Positions 1-64,000 of a stretch of DNA of 64,000 bases are shown in pieces. The DNA is taken from the NCBI GenBank assembly GCA_027604705.1, contig JADHYV010000009.1:248001-312000 (forward strand), in the 5' to 3' direction. The stretch comes from Allomyces arbusculus. Taxonomy: Eukaryota > Blastocladiomycota > Blastocladiomycetes > Blastocladiales > Blastocladiaceae. Position numbers and translations under genes: made by a program. The notes under the pieces were generated by a model. The model saw nothing but the letters and a program-made list of their open reading frames with translations. It ran no database searches and had not been told where the DNA came from. Position 1 is the stretch's first letter; each line of letters starts with the position of its first letter.

Positions 1-266
1 ATTTCCGGGCCGTAGGGACTTGTAACCAAGCAATGGGATGATCGAGGTCAGGGAGAACGAGGTTGCGCTGGAGGCGAGGTGCATCTGTTATCCAATCTTT
101 TTCCTTGCACTTTCGACAAGACCATATCGTCTCGCTACATAATCGGTGCGTGATATTTGCAAGAAATAGGGCGCCGCCAGCAGAGTCTGCACACACCATC
201 TTTCGCGAACGACAACCTACGCATCGCCTCAAACTCCCACACAGTCGCCCCTACCAAACGAAGTCG

Positions 267-1102
267 TCATGCTCCGCCCTCCCCTTGCGCCGCCGCCGTC
301 AAGAGGAACGCCCAGTACGCGTCCAGTGCGGCAACCAAGCCGTCAAACACGGCCACGTTCCCGAGCGGGTTGGCCATCAGGTCCTGTGCGCTCGCGGCGG
401 TCTCGAGCACGCCCACGAGCCAGTCGGCCACGTCGACCGCGGCCACCTGGGTCGGGACACCCGACGGCGGTACAGGACCGTGCACGCCAATGTACTTTGG
501 CCCGTCCTTGGCGTCGAGGTAAGTGCCGATGATCGCCGACGCGCCGTCCATAGCGCGTTCCGCTGCGGTGTGCTCGTCGTCGCCACACCTACAGGGCCAC
601 AACACGCGTCAGTGCCGTTGCCGTACGAGTTCGTTGCGTGCCGCGAAAGCATCACGTACTTTTTCCCGTTCACAAACACATTGCGCCGTTTCTGCACGGC
701 CTCGACAAACGCGACAACGTGAGCCAAACTCATCCCATCCGGCAGTATCCCCGCTGTCTTGGCCCACGTCTTGACCGCGGTAATCCCCTGCGCGTCGTCG
801 GTCGCAAACAGTGCCGACAGCGACTTGGTCCCGGACAGTGGATACGCGAGCGTGCGCGCCACAGCACGGATCGCCTCGAGGTCGACGGCGTGCAGCGGGT
901 CACCCATACTCTCGGTCGTGTTGCCCTGGTCGGGCACGGTGGCCGGCGCCGTCGTCGAGCCGCCTGCAGCAATGGATCCTCGTCGTGGCGCGGCGGCGCC
1001 GGCAGATGGGGAGGTCGGAGAGGAGAAGGACGTGGGCACGGACGCGCTGCGTGCCGCCGCGGAAGCGGCAGGTTTGGCTTCCTTGGTCTGGATGCAGCCC
1101 AT
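267..1102 (-). CDS. Lipidated profilin-like protein (tentative)
   Basis: The protein starts MGCIQTK, a classic N-myristoylation/palmitoylation start (Gly2, Cys3), which suggests membrane attachment. A Ser/Ala/Pro-rich linker of about 60 residues follows. The rest resembles profilin in order of elements: a segment containing KTWAKTAGILPDGMSL, then NVFVNGKKYVMLSRHATNS, then ASAIIGTYLDAKDG, then a hydrophobic C-terminal helix. Profilins bind actin monomers and poly-proline, but I infer the fold from pattern only. The reading frame changes once between about 560 and 605, because the first frame covers 1102 to about 600 and the second runs to 267. A GT..AG pair there would remove only about 20 bases, so a sequencing indel is as likely as a tiny intron. 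The final length would be about 270 residues. The 715 bases upstream are shared with the divergent NDUFAF5 gene. Confidence 0.4.
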
Positions 1103-1817
1103 GGTGGGGTGGAAAAGCTCTACTAGGTACGGAACTTGGACTAGGGGTCGGTCGAGGGCTCTATGACGATGGACGCGTCAGGCCTGGCAAGATCCGTGTG
1201 GAGGGAGGGGGACAGTCCCCATCCCCACCCCCGCTGTTCTCCACGACCGACCTTGGAGCATGGCGTGGCTGCTGCCGCGGGAAGTGATCTGATCCCGGGA
1301 GGAGGCGGGGTCGAGTTTCCTTGGACAATGTCGGGCGCCGAGTAACGCCAAGCTCGGTGAGCTGCAGGGTCCTTGGACGAAGCCGTGGCAGTCGTGTCGT
1401 TCAGTTGGTCCTGGGTCACGGTACGAGGCGGACGAAAAGACAAGATGCCGCGCTCTTGTTTCGGGCGAGTTTGCAGAAAGTGGAGAGGGCGAAGAATGGG
1501 TCAATCGGGGGGACGGAGGTCCTGCAAGGTCCGGAGAACAACGCGACCATGGGCCACAGGTCGCCGCAACCCGCAGCAAACGACAAGCGACGCGACCTCG
1601 CAAAGTGCAAATTTCGCTTTGATCAGGAGCACGTGCGATTGACTTGGTCTTTCTGAGCCGTGTTTGCTTTGATCACAAAATCGCGTTTAGCCAACCTCCT
1701 CGCCGTCGATCGCGCCCAAAGCCGAGCTCTTCTTGGTGCACAAATCCTGCAGCAATCTCACGCAAGAATCCGAGCGCGCCGATCTTTCGCATTCACGTCG
1801 AGCCGCCACCTTCCATC
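1103..1817. other. Divergent intergenic region, 715 bases
   Basis: This stretch lies between the start of the minus-strand profilin-like gene and the start of NDUFAF5, so it should hold both promoters. I see no supported gene. A CACGTG box is present near 1630. Confidence 0.5.
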
Positions 1818-3152
1818 ATGTTCGCCAACACCATGGCCGCCCTGGCCCGCCGCGCCGTAATCCGCACCCTGGCACCATCCGCCACGCTCGCGACGGGGGC
1901 ACCTATCGTCTTTGACCGCCATGCCAAGAAGTTTCAGCGCGACCGGGCCGCCAAGCACCCGAACGCTCGCTTGACCGACTACCTCAAGGACGAGGTCGCG
2001 CATCGCATCGTCGAGCGGATCCTGGTCCGTGGTTTCGAGCCCGTTGCGGTGGAACCAAGGCAACAAATTGACCTTGACGCTATGATGCGTGCGCTCTGGG
2101 TTCTGATCACCAGGATGTCAAGGACCGGTACCCGACGATTGTCGACATTGGTGCCGGCGCGGGCCATCTCGCCAAGCACCTCGACCAGGACATTACCAAC
2201 AAGGTCATCATGTGCGACGTGTCGCGTACGTGTTTCTCCACCCCATTAACCGGCGTTCCTTTGCTGACGATGCCGGTGCGTGGTGTTCAGGCGACCTGCT
2301 CTATCGTGACGCCGACCTCGACGGTGAGCGGGAAGTCGAGATCGAGAGGCGCGTGATGGACGAAGAGACGGAGCTCTTAACCACGTTCCCGGAAAACAGC
2401 GTCGACATGATCATCTCCAACATGTCGATGCACTGGGTCAACGATTTGCCGGGTGCGTCACTCCCCCACCTGTTCCTGGGGCTCGAATCCAATCTAATCT
2501 GGGTGATCCTCGTAGGAGTTTTGATCCAGGCACGCAAGTGTCTTAAGCCTGACCGCGTCTTTATTGGTGCTATGATTGGCGGCGAGTCGCTTTTTGAGCT
2601 GCGCACGAGCCTGCAGCTCGCCGAACTTGAGCGCGAGGGTGGATTGTCTCCGCGAGTCAGCCCGATGACGGTCAGTGCTGACATGGGCAGCCTGCTCGGA
2701 CGCGCGGGGTTCGCGCTCACTACGGGTGCGTCGCGACTGTCGACAATGGGATTTGGAGAAGGACACTGACGATGCCTCCGTCCAGTGGACGTGGACGAAA
2801 TTGTCGTCGACTACCCATCCATGTTCGAGCTCATCGACGACCTGCACGCCATGGGCGAGTCAAACGCCGTCTTGCAACGGTACGTGCATTTTGCATTTCG
2901 GACGGGCATAATCGTTCACGGATACCTGATCTCACGATCGATATTTACGTGTCTAGCCGCCCGTTCCTCCACCGCGACACGCTCCTCGCAGCGTCGTCGA
3001 TCTACCAGCAACTACACGGTAACCCGGATGGAACGGTCCCCGCCACGTTCCAGATTATTTACTTAATCGGGTGGAAGCCGTCACCGTCGCAGCCCGCACC
3101 ACTCGAGCGCGGGTCTGCCAAGATGAGTCTGAAGAAGGTGCTTGAAGAGTAA
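1818..3152 (+). CDS. NDUFAF5: Mitochondrial complex I assembly methyltransferase/hydroxylase NDUFAF5
   Basis: Six exons: 1818-2048, 2114-2225, 2291-2452, 2516-2725, 2786-2879, 2957-3152. The five introns are 60-77 bases with GT..AG ends, and the exons sum to 334 codons plus stop, close to the usual size of about 345. The N-terminus is Arg/Ala-rich like a mitochondrial presequence. The family signature [14 protein letters not shown] follows, then the SAM-binding motif I ([14 protein letters not shown], about residue 86), then [12 protein letters not shown], which matches the post-motif II block. The C-terminus has the [13 protein letters not shown] block typical of the BioC/NDUFAF5 group. In animals the protein hydroxylates an arginine of NDUFS7 during assembly of complex I. 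Its presence implies that this organism keeps respiratory complex I. Confidence 0.9.
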
Positions 3153-3232
3153 TGCGTACCGAGTGGCATGAATTATGTAGGACACAAGAAAAATGAATCC
3201 ATGTTTCGGTTTTAAGCCACCCGACCTCGCAC

Positions 3233-4870
3233 TCAGCCTTGCTCATTCTCGTCCATCAAATACGAATTCGTCCATGCTGTATCCGGTGTTTCGGGAAGTA
3301 CCGTTTGCGACCCGGCACGGCTAGCAGCAGGTTCGTCTAGCATCGCAAACAGATCCGCAACTGCGGCGGATTGCGGCGACCCACGCGCGAACGGGAGCAT
3401 GGGCGATAAAGAGCCACTCCGCGGCATCGGCGTCGCGCCGCGTGACCAAGTCGACGTTGGAATGGGGTCAAGCGCAAACGGTGGAGCATCATCGGCCGCG
3501 TCGAGCGCAGGGAACTCGGGCCACGCCGCACCCTCCGGGTTGAAGTGCGCGAGTAGGTTCTCAAACGAGAGTACATCGTCTGCCGCCAAGTCGGCCAACA
3601 CGGATTCGTCTGGAGCGGCCGGCTCAAGCATGATCCCAGGCCTTCGCGCGTCGACTGAGGTTTCACACTCCTCAACCGAAAACTCCTTGTCTTGCCCTTG
3701 CTGTGCACCGCCGCTGCCTTCACCCGTCTCGCTTGGTTGAGCTGGTCGAGTCTTCCGGCGCACATTGAGCTTTTTTGACAATGCTGCAGCGCGCTGCTGC
3801 TCAAACTCGGCCAAGAGCTGGATCACGGCATCGGTCCTCAACTCGCGCGACGGAAACTCTGGAACAGCACCGCGAATCGCCGCATACTGATCGCCACGGT
3901 CCTTTGCGCGAGCAAGGAGGCCTTGGTCCACGACATGTGCGCCACGCAACGACCACGCTGCTGACACGAGGGCACGGCCGTATTTGGTCGCATCAATCGG
4001 GGCAGCCGCAGCAGCCGCACGCAACGCCGCGGGATCAGCAATGACAGGCTGCAATAATCTTGTCCACCCGTCACCAGCGACCCCAACGCACCACCGGTTT
4101 TCGAGAGGGTGCGTGGGCACCGTCGTGTGCCACGATAAACCGGACCCGCCTTCCCACGCAGAGGGAGCCAGACAATGGTTCTTGGTGAGCTGATGGAGCA
4201 AGTAAGCGGCGTCGCAGCCAGGCAAGTAATACTGGGCCGTCGACTTCCATGGCACGGGCATGTCTCCGGCCCACCGCAGCAGGACCTTGAGGTGCGCAGC
4301 CATGTCGTGCAGGACGCGAGTCGCATGCAATACGGTCGCGAGCCGTGCTACGGCAATTGGGTAAGGCGTAGAATGTGCCCATGACGGCGTCGTTTTCCAA
4401 AGCGTGAACAGCGTATAGACGGTAAAGCAGGTCAAGAGCGCATGCCCGCGCGCGGGGAGAGCAAGTCGCGGACGACCGGGAATGTCCAAGTACTCGACAC
4501 TCTCGCCCGCGGGGACGGGTTCGTCAAGTATCAGCGCGGCGATCACATTAAAAAACTCGTCGCGGCCAGCACGCGGCGGCGGTGCTGCAAGGTGGACGAG
4601 AGAAAAGTGGGTCGCGCGCCAGGTCCGGAGAAAGCAGGCATAACTCAAGTCGGTAGCGTCGCGCACATAGCGGTCGCGCAGCAGCTTCACGTCGTGCACC
4701 AGGGCATCGACAACGACCTTGACTTGGCCGCAAGCGATCCATCGGCGCGCACGGAATCGAGCGAGGTGCGTTGCATGCGCGAGCGGCGGGACGGGCGGGA
4801 CATGGCCTGGGAAGCCCGGTGGTGGATTGGCAGCCGGTTGTTGTTGTTGGTCACGCTGCAACGTGTCCAT
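3233..4870 (-). CDS. SNAPC1-like snRNA-activating complex subunit
   Basis: A single open frame of 545 residues from the ATG at 4870. An upstream in-frame extension exists but is unlike protein, so I chose MDTLQRDQQ as the start. Residues about 55-260 resemble SNAPC1 (SNAP43) in order: a D-x-x-x-L-x-x-R-(F/Y) helix, a LRTWRATHFSLVHL segment matching the ELWRNMKF region, a TCFTVYTLFTLW helix matching GALYLLYGLY, and a DAAYLLHQL block matching FDAAYIFRKL. SNAPC1 is part of the complex that recruits RNA polymerases II and III to snRNA promoters. The C-terminal 200 residues are acidic and probably disordered. The assignment is from remembered family pattern and should be treated as moderate. Confidence 0.5.
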   Translation of the reverse strand: MDTLQRDQQQQPAANPPPGFPGHVPPVPPLAHATHLARFRARRWIACGQVKVVVDALVHDVKLLRDRYVRDATDLSYACFLRTWRATHFSLVHLAAPPPRAGRDEFFNVIAALILDEPVPAGESVEYLDIPGRPRLALPARGHALLTCFTVYTLFTLWKTTPSWAHSTPYPIAVARLATVLHATRVLHDMAAHLKVLLRWAGDMPVPWKSTAQYYLPGCDAAYLLHQLTKNHCLAPSAWEGGSGLSWHTTVPTHPLENRWCVGVAGDGWTRLLQPVIADPAALRAAAAAAPIDATKYGRALVSAAWSLRGAHVVDQGLLARAKDRGDQYAAIRGAVPEFPSRELRTDAVIQLLAEFEQQRAAALSKKLNVRRKTRPAQPSETGEGSGGAQQGQDKEFSVEECETSVDARRPGIMLEPAAPDESVLADLAADDVLSFENLLAHFNPEGAAWPEFPALDAADDAPPFALDPIPTSTWSRGATPMPRSGSLSPMLPFARGSPQSAAVADLFAMLDEPAASRAGSQTVLPETPDTAWTNSYLMDENEQG

Positions 4871-4919
4871 GATGGCAGTTGTTTGCAGGAACTGGCGGCA
4901 CGGTTTGATGCTTGATGTT

Positions 4920-7900
4920 TGATGCTTGTTGCGGTAATTTGGTGGTCGGCGCGACACTCCCTCGAGGACCCTCTCTTTTATGGCCACGAGACTAACGCCA
5001 GCCCTTGAACGCCTTCGTTTTATCCCGGATCGCCACGACATGGACATGTGGGCCGACTTGGTTGCCAGAATCACACTTGTCTTGCAGCACCACCACGCCA
5101 TTTTACCACGCCGGATTGCTGTTTTTTAATCGCGACGATGTTGTCGTTCCCTCCCTTGGCCGACTTATTCATCTCAAGAAGCTTTGTATCAACGTGGGAT
5201 CCAATGCTGAATCTGACTGGGTGATGGTTCTGGATGCAGTCGATGTGCACCCAAGGCCGCGTTCGCTGGCTTTGAAGTCAAGCAAATAGTCGATCATATT
5301 GCTCTCATCGCTTCCATCATTTCCTGTTCTCGAAGTTTTTGATTGGGCATGTCCGCCACGCTACTTGTCCCGTGTCCTTGCTCTAATTGATGCACCTTAA
5401 TTGATACGGCTTTCACTTGTTGTTGACCAAATGGACACGACCTTGAATGATCAGAACCTGTGGGGATCGCTGCATTCCATGTCGTGCAGCTTGCGGCAGT
5501 CATATTCCCACGCCTGCACGCATTCAATTTCATCACAATGGAGCCTACTCCGATTGTCGAAACTGTAATCACGTCCAATCGCTCTCTGTGAATACTGGAC
5601 GCACTGGCGCCAATCGTGCTGCAGCCCACGACATTGGTCCTCTGTCTCTCTTGCGCTGCTCCTCTTGGAACAGCAATCACATCAGGCACAATGATGATTC
5701 CTCCTCGAGTGGAGATGCTCACCCGAGTGCCATTTGTATCGGAAGATGACGTTCCTACTATTATGGAGCGCGGGACTCCATCATCTGTTTGCAAACTTGT
5801 TCTTGGTGGCAATATCACCCCTACTGTGTGTTCCAACTTGCAGAGTCGCACTTGCCACAGCTTCAGATGCTCCACTTGGTTGATAGCATTGTGAAGGATC
5901 AGTGCGCTCTCTTTGAGGCGCTCGACCGTCAGTTTCGGCGCAACGTTGTGAAGGGACTGGGCCTGTTTTTCCAAGATGTGGAAGGCCCTCCTTGAGATAG
6001 TGCCCCAGTTCGCCATTAATCTCCAGTATCGTTTGCCACGTCTCCGGGCTCTGACTTTGCATGCATTTAGCCGATGAGGACGATGTTTCGACTATGATCC
6101 ATACACTGCCTGCAGCAACGCTTGAGGAGTTTCAGTGGGGTGGAGCCTGTCATGAGCAATGAGGATGTAATTGGGGAATGCCTTCTGACCTGTGCATGGT
6201 CCATGCTCCAGCATGTGCAAATCCCGAGATTTCCTGGTGGAAATCTGTCGTTGGTGCTCAAGGACAGCATGACGGCTGTGGATGGACAGTTACGCCTTGA
6301 TATAAACTTGACGACCTGCAAACGCATTTGATGGCAGGCAAGAAGAGTGGCCTTGGCAAGTGTCACGACGTTAACTATGGTTTCCACTTGATACAAGTGT
6401 CTGGATGAAGCCTTTTCTGTCTTTCTTGCTCATTTTTGGCTTGGCCGAATCCATTGGAAACTCCACTTTTGCAGCAACACCAGGCTTTTGCAGCAGGTCT
6501 GTGCATTTGCTTGCCATCAGGGCAACAGCTTTGGCGACGTTGAATCCAGCGTCATGCTTTTGAAATGATATCAAAGATTTTGCGCGACAAAGCTAAGCAG
6601 CAGGTACCCTTTTTGTGCTCAGTCAAGGCGGGCATCTGCAAAGAAATGCATCTGCTGCATCCGTGTTGGTGCTCTGAGGTCATCATGACCTCTTCACGAC
6701 AGCCAGCTGGCATCAATATTTCCACCATTTGCTCTGCTGGAGGCACCACTTCGGACAGCAACCAACTGCAAACTGAGCGCAGTCAATGTGCTATTCTTTC
6801 ACTTCCACGATTGGCACATTTGACGAATGTCGACCATGGAGCAGCTCCCATGTGTGCCAAGACGCGTATTACCAAACTTCTTATCCGTCTTGGTCAACCC
6901 GCTGATGTGATTGCACTGGCATGCTCTTCACCAGCTTGGTTTGCACCAGCTCTTGACGTGGCGATCCAGCACGCCACCAACGCCGTCAGTCTTGATCTGG
7001 GGTCGCTGTTTGGTGTGGACGACAACTTCATCATATTTTTTGCATGTCCAATTGGAACCATTGCTGTGACACCCCTCGACGTAGTTTGATGCCATTCTTG
7101 AGACTGAGGTGAATGTTGAGGGACCCTTTTAGCACCATGCACAGCACGCGCATCATTTCAGTCACAGCATACGACTGAGAAATGAGCATGGGAGTGCCAG
7201 ATGACGGTTCCACAGCAGCAAGAATTAGATAGGCACGCGGTGGATCGTCCTTGGGTGTGCGCCCAGTGGGCACAGTTGACTGGGCAGGAGTTGGAGGAAG
7301 CAGTGCAGGTGTGTTGATGGGTTTTGTATTGATTGAGACGCAAGAAGCCCTTGGCCCTGTTTGAAACCTCAGCCAATCCGTCGATCCTATGTCCGCTCCC
7401 AAATGTACTTCATCTGTGATTGCTGATGGTGCCACTCGTGCTTCTCCACCTGATGTAAGTAGATATGGGTGCTCCTGGCAGCATCATTCCTTTTGCGTCT
7501 GCTCAACAAAATGACATGGGGGATGCAGAACCACACAAAACAGACGAGGGCCAATTTTGCTTGCTGTACTTGTTTCATGCTTCTAGGAAAACGTGATGAG
7601 CAGGATGTGATGCTGGCCAACAAATCATCCTAATCACCAGCAACTGATCACTTTGCTGTGAAGGAATGTGTATCATTGTTTGCATGGCGCGGTTTGTGCT
7701 TCTCCACAAGACAGCCGGCATTGCAAATAGTTTGCTTCGTTTGTCGCTCACGCATCCATGACCAAAATGATTCAAAGAAAATTGTCTGTGCTTGATGAAG
7801 CAAATGCACTCCATTCCAGTCCATTGATGAGCCATAAAATGCCAAGCGTGGCATGACCTGCGCATCCCAGCTCACAAGAGCAGCTTGATGTGGTCTGGGA

Positions 7901-8030
7901 CGCATGGTCGCCTTGGACGGAATCGCGGATAAAGGCAGCAACACTGCATAATTGCTTGCTTTTGAGCAAAACGCGAAATCTACAACCCGTTTCTGTCCGC
8001 GGAAAGGTCCTTGCATCAGCGCGGTCAATA
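4920..8030. other. Island of lower G+C with no recognisable gene
   Basis: Base composition drops to about half G+C by eye, against well over 60 percent on both sides, and the strong G/C-ending codon bias of the neighbours disappears. Several long open frames exist, none of which I recognise: 5294-6016 minus (240 residues, first 60 predicted helical), 6565-7089 plus (174), 7031-7435 minus (134) and 7648-8148 minus (166, its start reaching into the flank). They overlap and alternate in frame and strand, so the picture is of an old or foreign insert rather than one working gene. I found no terminal repeats or target-site duplication by eye. It could be a decayed mobile element of an unfamiliar family or transferred DNA. 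Confidence 0.45.
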
Positions 8031-8573
8031 GAAGGTCGGCTAACTCTGTGCATCTGATGCGCGCGCCAACGACGACGTGCCTGGTCCACCGTGGTGTCGG
8101 GTCGTCGTTCGCCGGCGCGGCTGTGCAACAGAGAAGCGGCCATGACATGACGGTGCTGGCGCTTTGTCTTCTGGTTGGTGCTGTGACTTGGTCACAAAGA
8201 GCGGTGGAAGTGAGGTGTCAGATCTGTCGCGTCTTTGCTGTTCACAGCGTGATGTTGGCAGGGCGAGGCTGGCTTGTCGCGTCGCGTGTTCGAAGCGCGT
8301 CGCGGGTTCGTTCACGGTTCACACCGGTTCGCCAGTCGCAACGCAATCGTGCCGCCATTTGTGAACCGCACACGCGTCGCCTCGCAACTGCCGCCGCCGC
8401 CCACCACACTCGACACCACGCTGCTGTCTCGACCGTCATCGATCTCGCCACCGACGCGCGACTCTCGCACCGCGACCGCCCGCAACCGCCCGCACTCCGC
8501 GCCGCTGACACCATCACGTCGTCTGCGCCGCACCTTCGATCCGTTTTTTCCCTGCACCACCAACACCTTCACC

Positions 8574-9619
8574 ATGGCCACTGTACGCTGATGCCTCACC
8601 TGCGCGTCCCTGCCCCGCCTGTACTCGGCTTCGCGTTGCTCGAGACCCAGCGCGATCGAGCGCCGACGCGTGCGATCCATCCCGCGGCCGCATTCATGCG
8701 GTTGGTCGGTTGGCGGGCGCGTTGGCTGAGCCCGTCGTGCGACTCAAAACGATCCCTGTGTCTCACCCGCCGCCATTTGCGTGCACTTAGGAGCGCGACA
8801 ACCAAGTCTACATGGCCAAGCTCTCGGAGCAGGCCGAGCGTTACGACGGTGCGTTTTAGCCTCAAGTCCTCGCATCGGTGAGATCGGACTCTCTGACCCA
8901 CACGCATTCACAATCCTCTAGAGATGGTCAACTTCATGAAGGAGGTGGCCAAGCTCGGCGTGGAGCTGACGGTCGAGGAGCGCAACCTGCTGTCGGTCGC
9001 CTACAAGAACGTGATTGGCGCGCGGCGTGCGTCGTGGCGCATTGTCTCGTCGATTGAGCAGAAGGAGGAGAACAAGGGCAATGCCGCGCAGGTCGACAAG
9101 ATCAAGGGCTACCGGCAAAAGATTGAGGCCGAGCTTTCGGATGTGTGCTCGGACATTCTTGCGGTCCTCGACGCGCATCTGATCCCGGCGGCCGAGGCTG
9201 GCGAGTCCAAGGTCTTCTACTACAAGATGAAGGGCGACTACCACCGGTACCTGGCCGAGTTTGCCGCCGGCGACCGGCGCAAGGAGGCGGCGGCGGCGGC
9301 GCACGACGCCTACAAGCACGCGACCGACATTGCGCAGACGGAGCTGGCGCCGACGCACCCGATCCGCCTCGGTCTCGCGCTCAACTTCTCGGTCTTCTAT
9401 TACGAGATTCTCAACTCGCCCGACCGCGCGTGCCACCTGGCCAAGCAGGCGTTTGACGACGCGATTGCCGAGCTCGACACGCTTTCGGAGGAGTCCTACA
9501 AGGACTCGACGCTCATCATGCAGCTGCTGCGCGATAACCTCACGCTGTGGACGTCCGACCTGCAGGAGGGCGACAAGGGCGACGAGGCCAAGGAGGACAA
9601 TGGCGAGGCCGCGCACTAA
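8574..9619 (+). CDS. 14-3-3 phosphoserine-binding adaptor protein
   Basis: Three coding exons: 8574-8582, 8791-8848 and 8922-9619, giving 254 residues, the usual 14-3-3 length. The first coding exon holds only ATG GCC ACT. Splicing yields [20 protein letters not shown], the standard N-terminal helix with the YMAKL(S/A)EQAERY signature. The second signature is present as [20 protein letters not shown], and the phosphopeptide-binding groove residues are kept (K in [16 protein letters not shown]; the RYLAEF and [10 protein letters not shown] helices). 14-3-3 dimers bind phosphorylated client proteins and regulate their location and activity. A helix-breaking acidic tail ends the protein. The 208-base first intron is long for this window. 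The family is beyond reasonable doubt. Confidence 0.97.
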
Positions 9620-10222
9620 GTCGATGAGGTCGTGCCCGAAGCGCGCGCCGGTTTGTGCGCGCGGTGTGCACGGGAGCGTATAACTCTCGAGGGTAACCGC
9701 GCGTCGAGGACACGCGCCGCTTGTTGGGTTGGAGTTGGTTGATTGGATGGAGTTGAAGGAGAGCGTTTGTTCACTGGCATTGTCCCCCCCATTTCCGGTT
9801 TTCCTGGTTCGATATCATCACGTCTCGGTCGCTTTTCTTGGATGCGATCTGGTTCCTCCCGTGACCCTGCTTGCTGTTGGCCCGAACTGCGTCAGGCCGC
9901 ACGAACACGTCCAGAGTCGCGATCAGGCCCGCGTCAGCCGCGTTAGCTCGATTGTCGGCGGCTCTGGCTTCTTTGCCACTCGGTGTGCTCGCTTTGCATG
10001 GTGCCGCTCGTGCTGCTTCCAAGACAGGCTGGACAACGAGGGAGGATGGCTGCCAGGTTAGGGCTAATCATCTCCGGAGAGCCAGGTTATGCCAGGTTAT
10101 GGCCCCGCTTGACCCTCCATCACCGTTCACCAACGTCGACCTCGAGCAACGTTCCAACAACCAAAGAATCAACGAAACGAACCGACTCGGCGCACTCGAC
10201 ACTGTGCACCGTCTGCAGCACC
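9620..10222. other. Intergenic, 603 bases
   Basis: Between the 14-3-3 stop and the symplekin start. It should hold the 14-3-3 3' end and the symplekin promoter. No gene is supported. Confidence 0.5.
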
Positions 10223-13200
10223 ATGGCAACGCCCGCGCCGCCGCCCGGCGCACCCGCGAGCCCCGAGGCGCTGGTCGCGGCACTGCAGGCCGCGCTCGCT
10301 GACCCAGTCGAGTCGTCCAAGGTCCTCCGACTCCGTCAAGTCCGAACACTGCTCCTCGCGCCCGCGCACGCGCCCTTGCTACCGGCGTTGCTCGGGCACC
10401 TGGCCGCGCTCTTTCAGGACCCAGCGCCCGTCGTACGCGCCTGGCTGATCGACTTGGTCGACGGCGCGCTCGCCGGGACCAACGACGCACTCGATGCCGC
10501 GGCCAAAGCCGGGATCGCGTGCCAATACGTGCAACTACTCGCCAACAGTTTACGCGACCCAGCACCGAAGGTCGTCAAGCGCGCAACCGCCGCGCTCGGG
10601 TCAGTCGCGGCCGTGTTTTTCGCAAAAGCGGTCGTGGATCCAGCCTTTGTGACCACGTGGCAGTCGATGATCCAGATCCGCGACACGCTGCTGCCCTTGA
10701 TCCCGCAGGCCAATGTGAACGACGGCGTCAAGCTTGCGATCTTGAAGTACATGCAGGCGCTGGTGCTGATCTTGTCGCTCGCGCCCATGGCAGCACCGGC
10801 CTCGACCGTGTCCGTGAGCCGCGTGCCGCCGACACATCCGGCGCTCAAGCCGTCCGAGTTGCTTGCGATGGGTGCGGCCATGGTCGATATCATGGTCAAG
10901 ATGTGCGCATCGGGGGCCATGTACGTAGTTGTTGCCTTGGTTCAGGTGTTGAAGAGAAGACGGTGTGATTCTGACGTGATTAGGACCCCGTATATCCTAG
11001 GTCGCCGTCCTGCACCACGACCCTGATCGCCCTCCTCGCGCAAATCGCGACCGAGCGACCGCAACACCTCCCGATGATTGCGCAATCCTTTCTTGCCATG
11101 ATTGTGCCCCTCCAGCACCAACCCGCGTCGCTCGCTCGCAACTCGACCTTGCGCGCGATCAAAGTGGCCCTACTCCTCCTCGCCAAGCACCCGGCCGTCG
11201 ACTCGACCCTCTTCGCGACGCTCTGCGACACGTGTCAGCACCAGCTCGGCGCGAAATGGCATGAGTTGCCGCGGCGCCGCCGCGACGCACACGATCCGGA
11301 GAACGCGAAGGCCGAGGCGATCATGCAGAACCGAATTGCGGTCGCCGAAGCGATCCACTCGCAGATTGACGTTACGGCCCTGCCGCTGAACGTGGTCGTC
11401 GACATTATCGTCGAGTCGTTGCGCGCGATCCCAGAGGATCAGGTCATGTACGCGATTTCGCGGCAACGGCAGAGGTTGGCGGATGAGGCGGCCGCGCGTG
11501 CGGCGTCAGGTCGCGCGACAGCGCCCTCTGGCGCGACGGCGGCTGCGGAGACGTTGGCTGGCGGCGGTGCTGCACAAGAGGGTATGGACGTGGATGGTGC
11601 TGCAACAAGTCGGCCCAGCGACGACGCGAACCGTGCTGCCGCGACCGAGACCCCGGTCCCGCAGGACGAGGTCATGGACGAGGACGAGGACGAGGATGCG
11701 GCTGCACACCGGTACGCGGCGATCGGGCTCGACGCGGTGCACCCGATGGACGTGTTCATGCGGCTCCTCGATGCCGAGCCCGTCGTCGCTGATGACGGCG
11801 ATCTCGCCAAGAAACCGCTGCGCACGAACCGCGGGCGCGCACAGTGGATTGGGATCGTGACGCGATTGATTGCGCGCGTCTACCACCACGTTGGCGAGGA
11901 GCCGACCGACGAGGACGTCGACGACTCGGCGCTCGGTAACCAGCTGCGGCAGTGTCTGGCCGACCATATTTGCATGGCGTTCCGCGCACGGCACGAGCTC
12001 GCGCTCGTTTGGCTGCACGAAGAGTGGAAGCAGGGGCACATTGACCAGGCGCGGAAATGGGCACTCGCAATGCTCGACCGCGTCCTGGAAGAGAAGCTCG
12101 TGGAGCCGCGCGACAAGTCGCTCGTCCGGTTTGTCGCCGACATGCCGCCTGTCGTTCCCGCCGATATTCTCGTCGCACGGCTCGCGGCCGTGTGCCTCTC
12201 GCCGACCGTCGATACCGCGCAGCCCATTTTCATGGCGTCGGTCCTCGCGCTCAAGGAACTCGTCGACTTCCACCCCAAGGCGCGCACGCCGGCGTTTTGC
12301 GCACTGCGCACGCTTGCCGTCCACCCGATCAAGGGCGCGCGCGCGCCCGCGATTATCGCATTCAAGCAGTACTACCCGGACCATCCCTCGCTCGCGCCGC
12401 TCGTGCGGCACCACGCGGTGCGGTGTCTCGCCCGCATCGTACACCCGCGGTTTCTCGACGTGTCCGACGAAACTTTGGCCGAAGCCACCCGGACCGCCGA
12501 GTCGGACGAGGCCATATTTACGTCTCTCCCGGATCCGGCCGACATGCCCACGTCGCCGACGAAATTGGCGCCCGACGCGCCCGATGCGCGGCGTGACGCG
12601 CGTGTGCTCGCGCAACTGGAGCTGGTTCTGGCGCTGTGCACACGCGACCCGCACTTGCTCGCGGACGTGTTTGCCGCGTCGGCGAATATGCCGCCGACCG
12701 TCCAGCCGCTGTTGCGCGAGCATATTGCCCCGCTCGTGCGGTACATTGCGGCCGCGCAGTTGCGGATGCCGTCGGGCGAAGTGGCCACGGAGTTGAGCGC
12801 GCTGTTAAAGGTGCTCAGGGAGTGTCCGCCAAGGTCGGAGCCGCTCGCGCTGCGTGTTTTGGTCCTGTTGACGAATGGGTTGCCGCTCGTGCCGGAGTTG
12901 GTCGAGGTGGGGAGGAAATTGCACGATGAGCGTGGTCTTGGGGGCAAGTTTTTGTTGCCGATTATTGGCGGTCTCGACAAGGTATGTGCGCGTAATGGCA
13001 CTGTACGAGATTCAATTGCGACTGACGCGGCGGCTTGGAAATTGCGTACGTAGGGCTACATTTTGCGGCACCTCAGCCAGCTCGTGGCGATTTTGGACGG
13101 GTCCGAGCAGAGCAAGAAGATTTGGCGCGAGGTCGTGACGCGTATTTCGGACGGCGCGACACCGATCGTGCCGCCCGCCGAGTTGATGGTCGCACTGCAC

Positions 13201-13952
13201 ATGCTGGATGCGGTGCCGGACTTGGATCTGCGCAAGGTCATGGAAGGTCAGTCCACTCTGCTCTCTTCCTCCTTACTCCACCCGTCAACCAGACTCACTC
13301 CGATCTCTCCCTCACTCTAGCAACGCAACTGTGCCTGCAAATGCCGCACCTCTTCACGGGCGACACGCTCGCGAAGGCTCTGCACGTCATGTCCGAGTCG
13401 GGCGGGCACACGCTCGACCCGACCACCAACGAACTCGCCGGGTGGCCCAAGCTGCTCATGCGCACGCTGATCCAGGCACTCAACTTGCACCCAACGCTCG
13501 CGCCGTTTGCGAAAAACATGCTCCTGCGATTGGCCACGCGCGGGATCTCGCGCGCGTCGCCTCTGCTCTGGGAAGGGTTCCTCCGCGCGTTTCGCGCGAC
13601 GCTGCCGGCGTCGCTGTCGGTCGCCCTCGCCGTGCCGCACGATGCACTGGAAAAGTTGCTGGATCGGGTGCCGGATGTTCGGCAGCAGCTGATCGAGTGG
13701 ATTGATGGTAAGGGGCTCGCGCGGCAGCCGAGGATGGCGAAGGTGTGGGGGATCTTGACGGGGGAGGGGGTCCAGGAGGTGGGGGCGCCCCAGCAGCAGC
13801 AGCAGGGTGGAGGGATGGTGGGCGCGCAGGAGATGGGCGATGGGCAAGGACCACCACCGCCAACGGATGGGATGGAGGCGCCGACCGGCGACGAGGGCGG
13901 CGGCGCACCACCGGCTTTGCCGGCCGAGGACGCGCAGATGGCCGAGGGGTGA
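10223..13952 (+). CDS. SYMPK: Symplekin (Pta1-like) pre-mRNA 3'-end processing scaffold
   Basis: Four exons: 10223-10920, 11001-12981, 13054-13246, 13321-13952, totalling 1167 residues. The first junction is decided by frame: donor GTACGT at 10921 with acceptor CCTAG at 11000. The N-terminal 400 residues are helical HEAT-type repeats (for example the FQDPAPVVRAWLIDLVDGAL and DPAPKVVKRATAAL helices), matching the symplekin N-terminal domain that binds Ssu72. The C-terminal third matches the symplekin tight-junction C domain: PLLP-like start near LPLVPELVEVGRKL, LMRTLIQALNLHPTLAPFAKN, and SPLLWEGFLRAFRATLP. The protein scaffolds cleavage/polyadenylation and histone mRNA 3'-end machinery. A Gln/Gly-rich tail follows. 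Acidic low-complexity segments near residue 440 look like linkers. Confidence 0.88.
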
Positions 13953-14107
13953 GCGGGTGTGAAAATGAATTATCGTGATTTTTGTCAGCGGGTGGAGGAG
14001 CCTTGAGTCGCAAGTCACGACAGCGAGCTTGTTTGCTTGCGGAACGGACTGCCGTCTCCTGCGTCGGGCCCTGACCGTCGCGAGGATCAAGTCAAGATGA
14101 AAATGAG

Positions 14108-14117
14108 AATAAATAAA
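14108..14117 (+). terminator. Overlapping AATAAA poly(A) signals
   Basis: Two overlapping AATAAA hexamers lie about 156 bases after the symplekin stop codon, in the sense orientation. They are a plausible polyadenylation signal. A match this short could also be chance. Confidence 0.4.
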
Positions 14118-14248
14118 GGGGTCCAGCGAGCTGGACAATCACCAGCGCACGAACAACAAGAACGATCACAAATGAAAATCAACAATGAATGGCGCGGCGG
14201 TGATTACAACATGCGCCGCAACTACTCCGCTCACGGCGATTCATCTCC

Positions 14249-17200
14249 TCAGTTGGCTGCTTCCTCAACCACCGTCGTGACCGGCGCCTCCGTCGCAGCC
14301 CCCGGCGTGCTCACCTGGTCCACGTCCATCGCACACGGCTCAGCCGCTGCGACAAGTGCTGCGGCCTCGGCACGTGCCAGATCCGAGACCACCGCGCCCA
14401 ACTGCACGTCATGCTGCGCGGGCGCACCGCCGGCCACCGCCATCATCGCCGCGGTCACGGGCGGGTCCTGCGCCGTGACGAGACTCGCCGCGTCAGACCC
14501 CGTCGAATCCGCCTGCTGCTGCACCTGCGCCTGCTGGTCATTCTCCACAACAGCGACGGCCGGCGGTGGCTGCGGCTCAAACGCGGCCGGATCATGCCCG
14601 ATCCCTGGCATTCCCGGGTGCGGCGCTGGAATACCCCACGGGTACGGCGCGTGCGGTGCGTGCGGGAACATCGGGTAAAATTGTGCGGCAGCCGCAGCCG
14701 CAGCAGCAGCCGCGTGCGGGCTCATCCCCGGCAGCCCGGGCATCATCATGCCCATGGGCATCGGCATCATCCCCATCGGCATCATGCCCATATGGAACGG
14801 GATCGGCGCGGGCGCGTGCGGCGCGACAGCGGGCGGAGTCCCCGCTGCGGCAGCAGCGGCGGCGGCCGCCGTTGCAGCTGCAGCCGCGTCCTCGGCACCG
14901 GCGGTCGGTGTCGCGGCTCCCGGCACGGGCGGGACCGGCGACGCGCTGGCGGTCGCCGCGGCGGTCCCCGGCGCGGGCAGTGCGCCCGCCTGGGTCGGCG
15001 GCGGCGGCGGCGGGTAGACGGCAAGTAGCGCTCTTGCGGCATTCGGGTCCCCCGCGGCCTGCGCGTGCGCGTGCGCGTGCGCGGCGGCCTGCACCTGCGC
15101 AAGCGTGGCACGCGCGTGCATTTGCAGTTCCTGTTCCTGCTGCTGCTTGGTGCGCAGTCGCTGCAGTTCCTGTGCTTCGCGCTGCGCGCGCTCCTTTTCC
15201 TCGCGCTGCTTGTCGCGCGACCGCTTGTTCGTAAACCAGACGTTCACTTGGTCGAGCGACAGGTGGCACACTTGCGCAAGTCGCACTTTTTCGTCCTCGG
15301 AAGGGTACCGCTCCTGCGAATAGGATGCGCGCAGAACGCACAGAACGGCCGGAGTGAAGGCGTCTTTCTTGGCGGGCGTCATGGTACGCGACGGTGGGGT
15401 CGCGTCGCCGGCGGCAGCGGCGCCGGTCTGCGCTAGGGTCGTTGCGGGTGTCGGCTGGTCCGTGCCAGTCGCCGCCGCGTCCTGTGGCGGCACTTGGTGC
15501 TGCGCGTCGCCCTGGCTACCCTCGGCGGCCGCCGTGGGATCCACGGCCGCCGGCGGCTCAAACTGCACGCGCAAGTCCTGCAACCAGAGCGTGAAGATGG
15601 CCGACAACCTTGCATCGTACCGGAACCAGGCCTTTGCAAATTGCACGTCGAGGTTGCGAATATGCGGGTAAGGCGGCGCCCACGACTTGTGGTGCGCGCA
15701 CTGGAACGCCGTGAGCGTCGCGTGCGTCTTGGCAATCAGAGCCTTGCGGTACGTGTACTGCTGTTCCATGGCCGTGGCGAGCACCAAGGCCGTGCGCTTA
15801 TACAATTCGCGTGTCTTGTGCAGGACCGCGCGCGCCTCGGGCGTGGCCACGCCAATCACTTCCACAACCACGTCATCAGACAAGTCGGGCATCTTGTTTA
15901 AGTGTTCGCGTACACCGACAAGATGGTCGCCGAAATCGAGCACGGCCTCGGGCCGCACCCAGAACCGGCGCATGACGAGCTCGAACAAAGTCGAGTCCGG
16001 CGCGGCGAATGATGTGGAAATCGCTTCTTCTGCGAGTCCCTCGGACGCGAGTGCCGCTAGTTCTGGCTGCTGCAGGCACGCAGCCTCGTCGGCGTCCGAC
16101 AAGAGCCGCATCTGGTCCTTCTTGCGCAGAAATTCGTGTGCGTAGAGCCGGTCGTCCCAGGTAAACCCGCGCACCTTGTGCGAGATGGCCGTCTTTTCGA
16201 TGGCATTAAAAAACGTCTCAAACAACTGCGACCGCGGCTCAGCCGTCGCGGTGGCCCCATTCGATGCGGCCGCAGCAGCGGCAGCAGCCGCTGCCATGGC
16301 CGCGTGCGCGTGCGCAGCCTGCGCGACGTGTGCATCGAGCAACTGCGCGGCCGCGTTGGGCGCACCGGGCATTTCCATCCCCGCGGCCGCGGCCGCGGCA
16401 AAGTCCGGCGGCGGGTAGGGGTAAAGGTGCATTGGTGTGGGGAGCATTGCGGCGGCCGCGGCAGCCGCAGCCGCCGCCGATCCCGGCACCGCGCCTGGCG
16501 GGGGCAGGAACAGTCCCGGTGCACCTGCACCAGCAGTCGTTACGGGTGGCGGTGCGGCGCCTGTCGCAGGCACTTGTCCAGCGGCGCCTGGCGGCGGGAA
16601 GGGCAGGAACCCGGGATAGTACCCGTACCCGTAAGGCGCAAAGTGGGCAGCCTGGTGCGCGTGCGCTTGAGCCTGTGCGTGCGCATGCGCCGCCTGGAGA
16701 TGCGCGTCGTCGGCGCCCGGGACGCCCGCGGCGGCGGCTGCAGCCGCGGCAGCGGCAGCGTGTGCGGCCGCAGCGGCATGTGCGGCAGCGGCGGCAGCCG
16801 AGGCATCGAGTGCGGCACGGTCAGCGGGTTCCTCGAGCAATTCGCGCAGTTCTGACTCGGAGACGCCGGCGGTCGCGGCGGCGACAGCGTGGTCCTGCTG
16901 CGGCGCATCGTCGGGGTGCGGGATCGCGTCCGGAGCTGGCGGCGGCGCTTGTGTATTGAACAACGGCGGCGCGTGCGCTTCGAGCATGGGTGTGTTGTTG
17001 TTCGTGACCGTTGCAGCTTCGAGCATGGGAGCGTCGGTGGCGATCGGCACGGCGTCAAGCATGGGCGCATCGGTTGCAAGCGGCGCTGCGTCGAGCATGG
17101 GCGGATCGCTGGCGAGCGGCGCGTCGGCGGTAACGTGCTGCGGGTGCGCGGCATGCTCCGGGTTGGTTGCGGTTGCGGGGACAGGCGCGGGTACTTGGAC

Positions 17201-17461
17201 GTCGTGAAGCGGCGTGGTGTCGAAATGGTCGGCGAGCGTCGGGACGTGGAGCGCAGGTGCGGTCGTGGCCTCGAGCGGCAGGTCGGCGTGTGTTGCCGGT
17301 GCTGGCGCTGGCACCGCCTTGGGTTCGGGCATGAGCGCGGGCACAGGAACAGTGTCGGGTGCTGGCATCACGTCGGGTGCCGGCGCGTGCTGCGGCTGGT
17401 CAGCGGGTTGGTCCATGGCTGCAGGCTCGAGTGCCGACTGGTGCTGCTGAGGATCAGGCAA
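14249..17461 (-). CDS. Large homeodomain transcription factor
   Basis: A single open frame of 1070 residues. A homeodomain lies at about residues 697-757 (about 15190-15375): helix 1 around FTPAVLCVLRASYSQERYPS, helix 2 EDEKVRLAQVCHLSLDQV, and recognition helix VNVWFTNKRSRDKQ with invariant Trp48, Phe49, Asn51 and Arg53. It is a typical 60-residue domain with no three-residue TALE loop. Before it, residues about 420-640 form a well-structured helical domain (starting SQLFETFFNAIEKTAISHKV) of a kind often seen N-terminal to fungal homeodomains. A coiled basic segment follows directly. The rest is Ala/Pro/His/Met-rich low complexity with long alanine runs. Likely a nuclear DNA-binding regulator. 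A role in mating or development, as for fungal HD proteins, is only a guess. Confidence 0.8.
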   Translation of the reverse strand: MPDPQQHQSALEPAAMDQPADQPQHAPAPDVMPAPDTVPVPALMPEPKAVPAPAPATHADLPLEATTAPALHVPTLADHFDTTPLHDVQVPAPVPATATNPEHAAHPQHVTADAPLASDPPMLDAAPLATDAPMLDAVPIATDAPMLEAATVTNNNTPMLEAHAPPLFNTQAPPPAPDAIPHPDDAPQQDHAVAAATAGVSESELRELLEEPADRAALDASAAAAAAHAAAAAHAAAAAAAAAAAGVPGADDAHLQAAHAHAQAQAHAHQAAHFAPYGYGYYPGFLPFPPPGAAGQVPATGAAPPPVTTAGAGAPGLFLPPPGAVPGSAAAAAAAAAAMLPTPMHLYPYPPPDFAAAAAAGMEMPGAPNAAAQLLDAHVAQAAHAHAAMAAAAAAAAAASNGATATAEPRSQLFETFFNAIEKTAISHKVRGFTWDDRLYAHEFLRKKDQMRLLSDADEAACLQQPELAALASEGLAEEAISTSFAAPDSTLFELVMRRFWVRPEAVLDFGDHLVGVREHLNKMPDLSDDVVVEVIGVATPEARAVLHKTRELYKRTALVLATAMEQQYTYRKALIAKTHATLTAFQCAHHKSWAPPYPHIRNLDVQFAKAWFRYDARLSAIFTLWLQDLRVQFEPPAAVDPTAAAEGSQGDAQHQVPPQDAAATGTDQPTPATTLAQTGAAAAGDATPPSRTMTPAKKDAFTPAVLCVLRASYSQERYPSEDEKVRLAQVCHLSLDQVNVWFTNKRSRDKQREEKERAQREAQELQRLRTKQQQEQELQMHARATLAQVQAAAHAHAHAQAAGDPNAARALLAVYPPPPPPTQAGALPAPGTAAATASASPVPPVPGAATPTAGAEDAAAAATAAAAAAAAAGTPPAVAPHAPAPIPFHMGMMPMGMMPMPMGMMMPGLPGMSPHAAAAAAAAAAQFYPMFPHAPHAPYPWGIPAPHPGMPGIGHDPAAFEPQPPPAVAVVENDQQAQVQQQADSTGSDAASLVTAQDPPVTAAMMAVAGGAPAQHDVQLGAVVSDLARAEAAALVAAAEPCAMDVDQVSTPGAATEAPVTTVVEEAAN

Positions 17462-18270
17462 GGTGGTGGTGGTACAGCACGGTCAGTTAGTGTCACCACA
17501 GCGTGCCGCCGGTCGCGACACGCGATTGCGGGCGCACCGGCCGAGTGCCGCTGCCGCCGCCGCCGCCGCCGCCGCCATCGTCGTCGCCGGCAGCTGGTGC
17601 CGCTGGATGGAGGACAGGAGCGGTCGTGCAAGTGTCGGTTCGCGGCGCGATGGTTGAGACGGGCGGTAGCCTGTCACTGCCATCAAGCGCGCCCATCACG
17701 AATACCACAACGCACCTTGTCTGGTTTCTGCGGTCGTTGCACCCACGCTTGTTGGTCGTGGCTGCAGCGGGCGCTGCTGGGGGTCAAGGCCGTCGCGGTC
17801 GTCGTCGTCGTGGCAGTTGCACCGTCGTCGCCGCCGTCGTCGTGGAGCTGGAGCTGGAGCTGCCGCTTGGCGTGGTGGGCCAAACGTGGGGTGGGGCTGG
17901 CAGGCGGCGCACGTGACAAACTGCGCGGGGGATGCTGTCGACCAAACGCGCATCGCAACGTGCCACGTGCGACACTCGCAGGTCGTGCGAGACGCGCGAG
18001 ACGTGCCGAGTCGCGCTCCGCGGTTGTCGACAGCGTCGCCAGCGCGGACCGAGCTCGCGACGAGGCCGGGGAGGACGGCGCTTCGTGGTCCTGATCGATT
18101 GCGGCTGTGCGGCGACGAGCGTGGCCTCGCTCGCAATCCGCATGGCCTCCGAATTGGACTGCATGCTGGATCAATGTGGACAGCGACCAGCAAACTTGCG
18201 CGTCTATCGAATAAATACTCCTCTCGACAACGTACACACCAACATGCGCGCGAGCAGCGTTCTCGTCTAC
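17462..18270. other. Intergenic, 809 bases
   Basis: Upstream of the homeodomain gene and downstream of the membrane-protein gene, both read leftwards. It contains GCC-rich runs (about 17546-17580) and short trinucleotide repeats. No gene is supported, although GC-rich shadow frames occur on both strands. Confidence 0.5.
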
Positions 18271-19660
18271 CTACTCTTCCGCGCGCGCCATTTCTCCCTC
18301 TCCCTCTGCTGGTGCTCCTCGTTCCACCTCGAGGTCCTCCACACCACCCGCCGCCGGCGGCAACAGACGCACCACCACCGCGCGGCCTTCACTCTCCGGC
18401 CCACTCTCCACCGTCCTCTCTTCGTCCTTCCCCACCGGCGCCTCCATCTCCCCCCGCCCCTCCAAACCGTCCTCGACCTTCTCTGCCTTCCCCACGCCAT
18501 CGCGCGCGCCCAGCACGCGCCGACGCCACTTCAAGAACGCCAAACTGGGCAAACTCACGACGACCAACCCGAGCACCAGACTGACAACACACGTCGCCGC
18601 AAACCCGATTTTCGGCGCGAGCACGGCCGAGGTCAGGGCAAACACGGCGTTACTCGAGGCGCCCAGCATCAGCGACGAAATACTGCCTGCCGACACCGTG
18701 GGCCCCGAGTGCAGCCAGACGGTGACGAGCACGGTGGTGAAAATCACTGGGAACGGCGTCGCGAGCCCGGCGAGGTAGGACGAGAGCGACCCGAGCAGGA
18801 CCGAAATGCCTATCCAAGCATCGCGCGCGGTGAGGTGTGATCCTGGGTCCAGCGCTGACATTTCTTGTTGAGAACGTACCGATCGCGGCCGCCGCTAACC
18901 CACCGCGCAGCGCGACCATGGCCAGCGCGACCTGCGCGCGTCCTTTCGGTGCGGGCGGCGCGTTCCAGCCCGCCGCGAGCCCGGCAAGGACCATGACCAC
19001 AGTCAAGACCACCGACGACAGGTACTGCCCCAAGATATTCTCCGACAGAATCGTGTGCACGGGCGCATCCCCTTCCTCGACGCGCACGGCCGTGGCGTGC
19101 AGGACCTCGACGAGAATCGCGGCCAGCGCGACCCAGATGGTGATGGCGGTGCCAACAACGGCGGCGAGCAGTTGCCTGGTCGTCCAGTGCGGGTACCGGC
19201 GCTGAAAGACGCCGGGCAGGTGCTGTGGGAGACCGTGGTCAGTTTGAGCAACGGAAAGGACGTGGGGCGCAGAGTCAGATAACGCACTCGCCACAGCAGC
19301 AAGTACGGAATGTTCAACAGCATCCCATACACGATCGCCGTCATACTGCGCTGGTACTCTTCGAGCCCCTGCTGCGTCACGTAGCCGGCCGAGGTCGCGC
19401 CGCGGTACCGGTACTGCAGCCACAGGCCCACGGCCGGTGGCAAGATGTTGGTCGGCATCGACCCGAGCAGCCCGCCTAGTCAGACAAACTGATCAGTGTT
19501 CCGTTCCAGAACGTGGCAAGCTGCTGGGGGAGAACGCACCCAGCAGGCCGCCGAGCCGCTCAATCGCGAGCGTGACGAGAACGCAAATTGTGCCGGCAAG
19601 CACGGCCGAAAGCACGACTGAGGCCCAGAGCGGCCAACCGGGAATCTCGACGGCGCCCAT
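18271..19660 (-). CDS. Multi-pass membrane protein of unknown family
   Basis: Four exons read leftwards: 19660-19540, 19475-19288, 19222-18880, 18809-18271, giving 396 residues. The introns are 64-70 bases with GTGCG or GTACG donors. About eight or nine hydrophobic helices are visible: TM1 near residues 11-33, then a Gly/Pro-rich loop IERLGGLLGGLLGSMPTNI, which may be re-entrant, followed by LPPAVGLWLQY. Further helices include AVVGTAITIWVALAAILVEV, YLSSVVLTVVMVLAGLAAGW, and a long stretch across residues 210-260. The C-terminal 70 residues are charged, Glu-rich and cytoplasmic-looking. The conserved Gly/Pro motif and repeated hydrophobic pattern suggest a transporter. I do not recognise the family, so no substrate is proposed. 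Confidence 0.7.
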
Positions 19661-20206
19661 GATTGGTCGTGAAGAGCGCCAGCTTGGGTTGAGCCTGGTC
19701 TTGGTATTGTCGTGGGAAGCTGCGTAGTTTCGCCGTACCCGCCTGGTCGAGCGTGCTGGGCCTGGAGCTGGTGCAAGTTGCACGCGTGCAGCTGCTTGCA
19801 GGTGGTGGAGAGTGTTGCCGACGTCGTCAAGAACCGGGACGCCGTCCTGGTCGTCAAACTGGAGGTCGGCCGTGGTCGGCAGGGATTCCGAGGTTGTGGC
19901 GAACGTGCGGGGCGCGCAGAAGCATCGTGCTTCCATGACTCGGCGAATCGGCCGGCTGGCTTGCGGCGGAGGCGAGCACCATGTCACCGCCGCGTCAGAC
20001 CCGGGCTGGCACCAAGTCAGCTCGTCACGGGCTGGGCAACACGCTGACTTGCTTCGCTCGGCACCCGGCAAAACGACAACGACGACGATGGCGTTCCATT
20101 ATTGTATGTACAGACACCCACATCCACCATCCACCATCCAAAACCCACGCCTGCCCTTCTCTCCTCGTCCTCCTCCCTCTCCTCCTCCCCACCCCGCGGG
20201 CGCTCC
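19661..20206. other. Intergenic, 546 bases
   Basis: Between the membrane-protein start and the Zn2Cys6 factor stop. It includes the membrane-protein promoter. No gene is supported. Confidence 0.5.
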
Positions 20207-23200
20207 TCACGGCCGCGCGCCCGCCGTCCCACCCATACCACCCCCCACGGGCCCATCCTCCTCGATCCCGTCCATAGCCAACCCCAACCCGCCAAACTCC
20301 ATGCCGACATCCACGCCCATGACCTCCTCCATATCCACGTCCCCCCAAACGTCGTCCTCGACCATACTCGCCCAAATCGCATCGATCGCCGCATTCCCCT
20401 CGGCCGCGTGGTCATCACCACCAAACGCCGACGACGGCACCGACAGCACATCTTCCTCGGCCGCTGCACTCCCACCGAGCGCCGCGTCCAACAACGCGCT
20501 CGCGCTCCAGTCGCGCGCGCCGCCACAGAACGCAAACGGCAGCGTGGGCGGCGGCGGTGGGACCCCCGCGGTCGCGGCCGACAGGTAAATGTTCCCTGCG
20601 AGCCACGCCGCGGGAATGTGCACCGTCGTCGTCGTCGTCGTCATCGTCGCGCCGACCGCCGGAGGAACCGCCACCGGCGCTGGCGGCACTTGCGGCGGGG
20701 CCACGTCCGCCGGCGTCAGCGGCGTCGGCGAGACCGACTTCCCCGACGACAGCGATGTCCCCGACCCGGACGCGCCTCGCGGCCTCCGCACGCCGGGGGA
20801 CGCCGGCAAGCTCGGGATATTTGGCTCCGGGGGCTCGGTCGCGGGCAGGGCGCACCCGGTGATCAGGGCGGCACTGCGCAGCTGGTCGACGTCGACGTCG
20901 ACGCCACCAGCGATCCCAAACAGGTCCAATTTCCGTCCGGACCGCGGTCCGGGCGAGGGCTCGCCGCTGGCGGCGCGGACGGACGCGGCGGTCGGCACAT
21001 TCCGTGGGAACTGGAAGTCCATGACGGCGGCGGTCGACGACGGCGCGCCGAGCAGTTGCGCGAGCGTCGTCATCGACCGTGTCGCGACGGCCGCCTCCTG
21101 CGGCACCGCCGGCGCGGTCCCGTCCATGGCGTCGTCTCCACTTGACGACGGCGTTGGAGACGGGGACGGCGGCGGCGGCGAGTGGCCGTGCAACAGCGCC
21201 GAGAGTTGCGCGTAGGCCGCGTTGATCGCGTCGGGCTCGTTGCACCGCCGCGAGACGGTCGGCACACGCTCGCGCTTGGACGCGTCGGTCGGTGGGTGCC
21301 GCGGCACGTCGGCAGGGACCCCGTGGTGGTCGAAGAAATCCTCGAGCACGTAGATCAATCGCTTGGCCAAGGGCCAAAATTCTTGCACACCCACAAGGAC
21401 CACGTGGCACTTGCGCAATGCCGCAAGCGCATTGGCCGCGGTCGGTGTCGGTGCTGCGGGTCGAGCGCCGTCCGTGCTGCCGCCGTCCGACGTGCGCCGT
21501 GGCGTCGTGCGCCCGGCCATGCAGTTGTAGGTGACGACGAGCGTCGAGACAGCCGTGAAGACGGGGTAGAGCATCACGTCCGGCAAGAACGGCAGGTCAG
21601 CCGCACGGCCGTGGCAGATGTGCACAATGGCCGTGGCCGCAGTACTGCAAATGTGCAGGTACTGCGGGAACAGCGGCGAAGCCATGGCAGCGGTCGGCGT
21701 CAGGAACACGCGGTAGCACAGGATGATCGTCGTGTAGTACATGGCGTTGAGAAATACCGCGAACCGCGAGGGCGTTGGCGCGCCCGCATGGAACGAGTAC
21801 CGCAGCCGCGGCGGCAGGTTGTGCAACCACTCGGACAGCGCCGCGTGCAAGTCCGGCACCGCCGCGGCCCACTGCGCGCGCCGGCGTTCGTGGCCGGGTG
21901 CGTTCACGTGCCGCAGAATCTTGCCGAGAATCGCGCTCAGTTTGGCCAGTTCCAGGTAGTCGCGCAACGTCTGTGCATCGTGCGGGTCCGGCTCCGCATC
22001 CGGGTCTGGCCATTGCACGTCGCAGTCTTCGTCGTGGATCGTGATGGGCCGGCCGAGCACGGCGGAAACGAACCGGTCCATGATGACGGTCGCCATCCAC
22101 GTGCGCCGAAAGTGCCGGTGGATTGGGGACAGCGAAATCCCGGCACCCGCGAGATGGTCGAGCGGGCGGTTCAGGCCCATGTCCTGCGCCATGCGAATGG
22201 CGACGCCTGAAACGACCCATCCGGACCCGCGCACGAGACCGAGTTCGTGGAAGGAGAGGAGCAAAAGCGCCTGGATGTACTCGAGGCACGGTGGCGACCA
22301 GAGAATGTTGCGTGCGAGCTGCCGCGCGCGGTTGAGGAAGATGTCTGTTGGAGAGGCGGAGAATTTCGTGAAGACCGACCAGCAAACGCGGGAATTCGAC
22401 CGAGTCAGTACGGGCAGGATTCGATCAAGAGAAAACGAGCAATTCGTACCCGATGCGGTTGGTTTTTCAAGTGATCCTTGCGCCGTACTCTCAAATACAT
22501 GCGCCGACACGGCAAACACGGCGTTAAGCAGCAACAGCGGCGGGTTCCCCTCGTCCAAGCTCGTCCTCAGCATCTGCTGGTCGACGACGGGCACAAACGT
22601 GTGCATATGCTCAAAGAAAAAGTCGAGCAGCATTGTCATGATGTTGCGCGGCGGGAGCGCCGCTTCGGGCCCACTGGGCGTGGCCGGTCGTGCTCGGCTC
22701 GCGCTCGGCGGCAAGACCATGACAGCCTCGGTGCTGTTGGACGAGGCCTTGGTGCGCCACTTGCGGATAATGTGCAGGCCCGACGAGTGGCCGAGGGACC
22801 GCAGCGTGCGCGGAAGGCCATTGGACCCGGGATCCATGGACACGACGAGCGTGGCCCGGTCGGACCCGTCGTCTGGCGGGTCGACGAGTTGCGCGAGGTG
22901 CGCCACGGCCGCCGCAGCCGCAAGCTGCGCGGCCGAGGTGGTCGATGACGGCGCGGATGCAGGCGCGGCCGCGTTGGGACCGGCATGGCCGATAGCTCTC
23001 CTTGCATTGAATGCCGGTGCCGTCGCACCCGTTGATGCCGATGCCGGTGCGAGTGCCGAGACTGCGGTCGTGGTGGCCAGCTTGCGCGCAGCGGCAGCCT
23101 TGGCCAGGCGGCGCTTGGGCGGACTCAAGTAGGTGCAGGGGTAGCTGGAGCGGCGGCACGAGGCGCACGGCTGCTGGCCGTCGCACTTGACCTTGCGCGA

Positions 23201-23308
23201 CCGGCACGGGTCGCAGGCGAGCGCGATGCGCGGCGGGCGCGGGCGCGGCGCGTCGCCGGTGCTGCTTGCGCTGGCGGCGCCGCTGTGGGGCGCGGCAGGG
23301 GTGGCCAT
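20207..23308 (-). CDS. Zn2Cys6 fungal transcription factor
   Basis: A single open frame of 1033 residues from the ATG at 23308. The binuclear zinc cluster is complete with Cys32, 35, 42, 48, 51 and 58 (CX2CX6CX5CX2CX6C), followed by a basic linker (PPKRRLAKAAAARKL). Residues about 280-620 match the fungal-specific regulatory domain: LLDFFFEHMHTFVPVVDQ, CLEYIQALLLLSFHELGLVR, GVAIRMAQDMGLNR, RRTWMATVIMDRFVSAVLGRP. The last 350 residues are Pro/Ala/Ser-rich with an acidic end (SMVEDDVWGDVDMEEVMG) that could be an activation region. Such proteins usually bind CGG half-sites as dimers and control metabolism. The target is unknown. The frame could be extended upstream to 23605, but that part is unlike protein. 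Confidence 0.9.
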   Translation of the reverse strand: MATPAAPHSGAASASSTGDAPRPRPPRIALACDPCRSRKVKCDGQQPCASCRRSSYPCTYLSPPKRRLAKAAAARKLATTTAVSALAPASASTGATAPAFNARRAIGHAGPNAAAPASAPSSTTSAAQLAAAAAVAHLAQLVDPPDDGSDRATLVVSMDPGSNGLPRTLRSLGHSSGLHIIRKWRTKASSNSTEAVMVLPPSASRARPATPSGPEAALPPRNIMTMLLDFFFEHMHTFVPVVDQQMLRTSLDEGNPPLLLLNAVFAVSAHVFESTAQGSLEKPTASGTNCSFSLDRILPVLTRSNSRVCWSVFTKFSASPTDIFLNRARQLARNILWSPPCLEYIQALLLLSFHELGLVRGSGWVVSGVAIRMAQDMGLNRPLDHLAGAGISLSPIHRHFRRTWMATVIMDRFVSAVLGRPITIHDEDCDVQWPDPDAEPDPHDAQTLRDYLELAKLSAILGKILRHVNAPGHERRRAQWAAAVPDLHAALSEWLHNLPPRLRYSFHAGAPTPSRFAVFLNAMYYTTIILCYRVFLTPTAAMASPLFPQYLHICSTAATAIVHICHGRAADLPFLPDVMLYPVFTAVSTLVVTYNCMAGRTTPRRTSDGGSTDGARPAAPTPTAANALAALRKCHVVLVGVQEFWPLAKRLIYVLEDFFDHHGVPADVPRHPPTDASKRERVPTVSRRCNEPDAINAAYAQLSALLHGHSPPPPSPSPTPSSSGDDAMDGTAPAVPQEAAVATRSMTTLAQLLGAPSSTAAVMDFQFPRNVPTAASVRAASGEPSPGPRSGRKLDLFGIAGGVDVDVDQLRSAALITGCALPATEPPEPNIPSLPASPGVRRPRGASGSGTSLSSGKSVSPTPLTPADVAPPQVPPAPVAVPPAVGATMTTTTTTVHIPAAWLAGNIYLSAATAGVPPPPPTLPFAFCGGARDWSASALLDAALGGSAAAEEDVLSVPSSAFGGDDHAAEGNAAIDAIWASMVEDDVWGDVDMEEVMGVDVGMEFGGLGLAMDGIEEDGPVGGGMGGTAGARP

Positions 23309-23673
23309 GGCGCCGATTGCAGCGAGTGTCGGACGATCGCGCGTGTCGCGCGGAGCGTGTTGATGTCGACGACGATTTGGTATTTGGTGCCGGGGCTGGT
23401 GGTGGGAGCGTCGCGTTGGTGTTTGGCCTGGACTGCAGCGACCGCGCGTCGGAACGCCTGTCAGCAGTGACGTGGCGCAGCGAGAAGAACACTTGGGGTT
23501 TGGCTCGCGCTGGCCGCGTTGGGGCCTTTCAGGGCGGGCGGAGCATTCCATGCACGTCACGCCGCGCCCACCGCTCTCACGCCGCGACACGCGCAACAAA
23601 CACAATCCGCGTTACCGATCAGCGCCGCCATCAGCTGCGGGCCTCCCCGTTCCCTTCCATCCGCCTCCCACAC
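23309..23673. other. Intergenic, 365 bases
   Basis: Promoter region of the Zn2Cys6 factor and 3' flank of the Spt23/Mga2-like gene. No gene is supported. Confidence 0.5.
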
Positions 23674-26600
23674 TCATGACACGTACAACCGCCACGACCG
23701 CCCAAGCTGCCACGCCGTCTCGCCCTCCTCGGCCGCCGCCTCCACCCCTTCCTCGCCCTCACTGGCACCCGCCGCCGCGGCCGTCACCACGACCACCTCA
23801 TCCACCCACCACCGCGTCACCGCCTCAACCACACCCCGCTTTGCCACCGGGGACGCCTCGGCCTCGGCTGCTGCCACTGCGGCTCCCTCCATCTCCGCCA
23901 GCGCCGCAAAATCGAGCCACGCGGGCGCCGCGCCGCCCCAGACACGCGTCGCCGAGTCCCACCCGGCCGACAAGGTCGTTTCGACGGCCGAAGTGGTCAA
24001 GTGCGCAATCACCGCGGCCAGCAAGCTGATGAGCACAAACGCGCGCATGATCCAGACCGTGAGCGGCGCTTGGAAAAAGGTCTCGAGCCGCGCATGGATG
24101 TTCCACCCGGTCAGCGACAGCGGCGAGGCCACGGGGGCCACCGTGGACGTGGGGAGCGGCGGGAGCGTCGCGGCCTTGGCTGAGGAGGACGACGACGACG
24201 ACGACGACGAGGGAGTCGAGACGGGCTTGGTCGGGCGGTCGACGTGCTTGGTGTCGAGGTCGGTCGACTTGGTGGTCTCGATGACCTTGCCGTGCTCGAC
24301 CGACGGATCAACGGCGCAAGCCGCATCGTTATTGACAAGCTCGTTCGATCCGTCGCGCCCCAATGCGACTTGCCCACTAGCGCTCGATGCCGACGAGACA
24401 GCTTGCACACCGCGCTCTACTGCTTGGTCGAGCACCGCCATCCCCTCGTGCCATTGCATCCCTGCCACAGCCTCGCGCAGCGTTCGCCCATCCGCGTCCC
24501 GCACATCCGCGCCCACTCCACCCTCCACACCCACCAACCACGTGAGCAACGCCGGCATCCGGTACTTGACTGCCGCGTGCGCGAGCGCCGCGCGCACTTC
24601 CGCCGCGCCCGGCTCCTCCCCTCTCGCCTGCGCGGTCGTGCCGCCGCTCGTCAGTGCCGCCAGCACCGTCTCCTCGACCGACACGTCGCCGGCGGTCGTC
24701 GCGTGATGCCACGCATTCGCGCAGTGCTGTGCGGCCGCACCGTCAGCAGATGCCGACGAGGAGGAGCCACCAGCCGGCAACGCGCCGCCAAACGCCGAGT
24801 AAGTCGCGACAATTCGCGCGGCGACGGCGTGCGCCGGATCCACCTTGCCGGACAGGTTGTACCCAATCAGCGACAGCGCGAGTTCGAGGACCGACTTGTC
24901 GCCGCCTAGCATAAGGGAAGAAGGGTGGAGAGCGTCAGTCGCGCGCGGTCCGAGGCATCAGTTCAAGAGTAAGCGAAACGAAAGAGATGGAAAGAGATCA
25001 AGGCACTCGCCGGGCTCCAAGTGGCGGAAACATCCAATTGGAGCAAAGCAGGTGCGCGGGCGACTTGGGTGGGAAAGAGCGAGAGAGAGAGAGAAGGGGG
25101 AGGACACGAAATTCTGGCACACCCAAGTCGTCATGTATTTGCGGCCACGAGACGGACGGGAGAGAGGGAGAGACAAGACAGGGGGGCGTGGCGCGGCTCG
25201 CAGCTTGGAAGCAAAAATGTGCATGGTGGGGAGGGTCGTGAGAAGAGCGTGGACGGGTCCGCGGGGCGCGGACCAAAACAAGAACAACAACCAATGGGGT
25301 CTCCAAACGAGACCGAAAATCAGGAAAGGAAGAGGGGGAGACAGCGCCCGCGCGCCGCTCGCGAGCGCGAGCGACAAACATTCAGGGACGCGGGGAGAGG
25401 GGGGGTGAAAATGGAGGGACGTGACGGCCAGCCGTCACCAGTGCGAAGAGAACGCGGTATCGAACCAGGCCATACCGTCTTTGTAGGTGAAGTGGGCCGG
25501 GTCGGGGCCCGACAGCCCGAGGTCGTCTACTTGCTTGATGGTCACGGTCACGGGGCCCGGGTGTGTGCCGGGCGGCACCTTGCACACGAGCGTGTTGACC
25601 GACCAGTACGTCGTCGACAACGCGGGCACGTTGCCAAACTGGACCGTGAGCGACTCTGGCAGACCAATAAAACAAGTGAGTTGTAACGTCGAGACACAAG
25701 AGCAGAAACCATGCGATATGCGCATACCGTTGAACCCGCACCCCAAAATCGTCACATCGATCCCACCATGCAGCGGCCCTTCGGCGGGCACAACGCGATC
25801 GATCCGCGGCAGCTGCGAGAGCGGGCCCGTGAGCGCGAGCCCGGGCGCCGACGATACGGCCGCGGCCATGAGCGCTTCGGCCGACGTGGTCGTGGCGGCC
25901 ATCGGCGGGTCATTCGGCATCGTCATGGCGGGCACCGACAGCGCAACGGGCGCAGACGTGATGCTCGGCAGTCGCATGGGCGGCGGCAGGGTCAGCTTGA
26001 ACGACGTTGCGTTACCCGCGGCTGCTGCAGCGAATGCGTCGCTCGATGACGGGTCGAACACAAACGAGGACGGTGGCGGCAGGGGCGCCGAGGTCAGGCT
26101 CAGGTCCGCAGTCGGCGTCGTCGACGTGGGCAAAATCGGCGCGGGGAACTCGCCGCGCGCGCGTTTGCGCGCCGGCTGCGGGTCGTCCCACTCGAGGTAC
26201 TGCTCGAGACTTAGGACCTCATCGGTGCCAGTGAGTGCCGAAAGACCGTTCGGGAACAGATCGGTCTTGAGGAACTGGCTCGCGGCCGCGCCGGGGCCCG
26301 ATGCGCGACTCGGGTCGTGCGAAATGCCCTCCATCTCGTACGGGCCGAGCTCAGGGCTCGACGCGGACGTGCCCGTCGACGAGGACCGCGACGAGGTGGT
26401 CGATGCCGTGGGCGGAGGCGAGAGGGTCGCGAGCGCGTTCGTTGCCGACGCGGCTTGCAAAACAGGCACGGTCCCGAGACTCAGGCCGACGGTGATCGAC
26501 GGGTCCAAGTACTCGTGCGCGGGCCACGGCGGCAGGGCCATTGCCATACCGTGATCGCTCGGCGACCCGAGCGGAGCAAAAAGCGCCTGCTGGTCAGGAA

Positions 26601-27835
26601 TCGCCGGAAGCGACACAGCGGACTGCGGGGCCGAGAAATCGGTGGTCACCGACTCGGCCAGGGACCGCTTGCGCGCGGGCACCAAAGACGACGATACCGG
26701 CACTCCCGTGGGGAATTCGGTCTCGACGGGCGACGCGGCAGCCGTAGTGGGCACTGACTCGACCGCGGGCGTCGCCGATACCGACGACGCAGCGCTCGTT
26801 GGCACTGCCGCCCCCGTCGTCTGCGTGACCATCGCCTCGGCCGACTGCGCCTGCGCCTGTTGCTGCTGGCGCTTGAGTTTGTTGACCGACTTGTGGTCAT
26901 CGGTAATCAAAATCGGCGCCGACGCGCCGCGCGCAACCACGACCCCGTCCCGATTGCGCAGCTCAAACAAGATCAGGAACCCCGTCTTTTCCCGGTGGTG
27001 CCGACAGTAGCACGGGATCCGCGTCGGCAAGATCACGTCGCCCGACGAGAAATCCATGATCGGCGGCGCGTTGATCAGCAGCACCTTGCGCTCACTCATG
27101 ACAATGTCCGAGGACGGCGGCGCGTCGTTCGAAGACGAGGGCTGGGAGCTGCGGCGGCCACCGCGTGCCGACGTCGCAGCCGTGGCTGCGGGACTCGATG
27201 CGGCTGACCCTGGCGGGCTCGGGAGCGGCGAGGACGTTGCTGCCGCCGACTTCTTGCGCTGAGCGCGCTTGGCTTCGCGCTGCACGCACCCGTGGCACAC
27301 GGTCACGACGCGCTTCGGGTCGGACGCGCAGATAACGGTCCCGTGCAGGGTCAACACGTCCGGCTCGATCGCGGCCGTCGCTGGCGCGGCCCCATTCCCC
27401 GACTCGGTCGACGACGAACTCGGCGACGCGCGCGACGCGCCGTGCCGCCGCCACCGTTCGTTCGCAATCAAAATATCGGGCAACCGGACCTGCTGGTAGC
27501 GCGTCACGAGTTCGCCCGTCGGCGAGACGAGCTGCAGGCACAGCTTGATCTGCGTCTCGACGCGCGACTTGGCGCCGGTGGGAGGAATCCCGAGAATGCG
27601 GATCTGGTACGGCGGGAAGTCGGTTGTGAGCGGCGCGCCCGGCAGGCCGAGGGGCAGCGGGATCCCGGGCATGCCGTGCGGGAAGGGCACGGTCGCGGGC
27701 AAATGGTCGCCGAGCGGGCGCGACACGACCAGGTGCGGGTGAAACCGGTGTGCGAGAGAGGGCGCGCCGACGTTCGCGGTTGTAGGCGTCGGCGGGAGCA
27801 TGGGTGCGGCGGAGCCGGCCGGGAGAAGGTGCGCG

Positions 27836-27870
<35 letters not shown>

Positions 27871-28191
27871 GTGCAGCGCATGCTGCGCTTGTTGCGCTTG
27901 CTGTTGCGTCTGCGCCTGTTGTTGTGGCTGCTGGGGCTGCGGCAGGCCCGACACGTAGCCGAGCCCCATCGACATGAGTTTGGCGGCATCGGCCGGGTGG
28001 AGGACGAGCGCGGGCGGTGCGCCGGGCAACGGCATGAGCGTCGGCGCGACCGTGGCCGATGTCGTGGCCGGAACAGCCGCCGCACTGGTGGCCGGGATCG
28101 CAAAGTAGTCGTTGACGCCGTGCATGGCGACGGCGGGCGGCGACGGCGTCGGCAGTGGCGACTGCAGGTAGAGCACGCGCGGCGTGGCCAT
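23674..28191 (-). CDS. Spt23/Mga2-like membrane-anchored IPT-domain regulator
   Basis: Three exons read leftwards: 28191-25728, 25655-25476, 24905-23674, giving 1291 residues. The first intron is 72 bases and in frame. The second is 570 bases. Domains in order: a Gln/Pro-rich start with a polyQ run, the conserved Spt23/Mga2 block (KSRVETQIKLCLQLV near residue 208; ICASDPKRVVTVCHGC; LPTRIPCYCRHHREKTGF; ILITDDHKSVNKLKR near 429), a long Ser/Thr/Pro linker, an IPT/TIG domain (about 793-881), and KSVLELALSLIGYNLSGKV right after the second junction, as in Mga2. A weak ankyrin-like helix pair follows, then a hydrophobic helix (WIMRAFVLISLLAAVIAHL). In yeast these ER proteins sense lipid packing, are cut loose by the proteasome and activate the OLE1 desaturase. 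I see no LPKY Rsp5-binding motif. Confidence 0.85.
24906..25475 (-). other. Long 570-base intron of the Spt23/Mga2-like gene
   Basis: Donor GTATGG directly after the IPT domain codons and acceptor TTATGCTAG before the GGDKSVLEL codons. Phase 1 on both sides restores the family sequence. The transcribed strand is pyrimidine-rich, with a CT-repeat near 25077-25100. It is several times longer than nearly every other intron in this window. Confidence 0.8.
27836..27872. repeat. CAG/CAA repeat encoding polyglutamine
   Basis: A run of CTG/TTG triplets on the plus strand codes for about 11 consecutive glutamines in the Spt23/Mga2-like protein. Such tracts are length-variable in many fungi. Confidence 0.8.
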
Positions 28192-30886
28192 GAGCGCGGA
28201 AGCGTGCGTCGCGTTGGTCGTGGCGGCCGAGGAGGCGCGCGGCGGGGACGCGTCGGCGGGGATCGTCAGGCTCGAGTAGGGTGCCTATGTATAAACAAAG
28301 GTGTTGGTGAGCGGACGATCGCAAAAGGATCAATCAAGACGGCGGCGGCGACCGCGACGGGCGATGCACATGAGCGCAGCGATAGGTGGGCCTTGGCGCA
28401 CGCGGGCCAGCGCGATTGCCGATACGCGTGAGCGAGTGAGCGCAGGCGGCGACTGACCGACCGACCACCGCCAGCTCGTTGGCCACCCGACCACTCCACC
28501 ACCACCGCGGAAGAACATCGCCGCGCAAACCGTGTTGAGACGGTTGCGCACGGGTCGCGAAGCGCGGGGGTTCGGGCCCGGATCGGTCGGTGGTCGATCA
28601 CGTCATGGGGCAGGCCGCTAGCAGGCCCGTCGGCCAGTGTTCGTGGCGAGTGCGTGCGGCCGCCAAACCACCAGCCCGCGCGGCCATCACCGCTCCATCG
28701 CCACGCCCAGAGCCTGAACCACCAGACGAAAACCGGACGCGCACCTCATCGCAGGGACGGCGCGCTGCCGGGTGCATCGTGGCCATGGCTGCTGCTGCTG
28801 ATGATGCCGCGTCGGAAGCGTGGGCCATAGCGAGAGAAGCTGAAGTTGCGGCGCGAGCGGATCGGATCGTTGGTTGCGTGCGGTTGGCAGGGAGAGGCAG
28901 GACTGGTCGAGCAGGTCGATCGGCGGGACGGGAGCGCGCGCGCTTGCAGGCTTGCAGGGACCGCTGGCGGACGCGACTAGCGGGCGAGCCTGGAGGTTGG
29001 GTGTGGAGCAGGAACAACAGAGAGAGAGAACGCTGGTGGTGCAGAAGGCGTGAGTTTGGCGTGGCCACGGCCTCGACAGCAGGATGGCAGCGGCGTGCGA
29101 CCGACCGCTCTTGCAAAGACGGCTAGAACCCGCGGGAAAAGCACTGCCCGAGAATCGCCATTTCTCGGGGCGGTGCTCATTGGCTGCAATGTGCGCGCAC
29201 GCTGCAGAAACGCTCATGCACGAGGACCCAGTCGCACCGTCGCACAACGACGATGCACCGGCAACACACGTTGGCACGCGTGTGCCTGGGCACGTCGCCA
29301 ACAACCATGTCCACGCCGTTCTGGCGGGTGCGCGTGTGTCGAACACAGGCGGTGGGGAGTTGCGCGGCGAGCAGCGAGCAACTCCACCGCACGGCCGCGG
29401 CTCCGGTGCTCGAGATCGTGGTGGGTGTGACGGAGCATCGGTGTGGTTGGGTTCACGCCGCCGCGGTGCCAAAGACCAAGAGCTCCGGCCGCAAGGAGGT
29501 GGGGAAGCACGGCAAAACGCACCTCAAGATCCGGAGACAGTCGGCACGCCCGGGCGGGTGGAGCCGGGCCGCTGCTGAAGCGGGTGACGTTGGCGGTTTG
29601 GCGAGGAGAGAGCGACGGTGATGTCGGCGACGGCAGGGCCAAACCGACGCGAGCCAACAACGGTCAAGAGTCTTGGTTCGCAGCACGAACACCGACTTGC
29701 GAGCACAGAGGGTTCGCAAGTGGCCTGCGATGCACACGCAGATGAAGACGTGGCACCGTACGAAAATAATTCTGCTCAAGGTCGCGCGCTCCACTCGGCG
29801 TCGGCGGCGGTGGCGAGCAAGGTTCGGTCCGGGGTGGAGTCGACGCACGCGGGCAAATTGGGCGTTTTGCGGTGCCCTTGGCGTGCTGCAACGACGAAAA
29901 GCATAAGAGAAGAGCAAAAGAGGAGAGGGTCAGTTCCCGTCGCCGTCGGACCTTGCACTTGCGTGCACGCAACAACGCCAACTTGGAGAATGCGATCGCA
30001 GGATCGCAAGTCATGAGGTAGCGAACAGTCGACGAACCCGTCCTGCAACGGCGTTGTTGGCTGTGCGACTGAGGCGACCGAGAAGCGTGGCCGCGGCCGT
30101 GTGTGGTGAGAGACGTACGAAACCCGAGAGTCTGGCACGAGCCGACCGGGTGATGAGGACGACGAACGGAGACGACGAAGCGTCCGCGGCGAGGACGGCG
30201 ACGTGTTGCACCCTGCAGGGGAGCCGGTTCGACCTCGCCGACGAATCTGGGTCCTGGGTCCTCGGCGAGGTCGGCGTCGCCAAGGGCCCCACTTCCCCAC
30301 GCCTCGCCCCGCGCCACGGGTCCTCTTGCGAAATCCCTTGTCGCGCGCGCCGCCCTGGGAAGGGACAACGACTACGTGGCATTCCGCCGCTCACTTCGCT
30401 CCCATTTCCCTGGCGTGCGCGGTTGGCGGGGGAACCCTTGTCCATGGCGCCGCCGACGCCGCCGCGCGCTCACGCTTCGTCGCGGTCACGTTACCGTGAT
30501 TCGGACTGCACGCGCACATCCATCGCGCGCGTGGTTCGGTCATCGGTTCGTGGCCGCGCGTCGCGCGCGACTGGAAATGAAGTGGAAATGAGGGCCGAAC
30601 CACCGACACTCGCGCGCACATGGCCCGCAACCAAACAGGACGCGGCGTCAGTACACCGTCCCGACGCGCGACCGGCATCAAAAATCGGTGGACAAGGAGG
30701 GGAAGATCACAACGTGCGCAAAGAAGAATTATGTATTCGGAGAAAAAGTCACCCAAGCCAGCAGGCGAGTCCAATTGCGGTTGGTGGTCATGGCCCTGGT
30801 CGTAGTGGTGGCTGACCGGCCACGATCATCCACCAAACGGTCAAAGTCCCCCACGTCCCTCTCCACCCCGGCAGTCCTGCTCCTCG
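28192..30886. other. 2.7 kb stretch without a supported gene
   Basis: This lies upstream of the Spt23/Mga2-like start and downstream of the cyclase stop. Open frames of up to 260 codons exist on both strands (for example 28687-29472 minus, 30054-30815 plus), but they overlap, are Arg/Ser/Pro-rich and show no recognisable domain. They look like chance frames in GC-rich DNA. It could be a long promoter, a 5' UTR, or hold a non-coding RNA. Confidence 0.5.
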
Positions 30887-33800
30887 TCACGGGCTCGGCC
30901 CCTGCACGTCCACCACGGGAACCTGCACCGGCTGTTGCGGCGGCGTGGACTGCTCGAGCGCGACCTGGCTCAACGACGACTGCCCGACCCCACGCTTGGC
31001 AAACGCCGAGATCGGCGACGGCGACAACGTGTCGCGCGACGGCACGACCGGATCAAACCCGTCCTTGGACACGAGCCAGTACGTCTTCATGGTCCCGCGA
31101 CCGGGCAACACCATTTCGCCGCGGGCCTCAAAGTGGAACCCGCCCACTTGCTCGAGCCCCTCGTATGTGGCCTCGGAGATTTGCACCTTCATGGGAAGAC
31201 TCGTGCTCTCCATCTTGCTCGCGATCGTCGACGTGTCGCCAAAGAGCGTGTACCGCGGCATCTTGCGCCCGACGACACCGGCGACGATCGGGCCCGTGTC
31301 TGACGTAGGAAAGTGGTCAGCCGGTTGAAACACAAGCACATAACGCAACGAACGCGGCTTCAGGTGGGGAAGGGTCACGTACGCATGCCAATGCGCATCT
31401 TGAGCACCACGTCGGGCCGGTGCCGGATGCGGATCGTGCTGATGGCCTTGAGCAAGTGCAATGCGAGCTTGGCCATTTCCGAGCAGTGACGATCTCCGTT
31501 GGGTCGCGGCACGCCCGAGCCAATCACGTAGCAATCTGGGAGCGAGCAAATTGAGCCAGGTCAGCTGCGCGAACGTGTAGATGAGTGCCGATACCAACGA
31601 CGCGCAACGAACCTCCAATAGTCTCAATCTTGTGCACGTCGTACTGCGCAAGAATGTCATCAAAGCACGTGTAGAGGTCGTTGAGCATGTCGACAATGTC
31701 GAGCGGCTCTGACTGCGACGCGAGCGACGTGAACCCGACAATGTCCGTGTAGAGAATCGTGCACTGGTCAAACGCCGTGGGTGCAGCCACTTCCCCACGC
31801 ATCAGCTGCTCGGCAATCGACGCGGGCAGAATCTCCTGGATCAGCGACCGCGACTTGGTGCGCTCCTTGCCGAGCTGTGCAATCAGCGACTCCATTTCGG
31901 CCTGCTTGCGCGCCTGCTCGGCGCGCGCCGCTTCTTCAATCGCGTTCTGCTCCGTCAAGTCACGCACAATACCCGTGAACAGATGGAACTCTTCTTCCTT
32001 GACCTCCGACACGGACAAGTGGATCGGGAACAGCGACCCGTCCTTTTTGCGGCCCTTGGCCGTGCGCCCAATGCCAATCACCTTCTTGACGCCCGTCGTC
32101 AAATAATTGAGCAGGAATTGGTCGTGCTGCACGGCAATGTGGTCGGGCGTGAGCATCTTGATGTTCTTGCCGAGCACCTCGTCGGCCGAGTACCCAAACA
32201 TCTTTTCGGCGGCCGAGTTGAAGCGCAGAATCGACCCGACCGGGTCGATGTTGATGATGGCATCGAGCACGGCATCGAGCACCGAGTTGAGCGTCCGGCG
32301 CTCCGTGAGCATCTTGCGCTCTGTGGCGCGAATCGACGCGTCCATTTGGTACTCGCGCTGCTGCATCGACATTGTTTCCATAATGACCGATTCGTGGCTC
32401 TTGCGCATGCTGCGCATTTCCGTGTCGTGCGCGAGATCCAAGTCGTCGAGCCGCTTCTGAATGTCCTCTTCGAGCGCACGCAGCTCATCGGCCTGCTCCT
32501 TGCGCAGCCGGCGCAACTCGTCCTTTTGCCGGGCCACGGCCATCTTGAGCAGCTCCATGAGCTTGGTCAGCTGCTCCTGCAACCGCGACTGGTCGTCCGA
32601 CAGCGCCCTGGCAATCGCCAGCTCGGCCTCGCGCTGCTCGGCCATTTCCTCGCTCGTGGCTGCGTTTGCTGACGACGACATTTGCTCGCGTGTGGCGCCG
32701 TCCACGACGCTACCGACCGACATGATCGACAAGCTGCGGCTCTGCGACCCCGGCAACCCAAGCGCCGACCCGCCTCTCGACATTAACGACGGCCCGCCCT
32801 GCATGCTGCCGTAGACGTTGACGGAGCCATCGTCATCGCCGAGCATGAGCACTTCGCGCCACTTTTTGAGCCGCAACGCCGCGCGCAGCCGCTGCGACCG
32901 CATCGCCATCTTGATCTGCGTCTTGTGCTGCGCCTTGAGCTTCTTGGTATCGGCCGTGTGCTGCACGGCGACTTGCGCAAGCTTGATCTTCTCGCGCGCG
33001 TCCTCGATGCGCTCATTCTCGGCCGCGTACTCGACCTTCTGCTGCGACTCGACCTCGTCGAGCCGGCGCTTATGCGCGGCGCGCAAGTGCGCGACCTCCT
33101 CGAGCGCCTTGGCCTCGGCATCAAACCGTTCCTTGCGCTGCTTGAGTTCATGCTGCTGCACTTCGCGCAACTGGTCGGCAATATGCTTGTCGAGCGTGCG
33201 CTGGTGGTTGATCCGGTAGGCGAAATCCTTCATGATCTCGGCGCGCAAATCCTCGCGCAATCCGCGCGTCTCAATCTCGAGCAAGGCCTTTTGGTCGCGG
33301 ATCTTGCGCTCTTGCGCAAATTCGAGCTGCTGCCGCTGCCGGACGTGCCGAGCCTCCATGTGCGCCATGAGCGACTCGAACCGCTGCCGGTGCTGGGCCA
33401 GCATTTCGCGCACTTCGCGCGCCATGTGCTTGCCCGTATCCTGCTGGCGAATCTTCACGTCGCGCGCCTTGGCTTCCTTGGACATTTGCTTTTGCAGTTT
33501 CTTAGTGTGCTTGCGCACCTTGCGTTCAGACAGCATCGACTCGTACGCGTCGTCGCTGCGCGCGAGCTCGTAGGCTTGCCGCTGCAAGAGTTGATTCATT
33601 TCGATCTCGTCTTGCCGCGCAAAAAAGGCCTCCTCTTCCTGTAGGACCGGGGGGGGGTTGAGATAGTCAGTGGCGATGATCACGGGCACAAGGGGACGCA
33701 CGCGACCGTCGACAGAAACCAAAGCTGACCTTGCGGAACACCTCGTTCTCGGCCTGCCGAATGTTCTGCTCGACTTTTTCCATGTCTACACGCGCAACCA

Positions 33801-34414
33801 ACCACCGCGTCAGTCCCTCCATCCTCTTCCACCGCGACCCATCCACGCAGACATACCGATGCGAATGTTCTCAAAGATGCGGCAAATATTCGGGTCCATG
33901 GTCTGACGCCACGAGTTGATCGGGTCCTCGGCATCGTTATCCATTCCCTGCTGCTGCTGTTGGCCGTGCTGCTGCTGCATGCTCGGGTCGCCGCCGTGCG
34001 GCATCCCACTGCCGTCGACTGCAAACGACCCGTTGCTCGCCATGTGCGGCATCCCGGCGTACGGCCCCTGCTGCTGCTGGTGCTGTTGCGGCGGCGGCGC
34101 GTCGGTCGCGTAGTGCAGGGCCTGGAACTCTTGCCCGAGAATCGACGCGTCGGCCTGTCCGAACGGCGAACACGAGCGGTCAGGAGCGTGCACACCTTCC
34201 AACAGCAGGCGGGCACGCCAAGGCGGAGCGGACGTACATTGGCCTCGACAATCGGCGACATCACAGCGCCACCGCCATTGGGCATCCCGGACCGTGACGC
34301 GGATCGCGGCATCCCTGTCGTGTCGTACGCGCCTCCGTACGAGAGATTGCTGCCGCCGGGTGGCGGGGACGACGGTGCGCGGGCGGGCGCGGCCGGGCGG
34401 AACGGACACGTCAT
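30887..34414 (-). CDS. PAS-domain class III nucleotide cyclase (probably guanylyl)
   Basis: Six exons read leftwards: 34414-34238, 34154-33857, 33785-33730, 33638-31613, 31535-31383, 31299-30887, giving 1040 residues. A Gly/Pro/Gln-rich N-terminus comes first. A very long coiled coil spans about residues 180-600 (for example RQRQQLEFAQERKIRDQKAL). A PAS domain follows at about 625-740 (NSVLDAVLDAIINIDPVGSI, GYSADEVLGKNIKMLTPDHI), a short signalling helix, then the catalytic domain at about 800-1000. Metal-binding aspartates are visible in LYTDIVGFTSLAS and IETIGDCYVIGSG. The Glu in KIETIGD points to GTP, but the partner residue, usually Cys, is Thr in RYTLFGDT. No transmembrane segment is seen, so the enzyme is probably soluble or scaffolded by its coil. 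Blastocladiomycetes are known for cGMP signalling in zoospores. Confidence 0.88.
33649..33657. repeat. Homopolymer G/C run in a cyclase intron
   Basis: Nine G residues on the plus strand sit inside the 91-base third intron of the cyclase gene, next to its acceptor, acting as the pyrimidine tract on the transcribed strand. Confidence 0.7.
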
Positions 34415-35019
34415 AGCTGGCGGGATCGAGTAGAAGTGGATGGCCGAGGCGGTCGGGCGCTCGAGTAGAGCGAAGGGGGGCGGTGTGGGTGGTGGTCGGA
34501 GTGAAGCGTGCGCGTGCGCGTGCGCGGAGCGAAGGAGAGTCGACGGGAGTGGGGAGCGGAGGGCAGGGAGAGCGAACAGTGGGGCGGCCAACGGTGGGCC
34601 CGCAGCGCGGGTCGGCCGGTCGGTGCGGTCGGCGGGCGCGGCGCGGTCGGGGAGGATCGAGCGCAAGGGGGCCCGGTGCCGCAAGTCGGCCGTTCGCACT
34701 GAAGCGGCCCGAGGTGGTCGCGGATGTCCCAGAATATTGCGCGATATCGGCGCGTGTCTGTCAAAGCAGACCCTGAGCGGGCCGCGTGCGGATCACGCTC
34801 GTGTCTCCCACCGCGTGCGAGACGTGTTCGATGCTCGCACTCGAGCGCCACAGACGCGATGAACTGCTCAGTCATTGAGGTCACGAATTCGTCTTGTATA
34901 TTTCAATGGCTTCAGCGCAACGACGACGACGGGCGTCCCCCTCCCCATCCTGATCCCCGCCCGCCACGTCCCTCTCCCTCCTCCTCCAGAGTTCCACCCC
35001 ACCCCATCCTCCTCCCTCA
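34415..35019. other. Intergenic, 605 bases
   Basis: Cyclase promoter and RasGAP 3' flank. No gene is supported. Confidence 0.5.
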
Positions 35020-37990
35020 CTACTGCGCCAGCCCCCGCGCGCGGTGCTGTTGTTCCGCCATGACCACCGGCTCGGCCGACATGACCGTCGGAATCGTCGG
35101 TAGCACCGGGCACGACGCAGGCGCGCTCGGCGCGAGCCCCGCGAGCCGCGGGGTCCCGGCCTCCGCGGCCAAACTGCGCGGCGTCGTAGCCACCTTGTCC
35201 TCGTCTACGACATGCTGCGCGGCGTCGACCGACTCGCCCGGGGCGCCGTTTTTACTCCCTCGAAATCGTAACCTCTGCCCAAACGCGCGCAAAAAACCGG
35301 CCGATGGTTTCCCGCCGAGCGTCTTGGCCGACGGGCTTGTCGCATGGTCGTCGGTCGGGGAAGGGCAAGTTGGGAGGGCGTGGAATTTGTCGAGGTTTGA
35401 TTTGAGCGTGAGCAGCCCAAGAGCGAGCGACTATTAACGGCGTCCAATCGTGGTCAGTTCCTTCGCTCTCGAGATCCCAAATGGGAAGAGACGTACATGG
35501 TGCAGCGCCCCAAACGTGCCCGCCGACTGATGAAAATGCTCTTCGATCCGGTCCATCCCCTTGCTCATCTGCGCCATCAGCGCGTCCGACGGCCCTACAC
35601 CCCACCTCGCCGCGGCCGCGGCCGCCGCCGTCGCTGGATCGCTCAGCGAATTGAGCGACATCCCGCCCGTCGGACTGCTCGACGTCGATGGCGCGCGCAA
35701 CGGCCCGGACGAAAACGCCGTCCCATCCTCTTTGCTCCCGCTCAAGTGAATCTGCGGCATCGACCGGAATTCCTTCTTGCGCTGCAGGCGCGACCGCCCG
35801 AGCATCGACATGAACGACTTGCCGAGCGACCGTTTGTTGGCGTCGGTGTCGTCGGGCGGGTCGATTGCCGCGCGCGGTGGCGACGGGGAGTCGGTCGTGA
35901 CCGAGTCGGCCGAGGTGGAACGTGTCGAGGCGGCGCTGGGAGTGCTGTCGCCGGGCGGCGACGAGGAGAGACCGTTGGTGAGGACGGGGCGGCGCCAGTC
36001 GCTGGCGCTGGATGTGTCGGCCGACACCTAATCCACCGGATATCGGGTCAGAAACATGATCGTTTGCGCGGCCGGAGATGAGACCTGGTACGTCGTACCG
36101 GCAGACTCGTGACACGCTCAATCGTCTGCTTGACCTTGAGCCGCTGCTCAAAGACATAGTGCTGTGCCTGAATATCGCCGCCGGCCAGTTTTGCGTCTGA
36201 GTCGTTGCACAGCGTATTCACGAGCCGTCCGCACTGCAACAGGCCGCGCAGCAGTGCGCGCCGGTTCTGGGCCGGGATCGTGACGCCGTACTGCTCGGGC
36301 ATGGTCAGGGCTACTCGCCACGCACGAACCCACCAACAAAAATGAGCTCAGAATTTCCATCCCAATTTTCCCCAACCCTGCACTTCGACGGTGCCAGCAA
36401 AAAGAACGTACCGGGTACCAAAAACCGCAGAAACAAGCACGACGCCACGATATTCTCGGCCACCGACAATTCCACCATCCCGCGCAATTTCCGGCGCGCG
36501 TGCGTGCGTCTCAGCGTCGGCTGTCTCGTCAAGGATGCGTGCGACGATGCGCGCGATGGCGGTCCGTGCGATCCGGCTGCCATGGGCAGCGTCGAGCCGT
36601 GCGACGAGCACGTCGGTAGCCCCGCACTCCCGCCTGGCTGTGGGGACGCGATCGCCGACCGCGCGCGCAGCGTGTCGATGGCCAAGGCGCGCAGACTCTC
36701 GGTCGCGGCAAACTCGGCCGTCGGGAACGGCAATGGCGTGCCGACACTCTCGTCGTCCGCGGCGCGGTGGTGCAGCGGCAACGGGACCGACGGCGCCGAC
36801 TCGGTCGAGACCGCGTGGTGCAGTGGCGACGGGACCGCGGGCGCCGACTCAGTCGATGCCGCCGACGAGCACCGCGACCGCGCGAGCGTGTGTGGCGACA
36901 GTTTCGCCTCGAGGTCGTCCATTTGGTTCTTGAGCGCGACGCACAGCCGGCGCACCGAGGGCGGGAACATGTCGGCGGCCGCGTGCAAGCGTTCGAGCAG
37001 TTTGCCGACGAGCGCGCGCAGAATCGTTTGCGTGTCAGGCGCTGGGGACGTAGGGGTTTCGGGAACGTCCACTTGAATCCCGCGCGACGTGTCTTCGCCG
37101 AGGTCGATCAGGGCCGTGTCGTTTTCGGTGATAAAGTGCGAGAGCAGCGCCTGCAGAAAGTCAGCGGCCTCGGTGCGGATGAAGGCGGAGAGCAAAAGGA
37201 TTTCGAGCGAGTTGTCGCGCAGCGCGTTTTTAAGGTGCACGTCGGACATTTCCACGGCGGCTACAGAGCGGATAAGCGATGGGAGGTGAGCTTCCCGTCA
37301 CCAAACTTGCACGATTCAACAATGACCGTACCATGCCGCTGGATTTTCTTTTCCATGACGCGCGCGACAAAACCCTCGGCGGTTCTGGGAGCCTTTTCGG
37401 CACGCAACAGCGCAAGTGTCGAGTTACAGATATCCGTGACATGCTCGCGCGTGAAGTTGGCCGTGATCACAACTTCCAGCAGCCGTTGCCGGTGCGCGAG
37501 CAACAGTTGGCCCACCTCGTGCCGCAGGGCCTCGCGCGAGTCGTACTAGAATGTTTTCGGCGCCGTCAATTCTTGTGCTGCGCCCAGCTGATGTCAAAAA
37601 ACGACAGCATGCGTACACTGCCACTGCCACTCTGGAACTGCTTGGCCGAGGCGACCGTGGACCCGGGTGCCGACGGCCGCCGCAGCAGGTCCGAGAGCCG
37701 GTCATGCAGACTGCCTCGTCGCGGCTCGCTCACGCTGGCGGACTTGCTCGCGTGGCTGTAGTGGCTCTGGCGGCGGCGATGGGCGATGGCAATGGCAGCG
37801 CGCAGACGTTAGCGCCAGCGTTACGGACGGGGCCTGCAGCCGGACGGGACGCGCTCGAGCTGCGTACCGCCGATTCCCTTGAGTTGTTGTTGCGGATCGA
37901 GTCGAGCGCGAGGTAGGAGGGCCGCCGTGAAGAGGCGTCGGACGCGGATCCGCGGCGATTGGCGGCGGCAAAGAGGTTGGGCGTGCTCAT
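35020..37990 (-). CDS. RasGAP-domain protein with split catalytic domain
   Basis: Seven exons read leftwards: 37990-37829, 37766-37617, 37545-37332, 37260-36412, 36310-36099, 36027-35497, 35430-35020, giving 842 residues. The introns are 62-101 bases, mostly GTACG donors. A Ser-rich N-terminus precedes the GAP domain, which begins near residue 105. The arginine-finger segment is ALRDNSLEILL (Arg near residue 190). The FLR motif region is SCLFLRFLVPALTMPEQYGV (near 450), followed by NRRALLRGLLQCGRLVNTLCN, which matches the RRTL..ianvLQNLAN helix. Between finger and FLR motif sit about 190 residues of Ser/Pro/Ala-rich insertion. The C-terminal 320 residues are mostly disordered. RasGAPs speed GTP hydrolysis on Ras and switch it off. 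It is divergent from the SYCP2-like gene across 1.3 kb. Confidence 0.8.
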
Positions 37991-39310
37991 GATGGTGCTG
38001 GGAGATGGTCGGTCAGCTGGTGGGGAGGCCCAATGGGCGGTGCGGGAAGGCAGCGGTTCTTCACCGGCAGAGCGGCGCTCCCGGATCAAGATCAGGGAGC
38101 GGCAGCGATGGTGGGCAGCGTGTGTCGACTTGCCGCCGCGTCGTCAAGCGCCGCGGGCAACAGGTGCGCGGATGGGCGGCCGACAGATTGCGGCGGGTTG
38201 CAGGCGCTGGTAATGAGGTTGAAGGTGCACAGTGACGTTGGCACGGCCGCGCGGGCGGAGTAGGCGCGGTGGTAAGCGGTGAAGGCCGGCGTGCGGACGC
38301 CAGTCTGGCACTGGCGCGGGGGCAATGCATCCACCACGCGCCGGCACGGCCGGCAGGGCATCGCTGTCGGCGGAGCGCAAGCGCAAGCGCAATCTAGACG
38401 CAAGGACGCGGTGGGCACGCTGGCCAAGGTCCCACCAGCCTCGGCACCAACCCGCCGTGTGAAATGCGTCCAGGCGATGCACGACTTGGGTGGTTTGCGA
38501 AGACGGTGGCACCGACAACCACACCCACACAGTCCACGCGCGGCCCCGAGCCCCTGCCAATCGCGCGGCAGCACCTGCTCCGGCGAACACACGGGCGCTC
38601 GGACCCGCGGTGCGCGAGCGTCCGTGCGCGCCTGATCGAAGCCAGCGGGGAAGCCCACCTTCGCGCGAGCAACCGCACTGATCCATCCCACGAGGTCCCG
38701 GCCGTGATCACCACCCACCCCGATCACCAAGCGAAGATCAACGCGCCCGGCCGTTCGCCGTGTCGCGGTGCAGGACGCAGGAAGCCTCCGGCGCATCGCG
38801 GACACCGTGCCGCGGCAGCGGCACACCGCCTGCCCACATGGTCGCGCTGCCCGACGCGGTCACCTGATCAGCCCGTGCTGTGTGCATGCGACGGGCAAGT
38901 GCCTGCCTGCACCAGATCCATCGTTGCGGTTGCAACCAACAGCCGAGCGTGGGCTGCTGCTCTTGCCAAGGGTTTGGGGACCTGCTGCTGGCGTTTGATA
39001 TTGTGAGGTCGGGCGCGACCAAAGGGTCCGGCATCAATGGGGCAGCCTGATGCGGCCAGCGCACGGCGCACCGGGCGATGTGGCCGGCGCGGCCGTGAGC
39101 AGGAAACCGGCCGCCGGGACAACGCGGTCACGTTGCGGCGCAGCGCGGCCGGCTCCGACGCGTCGGCCGCCGCGACGCCTTGGCTCTCGCCGCGTGTCGT
39201 GCGCGCCGCGCTCCTCGTTGGCCCGCCGTTGACTTGGACATCACGCCGCGCGCCGTTCCCGCCCGCCACTGCCCGCATTGGACCAAGCACGACCCGCGCC
39301 ACGCACCACC
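37991..39310. other. Divergent intergenic region, 1.3 kb
   Basis: Between the RasGAP start (minus) and the SYCP2-like start (plus). It should hold both promoters. GC-rich overlapping frames on both strands have no recognisable domain, and I support no gene here. Confidence 0.5.
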
Positions 39311-42300
39311 ATGCCGGCCGCACGCCGGGCGGTTGCCGCCGTCGCCGCCGACATCACGGCCCTGATCAAGTCGTGGCCCACGCAGGCCAAGACGCGCCGC
39401 GGAAAGCCGCCCGTTCTCCAGTATGTCTTGCCGCGCGCCGTCTTGATGCCCACGAGTGCTGCTGGCCAAGAGGAGATAAGTCCGACTCACGCCCGGTCGT
39501 CCATGTCCTCCCACAGCCAGGCCAAGATCCTGAACCTCTGCCAGGAACTTGCCAAGTTGGTACGCTTTGGGGATCGCTGTCTGGTCCGATGCGACGCACG
39601 CAACTGACCCGACCATTTCGCCTCCAGGCCGGCGAGGACGCGACCGAGACCACGGCGCACGCGCTGATCGACTTCATCGACGCGCTCAACCCGACCATCG
39701 ACGTGCTCCTGGGCCCCGCCGTGACCGCCGCGCGCCGCAAAGAGTGCGTGCAGCCGCTCATCAAGAGCCTCGTCACGCACATTGCCAGTCTCGTCTACGA
39801 CTCGCCCGTGCACGCCTTCAACCTCGCGGCATGGCGCGGCACCTGGGGCGACTACGCCGTCAAAGTCCTCTTCGTGGTGCAGGTACCTTCCTACGCCCCG
39901 CGCTATCCGCCGCCGTCGATTCAGTCGGCTCAACCGTCCTCACTCGCGCGCGACCTTCCCCTCCCATCCAGCACTGCCTGACGGCCGGCGGCATCAGCTA
40001 TGACGACGCCTACACCGATACGGCCGACAAGCTCGTCAAGCTCATGCTCAACGCGCATCTGAGCTCGACGGTGCGTGTTGCCGCGGCCTACGCCTACAGT
40101 GACCTGCTGCATCCGCGGTCGGCGACCCACGCCAAGATCACGACGCGCGAAAAGTACCTGAGCCCAATTCTGCGCGCCTTCAACTCGGCGCGGTCGTTTG
40201 ATTTGCAAAACATGCTGCTCGAAATTGCCTACCGCGTGCTGCCGCGCACTGCGAACGAGCGCGTTAATTTCCTGCACCAGCACGGGATCAACGACACGGT
40301 CTGGATCGACTTGTTCACGGACCTCGGCAACGCGCCAAATGATTTCGCAAATGTACGTTGCATTCCTATGATTCCTTGGCGAGTAAACGATGGAAATTGA
40401 CGTGCGCGTCTGGTCCCGCATCCAGGTCATGCGCACGCACCTCAACCGCATTAACGAGCGCAACTTGACCGACGACGGGCCCATTGCGTTCCCGGCCTAC
40501 ATCACCGTTTACCACGCCGTGTTCCAAGCGGGGACCGACCGCGCGCAGACCACGACCGACGCGGCAATGTATCTCGATTTCTCGCCCGAAGGGATCGCGT
40601 TTGCCGCGGAACTCGACACGCGCACGGATATCGACGACGAGGCGGCGCTCGCCGTCAAGTACGACAAAATTGCGCGGTGGGCGATCGACGAACCACACAA
40701 GAGTACGCATCTGTGACCAGATTCGCGCTGTGCCGCGCTTGGCGCTCTCTCACTCACACGCGTTCCGCTGCCTGGGTGTAGAACTGGTCCTGGCCCTGCA
40801 CGACGTGAAAGTGCCCTGGGACCCCTCGATCACGCGCGACGTGGTCGTGCAGTTCACGCTCGCCGACGCAAGGGACGTGACGGTCGCGCGCAACTGCCTG
40901 CTGAATCGCGCGTCTAGCGTCGCATCGACGTCGCCTCTCGGCCGGCGCACGTCGGAACTGGAATTCCCGCTGATTGAGCACCGCGTTGAGGGCCAGGCGG
41001 GGGCCACCAGCGGCCGCGCGGCTGCTGCGGCGACGTCGACAAACGGGCACGTCGATGGAGGCGAGTCGGCCACTCCACCGCCTCCGCCGTCGCCGCCGCG
41101 CATGGTGCCCGCTCCTTCGCCAAGTCCAGTGCCGGCGCCAACGTCTCCACCGCCCGCGGTTGTTCCGGTGCCCGTCGTCATGGCGCGCCCCGTGCAAATG
41201 ACGCCGCCGCCCGCGACAGGTCGGACGACGACCACTGTCACGACTGGACCCGCGTCGGCTGGCGCGACGCCGCAACGCGCGACGTTCCAGGTTCGGCGGC
41301 AGACGATCATTACGTCACCGCGCGGCACCGCGGCAGCGACGGCTGGACGCGCACTGCCCGCGGTCACTGCGACTATTGCAGCCGAAGCTCCCGCTCGCGC
41401 CGCGGCGAATGGCACACGCCAAGCGGCGAGTCCGCGCGCCACTGCCGCCGAGAACACGGCGGCGCGCGCAGGTAAGCGCCCGCGGTCGCCCGACCACGAC
41501 TCGAGCGACACGAGCGACATTTATCCGGCGCCTGTCGCGGCGCGGCCGCGCAAGCGTGTCGTGCGCCGCGCGTCTCCGCCACCGGTACCGGCGGCGCGGG
41601 TGCCCACGTCGCCGCTGTCGGACGCGGTCACGCCGCCACCACTGCCGTACCTACCGCGCGCGGGGCCCGAGACGCGCCCGTCGCCGCCGCAGCCAACCCA
41701 TCCGTCGCCCGAAGTCGTGCCGATCGCGCACCCGCCGACAAGCATGCGTGTCGGTCTGTCTCGGCCTGGGCATGCGACTGGGACGATGCGGCCGCAGGTT
41801 GCCATGAAGATTCCGGCGACGCCGCCAGCGCCAGCGCCGGATAGCACCGAGGACCGGGGGTTGCTGGATTTCCGCCAGTTTATTGGGCGGAAAGTGCCGA
41901 CCAAGCCGACGACGACGGCCAAGCCGCGCACGGAAGCGGCGAGTCACGTCGACGATGAGAATGAGGAAAGGGCGATGGAGCCCCCGTCGCCACTGCCGAT
42001 GCCCATGCCCGCCGTGGCGCCGTCGAGTCCGTTGGCGCGTGTCTCCGCGTTGCAGCAGGCGAAGCCCGCGGCCACTGGACACGCGGCTGCCCCTCCTGCC
42101 GTTGTCGCTCGTGCTCCTGCCGCTCCTGCCCCCGCCGCTACTGAACTGCGTCAGCGGCTTGCCGCCGTCCAAGACACTGCCGCGACCCCACCCTCTGCCG
42201 CGGCCTCCTCCACCACCACCGCCGCGGCCGTCACCGACGCATCGCTCCCGGTCCTGCAGGAAATTCTGCACCAGATGCGCATGCTCACCAACGCCGTTGG

Positions 42301-43287
42301 CGCGTCTTCTTCGGCGCCATCCGCGTTCGCCACGCCCGTGGGTCCACTGCCCGCGCCGAGCCGGTTCCAGCAGCAGCAGGGCGCGGCGGCGTACATGCCG
42401 ACACCCGCGATCACACCCATGCCGCAGGCGGCTTATGTGCCGCGCGCCGAGGGGTCAATGGTGGGCCCGCGGACGACCGCATTTGGGAGTGCGTTTGGGC
42501 AGACGCAGGCGGCGCCGGCGGCGTATCTGTGGGCGCCGACGCGAGGCCAGTGGGAGACGACGTGCACGGCGGGGCGCCAGGCCGGTGGGGTATTTGATCC
42601 GATACACGGCGCGGGTGCAACGGCGGAGCCGGCGGCTGGGATGCGTGGAGCATGTGAGACGTACGTGCGAGATCCCAGCGATTGATGGTGCGTTGATCAA
42701 ACCTGATCGCTGACGAACCCACACCCCCTCCACCCCAGATTCGGTTCCTGGACCTCACGTCCTCCTCCCGCGGGCCCGCGGTTCTTTGGCACGTCGACCA
42801 CCACGGCCGCCACTACCACACCTGCGCCCCCTCCGCCTCCTCCCGCCGCCGATGCCGTCGGCGCGCACGGTATCCCGCCGTACCCGACGCAGCAGATCCT
42901 GGCCATCTTCACCGACGCGATCCAGGACATTGGCCGGCGTGCCGACGCGGCCGTGGCGGCTGTGCAGGCCGAGTTGGACCAATCGGTCGCGCACGCGCGC
43001 GCGCTCTGTGAACAGTGGGCCGACGAGTGGGTCCACGACGTGAATGCCGGGGTTGACGAGGCCGAGCAGACCTTGCGGCAGAAGTTGGCGGAAATTCATG
43101 CGGTCAAGCCTGGGGTGCAGAAGCAGAATGTACGTTGCGAGAGTGGGATAGCGGTGGAGGGGCTGGGGGGGTCGAACTGACCACGGGTGTGGTTCATGTG
43201 TAGGTTGGTGTGCGGCCTCCGCCACCTGGGATGGGGGCGGAAGCGGCCGCGGAGACGGCGCGGGCGCACGGTGGGATGGCACGTTGA
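39311..43287 (+). CDS. SYCP2/Red1-like meiotic chromosome axis protein
   Basis: Eight exons: 39311-39420, 39517-39559, 39628-39882, 39972-40352, 40426-40702, 40782-42660, 42739-43129, 43204-43287, giving 1139 residues with all phases closing. Residues 1-290 are helical repeats like the armadillo-type domain of SYCP2 (FDLQNMLLEIAYRVLPRTAN matches DLQVGIVEALCRMT). Residues about 290-420 match the PH-like Spt16M domain that follows it, including MYLDFSPEGIAFAAEL against WIDFNLGSQTLSFYI and ELVLALHDVKVPWDP. A Pro/Ala/Thr-rich disordered middle of nearly 600 residues carries a basic patch (RPRKRVVRR). The C-terminal about 100 residues form a coiled coil (AAVQAELDQSVAHARALCEQ). SYCP2 and yeast Red1 assemble as coiled coils on the axis of meiotic chromosomes and recruit HORMA proteins. 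The assignment rests on shared order of domains and remembered motifs. Confidence 0.6.
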
Positions 43288-43486
43288 GAGCGTGCGCCGC
43301 GCGTTGTATAATTTGTACAGGGGAGGGATGATGGCCGGATCCGAGTGCTACGGCGCTCAGGCCAGATCGCCTGATGTTGTGGTGTTTCTCGAGCGGTGCA
43401 GAGCAAAGGGCCGTGACGAACGTTTCCACCAAACCAAGATTCCGATTTCATTTTCGAACAACAAGTCGTCTGTCTTTTTTCTATGC

Positions 43487-45788
43487 TTATGCTGTTGCTG
43501 TTGCTGCTGTCGCTTCCACGACGACTTCAGCAGCCTTGGCAATAGCAACTCGTCGCTGCTGCCACGCGCGCCACATCTGCACGGCCGGAATCACGACCCA
43601 TAGCCGCCACCAGACGGTCGTCCACTCGCGGAACCACGCGACGAGCGACCCGCCGCCCGCACTCCCTTGCTCCTCATCCAGTCCCACCGCCACTGCGGCC
43701 GCTGCGGCACTTGACCCGACCACCGGCAGATCCACCACCCACCCAACAATCCACGCCATCACCGACCTGCGCAACGGCGCATGCCTCCCAACGACCGCAT
43801 ACCACGCCTGCTGCCTGAACTTAGGCAAATTCCGACCGCCCAACGCACGGTGCACGCCCGAGACCAAATTCATCGTCCTCATCACCAGCAACATGTCCCG
43901 CGGCACGCCCTCGAGGAAATCCACCGCGTCCTCGAGCGAGAACCCCTTGAACGCCGCCTTCAGGTGCGCGCGGTCGGCGGGGGTCAAGTCGTCGCCGAGC
44001 TGCGTGCCCGTGGGCGACCCGCGTGCGTGGCCCGCAAACATGAGTGGGAAGAACCGCCAGTATTTGGCGCCACCCTCGCCGAGTCGCGATCCGGCAGATT
44101 CGAGGAGCTGGTCGTTGGACGTGAGGATCCCAACCCAGAGGTCGCAGTAGGTATGCCGGAAGGACGGGGATAGGGTGCGGTAGAGGCCGTGGTCGAGGAG
44201 GACAAGTTGCGGGATCGCCGGGTCGTGCGGGCTTGGGCGGACGAGCATGTTGCCCGGGTGCTAATGACGTCAGAGAGCATGAGTGCGCGGTGGCGGTGGA
44301 GATGCGAGAGGAAAATGTGCAAGAGTTACGGTACCGGATCACAATGAATCTCGCCATGGACGAAAATCATGTCGGCAAAGACGTCGATCAGCGACTGCTG
44401 CAGGTACTCGACATCCATCCCCTGCCGGTGCAATTCCGCCACGTTCGTGATGCGCGTGCCGTGAATAAACTCCATGGTCAGGACGTGCGCCGTCGTCAAG
44501 GGCCAGTACACATCCGGAATATGGAAATCCACGGCGCGGTTCGCGAACCGCTGCTGCGCGCGCTCAGCGTTGCGCGCCTCGTGCCGGAAATCGAATTCTT
44601 GCGTCAGGTTCTCTTCGAATTCCTTGACGACCCAGGCCTAGATCATCGACGCAGGGGTGCCAGTTTAGCGAGTGATTCGCGTGGGTAAATAAGAGAGATG
44701 CGGGGTTTATACGAGTTGGAATTCCGGGAACGCAGTCGATACGAGCCGCGTCAGGGCCGACATGCACCAAATATCGATGCGGAAATTGCGCTGCACTTCC
44801 TTGTACTGCACTTTCACAGCGACTTCGCGGCCGTGTTTGGTCACGGCGCGGTGCACTTGCGCAAGTGAGGCCGCGGCCATCGGCGTCTCGTCAAACTCGA
44901 GGAAAAACTCTTGGAGATTGGTCGAATCGCGTTAGCCATCAATTCGCGGCCCAACTTGCACAAAAAGAGAGCAGATTGTAAGACGAACCGGACGGGAAGG
45001 CGCCAAACTCGCGCTGAAACACCTCAATCACTTCCTCGTACGGGTGGAACGGCGCCTGCAAGAGCTCGGACAAGTCAGAGCGTGGCATCAGGCCAGTCCC
45101 GGGTGGAGAAGTGTCACACCTTGTCTTGCAACACCGAAAGTGTGTCGGTATACTCCTTAGGCACCATGCGCACGAGCGATCCGACGTGCTGTGCGGCCTT
45201 GTTGTAGATGCCGCCGTGGTTCCGGCACAGCCAGAGCAGTAGATTCGCGCTACGCGTCCACGACCCCGTCAGCATCGGTCTCCACCCTCTTCAATCCAAA
45301 TCTTTTCAACCGTACCTTCGCTGATGCACCTGCGCCCTCAGCCGTGCATACTCGTCGCTCGCGATCCCCAAGTGCCCATGCTGGAAATACAGCCATTTGT
45401 AATCGGCCATGATCGCCGCGGTCGTGCCAAACGTCATGACCGACCGCACGACCGCGCGCGCCGCGATGCGTAACCGCTCCACCACCGGCTCGTGTCGGAA
45501 CATGGCGTCGTCGGCCGCATCGAGCGTACGCAGCGCCGCGTACGTGCCGAGCGCGGTACCGCCGAGCGTGCCGGCCACGAGCGTCGTCCATACGGGGTGT
45601 CGGCGGAACCAGGATTTGGGTGCGGCGCGGGCGCCCGCTGGGGGCGGTGGTGGGTGCGGGCGCGGGTGCGTGCGGAGCGCGCGCCATGGTGGAATGGTGT
45701 GCGGCCGTGCGATGCATGCCGAGGACACGGGCGGGCGCGCGGCGAGCGCGCGCAGGCCGGGGGACTGGAAGACGGCCGACCGCCACAT
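43487..45788 (-). CDS. ADCK1/Mcp2-type ABC1 (UbiB) family atypical kinase
   Basis: Six exons read leftwards: 45788-45316, 45249-45120, 45055-44989, 44909-44713, 44637-44335, 44260-43487, giving 647 residues. The N-terminus (MWRSAVFQSPGLRALAARPP) looks like a mitochondrial presequence, followed by a transmembrane-like helix. Kinase features are present: the Ala-rich loop MAAASLAQVH, VAVKVQYKEV with the ATP lysine, the EFDFRHEARNAER region, HGEIHCDPHPGN as catalytic loop, and LVLLDHGLY in place of DFG. The ABC1-specific KxGQ motif is changed to KAAQ (in IYNKAAQHVGSL). A second hydrophobic segment lies near the C-terminus. Yeast Mcp2 and human ADCK1 act at the mitochondrial inner membrane and affect lipid and coenzyme Q homeostasis. 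The third acceptor (CCAAG at 44910) is weak but keeps the frame and the family motif. Confidence 0.85.
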
Positions 45789-46342
45789 CTTGTGCGACCG
45801 TGCCGACCGTAACAATGATTGGGCGTGATCACGGTCTTGAGCTGTGCTTGTGGTGCACTTGCAGAACGCCGCTTTGTTCGTGAATGCTTGCTCAAGTCGC
45901 CGCGCGCGGTGCTGGTCGTGCTCCTGCTGCTGCTGCCCGTCGCCGCCTCGAGTCGTTGCAGCGTCGCTTGCCGAGCGGAGTAACCGGCATGGTTGGTGTG
46001 GTGCAGCTGGCCGGCCGATCGGTGTGCGGTGGTGGAGATCACCAGCTGCATCGCCGGCATGACAAAGCGGTGTGTTACGTAAGTTAGAAGCGAAATCATG
46101 GCAACACGCCACGTGCGAATGCTGCGAGGCATGAGACGCGTCCTGCCCCCTCCCTGCCGGCCAGTTTTCGCCGTCCCTCGCGCCGGCGCCTCGACCAACG
46201 TCGGCAAGCTGCAGTCAAGCACGGCATGAGCGCGATGTCTCCCACACGGATGACCAGCATTTGAGCGTTACAAAACGACCTATATCATCCGCAAACCGCT
46301 GCGAACTCGCCCACCTCCGTCACGCCGCCGCGCTCCACAACA
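45789..46342. other. Intergenic, 554 bases
   Basis: Upstream of the ADCK1-like gene and downstream of the Thi20-like stop. No gene is supported. Confidence 0.5.
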
Positions 46343-48406
46343 TTACCACTCGACGTTCCACCCCATCTCCCAGAACCCGCACTCGAGCACCGTCGCCTTG
46401 CGGAACGTGTCCACCAACGCCTCGATCCGCTTGGGCGCATGCCAGACGCCATACTCGACGGCCAGCCGCTCGAGCAACACTTCGCCGTCGCGCACCGCCT
46501 GCTGATAATCGTTATCGGCGTAATTGCAAATCCACTTCCAGTACCGGTTTTTCTTGTGGTCCTTGACGGTCGCTTCGCTCGTGTACAGGTCCATGCCAAT
46601 ATCGCCGTACCCGAGCAGGCACGGTGCGAGCGCAGCACGCAGGTCAAGCAAGTCGCCGGCCATGCCGCGGTCGAGCGTGAACCGCGTGTAGGCCAGGTTT
46701 GGGCGCGCCTCTTTGGTGGCCGAGAGTTCGGCCTTGGAAATGCCCCATTCGGCGCAGTAATCAACGTGCAGTTGCGACTATCCGGGAGATCGAACGCGTT
46801 AACGATGATCCACTTGACGCCAATTCGACATCGCAAAAAGGAACCGTACCTCGCGCGCAATGTGGCACACTATCTCGGCCGAAAACACCGTGTCGGCCAT
46901 CGACTGCGCCTTGTAGGCAGCCAGCGCATTGCACCGCGCGAAATGCGTCAGGAAAATGTAGTCTTGCGTGAGGTAGTGCCGGAACGAAGCTTCGGGCAAC
47001 GTGCCGTCGGCCATGCCCAAAACAAACTTGTGCTTGGTGTAGGCGTGCTACATACAGAGCCCAGATCAGGTCAGTACGATCCGAAAAGCGGCGCCGCTGG
47101 ATGACAGAGACAACGAACCCATTCGGCCGAGCACGCATTCTTGAGCAACTGCACAAACGACCGCTGCGTCGGAATCAGCCGCGACTCGACGCGCCAGCCA
47201 TAGTCGCTCAGCACCACGACGCGGTCCTCGACCGCTGCCTCCACCTCCTCGTCAGCAGCCGCGACCACTTTCCCGTTCGCCACCGACTCATCCACGTATC
47301 CCTCAGGCCCAGGCAAGTAGTCCTCGAGCAGTGCCGTCGCCGCTGTGGCAGACCGCAAATGGAACGCGTGGTTCAGCGGCCCGTGCCCTTGGCCGAGCGG
47401 CAACGCATGCACGATCGCTTGGTGCGTGTACGCGACCCCACGACGCACCGCGTCAGGCACGGTCGCGCCCGACGCCAAGAGCGCCGTGATGGCCGCCGAC
47501 AAGGTACACCCGGTCCCGTGCGTGTTGAGCGTCTTGACGCGCGCCGACTTGAAGAGCGTGTACTCGCCCGTCTTACCGTCGTAGAGGACATCGATCACGA
47601 TCCCGCCTTGCGCGGTCGCCTCGGCGTCTTCGTCACCCAGGGGCTCGAGGGTGACCGGGTCGAGCGCGAGGTGGCCGCCCTTGATCAGGACGTACCGCGG
47701 GCCAAGCGTGTGCAGTGCTGCGGCGGCAGCTTTCATGTCGGCGATCGACCGGATACGCTCGGGGAGGTCTGGCGAGCGGTCGGGAACGTGCTGCAGCAGC
47801 ACGTCGGCCTCGGGCGCGTTAGGCGTGATCAGCGTCGCGAGCGGGAGAAGGGACGCGACGAGTGCCGAGACGGCGTCGGGCGCAAGCAGGTGCGCACCAG
47901 AGGTGGCGACCATGACGGGGTCGACGACCAGGTACGGGATTGGCGCGGTGCGAACGAGGTCGGCGACGGTTTCGATGAGCGAGGCCGAAAAGAGCATGCC
48001 TGTGGGACGGTGCACGAGGAGTTAGGGTCCTGTGGCGAAGTTGCCGATGTGGGCTCATCGCTGCAACAACGCACCAGTCTTCATGGCGTCAACGCCGAGA
48101 TCCGAAACGACGGCCGTGAACTGCGCGCGCACAAAATCTTCGGGCACGGCGTGGATGCCCGTGACGCCGAGCGTGTTCTGTGCGGTGAGCGCCGTCAAGA
48201 CTGGTAAAAGAGCGGTAGTCAGCCAAACTTGATGAGTTGATGATCGCGCGCGCGCAAGAACGGCATCGACGCGCACCCGACATGCCGTAGGTTGCGAGCG
48301 CTGTGAACGTCTTGAGGTCGGCCTGGATCCCGGCGCCGCCGCCGCTGTCGGACCCGGCGACGGTTAGAGCGCGCGGCACCTTGGTGGGGTTGATGGTCGT
48401 GGACAT
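46343..48406 (-). CDS. THI20: Thi20-like HMP/HMP-phosphate kinase fused to TenA thiaminase-type domain
   Basis: Five exons read leftwards: 48406-48277, 48200-48075, 47999-47119, 47047-46850, 46777-46343, giving 589 residues. Residues 1 to about 300 are Thi[52 protein letters not shown], and the [17 protein letters not shown] anion hole and base. Residues about 360-589 are Ten[39 protein letters not shown], the catalytic Cys in [14 protein letters not shown] and the Glu in [10 protein letters not shown]. The fusion matches yeast Thi20/21, which phosphorylate hydroxymethylpyrimidine for thiamine synthesis and salvage it from degraded thiamine. All introns are 71-76 bases. TIM50 is divergent across 660 bases. 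I found no TPP riboswitch in that region. Confidence 0.93.
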
Positions 48407-49066
48407 GGCGGCTCGAGTACGCAGCTAACGCGCGAGCAGCTGGGAGAGAGCGTGCAGAGTCCTAGTCGGCCTTTATACTGGCTGCGCTTGCGAAAACGCG
48501 GTGGAGGGTCGGTGATCAGGCCTTGACGAGGTTGGCGGTGGTGGTTGCTCGGACAAATGGCCCACAGTGGTCGCGGCGGTGGCGCAATAGTTGTTGAAGA
48601 AGGGCTCGCGTGCGGGCAAGTGCACCACGCAAGTTTGCTTGGGGTTGGCCGGGAATCCCTGTGACAAATCGAGAGGATCGACAGGATGGTGCTGGTCGTG
48701 CCGCTTGTCGTGCAGCTCGCTGGGATCGAGCTGTCAGGCGCGGTGGGCGACAGTGTCTCCCCACGTTGGGTTATGTTCACGTGGCGTCAGCTGCCCGCGA
48801 TCTCTCCTTGCCCACCGCACAAACGAAACGAGAGCGATCACGGCTGGCCACCTTGCTGACCTTGGCCAACCACCACCACCACCTCCTCGTCGGGCCCGGC
48901 CAGCATCTTGCAATCTGCGACGACATTCGGCCTCATCCACGACAATCCCGCGACTGCAACTTGCCGCACCCTGCACTCGTCGTTCGTGGCGAGCACCCAG
49001 CGTGATTGGACCATCAGCAGCGCCCCGACTGCACCAACTACCGAGCCAGTAATTCACCATTCCACC
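48407..49066. other. Divergent intergenic region, 660 bases
   Basis: Shared upstream region of the Thi20-like gene (minus) and TIM50 (plus). No gene and no complete riboswitch are seen. Confidence 0.5.
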
Positions 49067-50521
49067 ATGCTGAGCACTGTGCTCCTGCCGCGCGCGATCT
49101 CTGCGACTGCCAGGCCTGCTGCACTGCGCGCTGCTGCGACGGCGATCGCGTCAACCCGCCGCGCGTTTGGCGCTACCGCGTTTGCGCGCGCCGACGACAA
49201 CAAGAAGCCGCTGCCCAACCTCAACATTGGTCAAGGCCTCGCGTCGCAGACATTGCTCGGCCAGGTCGCGGCCGAGCAGGCCGAACGCGCTGCCTCCGAG
49301 TCCGCATCCGCATCTGCCAGTGATGCCGATCCCGCCGCCAGCAAGCCCGAAGCCGACGCCGACGGCAGCACCTCATCGACCGACCGGAAAAAGGCGCGCA
49401 AGGCCAAGTCGAGCGACGACGGCATGACCCCCGCGCAGAACCTGGCCTCGAACGTGTTCCTCGTCGCACTCGTCGCCGGCACCGTCTACTACTTTGGCCG
49501 CCCCGACGACGACCATCCGGACAAGTCGTGGTCGCCCTCGGCCATGTGGGATCGCGCCAAGGACCGCGTCTCGGCCATGACCAAGGAGTACACGACGCCC
49601 GCCTTTGAAAAGCTGCTGCCGGACCCGTTGCCGCCGGGCTACCAGCGCGAGTACACGCTCGTCATCAACCTCAACGACACGCTGATCCACTCGGAGTGGA
49701 CGTCGCAGCACGGGTGGCGTGTCGCCAAGCGCCCGGGCATCGACTACTTCCTCGGTTACCTGTCGCGGTTTTACGAGATTGTCGTCTTCACGCGGTCGCA
49801 AGGCTTTACGGCCTACCCGATCATCGACAAGCTCGACACCTACCAGGGAATCACCTACCGCCTGTTCCGCGACGCGACGCACTACCATAACGGCAAGCAC
49901 GTCAAGGACCTGTCGCGGCTGAACCGCGACCTGTCGAAGGTCGTGATCATGGACTGGGACGAGGACGCCTACTCGCTGCAGCCCGAGAACGCGATCCATC
50001 TCGATAGGTGGGACGGGAAACCCACGGCTCGGTCGCTCAACGACTACATCCCCTTCCTCGAAATGATTGCGCTGTCCGGTGTGCCTGACGTGCGCCCGAT
50101 CCTGCAGTCATACCAGGGCGCCGACGTGCCCACCAAGTTTGCCGAGCGCCAGGCCGAATACCGCCGCCGGATCGCCGAGGAACTGAAAAAGGCCGAGGAG
50201 GAGGCACACGCCAATGCGTCGTCGCGGTCGGGCGGGCTGTTGGGGCTGCTGGGTGGCGGTAAGGGCATGGCGCTGCGCCGGCAGCAGGAGCAGCAAATGG
50301 ACCTGTTCCGGCACTCGCAGCTCATGCAAAAGCAGTTTGAGGAGGAAGCGGCCATGATCAAGGCCGAGGCCGACAAGGCGCGCGCCGCGCAAGAGGAGCA
50401 GCTTAAGGCCATGAAGGAGGCGATGGCCAAGAAAACGACGCTTTACGCCTACATTCGCGATAACGTCATGGGGCCACCGCCGGCGATGCCGATGCCGCCG
50501 GTCGACGCACCGCAGCCGTAG
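49067..50521 (+). CDS. TIM50: TIM50, receptor subunit of the TIM23 presequence translocase
   Basis: Intronless frame of 484 residues. I chose the ATG at 49067 because it begins a presequence-like stretch (MLSTVLLPRAISATARPAAL). One transmembrane helix lies at about residues 125-145 (SNVFLVALVAGTVYYFG), then the intermembrane-space FCP1/NIF-like phosphatase fold: TLVINLNDTLIHSEWTSQHG, VAKRPGIDYFLGYLSRFYEI, VVFTRSQGFTAYPIIDKLD, VIMDWDEDAYSLQPENAI. The catalytic DxDx motif is NLND, so the first Asp is lost, as in many Tim50 proteins, which act as receptors and not phosphatases. A charged C-terminal helix (residues about 360-460) and a Pro/Met tail extend it beyond the core. Tim50 takes preproteins from the TOM complex and gates Tim23. 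Confidence 0.95.
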   Translation: MLSTVLLPRAISATARPAALRAAATAIASTRRAFGATAFARADDNKKPLPNLNIGQGLASQTLLGQVAAEQAERAASESASASASDADPAASKPEADADGSTSSTDRKKARKAKSSDDGMTPAQNLASNVFLVALVAGTVYYFGRPDDDHPDKSWSPSAMWDRAKDRVSAMTKEYTTPAFEKLLPDPLPPGYQREYTLVINLNDTLIHSEWTSQHGWRVAKRPGIDYFLGYLSRFYEIVVFTRSQGFTAYPIIDKLDTYQGITYRLFRDATHYHNGKHVKDLSRLNRDLSKVVIMDWDEDAYSLQPENAIHLDRWDGKPTARSLNDYIPFLEMIALSGVPDVRPILQSYQGADVPTKFAERQAEYRRRIAEELKKAEEEAHANASSRSGGLLGLLGGGKGMALRRQQEQQMDLFRHSQLMQKQFEEEAAMIKAEADKARAAQEEQLKAMKEAMAKKTTLYAYIRDNVMGPPPAMPMPPVDAPQP

Positions 50522-50884
50522 TTTGCTGGTGGAGGTGCGTTGTCTTGTTTCGTCGTGCCGTCGCGTCTTCTCGAGCGGTGTCTCACGTTGTTTCGACTCG
50601 CATTAGTCGGCGCGCGCATGCCAGCCGTTGCGCGTTTTCTTGCCCTTTTGTGTTTGTTTTGTTCCTAGTGTTTTAGAATCTATTTTGGTTCGCGGTGACG
50701 ATGGTTCGACTTGCCCATGAGCTCGTGAGAGGCGACTGGTCTTCATCGTCAAGTCATTTGCGGGAACGGGGTCGACGGTGCGCGCGCTGGTCCGCCGATC
50801 ACCACTGGCGCGTGCCATCGTCGACCTGACAGAACTCGCCACCGCTCGCACCACGACCGCGCCACCAACCCCCTGCAATCAGCT
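50522..50884. other. Intergenic, 363 bases
   Basis: Between the TIM50 stop and the first receptor gene. Presumed promoter of receptor copy A. The GCACTCGA box seen before the other copies is not found here. Confidence 0.5.
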
Positions 50885-53800
50885 ATGTCAACAATGCCGA
50901 CCACTCGACCGCCAACGCGCCGGTCCATATCGGCCACGTCGGTCACCTCGATCGCGTCCGGTTTGACCTCGACCAACGACCGACCCGTCCTCTCAGGCCG
51001 CGTCGCCGAAATTTCCGAGGACGAGGCCGAGCAAACGCGGAAATGGACGCGGATTGCACTCGCGGCTGCGGCCGTCGTAGTGCTCGCCGGGATTGGTCGG
51101 TATCACGCACGCCCATCACGGTTCCGATCACGTTATTGACCCCCGACCGATCCTTGCCCAACAGGGTGTGCCGTGGGTCTCTTCTTTGTCCTGCACAGCG
51201 TCGAAATGGACAAGTACCACAAGAACTGGGCGTCGCTGTGTGAGGAGAACGTGCGCCTGCTCGATGTCGCGTTCAATCGCCGGTTGTCGTCGTCGGTACG
51301 CATCGCTGGCCGTGTCACCGACGACGAGTCCTTTTTTGCTAATGATTAGATGGTACTTTGTTTGACTAGCTGTTGAACGTTGCGGCCTACGTGCACGCGG
51401 TACCCGAAGTGTCGCAAGGCGCGCAACCACGTCCTCGGCCCGTTGCGAATGTGTTTGACCCGGCTGACGCTATGCTCCACGGTAGACAATCTCATGATCT
51501 TCACGCAGCTCTCGTCGTTTGACCCCACGCTCCTCTACAGTATCTCCAATGCGCCCGTCCTCTCGTACGACGAGATTCCGGCATTTGAAGCGCGGTACGG
51601 CGCGACTTTGTGGCCGCGTCCGCTCCCGCCAAAGGAAGGGGTCCTCGTACACGGCCGCGCCGTCGTATCGCCTGTGCTATTCATTTACCCGCCGTCCGTG
51701 ATCCGATCAATTTTGGGGTTCAACCAGATGAGCAACGCGCCACGGCGCGACGCGATCCTGGCCCTGCTGCAGTCGCCAACAATGCGCATGTCGATTTCGG
51801 ATCCGATCGGGGTGATCCCGACCAACGCGCGCGGGTTTATTGTGTGGGTGAAGGCCATGAACCGCACGACGGTCGACGCGGACACGCCGTTTGCTCAGTG
51901 GATTGCCGCTGCGACGATCGAAGTCTCGACGCTGCTCAAATCGTCGCTCGGGTCCCGCAGTGCTGAGCGTGGTGTCTACGTAGATGTGATCCACCCGACG
52001 GGCGAGTTGGTCTTCACGACCTTGCCCACTAACATGTCCAAGCGCGGTCTCGACGCGCACAATTACACGATCCCGGTGCTCAATCAGCACTGGACCGCCG
52101 TCTGCTGGGCGTCGCCGCACTTCCACGGGTCCATGGTCACGGCGTGGCCGATCGTCGTGGGCGTAATCCTGCTCGTGTTTTTCCTGCTCGCCGCGGAATT
52201 CGCGCGCCGCGCAATCTTGCGGTACATAACCGCCAAGCACTTGCTGCGCCGGTATCAGATCCAGGACCAGTTGTTGTCAACGCTGTCGCGGTACTCAAAG
52301 GCCATCATCGAAGCCCTCCCCGACTGTCTGCTGGTCGTGAACGCGCACGGCCGGATTCTGGGGATCAACGAGGCCGTGCTCGACATGACGGGGTACTCGG
52401 TCGCTGAACTCGAGGCGATGCCCATCGACCAGCTCGTGTTCCCAAAACTGCTCGATTTGGGGATTCACGCGTCGCCCATCTCGACCGCCGGCGACACGCT
52501 CGTGCTAGACTCGACGCCGACACCACACACGCCAGCGGCGGCACCGCACGCCGTCGATCCGGCCAGTCGTGCCGGATTCGTCCCGCCCACACCGCCCGGT
52601 CGCGCGACCGACCGCACGTCGGCCATGCCGCCACCGCCACCTTCGTCGCGCAGCCAGCGCGTGCACATCCCCGATTCGGCAGGTACGACGACGGCCGGGA
52701 CGACGATGGCCGTTCCTGACGGCGCTGACGACGACGCGGCAAGTCTCCTGGAAGTCGGCTTTTTCGAGGGCACCGTGCGGCGCAAAGACGGCACGTTCTT
52801 CCCGGCGTCCATTTCCGTGAACGCCGCGGGCGATGCGATGCGCGACGGCGACCCGCGCGCGATTCTCGACCACGCTGTGGAAGTCGGGATGACGCCGCTC
52901 AGTCGGTCGCGCAATGGTGGCGGGACCGTGCGCGTTTTTGATACGGCGATCGCGCAGGTCGTGCTCTTCCACGACATTTCCGACCAAATGGACATGCAGC
53001 GCGCAGCGGCCGCGGCCAAGCACGACGAGCGTGAGGCGACAAGGAGTAAAGAGTCGCTGTTGCGGTTCTTGGCGCGGTCGCTGTTTCCGCAGACGCTCAC
53101 GGTGCACTCTGCACTGCGCGCGGTTCAGCGGTACCTGCGCGATTTGGGGATGGGGGTCGGGTTGGCTGGCAGTGGCGATGGCGGTGGGGTAGTATCGGAG
53201 ACGCGTGCCACGTCGCTCGTGTCGAGCGCGTCGGTGTTAGAGGAGATCGACGCGGCCGAGGCCACGGCAATGCATATGGTGCTGCTCATGGAAGACCTCG
53301 CGCTGTTTATCGGCACGCCGTTCCCGGCGCGGTACGCCGAGCAGACGCCCGGAACGCCGCTGCGCGCGATCATGCAGGACGGACTGGATGCGCGTAAGGA
53401 CGTGACGGGCGCCAAGCGCATGGCGATCACCAAGAGCGTCGACCCAGCAAATACCGTGATTGGTGGGGAATTGACCCAGTTGCGGCTTCTGGTCGCGAAA
53501 ATGCTGTTTCTCGGATCGTCGGTCGCGCTGCCGGACTCGACGTGGGTCGTGCAGTACACGATCACAGACAAGGGGCGGGAGTCGGCGGGCCGTTCGCAAG
53601 CGCCTGCGTCACCGGCGCCGTCCGTGTCCAGCGAGTCGTCGTCATCGGCGTCGTCGTGCTCGATTGCACCCGTGGCAGGTGCATCGCAGGCCCGGTGCTT
53701 GCAGCGTCGCGATCCCGCGATCGCGCTAGTCTCCCCAACGATGCCCATGCCGGCGCCGCCGGGGCCGGAACGCATGGTTCCGCTCTCGATTAATTTGCGG

Positions 53801-54168
53801 CAGCGGCTGTCGGCCATGGACAAGGCGCTGATTCTCGACGATCTCGAGCTGAGCTTGAAGCACGGGTCGAGCGGGTCCGAGTTTGGCAATTTGGCGCTGA
53901 CATATCTCGGGCTGGCCAGATTTGTCAAGCGGATTGGCGGGATGCTTGGGCGGTCCGGGGATCCGGTCACGGGCAGTTGTACGCTCGACGTCGAGGTACC
54001 CGGTTTTGCGGGTGGTGGAGAAGCGCGTGCGGTCGTAATCCTGACCCGGATGGAACGATCGAGTAGGTGCCGTTGTCGCGAATCCACGCGTGGGCGACGT
54101 TTCCAACCTCAAGTCGGCCGGATGACGAGGCTAGAGCGGGCCGGAGACCGCGGGAGCAGCGGCCGTAG
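50885..54168 (+). CDS. Receptor copy A: CHASE-like sensor, PAS, pseudo-histidine-kinase
   Basis: Five exons: 50885-51095, 51165-51295, 51370-51418, 51486-53995, 54067-54168, giving 1000 residues. The third intron starts GC instead of GT (51419). The order is: Ser/Thr-rich cytosolic start, TM1 (about 54-80), an outer domain of about 265 residues (LSYDEIPAFEARYGATLWPRPLP, GVIPTNARGFIVWVKAMNRT) that resembles CHASE sensing domains, TM2 (about 346-368), PAS/PAC (AIIEALPDCLLVVNAHGRIL to QVVLFHDISDQ, about 394-635), then a kinase-core-like region. Where a histidine kinase has SHEIRTPL, this has FLARSLFPQTL with no His. The N box and G boxes are also unrecognisable. The last short exon ends EVPLSRIHAWATFPT, found again in copy B. 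No receiver domain follows. Signal and output are unknown. Confidence 0.78.
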
Positions 54169-54383
54169 TAGCAACAGCAAAAGAGGGGTCCTGCGGAGGC
54201 AGGGAGTAGATCAAAAAGAGAATGATTTTACTAATTGTTTGTGGACACACACGTCTGGAGGACACCCGAGGTGTGCTGGTGTGCACGGCGACCTCAGACC
54301 ACATGCAAAACCACCGATTGCACCGAGCCTTCAATCCGACCCTCATTTGTCCCATGAGACGCGCGCGTCGTGCCAAAGCACCC

Positions 54384-54391
54384 GCACTCGA
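54384..54391 (+). promoter_or_regulatory. Shared GCACTCGA box before receptor copy B
   Basis: GCACTCGA lies 71 bases before the copy B start codon. The same eight bases occur 66 and 72 bases before the starts of copies C and D, within partly similar surroundings. It could be a binding site or just duplicated flank. Confidence 0.35.
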
Positions 54392-54454
54392 ATTGGGAGC
54401 GGCAATTACCCAACATCATCCCCAACACTGCCGTCGGTCGCCGACACCGCCGCG

Positions 54455-57400
54455 ATGCAGACCGCGACGCTTCGGCGGTCCCGCCGCCATGCTGTGCCGC
54501 GATATTTCTCATCGACCACAAGGAGCAGCACCAGCAGCGGCAATGACCACAGGAGGAATGCCGCACCGCCATGGAGCACAGACGACGAGGACCGGCAACT
54601 TCGCCGCGGGCAGTGGATCGCGGTAGCTGCCGCGGTCGCAGTGGCGTGTGTTGGCGTCGGTGCGCATCAGCGCGTCCATCACAAGTTGGTGGGGAGGGCA
54701 TCGTGCTCGTCTGACCCTGTCGGCGGCTTGCTCCCCTCCAGGATGCGCGCTCGCCCTGTACTTCCCGCTCCACGCGGTCGAAATGGACCGATTCCGCGGC
54801 GAGTGGAAGTCGGCGTGCGAGCAGAACGTGCGCTTGCTCGACGTTGCGTTCAACCGGCAGCTGGCCGGCATGGTGCGTCATCGCTTTATCCTCACACTCG
54901 AACATGCGCATGCGCGTTGGTCTTGCCGCTCTGATCGTGAAGCTCACCATCTCTTTCAATCGTAAATCAGGTCCTGAATGCGGCCGCGTACGCGTCGTCC
55001 GTGCCGATTATCAGCCAAGGTGTGTCGTGCGCGGCCAGTTGGAAAAAGAACCGATCTGCCGTCGCCATGCTGATCGGTGTCGCCGTTTGCCAGAGAACCT
55101 TGTTACGTACGCCAACCACTCGTCCATGGACCAGAAGGTCACGTATTCCGTATCGAACTCGCCCATCCTGTCCTACGACCAACTTGACGAGTTCGAGTCG
55201 TTTTACGGACGCACGGTTTGGCCCAAGCCGCTGCCACTCGAGGACGATGTGCTCGTCAACGGCCAACCGATTGCGGCACCGATGCTGTATCTGTGCGGAT
55301 TCCGTCTTTACTGCGCCAAACGTTGGAAATAGAGCTCCTCTACTCGTTCACGGCTAACTTTTATCGTCGAACGTTGACAGTTTTCCCACCTCATTGACCC
55401 CAACCGTTGGCGGCTTCAACCAGTTTTCGGATCCGCGACGGCGCTCGGCTCTCGTCGCCCTACTGCAGTCGCCATCGCAACGCATTACTATCTCTGACGG
55501 ACCCATCGCGATCATCCCCACTAATGCGCGTGGTTTCCAAGTCTGGGTCAAAGTCATGAACCGCACGGCCAGCAAGAACACGCCATTCACGTCGTGGTTG
55601 TCGGGCGCAACCGTCGAGATCAGGACCCTGCTCGGCGCTACGCTCGCCAACCGCACGTCCGACCGTGGGGTGTTTGTCGAAGTCATTCACCCGGCGGGCG
55701 ACCTGATCTATTCGACTGTGCCTGATAACAATACGACGAGCACGGCTCTGTACTCGTCGCAACTGCTCACGATCCCAGTGCTCAACCAGCAATGGACGTG
55801 CAAGTGCTGGTCCGCGACGCGGTTACGCGGCCGGTTCGTGACGCCGTGGCCTGCGGTTGTCGCGGTCATCACGGCCATCGTCTTCTTGGCCGCGGCCGAG
55901 GTGGCGCGTCGTGGTGTTCTACGGCACTATTCTGCCAAGCGCCTTCTGCAGCAGTACCAAACGCAGAATCGGCTGCTCTCGATGCTCTCACGCTACTCTA
56001 AAGCCATTATCGAGGCGCTCCCGGATTGCCTGCTGGTCGTGAACGCGCGCGGCCGCATCTTGGGCATCAACAAGGCCGTGCTCGACGTGACTGGCTATAC
56101 GGCCGCTGAGCTTGAGTCGACGCCCGTCACGGAAATCATCTTCCCGATGATCCTCGACTTGGGGTTCCGCGAACCACCGCTCTCGAACGATGAGGATGAC
56201 CCAAATCCGGCTGCGCCCCTTTGTGCACGCGCGACATTTCCTCGCTCTGTGCGATCCAGGGCCACTCAACCGGCACTACCGAGGATTGGGAATGCTGCCG
56301 ACCCGCTGCTCGAGAACGGCGTTTTTGAGGGCACCGTGCGTCGCAGCGACGGGTCCACGCTTCTCGCGTCGATCGCCATCAACGGCACGGGAGCCGAGGA
56401 CGAGGAACGCCGTGCGATGCTTGACCACGCGATTGCTGCGGGCGTGACCCCGCTCGTGTCGCACCAGCGGCAGCTGCTCGACGACGAGATTGCCCAAGTC
56501 GTGCTGTTCCACGACATTTCCGACCAGATCCAGACACAGCGCATGGCCGGGGCGGCGCGGTTCGATGAGCGCGAGGAGACGCAGACCAAGAACTCGCTGC
56601 TGCGGTTCCTCGCGCAGGCGATGCTGCCGCTGACACTCGGCATGCACAACGCTCTGGCGCGTATCCAGGTTTGGATGCGCGGCTCTGCGTCTGGGCTGGT
56701 CGAATTTGCGCCAGTTGTGTCCATGCACGACCGGCACGTCTCGGCGGTATCAGCGAACGACGTGCCGCCAGGAATTCATGCGCGCATGTCGAGCCGGACG
56801 GCGGCCGAGGACATTGACGCGGCCGTGGCCACGGCGCAGCATATGGTCGTGCTCATGGAGGACTTGGCGTTGCTGATTGGCACGCCGCTTTACGCAGGGC
56901 GCCAGGAAAAGGAGCTGGTGGAGGGTGTGCTGCTGTACGAGCTGCAAGCCGACGCGCTACGCGCGCAAGACGAGCGAATCGCGGCCAAGCGACTACGTGT
57001 CATGGCTGCCGTCCATCCGCCGCTGGTCGTCGTCGGTGGTCACCTCTCGACGCTACGCATTCTCATGGCCAAAATGCTCTACCTCGGGTCGTCGATCGCG
57101 CTGCCTGACGCGGCATGGGATATCACGTACGCGGTCACGAAAGCGAACCGCGGTGCGGCCAGCTCTTCATCGCCCACGAACTCGATAGCATCGACTCGTT
57201 CGAGCCGTAGCAGCGTGTCAATCACGGCGCCGACGCGACGCGAGCGCCCGTGCCGGCGGCGAGATGCGTCAACCATGCCGCCCCACTCGGAATCTACTGC
57301 ACCTGTCATGCCGCTCTCGGTTCACTTGCGACAAACGCTCTCGGCCATGGACCCATCGGTGATCCTCGACGACCTTGAGTTGAGTTTGCAGCATGGGTCG

Positions 57401-57742
57401 CGCGGCAGTGAGTTTGGGAGTTTGGCGCTCACGTTTGTTGGGCTCGCGACGTTTGTCAAGCGAATTGGTGGCGTCGCGGAGAGGTCGGCCGATCCAATCA
57501 CGGGCGCGTACACGCTGGACTTCGAGGTATGTAGGTTCGCGTGTCAGGGAGAAGCGCGACGCGACCGCACCCATGTTTGCGCTCGCGGTTGTGGTCATAC
57601 CTCGCGACAACGAGGATCCTCGCTCATTTGAGTTTGAACGGATCCATAGGTGCCTCTGCCGCGGCTTCAAGCGTGGGCCTCGTTTCCAACCGCTCGGTTA
57701 CGAGACGAGATGAGTGCAGGTCGGAGACCGCAAGAGACCTAG
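54455..57742 (+). CDS. Receptor copy B: CHASE-like sensor, PAS, pseudo-histidine-kinase
   Basis: Six exons: 54455-54659, 54742-54872, 54971-55019, 55094-55292, 55381-57526, 57650-57742, giving 940 residues. Exons two and three have exactly the same lengths as in copy A (131 and 49). The fourth intron is absent from copy A. TM1 contains WIAVAAAVAVACVGVGCALA. The outer domain has LSYDQLDEFESFYGRTVWPK and IIPTNARGFQVWVKVMNRT. TM2 is AVVAVITAIVFLAAAEVARR. PAS and PAC are KAIIEALPDCLLVVNARGRI and QVVLFHDISDQIQTQRM. The expected phospho-histidine segment reads SLLRFLAQAMLPLTL, without His. Later blocks LRILMAKMLYLGSSIALPD and GSLALTFVGLATFVKRIGG sit where an HATPase N box and G2 box would be, but lack their key residues. 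The last exon encodes VPLPRLQAWASFPT. Confidence 0.8.
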
Positions 57743-58146
57743 CCGCTGCAGCTGGTAGCAGAGTCTGGGATGAAGAGAATCGGTGTGTGAACGACCTTGA
57801 AGTTGACCATGTTTAGTCGGCGTTGCTTACCAGGTTGATGGCCGGCAGCGCAAACGCCCAAGACCCACCGCCGCTCCCCATTGTCGCAAGCCCAGAGTTC
57901 CTGGCTTCTCTAGGGCCTAGAACAATTTTTCCAGGTCTTCTACAATCCATGGAAGCGACCAGAAGCGATGAGAGCGACGTGCCCTTGATTACCGCTCAGC
58001 GTTCCCGTTCGCCGTTGCCCTACGCTTACCGATGACCCTCGATCCAACCCATGGTCGCTCGCGGCCACACCGAAGTACCTGCACTCGAATCGGGATCTGT
58101 GGACTTCAACCTCGCCGCTGACAACATCAGCGCCGAGTCCGCTGTG
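57743..58146. other. Spacer between receptor copies B and C, 404 bases
   Basis: Contains the shared GCACTCGA box at 58081 and no gene. Confidence 0.5.
58081..58088 (+). promoter_or_regulatory. Shared GCACTCGA box before receptor copy C
   Basis: The same eight bases as before copies B and D, 66 bases before the original start codon of the now broken copy C. Flanking bases (CCTGCACTCGAATCGGGA) are close to those of copy B. Confidence 0.35.
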
Positions 58147-61089
58147 ATGCCGACCGCGGCTCTCCGCCGGCCACGCCGCCACGCTGACCACAATCTGCGT
58201 CGAACACGAGCAGTAGCGCGCGCAGTGCCAGCGGCGAGACGACCGGGCCGGGAACGATACAACAGCGCCATGGAACATTTACGATGAGGACCGGCAGTTT
58301 TGCCGAAGACAGCGGCTTGCGCTGGCCGTGGCAGCGGCGTTGGCGTTCGTGCGCATCAGTGCACCCATCACGCATGGGTGGTGGGACTCATCTGGTGCTC
58401 TGCCCGCAAGATGCGCGCTCGCCCTGTATTTCCCGCTTCACGCGGTCGAAATGGGTCGGTTCCGTGACGAGTGGAAGTCGGCGTGCGAGCAGAACGTGCG
58501 CTTGCTCGACGTTGCGTTCAACCAGCCGTTTGCAGGAATGGTATGGCCCGCGCAGGACTCATTACACACGGAGCGCCTTTGTCCGAATTCAGTTTCTTAC
58601 ACGGCCAATAGGTCCTGAACACGGCCGCCGACGTGTGGTTGGTGCCGATCATCAACGAAGGTGCAAGTCGAGGTGCATGTCAAGGGCGTGGCCCACGACG
58701 ATATTTTCTTGTGCCGTTCTTATCAGAGAACCTGATCACATACGCCGATCGCTCGTCCATGGACAAGAAGATTACATTTTCCATCTCCAACACGCACCTT
58801 CGTGTCCTACGACCAGCTCGACGTCTTCGAGTCGTCCTATGGCTGCAAGGTTTTTCCGAAGCCGCTCCCACACGAGGAGGACGAACTCGTAAATGGCCGA
58901 CCGATTATTGCACCGATCCTCTTAATGTACGGACCATCTTTTGCTCTCGTCGAGCGCTGACTTTGCTTACCTCTTTCGTCGACTGACAAACAGCTTTCGC
59001 GCTTGACCATGTGTATAGATTTCCGACGTCGATGATCCTGACCGTTGGCGGCTTCAACCATCTCTCTGAGTTGCCGCGACGTTCCGCGCTTCTCTCCCTC
59101 TTGCGCACGCCGGCCCAACAAATTGCCATTTCTGACGGGCCTGTCACAATTATCCTGACCAACGCGCGCGGGTTTCTCGTTTGGTCAAGGCCATGAACCA
59201 TGCCATCAACAAAAACACGCCCTTTGAAACTTGGCTTTTGGCTGCCACGGTCGAGATTGGCATGATGCTGCACGCGACGATCACGAACCGCACGACCGAG
59301 CGGGACGTCTTTATCGAGGTCGTTCACCCGACGGGCGAAATGATTGACTCGACTCTGCTCATGAACGACACGACAAGCGCGGCGCTACACTCGTCGCGGG
59401 TATTCACTATCCCCGTGCTCACGCAGCAGTAGACCTGCAAGTGCTGGGCCGCTTCGCAATTACGCGACCGATTCGAGACGCAATGGCCCTCGGTTGTCGA
59501 CCCCGTCACGGCCTTGGTCTTCCTGCTCACGGCCGAGGTGGCGCGCCGCGGCGTGCTGCGGCATTATACCTCAAGGCGGCTCCTCCTGCAGTACCAAACG
59601 CAGAACCGACTCCTCTCGACGCTGTCACGCTTCTCCAAGGCCATCATCGGGGCACTGCACGACTGCCTTCTCGTCGTCAATGCGCACGGCCGCATCCTCG
59701 GCATTAATAAGGCCGTGCTCGACGCGACGGGTTCTTGGTCATGGAGCTCGAAACCAATCCCGCCACCAAGTTTGTGTTCCCGATGATCCTCGACTCGCGG
59801 TTTCGCACACCGTCGTTGTTTGCCGACAACACGAAACCATATTCTCCACCCGGTCGCGCCGCATTGGTGCCAGTTTTTGCGCCGCTACCAATTGGCTGCC
59901 CTGTGCAGCCACTGTCGAGTTCCCGGCGCCGTTGGCGAGCGAGTCGTCCACGCGCAGCACCACCAAGCCTCTGCTCGTGGCGGGTGTCTTTGAAGGCACG
60001 GTGCGGCGGAGCGACGGTTCAACGCTCCCTGCGTCGACTGGCGTCAAGACGACCACGGACATTGAGGACCGCCGCGCCATGCTCGATCAAGCCTTTTCGG
60101 CGGATGTCACGCCGCTGATCTCGCACCAACCCCGGCTTCTCGACGACGAAATTGCGCAGATCGTGCTTTTCCACGACATTTCTGACCAGATCCAGGCGCA
60201 GCGTATGGCCGGTGCCGCGCGGTTCGATGAGCGCGAAGCTACGATTGTGGGACCCGCGCTCCCGCCGGTTATTCATGCCCGCATGTCGAGCCGAACGGCC
60301 GCTGAGGACATTGATGCGGCTGCGGCCATGGCACAGCACATGGTTGTGCTCGTGGAGGACCTCGCGCTGCTGATCGGCAAGCCCGTCGCTTCCCACGCCG
60401 GCAGTCGGCGTGCCGCTGCACGTGCTGCAGGCTGACGCGATTCACGCGCAGGAAGAGCGGGTCGTTGCCAAGCAGATGCGCGTAACGGCCGCCGTCGACC
60501 CTCCGACGGCCATCATGGGTGGAACGGGCCTTGCGACACTGCGCGTGCTCATGCCCAAGATGCTCTTCCTCGATTGCCCTGCTCGACACCGAGTGGGCTG
60601 TCAAGTCCACGATCACGCACACCGATCGTGTAGTACCGTCACGTTCCCCTTCACTGGGGTCCGTGGCCTCGATGGAGACCCACAGGAGTGACTCGGGAGT
60701 GACGCGGGGGCCAAGGCGTCGGCGGCGACGCGCAAAGCCAAATCCACCGCCGCCCGACCCGAACCATGCCACGTTGGCGTCGGTGCCGCTCTCGATCCAC
60801 CTGCGGCAGTCGCTCACGGCCGTGAACCTGTCCGGGGCCATTGACGACCTCGAGTTGAGCTTGCAGTACGGGTGAGGTGGCAGCGTTTTCGGCAATTTGA
60901 AGCTCACGTACGTCGGGCTCGCCACGTCTGTCAAGCGGATCGGCGGTGTGCTGAGCGCACGATGGATCCCGTGTCGGGCCTGCGCACACTCAACGTGGAG
61001 GTGCGTGCGCTGGATCGACGCTTTCGTCTCGTTGCCCGGCTGACCCGGTCGACACCGCGTAGGTGCCGCTAACGCAGCTTGGCATATGA
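58147..61089 (+). pseudogene. Receptor copy C, decayed
   Basis: All parts of the family can be followed in order: start MPTAALRRPRRH, the GRFRDEWKSACEQNVRLLDV block near 58450, the VLNTAA exon near 58613, the SSMDKKITFSISN block near 58757, TVGGFNHLSELPRRS near 59040, TM2 near 59500, PAS near 59640, PAC near 60160, and a last exon matching VPL at 61063-61089. The frame is broken several times: within the first exon, in the outer domain near 58795 and again near 59185, by a TAG near 59430 just before TM2, in the PAS region near 59735, and near 60400 and 60580. The region equivalent to the histidine-box segment is deleted near 60240. The second-exon acceptor has also lost its consensus. A host gene duplicate that no longer codes for a full protein. 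Confidence 0.85.
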
Positions 61090-61616
61090 ATTGAATTTCC
61101 GGCGCCGGACGACGGCGGCGGCCATGGAATTAGCTTAGGAGCAGGAGAAGTACGTGCGGCGCGCCTGCAGCTGTGCGTAGAGGCACGCGGAGTACTGATC
61201 AGCTGTGACTTTGGAGATCGTTGACCATCATTCGTCTATAAAGCGGTGGCCCGCCCTGGTGTTTGATGTGATTTGCTTGATGACCGACCCAGCTTGGCTG
61301 CGTGACAACTGACCGATCCGCGGGTCTGGACCGACCAGTTTTCCCAGAAATTTCACGTTCTGATCGACCACGCGCGCGTAATTGCCGTCCTGTCACGACT
61401 GGTCAGTCCCTTCCAGGTCCCTTCATGGTCCCTTCCGGGCCTCTACCGTCTTCCACCAGTTTGCCAGCGACGAGCGCCACGACCGAACGCACCTGCAGCC
61501 AGCTGCAGCCCCCGTCCATGGCGGCGCGCGACCCCAAAGTTGCTGCACTCGACTCACGTCACGCAAAATTCCCCGTAACTGCAGTCACCGCTACCCGCGC
61601 GGCCACCGCCGACGCG
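61090..61616. other. Spacer between receptor copies C and D, 527 bases
   Basis: Holds the shared GCACTCGA box at 61545. No gene is seen. Confidence 0.5.
61545..61552 (+). promoter_or_regulatory. Shared GCACTCGA box before receptor copy D
   Basis: The same box, 72 bases before the copy D start codon. Confidence 0.35.
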
Positions 61617-64000
61617 ATGCCGACTGCAACACTCCGGCGGTCGCGCCGCCCTCGCCGCGCATCAGGAACCAGCAGCACCAGCGAAACCAACGACGATGCG
61701 TCCGCCCCGGCCGACCGTGATTCCGCGCCATGGTCAAGCGACGAAGAGGATCAGCAGCGACGGCTCTGGCAATGGATCGCGCTTGCTGCCGCGGTGACCG
61801 TTGTGGGCGTGGGCATTGGTGAGTACCATCAGCGAGCCCATCACGCAGAAGTGCATGGGCACATGTCATTGCCCGGCTCACGTCATGTTCACCCTCTAGG
61901 ATGCGCGCTCGCCCTGTATTTCCCGCTGCACGCCGCCGAGACGGGCCGGTTCCGCGACGAGTTCAAGTCGGCGTGCGAGCAGAACGTGCGGTTGCTTGAC
62001 GTCGCGTTCAACCGGGAGCTGGCTGGAACGGTGCGTCTCTTCACGTCACCGCCGCACGGCGGCGCAGGGCCATCCCCCCCCCCCCCCCCCAATCAAACGT
62101 CGCCAAATTGATTACTTTTGTATGAATGTGAAGATCCTGAACGCGGCAGCGTACGTGTCGTCGGTACCGACCGTCAACGAAGGTAAATTTCTCGCATTAG
62201 GGTTGAACCAACGTGAGCCGCAAACCGTGAGTACCACATGCTGACTTGTGCTTCTTATTTCCAGATGCGCTCGTCATGTACGCAAACAGCTCGTCGCTCG
62301 ACAAAAACATCACGTTCTCGCTCTCGAACTCGCCCATCTTGTCGTACGACCAGCTCGAGCAATTCGAGTCGTTCTACGGACGCACCGTCTGGCCCAAGCC
62401 GCTTCCGCCCGAAGACACCGTCATGGTCAACGGTCGACCTATTCTTTCGCCGGTTCTCTTTATGTCGGGTCGACCTCTCGTAGTCGCTGATCTGACCGCG
62501 CTATGACTGATCAGCTCTCGCCTGTCTCGTCCATAGTTTTCCGCCGACTCTGACCGCGACTGTTGGCGGCTTCAACCAGCTCACCGACCTGCGCCGGCGC
62601 TCGGCCCTTCTCACCCTGTTTCGCACGGAATCCCAACGCGTCGCCATCTCGGACGGACCCATCACGATCATCCCGACAAACGTGCGCGGCTTTATCGTTT
62701 GGGTGAAGGCGATGAACCGCACAAAGGCCGATGCTGACACGCCCTTCACGTCGTGGCTGTCGGCGGCAACAATCGAGATCACGACGTTGCTCGGTGCGAC
62801 GCTTTCCAATCCTACGAAGAGAGATGGTGTGTTCGTCGAAATCCTCCACCCGACGGGCGAAACGATCTACTCGACTTTGCCCAACAACGACACGGACCTG
62901 CACTCGTCGCGGCTGCTCACGATCCCGGTGCTCCACCAGCAATGGACGTGCAAGTGCTGGGCCGCTTCGCGGTTCCGCGATCGATTCGTGACGCAATGGC
63001 CCTCAGTTGTCGGCGCCGTCACAGTCTTGGTCTTCCTGCTCGCGGCCGAGGTGGCGCGCCGCGGCGTGCTGCGGCACTTTTCGGACAAGCGCATCTTCCA
63101 GCAATACCAAACGCAGAACCGACTCCTCTCGACGCTGTCGCGCTACTCCAAGGCGATCATCGAGGCGCTACCAGACTGCCTGCTCGTCGTGAACGAGCGC
63201 GGCCGCATCCTCGGCATCAACAAGGCGGTGCTCGACGTGACGGGTTACTCGGTCTTGGAGCTCGAGACGACGCCTATCACCGAAATTGTGCTCCCGATGG
63301 TCCTCGACTTGCGGTTCCGCACGCCGTCGCTCGCTGCTGCCTCGGAATACGCACTCACCAACCCGCTCGCGCGGACTCCCGCGGCTCCGCGTGCATTCCG
63401 GCCCACTACAGAGCCCTCTCAGACCACGACACCGTCGTTCCACTCGGCTGCGGGCAACGCGTCCGGGCGACGCATTGTGATCGCCGACCCGCCGACGATC
63501 CGCGCATCGCGCGACACGGCGTCCTCCAACGAGTCGGCCAATCTGCTCGACGTTGGGTTCTTTGAAGGCACTGTGCGGCGTGCCGACGGGACCACGTTTC
63601 TCGCGTCGATTGCCGTCAACGCGACGACGGGCATCGAAGACCGCCGGGCGATGCTCGAGCACGCGATTGCCGCGGGAGTCACGCCGTTGATTTCGCTTCA
63701 GCAACGGCTGCTCGACGACGAAATTGCACAAGTCGTGCTGTTCCACGATATCTCTGATCAGATTCAGGCGCAGCGCATGGCCGGTGCCGCCCGCAGCGAC
63801 GAGCGCGAGGCGACCAAGAGCAAGAATTCGTTGTTGCGGTTCCTCGCGAAGGCGCTGCTGCCCCAGACGCTTGGGATCTACGATGCGCTCGTGGACATTC
63901 AGCAACGGATGCGCGGCGTTCCGTTTGGGATCGACCCGCCGATGCGGGCCCGCCGAGCGTCGAGTGGATCCACGGCCAGCTCTGCGCCGTCAATCCTGCT
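61617..64000 (+). CDS. Receptor copy D, partial at the window end
   Basis: Exons 61617-61818, 61900-62030, 62134-62182, 62265-62463 and 62537 to beyond 64000. Exons two to four have the same lengths as in copy B (131, 49, 199). The frame is open to the window edge, about 680 residues so far. TM1 contains WIALAAAVTVVGVGIGCALA. The outer domain has LSYDQLEQFESFYGRTVWPK and TIIPTNVRGFIVWVKAMNRT. TM2 is GAVTVLVFLLAAEVARRGVL. PAS is KAIIEALPDCLLVVNERGRI with GYSVLELETTPITEI, and PAC is QVVLFHDISDQIQAQRM. The histidine-box position reads SLLRFLAKALLPQTL, again without His. The second intron carries a run of 17 C. The C-terminal pseudo-kinase part lies outside the window. Confidence 0.8.
62074..62090. 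repeat. Poly-C run of 17 in an intron of receptor copy D
   Basis: A homopolymer C tract in the second intron of copy D, upstream of a weak GAAG acceptor. Such a run is prone to length change and to sequencing error. Confidence 0.8.

Follow-up and report, generated by a model that had tools for sequence, protein, structure and literature searches.

Positions 50885-64000 of the window (the whole 64-kb stretch of Allomyces arbusculus DNA analyzed here) are filled by four head-to-tail copies of a receptor-like gene, and the best reading of this array is that its products are related to the hybrid histidine kinases (HKs) with CHASE domains that a survey of fungal CHASE HKs reports from Catenaria and Allomyces (PMC5285503) but are themselves kinase dead. 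More specifically, we give an even chance to the proposal that these are membrane receptors derived from CHASE-type sensor HKs, in which catalysis has been lost but the sensor and PAS relay persist together with a scaffold resembling DHp/CA.

The four copies (A to D) repeat in register with a unit length and copy-to-copy spacing of ~3.5 to 3.7 kb. Using the models of A, B, and D as tblastn queries (E ≤ 0.01), we recovered four collinear plus-strand copies and no match elsewhere in the 64-kb window, which bears out the tandem array of four that a sequence-only reading had described; that reading placed the start at position 50885, which is where the copy A model has its first ATG. All gene structures are comparison-based models with predicted exons. 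Copy A (50885-54168, plus strand; exons 50885-51095, 51165-51295, 51370-51418, 51486-53995, and 54067-54168) encodes 1,000 amino acids and is open throughout; its third intron is GC-AG in the model, where an alternative donor is possible. Copy B (54455-57742, plus strand; exons 54455-54659, 54742-54872, 54971-55019, 55094-55292, 55381-57526, and 57650-57742) encodes 940 amino acids, is likewise open throughout, and has only GT-AG introns. Copy D (61617-64000, plus strand; exons 61617-61818, 61900-62030, 62134-62182, 62265-62463, and 62537 to beyond 63998) is open for 681 amino acids and is truncated inside the core by the window edge. These three models have a common exon structure, and B and D are 50 to 52% identical to A. 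The stop of A lies 287 bases from the start of B, and ~480 bases separate the stop of B from the next copy; the main-exon reading frame of A continues open into B, in a region where long chance frames occur. Copy C (58220-61003, plus strand, end approximate), pieced together from tblastn matches, is a pseudogene: it has at least five frame changes and two in-frame stops and lacks the part corresponding to the first DHp-like helix.

Copies A, B, and D are under purifying selection, with whole-gene dN/dS values of 0.34 (A-B), 0.36 (A-D), and 0.27 (B-D). Constraint differs along the core: the last part has a dN/dS of 0.15 between A and B (bootstrap, 0.06 to 0.27), and the first part evolves faster, at 0.56 for A-B (0.36 to 0.80) and 0.63 for A-D (0.32 to 1.24). 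The decay originally suggested for the array therefore applies to the broken copy C but not to the other three, whose dN/dS ranges from 0.27 to 0.36. The likening of the array to mating-signal receptors in the sequence-only reading is not supported by the results. It is unlikely that all copies are decaying, nonfunctional relics of an ancestral CHASE kinase whose open frames are favored by a GC-rich composition: the state of copy C, the chance extension of the main-exon frame of A, the loosely constrained first core part, and the modeled GC donor in the third intron of A would fit such a history, but both the dN/dS values (whole-gene, and 0.15 between A and B in the last part of the core) and the shared exon structure of A, B, and D speak against it.

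Each protein is ordered as a tail, TM1, the outer CHASE region, TM2, a PAS region with a variable insert, and the degenerate core. By hydropathy, the models of A, B, and D each have two hydrophobic segments that bracket the CHASE region, one peak before it and one after, as expected of the two-transmembrane sensor first proposed; in copy A, on the plus strand, these are TM1 (51068-51193, residues 62 to 80, spanning intron 1) and TM2 (52133-52189, residues 347 to 365). Between them, the CHASE domain of A (51409-51952, plus strand, residues 128 to 286, spanning an intron) matches PF03924 at 32.6 bits, above the Pfam cut-off of 25, and B and D match at the same place at 19.1 bits each, under that cut-off. 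The outer domain had been called CHASE-like but divergent; CHASE-type it is, but copy A is a Pfam CHASE domain above the curated cut-off. The PAS domain placed after the sensor is recovered by PF00989 in each of A, B, and D with a score over the Pfam cut-off. From PF00989 and the A/B/D alignment, the PAS region of A extends over 52298-52990 on the plus strand, with a first half (52298-52462; PF00989, 28.6 bits), a low-complexity insert (52463-52744), and a second half (52745-52990), the halves and insert being delimited from the alignment. A PDB sequence search with query A1 (E up to 10) returned 11 sequences (best E, 0.012), including PAS domains, antibody chains, and the Tll1590 protein, with no CHASE domain and no HK core among the 11. 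Weak Pfam matches to GHMP_kinases_C, Trp_oprn_chp, AnfO_nitrog, and SR-25 were taken as chance.

The ligand pocket was compared with that of AHK4, with the motif register set by eye and guided by bacterial CHASE sequences. In this register, the contact Thr of the AHK4 motif GVVLTFPVY, which we take to be T301 of the fungal CHASE HK survey, falls on Trp in GFIVWVKAM (A and D) and GFQVWVKVM (B); hhalign of the CHASE region against AHK4 scored 13.4, with a shuffle mean of 13.2. Nearly all fungal CHASE HKs in the survey have Thr or Ser at this pocket position (PMC5285503). It is quite improbable that the copies serve as plant-type cytokinin receptors: AHK4 binds cytokinin through its CHASE domain, and this role is proposed for fungal CHASE kinases (PMC5285503), but the contact Thr is apparently replaced in this by-eye register and the kinase boxes for a phosphorelay are missing.

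The core follows the PAS region at 52991-53995 in A (plus strand; ending in the last exon, 54067-54168, and containing a low-complexity loop at about 53600-53806) and at 56489-57526 in B (plus strand; main-exon part), as delimited by hhalign and the residue table. Pfam found no HisKA, HATPase, or REC domain in any of the three open models (A, B, and D), and HMMER with purpose-built profiles of 7 and 86 HK sequences gave no significant match. Support came from profile-profile alignment: with two loops omitted, the combined A and B core aligned by hhalign with the profile of 86 canonical HKs collinearly but weakly over 175 columns, ending at the last CA strand, with a score matched by 2 of 200 column shuffles, and the second and third core segments, taken alone, aligned at the corresponding place (3/200 and 5/200 shuffles). 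The first DHp-like segment had only 8 aligned columns against this profile, and its score against the 7-HK profile was reached by 74 of 100 shuffles; neither the joined core (15/100 shuffles) nor the third segment (18/100) was significant against the smaller profile. An AlphaFold2 model built from the window rows alone was poor (mean pLDDT, 44.2) and was left out of the fold search. A better model (pLDDT, 62.2), whose Foldseek matches include RetS chains, was built with 38 HK rows added, and because of these rows it does not constitute independent support. The DHp-plus-HATPase layout is the weak point of the sequence-only reading, supported by the collinear alignment but not by Pfam, HMMER, or an independent structure model.

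These comparisons weakly suggest that the core descends from an HK core. CHASE and PAS domains commonly stand ahead of HK cores, and this domain order, like the 175-column alignment to the 86-HK profile (2/200 shuffles), argues against a CHASE-PAS receptor whose output domain is helical but new or unrelated and never was an HK, with its likeness to DHp/CA arising from chance and from the expectation set by the domain order. We regard such an origin as possible, though doubtful; it would account for the lack of HK signal in HMMER, the first helix segment without hhalign signal, the lack of significance of the joined core and the third segment against the 7-HK profile, and the uninformative fold from window rows.

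If the core is HK derived, its phospho-His, both N-box Asn residues, and most residues of the G1 and G2 boxes have been replaced. The phospho-His column (H in all 38 HKs compared) reads R in A, Q in B, and K in D, although the register is uncertain here because the first DHp-like segment has no hhalign signal; further along the same helix, there is a His in A and B and a Tyr in D. The two N-box Asn residues, at columns likewise invariant in the 38 HKs, have become K and S in both A and B, two F-box columns have become R and L, and the G2 box GGTGLG reads GNLALT in A and GSLALT in B. The G1 box D/G/G is D/G/E in A and K/N/G in B, with A keeping the D and first G and B the last G. Nor did Pfam match any REC domain when the open frame of A was scanned over its full length, into B; copy D ends before the REC position would be reached. 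The features of a fungal hybrid HK, namely, a HisKA domain with the phospho-His, a HATPase domain with N, G1, F, and G2 boxes, and a REC domain, were not found here, in keeping with the pseudokinase core initially perceived. Provided that the core is HK derived, it would qualify as a degenerate HATPase of the RetS type. Active kinases, hidden by missed exons or a wrong annotation of the catalytic part, would be conceivable in that the gene models rest on comparison and the survey reports CHASE kinases that do have HK domains in fungi of this kind (PMC5285503). This seems very improbable, however, given that the A and B cores each lie in one open exon with largely identical replacements at conserved HK columns, that only 287 (A) and ~480 (B) bases remain before the next copy, and that the open frame of A has no Pfam REC match.

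For the kinase-dead receptors that we favor, RetS provides a model of action: with its degenerate HATPase domain, it inhibits GacS autophosphorylation through its core (PMC5992135). By analogy, the receptors probably act through active partners with which they pair. Ligand binding to the outer CHASE domain would shift TM2 together with the PAS region; the dead DHp-like bundle, paired as in the RetS-GacS model with an active HK, would alter the activity of that kinase, the receptor itself phosphorylating nothing. More tentatively, these may be tandem, selection-kept, kinase-dead CHASE receptors of an early-diverging fungus that sense a ligand and signal solely by pairing with active CHASE HKs, as duplicated decoy or trans-regulatory receptors of the hormone type. 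If so, cytokinin-receptor-like proteins can be retained without phosphotransfer, as a duplicated, selection-kept, kinase-dead fungal branch, and not every CHASE protein of fungi should be assumed to be a kinase that senses cytokinin.

To our knowledge, catalytically dead HK cores are known mainly from bacteria, plant ethylene receptors, and phytochromes, and our literature search for dead or degenerate histidine kinases returned no paper describing fungal examples. Pattern searches for relatives of the array gave 37 and 47 matches in contigs of prokaryotes and viruses, none confirmed by tblastn. The sequence-only reading knew of no described fungal family with this layout, a statement that does not stand: the survey reports CHASE HKs, with the domain between two TM helices as in the array, in early-diverging fungi, Catenaria and Allomyces among them, and it names Blastocladiomycota among the hosts (CaHHK3-5, AMAG_01137, AMAG_18430, RiHHK7, and others; PMC5285503). 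Those hybrid HKs were compiled with HisKA, HATPase_c, and REC queries, whereas the array has none of the three by Pfam; some of the genes listed there could resemble the array copies (PMC5285503), and the kinase-dead, REC-less form alone may be new. The plant cytokinin receptor AHK4 (CHASE structure 3t4j) also uses CHASE as its outer sensor, but the array differs from it in the apparent Trp at the contact Thr, a PAS domain, a degenerate core, and the absence of REC. RetS of Pseudomonas aeruginosa is, like the array proteins, a membrane sensor with a degenerate HATPase domain, but it is bacterial, has another sensor domain, and carries REC domains (PMC5992135). The plant ethylene receptors ERS1, ERS2, EIN4, and ETR2, cited in the survey as lacking HK functional domains (PMC5285503), resemble the array as hormone-type receptors missing parts of the kinase machinery. 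They combine an ethylene-binding TM domain with GAF, where the array combines CHASE with PAS.

The 50.9-64.0 kb portion of the window contains repeats in register, at a spacing of ~3.5-3.7 kb, that correspond to four head-to-tail receptor genes on the + strand: copies A (50885-54168), B (54455-57742), C (58220 to ~61003), and D (from 61617 to at least 63998). A tblastn search of the window with models A, B, and D as queries returned no copies beyond these four. Exon limits, taken as those shared in copy-versus-copy comparison, yield models of 5 exons and 1000 aa for A, 6 exons and 940 aa for B, and five exons and 681 aa for D as far as the window edge. Introns in B and D have GT-AG ends; in the present model of A, intron 3 is of the GC-AG type, with an alternative donor possible. 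Copy C has at least 5 frame changes and two in-frame stops, and the stretch matching the first DHp-like helix is missing from it. Copies B and D, 68% identical across 647 codons, are closer to one another than either is to A (52% for B, 50% for D), such that, judged by sequence, A looks like the oldest branch of the array. The main-exon frame of A (51377-54934, + strand) stays open across the last intron and the intergenic DNA into B, showing that long chance frames exist in this GC-rich DNA.

In each of A, B, and D, two hydrophobic segments flank the outer region, in which the CHASE match exceeds the Pfam cutoff of 25 in A (E value of 8.8e-8, 32.6 bits) and lies below it in B and D (E value of 0.0012, 19.1 bits each). 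The PAS domain (PF00989), above cutoff in all three, is interrupted by a variable stretch with 24-38% identity between copies; this low-complexity insert, at 52463-52744 (+) in A, varies in length and sequence among A, B, and D. With respect to ligand, a CHASE motif that reads GFLMYYPVY, GFLIYYPIF, and GMVIYYPVG in bacteria (three loci in two of 5 genomes searched) is GVVLTFPVY in the plant cytokinin receptor AHK4, GFIVWVKAM in A and D, and GFQVWVKVM in B. By this motif, whose register was set by eye, the Thr of AHK4 would correspond to Trp in the array, arguing against a simple cytokinin-receptor role; alignment of the CHASE region to AHK4 with hhalign was no better than shuffles.

The remaining core is likely homologous to that of histidine kinases (HKs), a case built on modest statistics, collinearity, and domain order. 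HisKA, HATPase, and REC are absent from the Pfam families listed for models A, B, and D (E value of ≤10; HMMER filters drop most weak matches), and HMMER profiles built from 7 Escherichia coli HKs and from 86 HKs (79 of 80 HK loci plus those 7) gave no significant match. Among NCBIfam models (E value of ≤1), weak whole-protein HK matches were to AtoS (0.014, located on the PAS of A), PnpS (0.086), and ArcB (0.12), the latter two in one member each. With hhalign and the 7-HK profile, shuffles scored equally well in 74 of 100 cases for the first core segment, 2/100 for the second, 18/100 for the third, and 15/100 for the joined core (the core minus two loops). Against the 86-HK profile, the second and third segments were equaled by 3 and 5 of 200 shuffles and the joined core by 2 of 200, with 175 columns aligned in the correct order and reaching the final CA strand; for the first segment, the alignment covered just 8 columns. 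AlphaFold2 modeled the B core poorly from window sequences alone (mean pLDDT of 44.2), and the A core with 38 HK rows reached 62.2, with a confident long-helix pair and a low-confidence CA part. Foldseek returned 167 matches to the latter model at an E value of ≤10 (2 at ≤0.001), led by YF1 (2.6e-4), GacS (8.7e-4), and RetS (1.2e-3); the best 50 of the 167 are HKs or phytochromes (query TM-scores of 0.19-0.38), but this is not independent evidence, given the HK rows in the model's alignment.

Active-site residues were compared in an alignment (A6) of 38 of the 80 HK loci, from which copy C is mostly absent and which includes D at the first helix only. There, in an uncertain register, the phospho-His column (H in 38/38 HKs) holds R in A, Q in B, and K in D, the following Glu is S, A, and A, respectively, and the H-box R, T, and P align to a gap; a His lies further down the helix in A and B, with Tyr there in D. 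The N-box Asn pair (38/38 HKs) is K and S in both A and B, the G1 D, G, G retains D and the first G in A and only the last G in B, the G2 sequence GGTGLG is replaced by GNLALT in A and by GSLALT in B, and two Phe columns (38/38 HKs) are R and L in array copies. The last exon, similar in A and B, stops shortly past the final CA-like strand, and with 287 bases from the stop of A to the start of B and ~480 from the stop of B to the first recognizable part of C, we see no room for REC. Values of dN/dS (NG86), rough because dS lies mostly at 0.7-1.4 and is greater or saturated in places, are 0.34 for A-B, 0.36 for A-D, and 0.27 for B-D. Between A and B they are 0.30 in CHASE, 0.15 in the first PAS half, 0.56 (0.36-0.80) in the first part of the core, and 0.15 (0.06-0.27) in its last part; the A-D value for the first core part, 0.63, has an interval (0.32-1.24) that does not establish constraint on that part for this pair.

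Pfam scans of 20 further open frames in the window revealed a homeodomain protein (14249-17482, - strand; open frame of 1077 aa; PF00046, 7.1e-13), a neighboring pair of regulatory genes for a Zn2Cys6/Fungal_trans factor and a TIG-domain protein of the Spt23/Mga2 type (20207-28284, -), a symplekin N-terminal domain, a phosphomethylpyrimidine kinase, and, adjoining the array, a NIF-domain protein that we take to be TIM50-like, a gene content that would suit fungal DNA. Another gene (31524-33785, -), 17 kb away from the array, combines a PAS domain with the beginning of a class III guanylate cyclase domain (PF00211, 1.8e-17), after a long N-terminal part that looks helical; it shows no prominent transmembrane segment, and its product reads as soluble.

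CHASE hybrid HKs are known from Catenaria and Allomyces (PMC5285503), and the array fits within this group as a kinase-dead branch. Fungal hybrid HKs are defined by the phospho-His, the ATP boxes, and REC, and because the array departs from them in all three, it falls outside that class by definition. Separately from family membership, we infer that the array proteins may work in the manner of RetS, the Pseudomonas aeruginosa regulator that has a degenerate HATPase and acts on GacS (PMC5992135).
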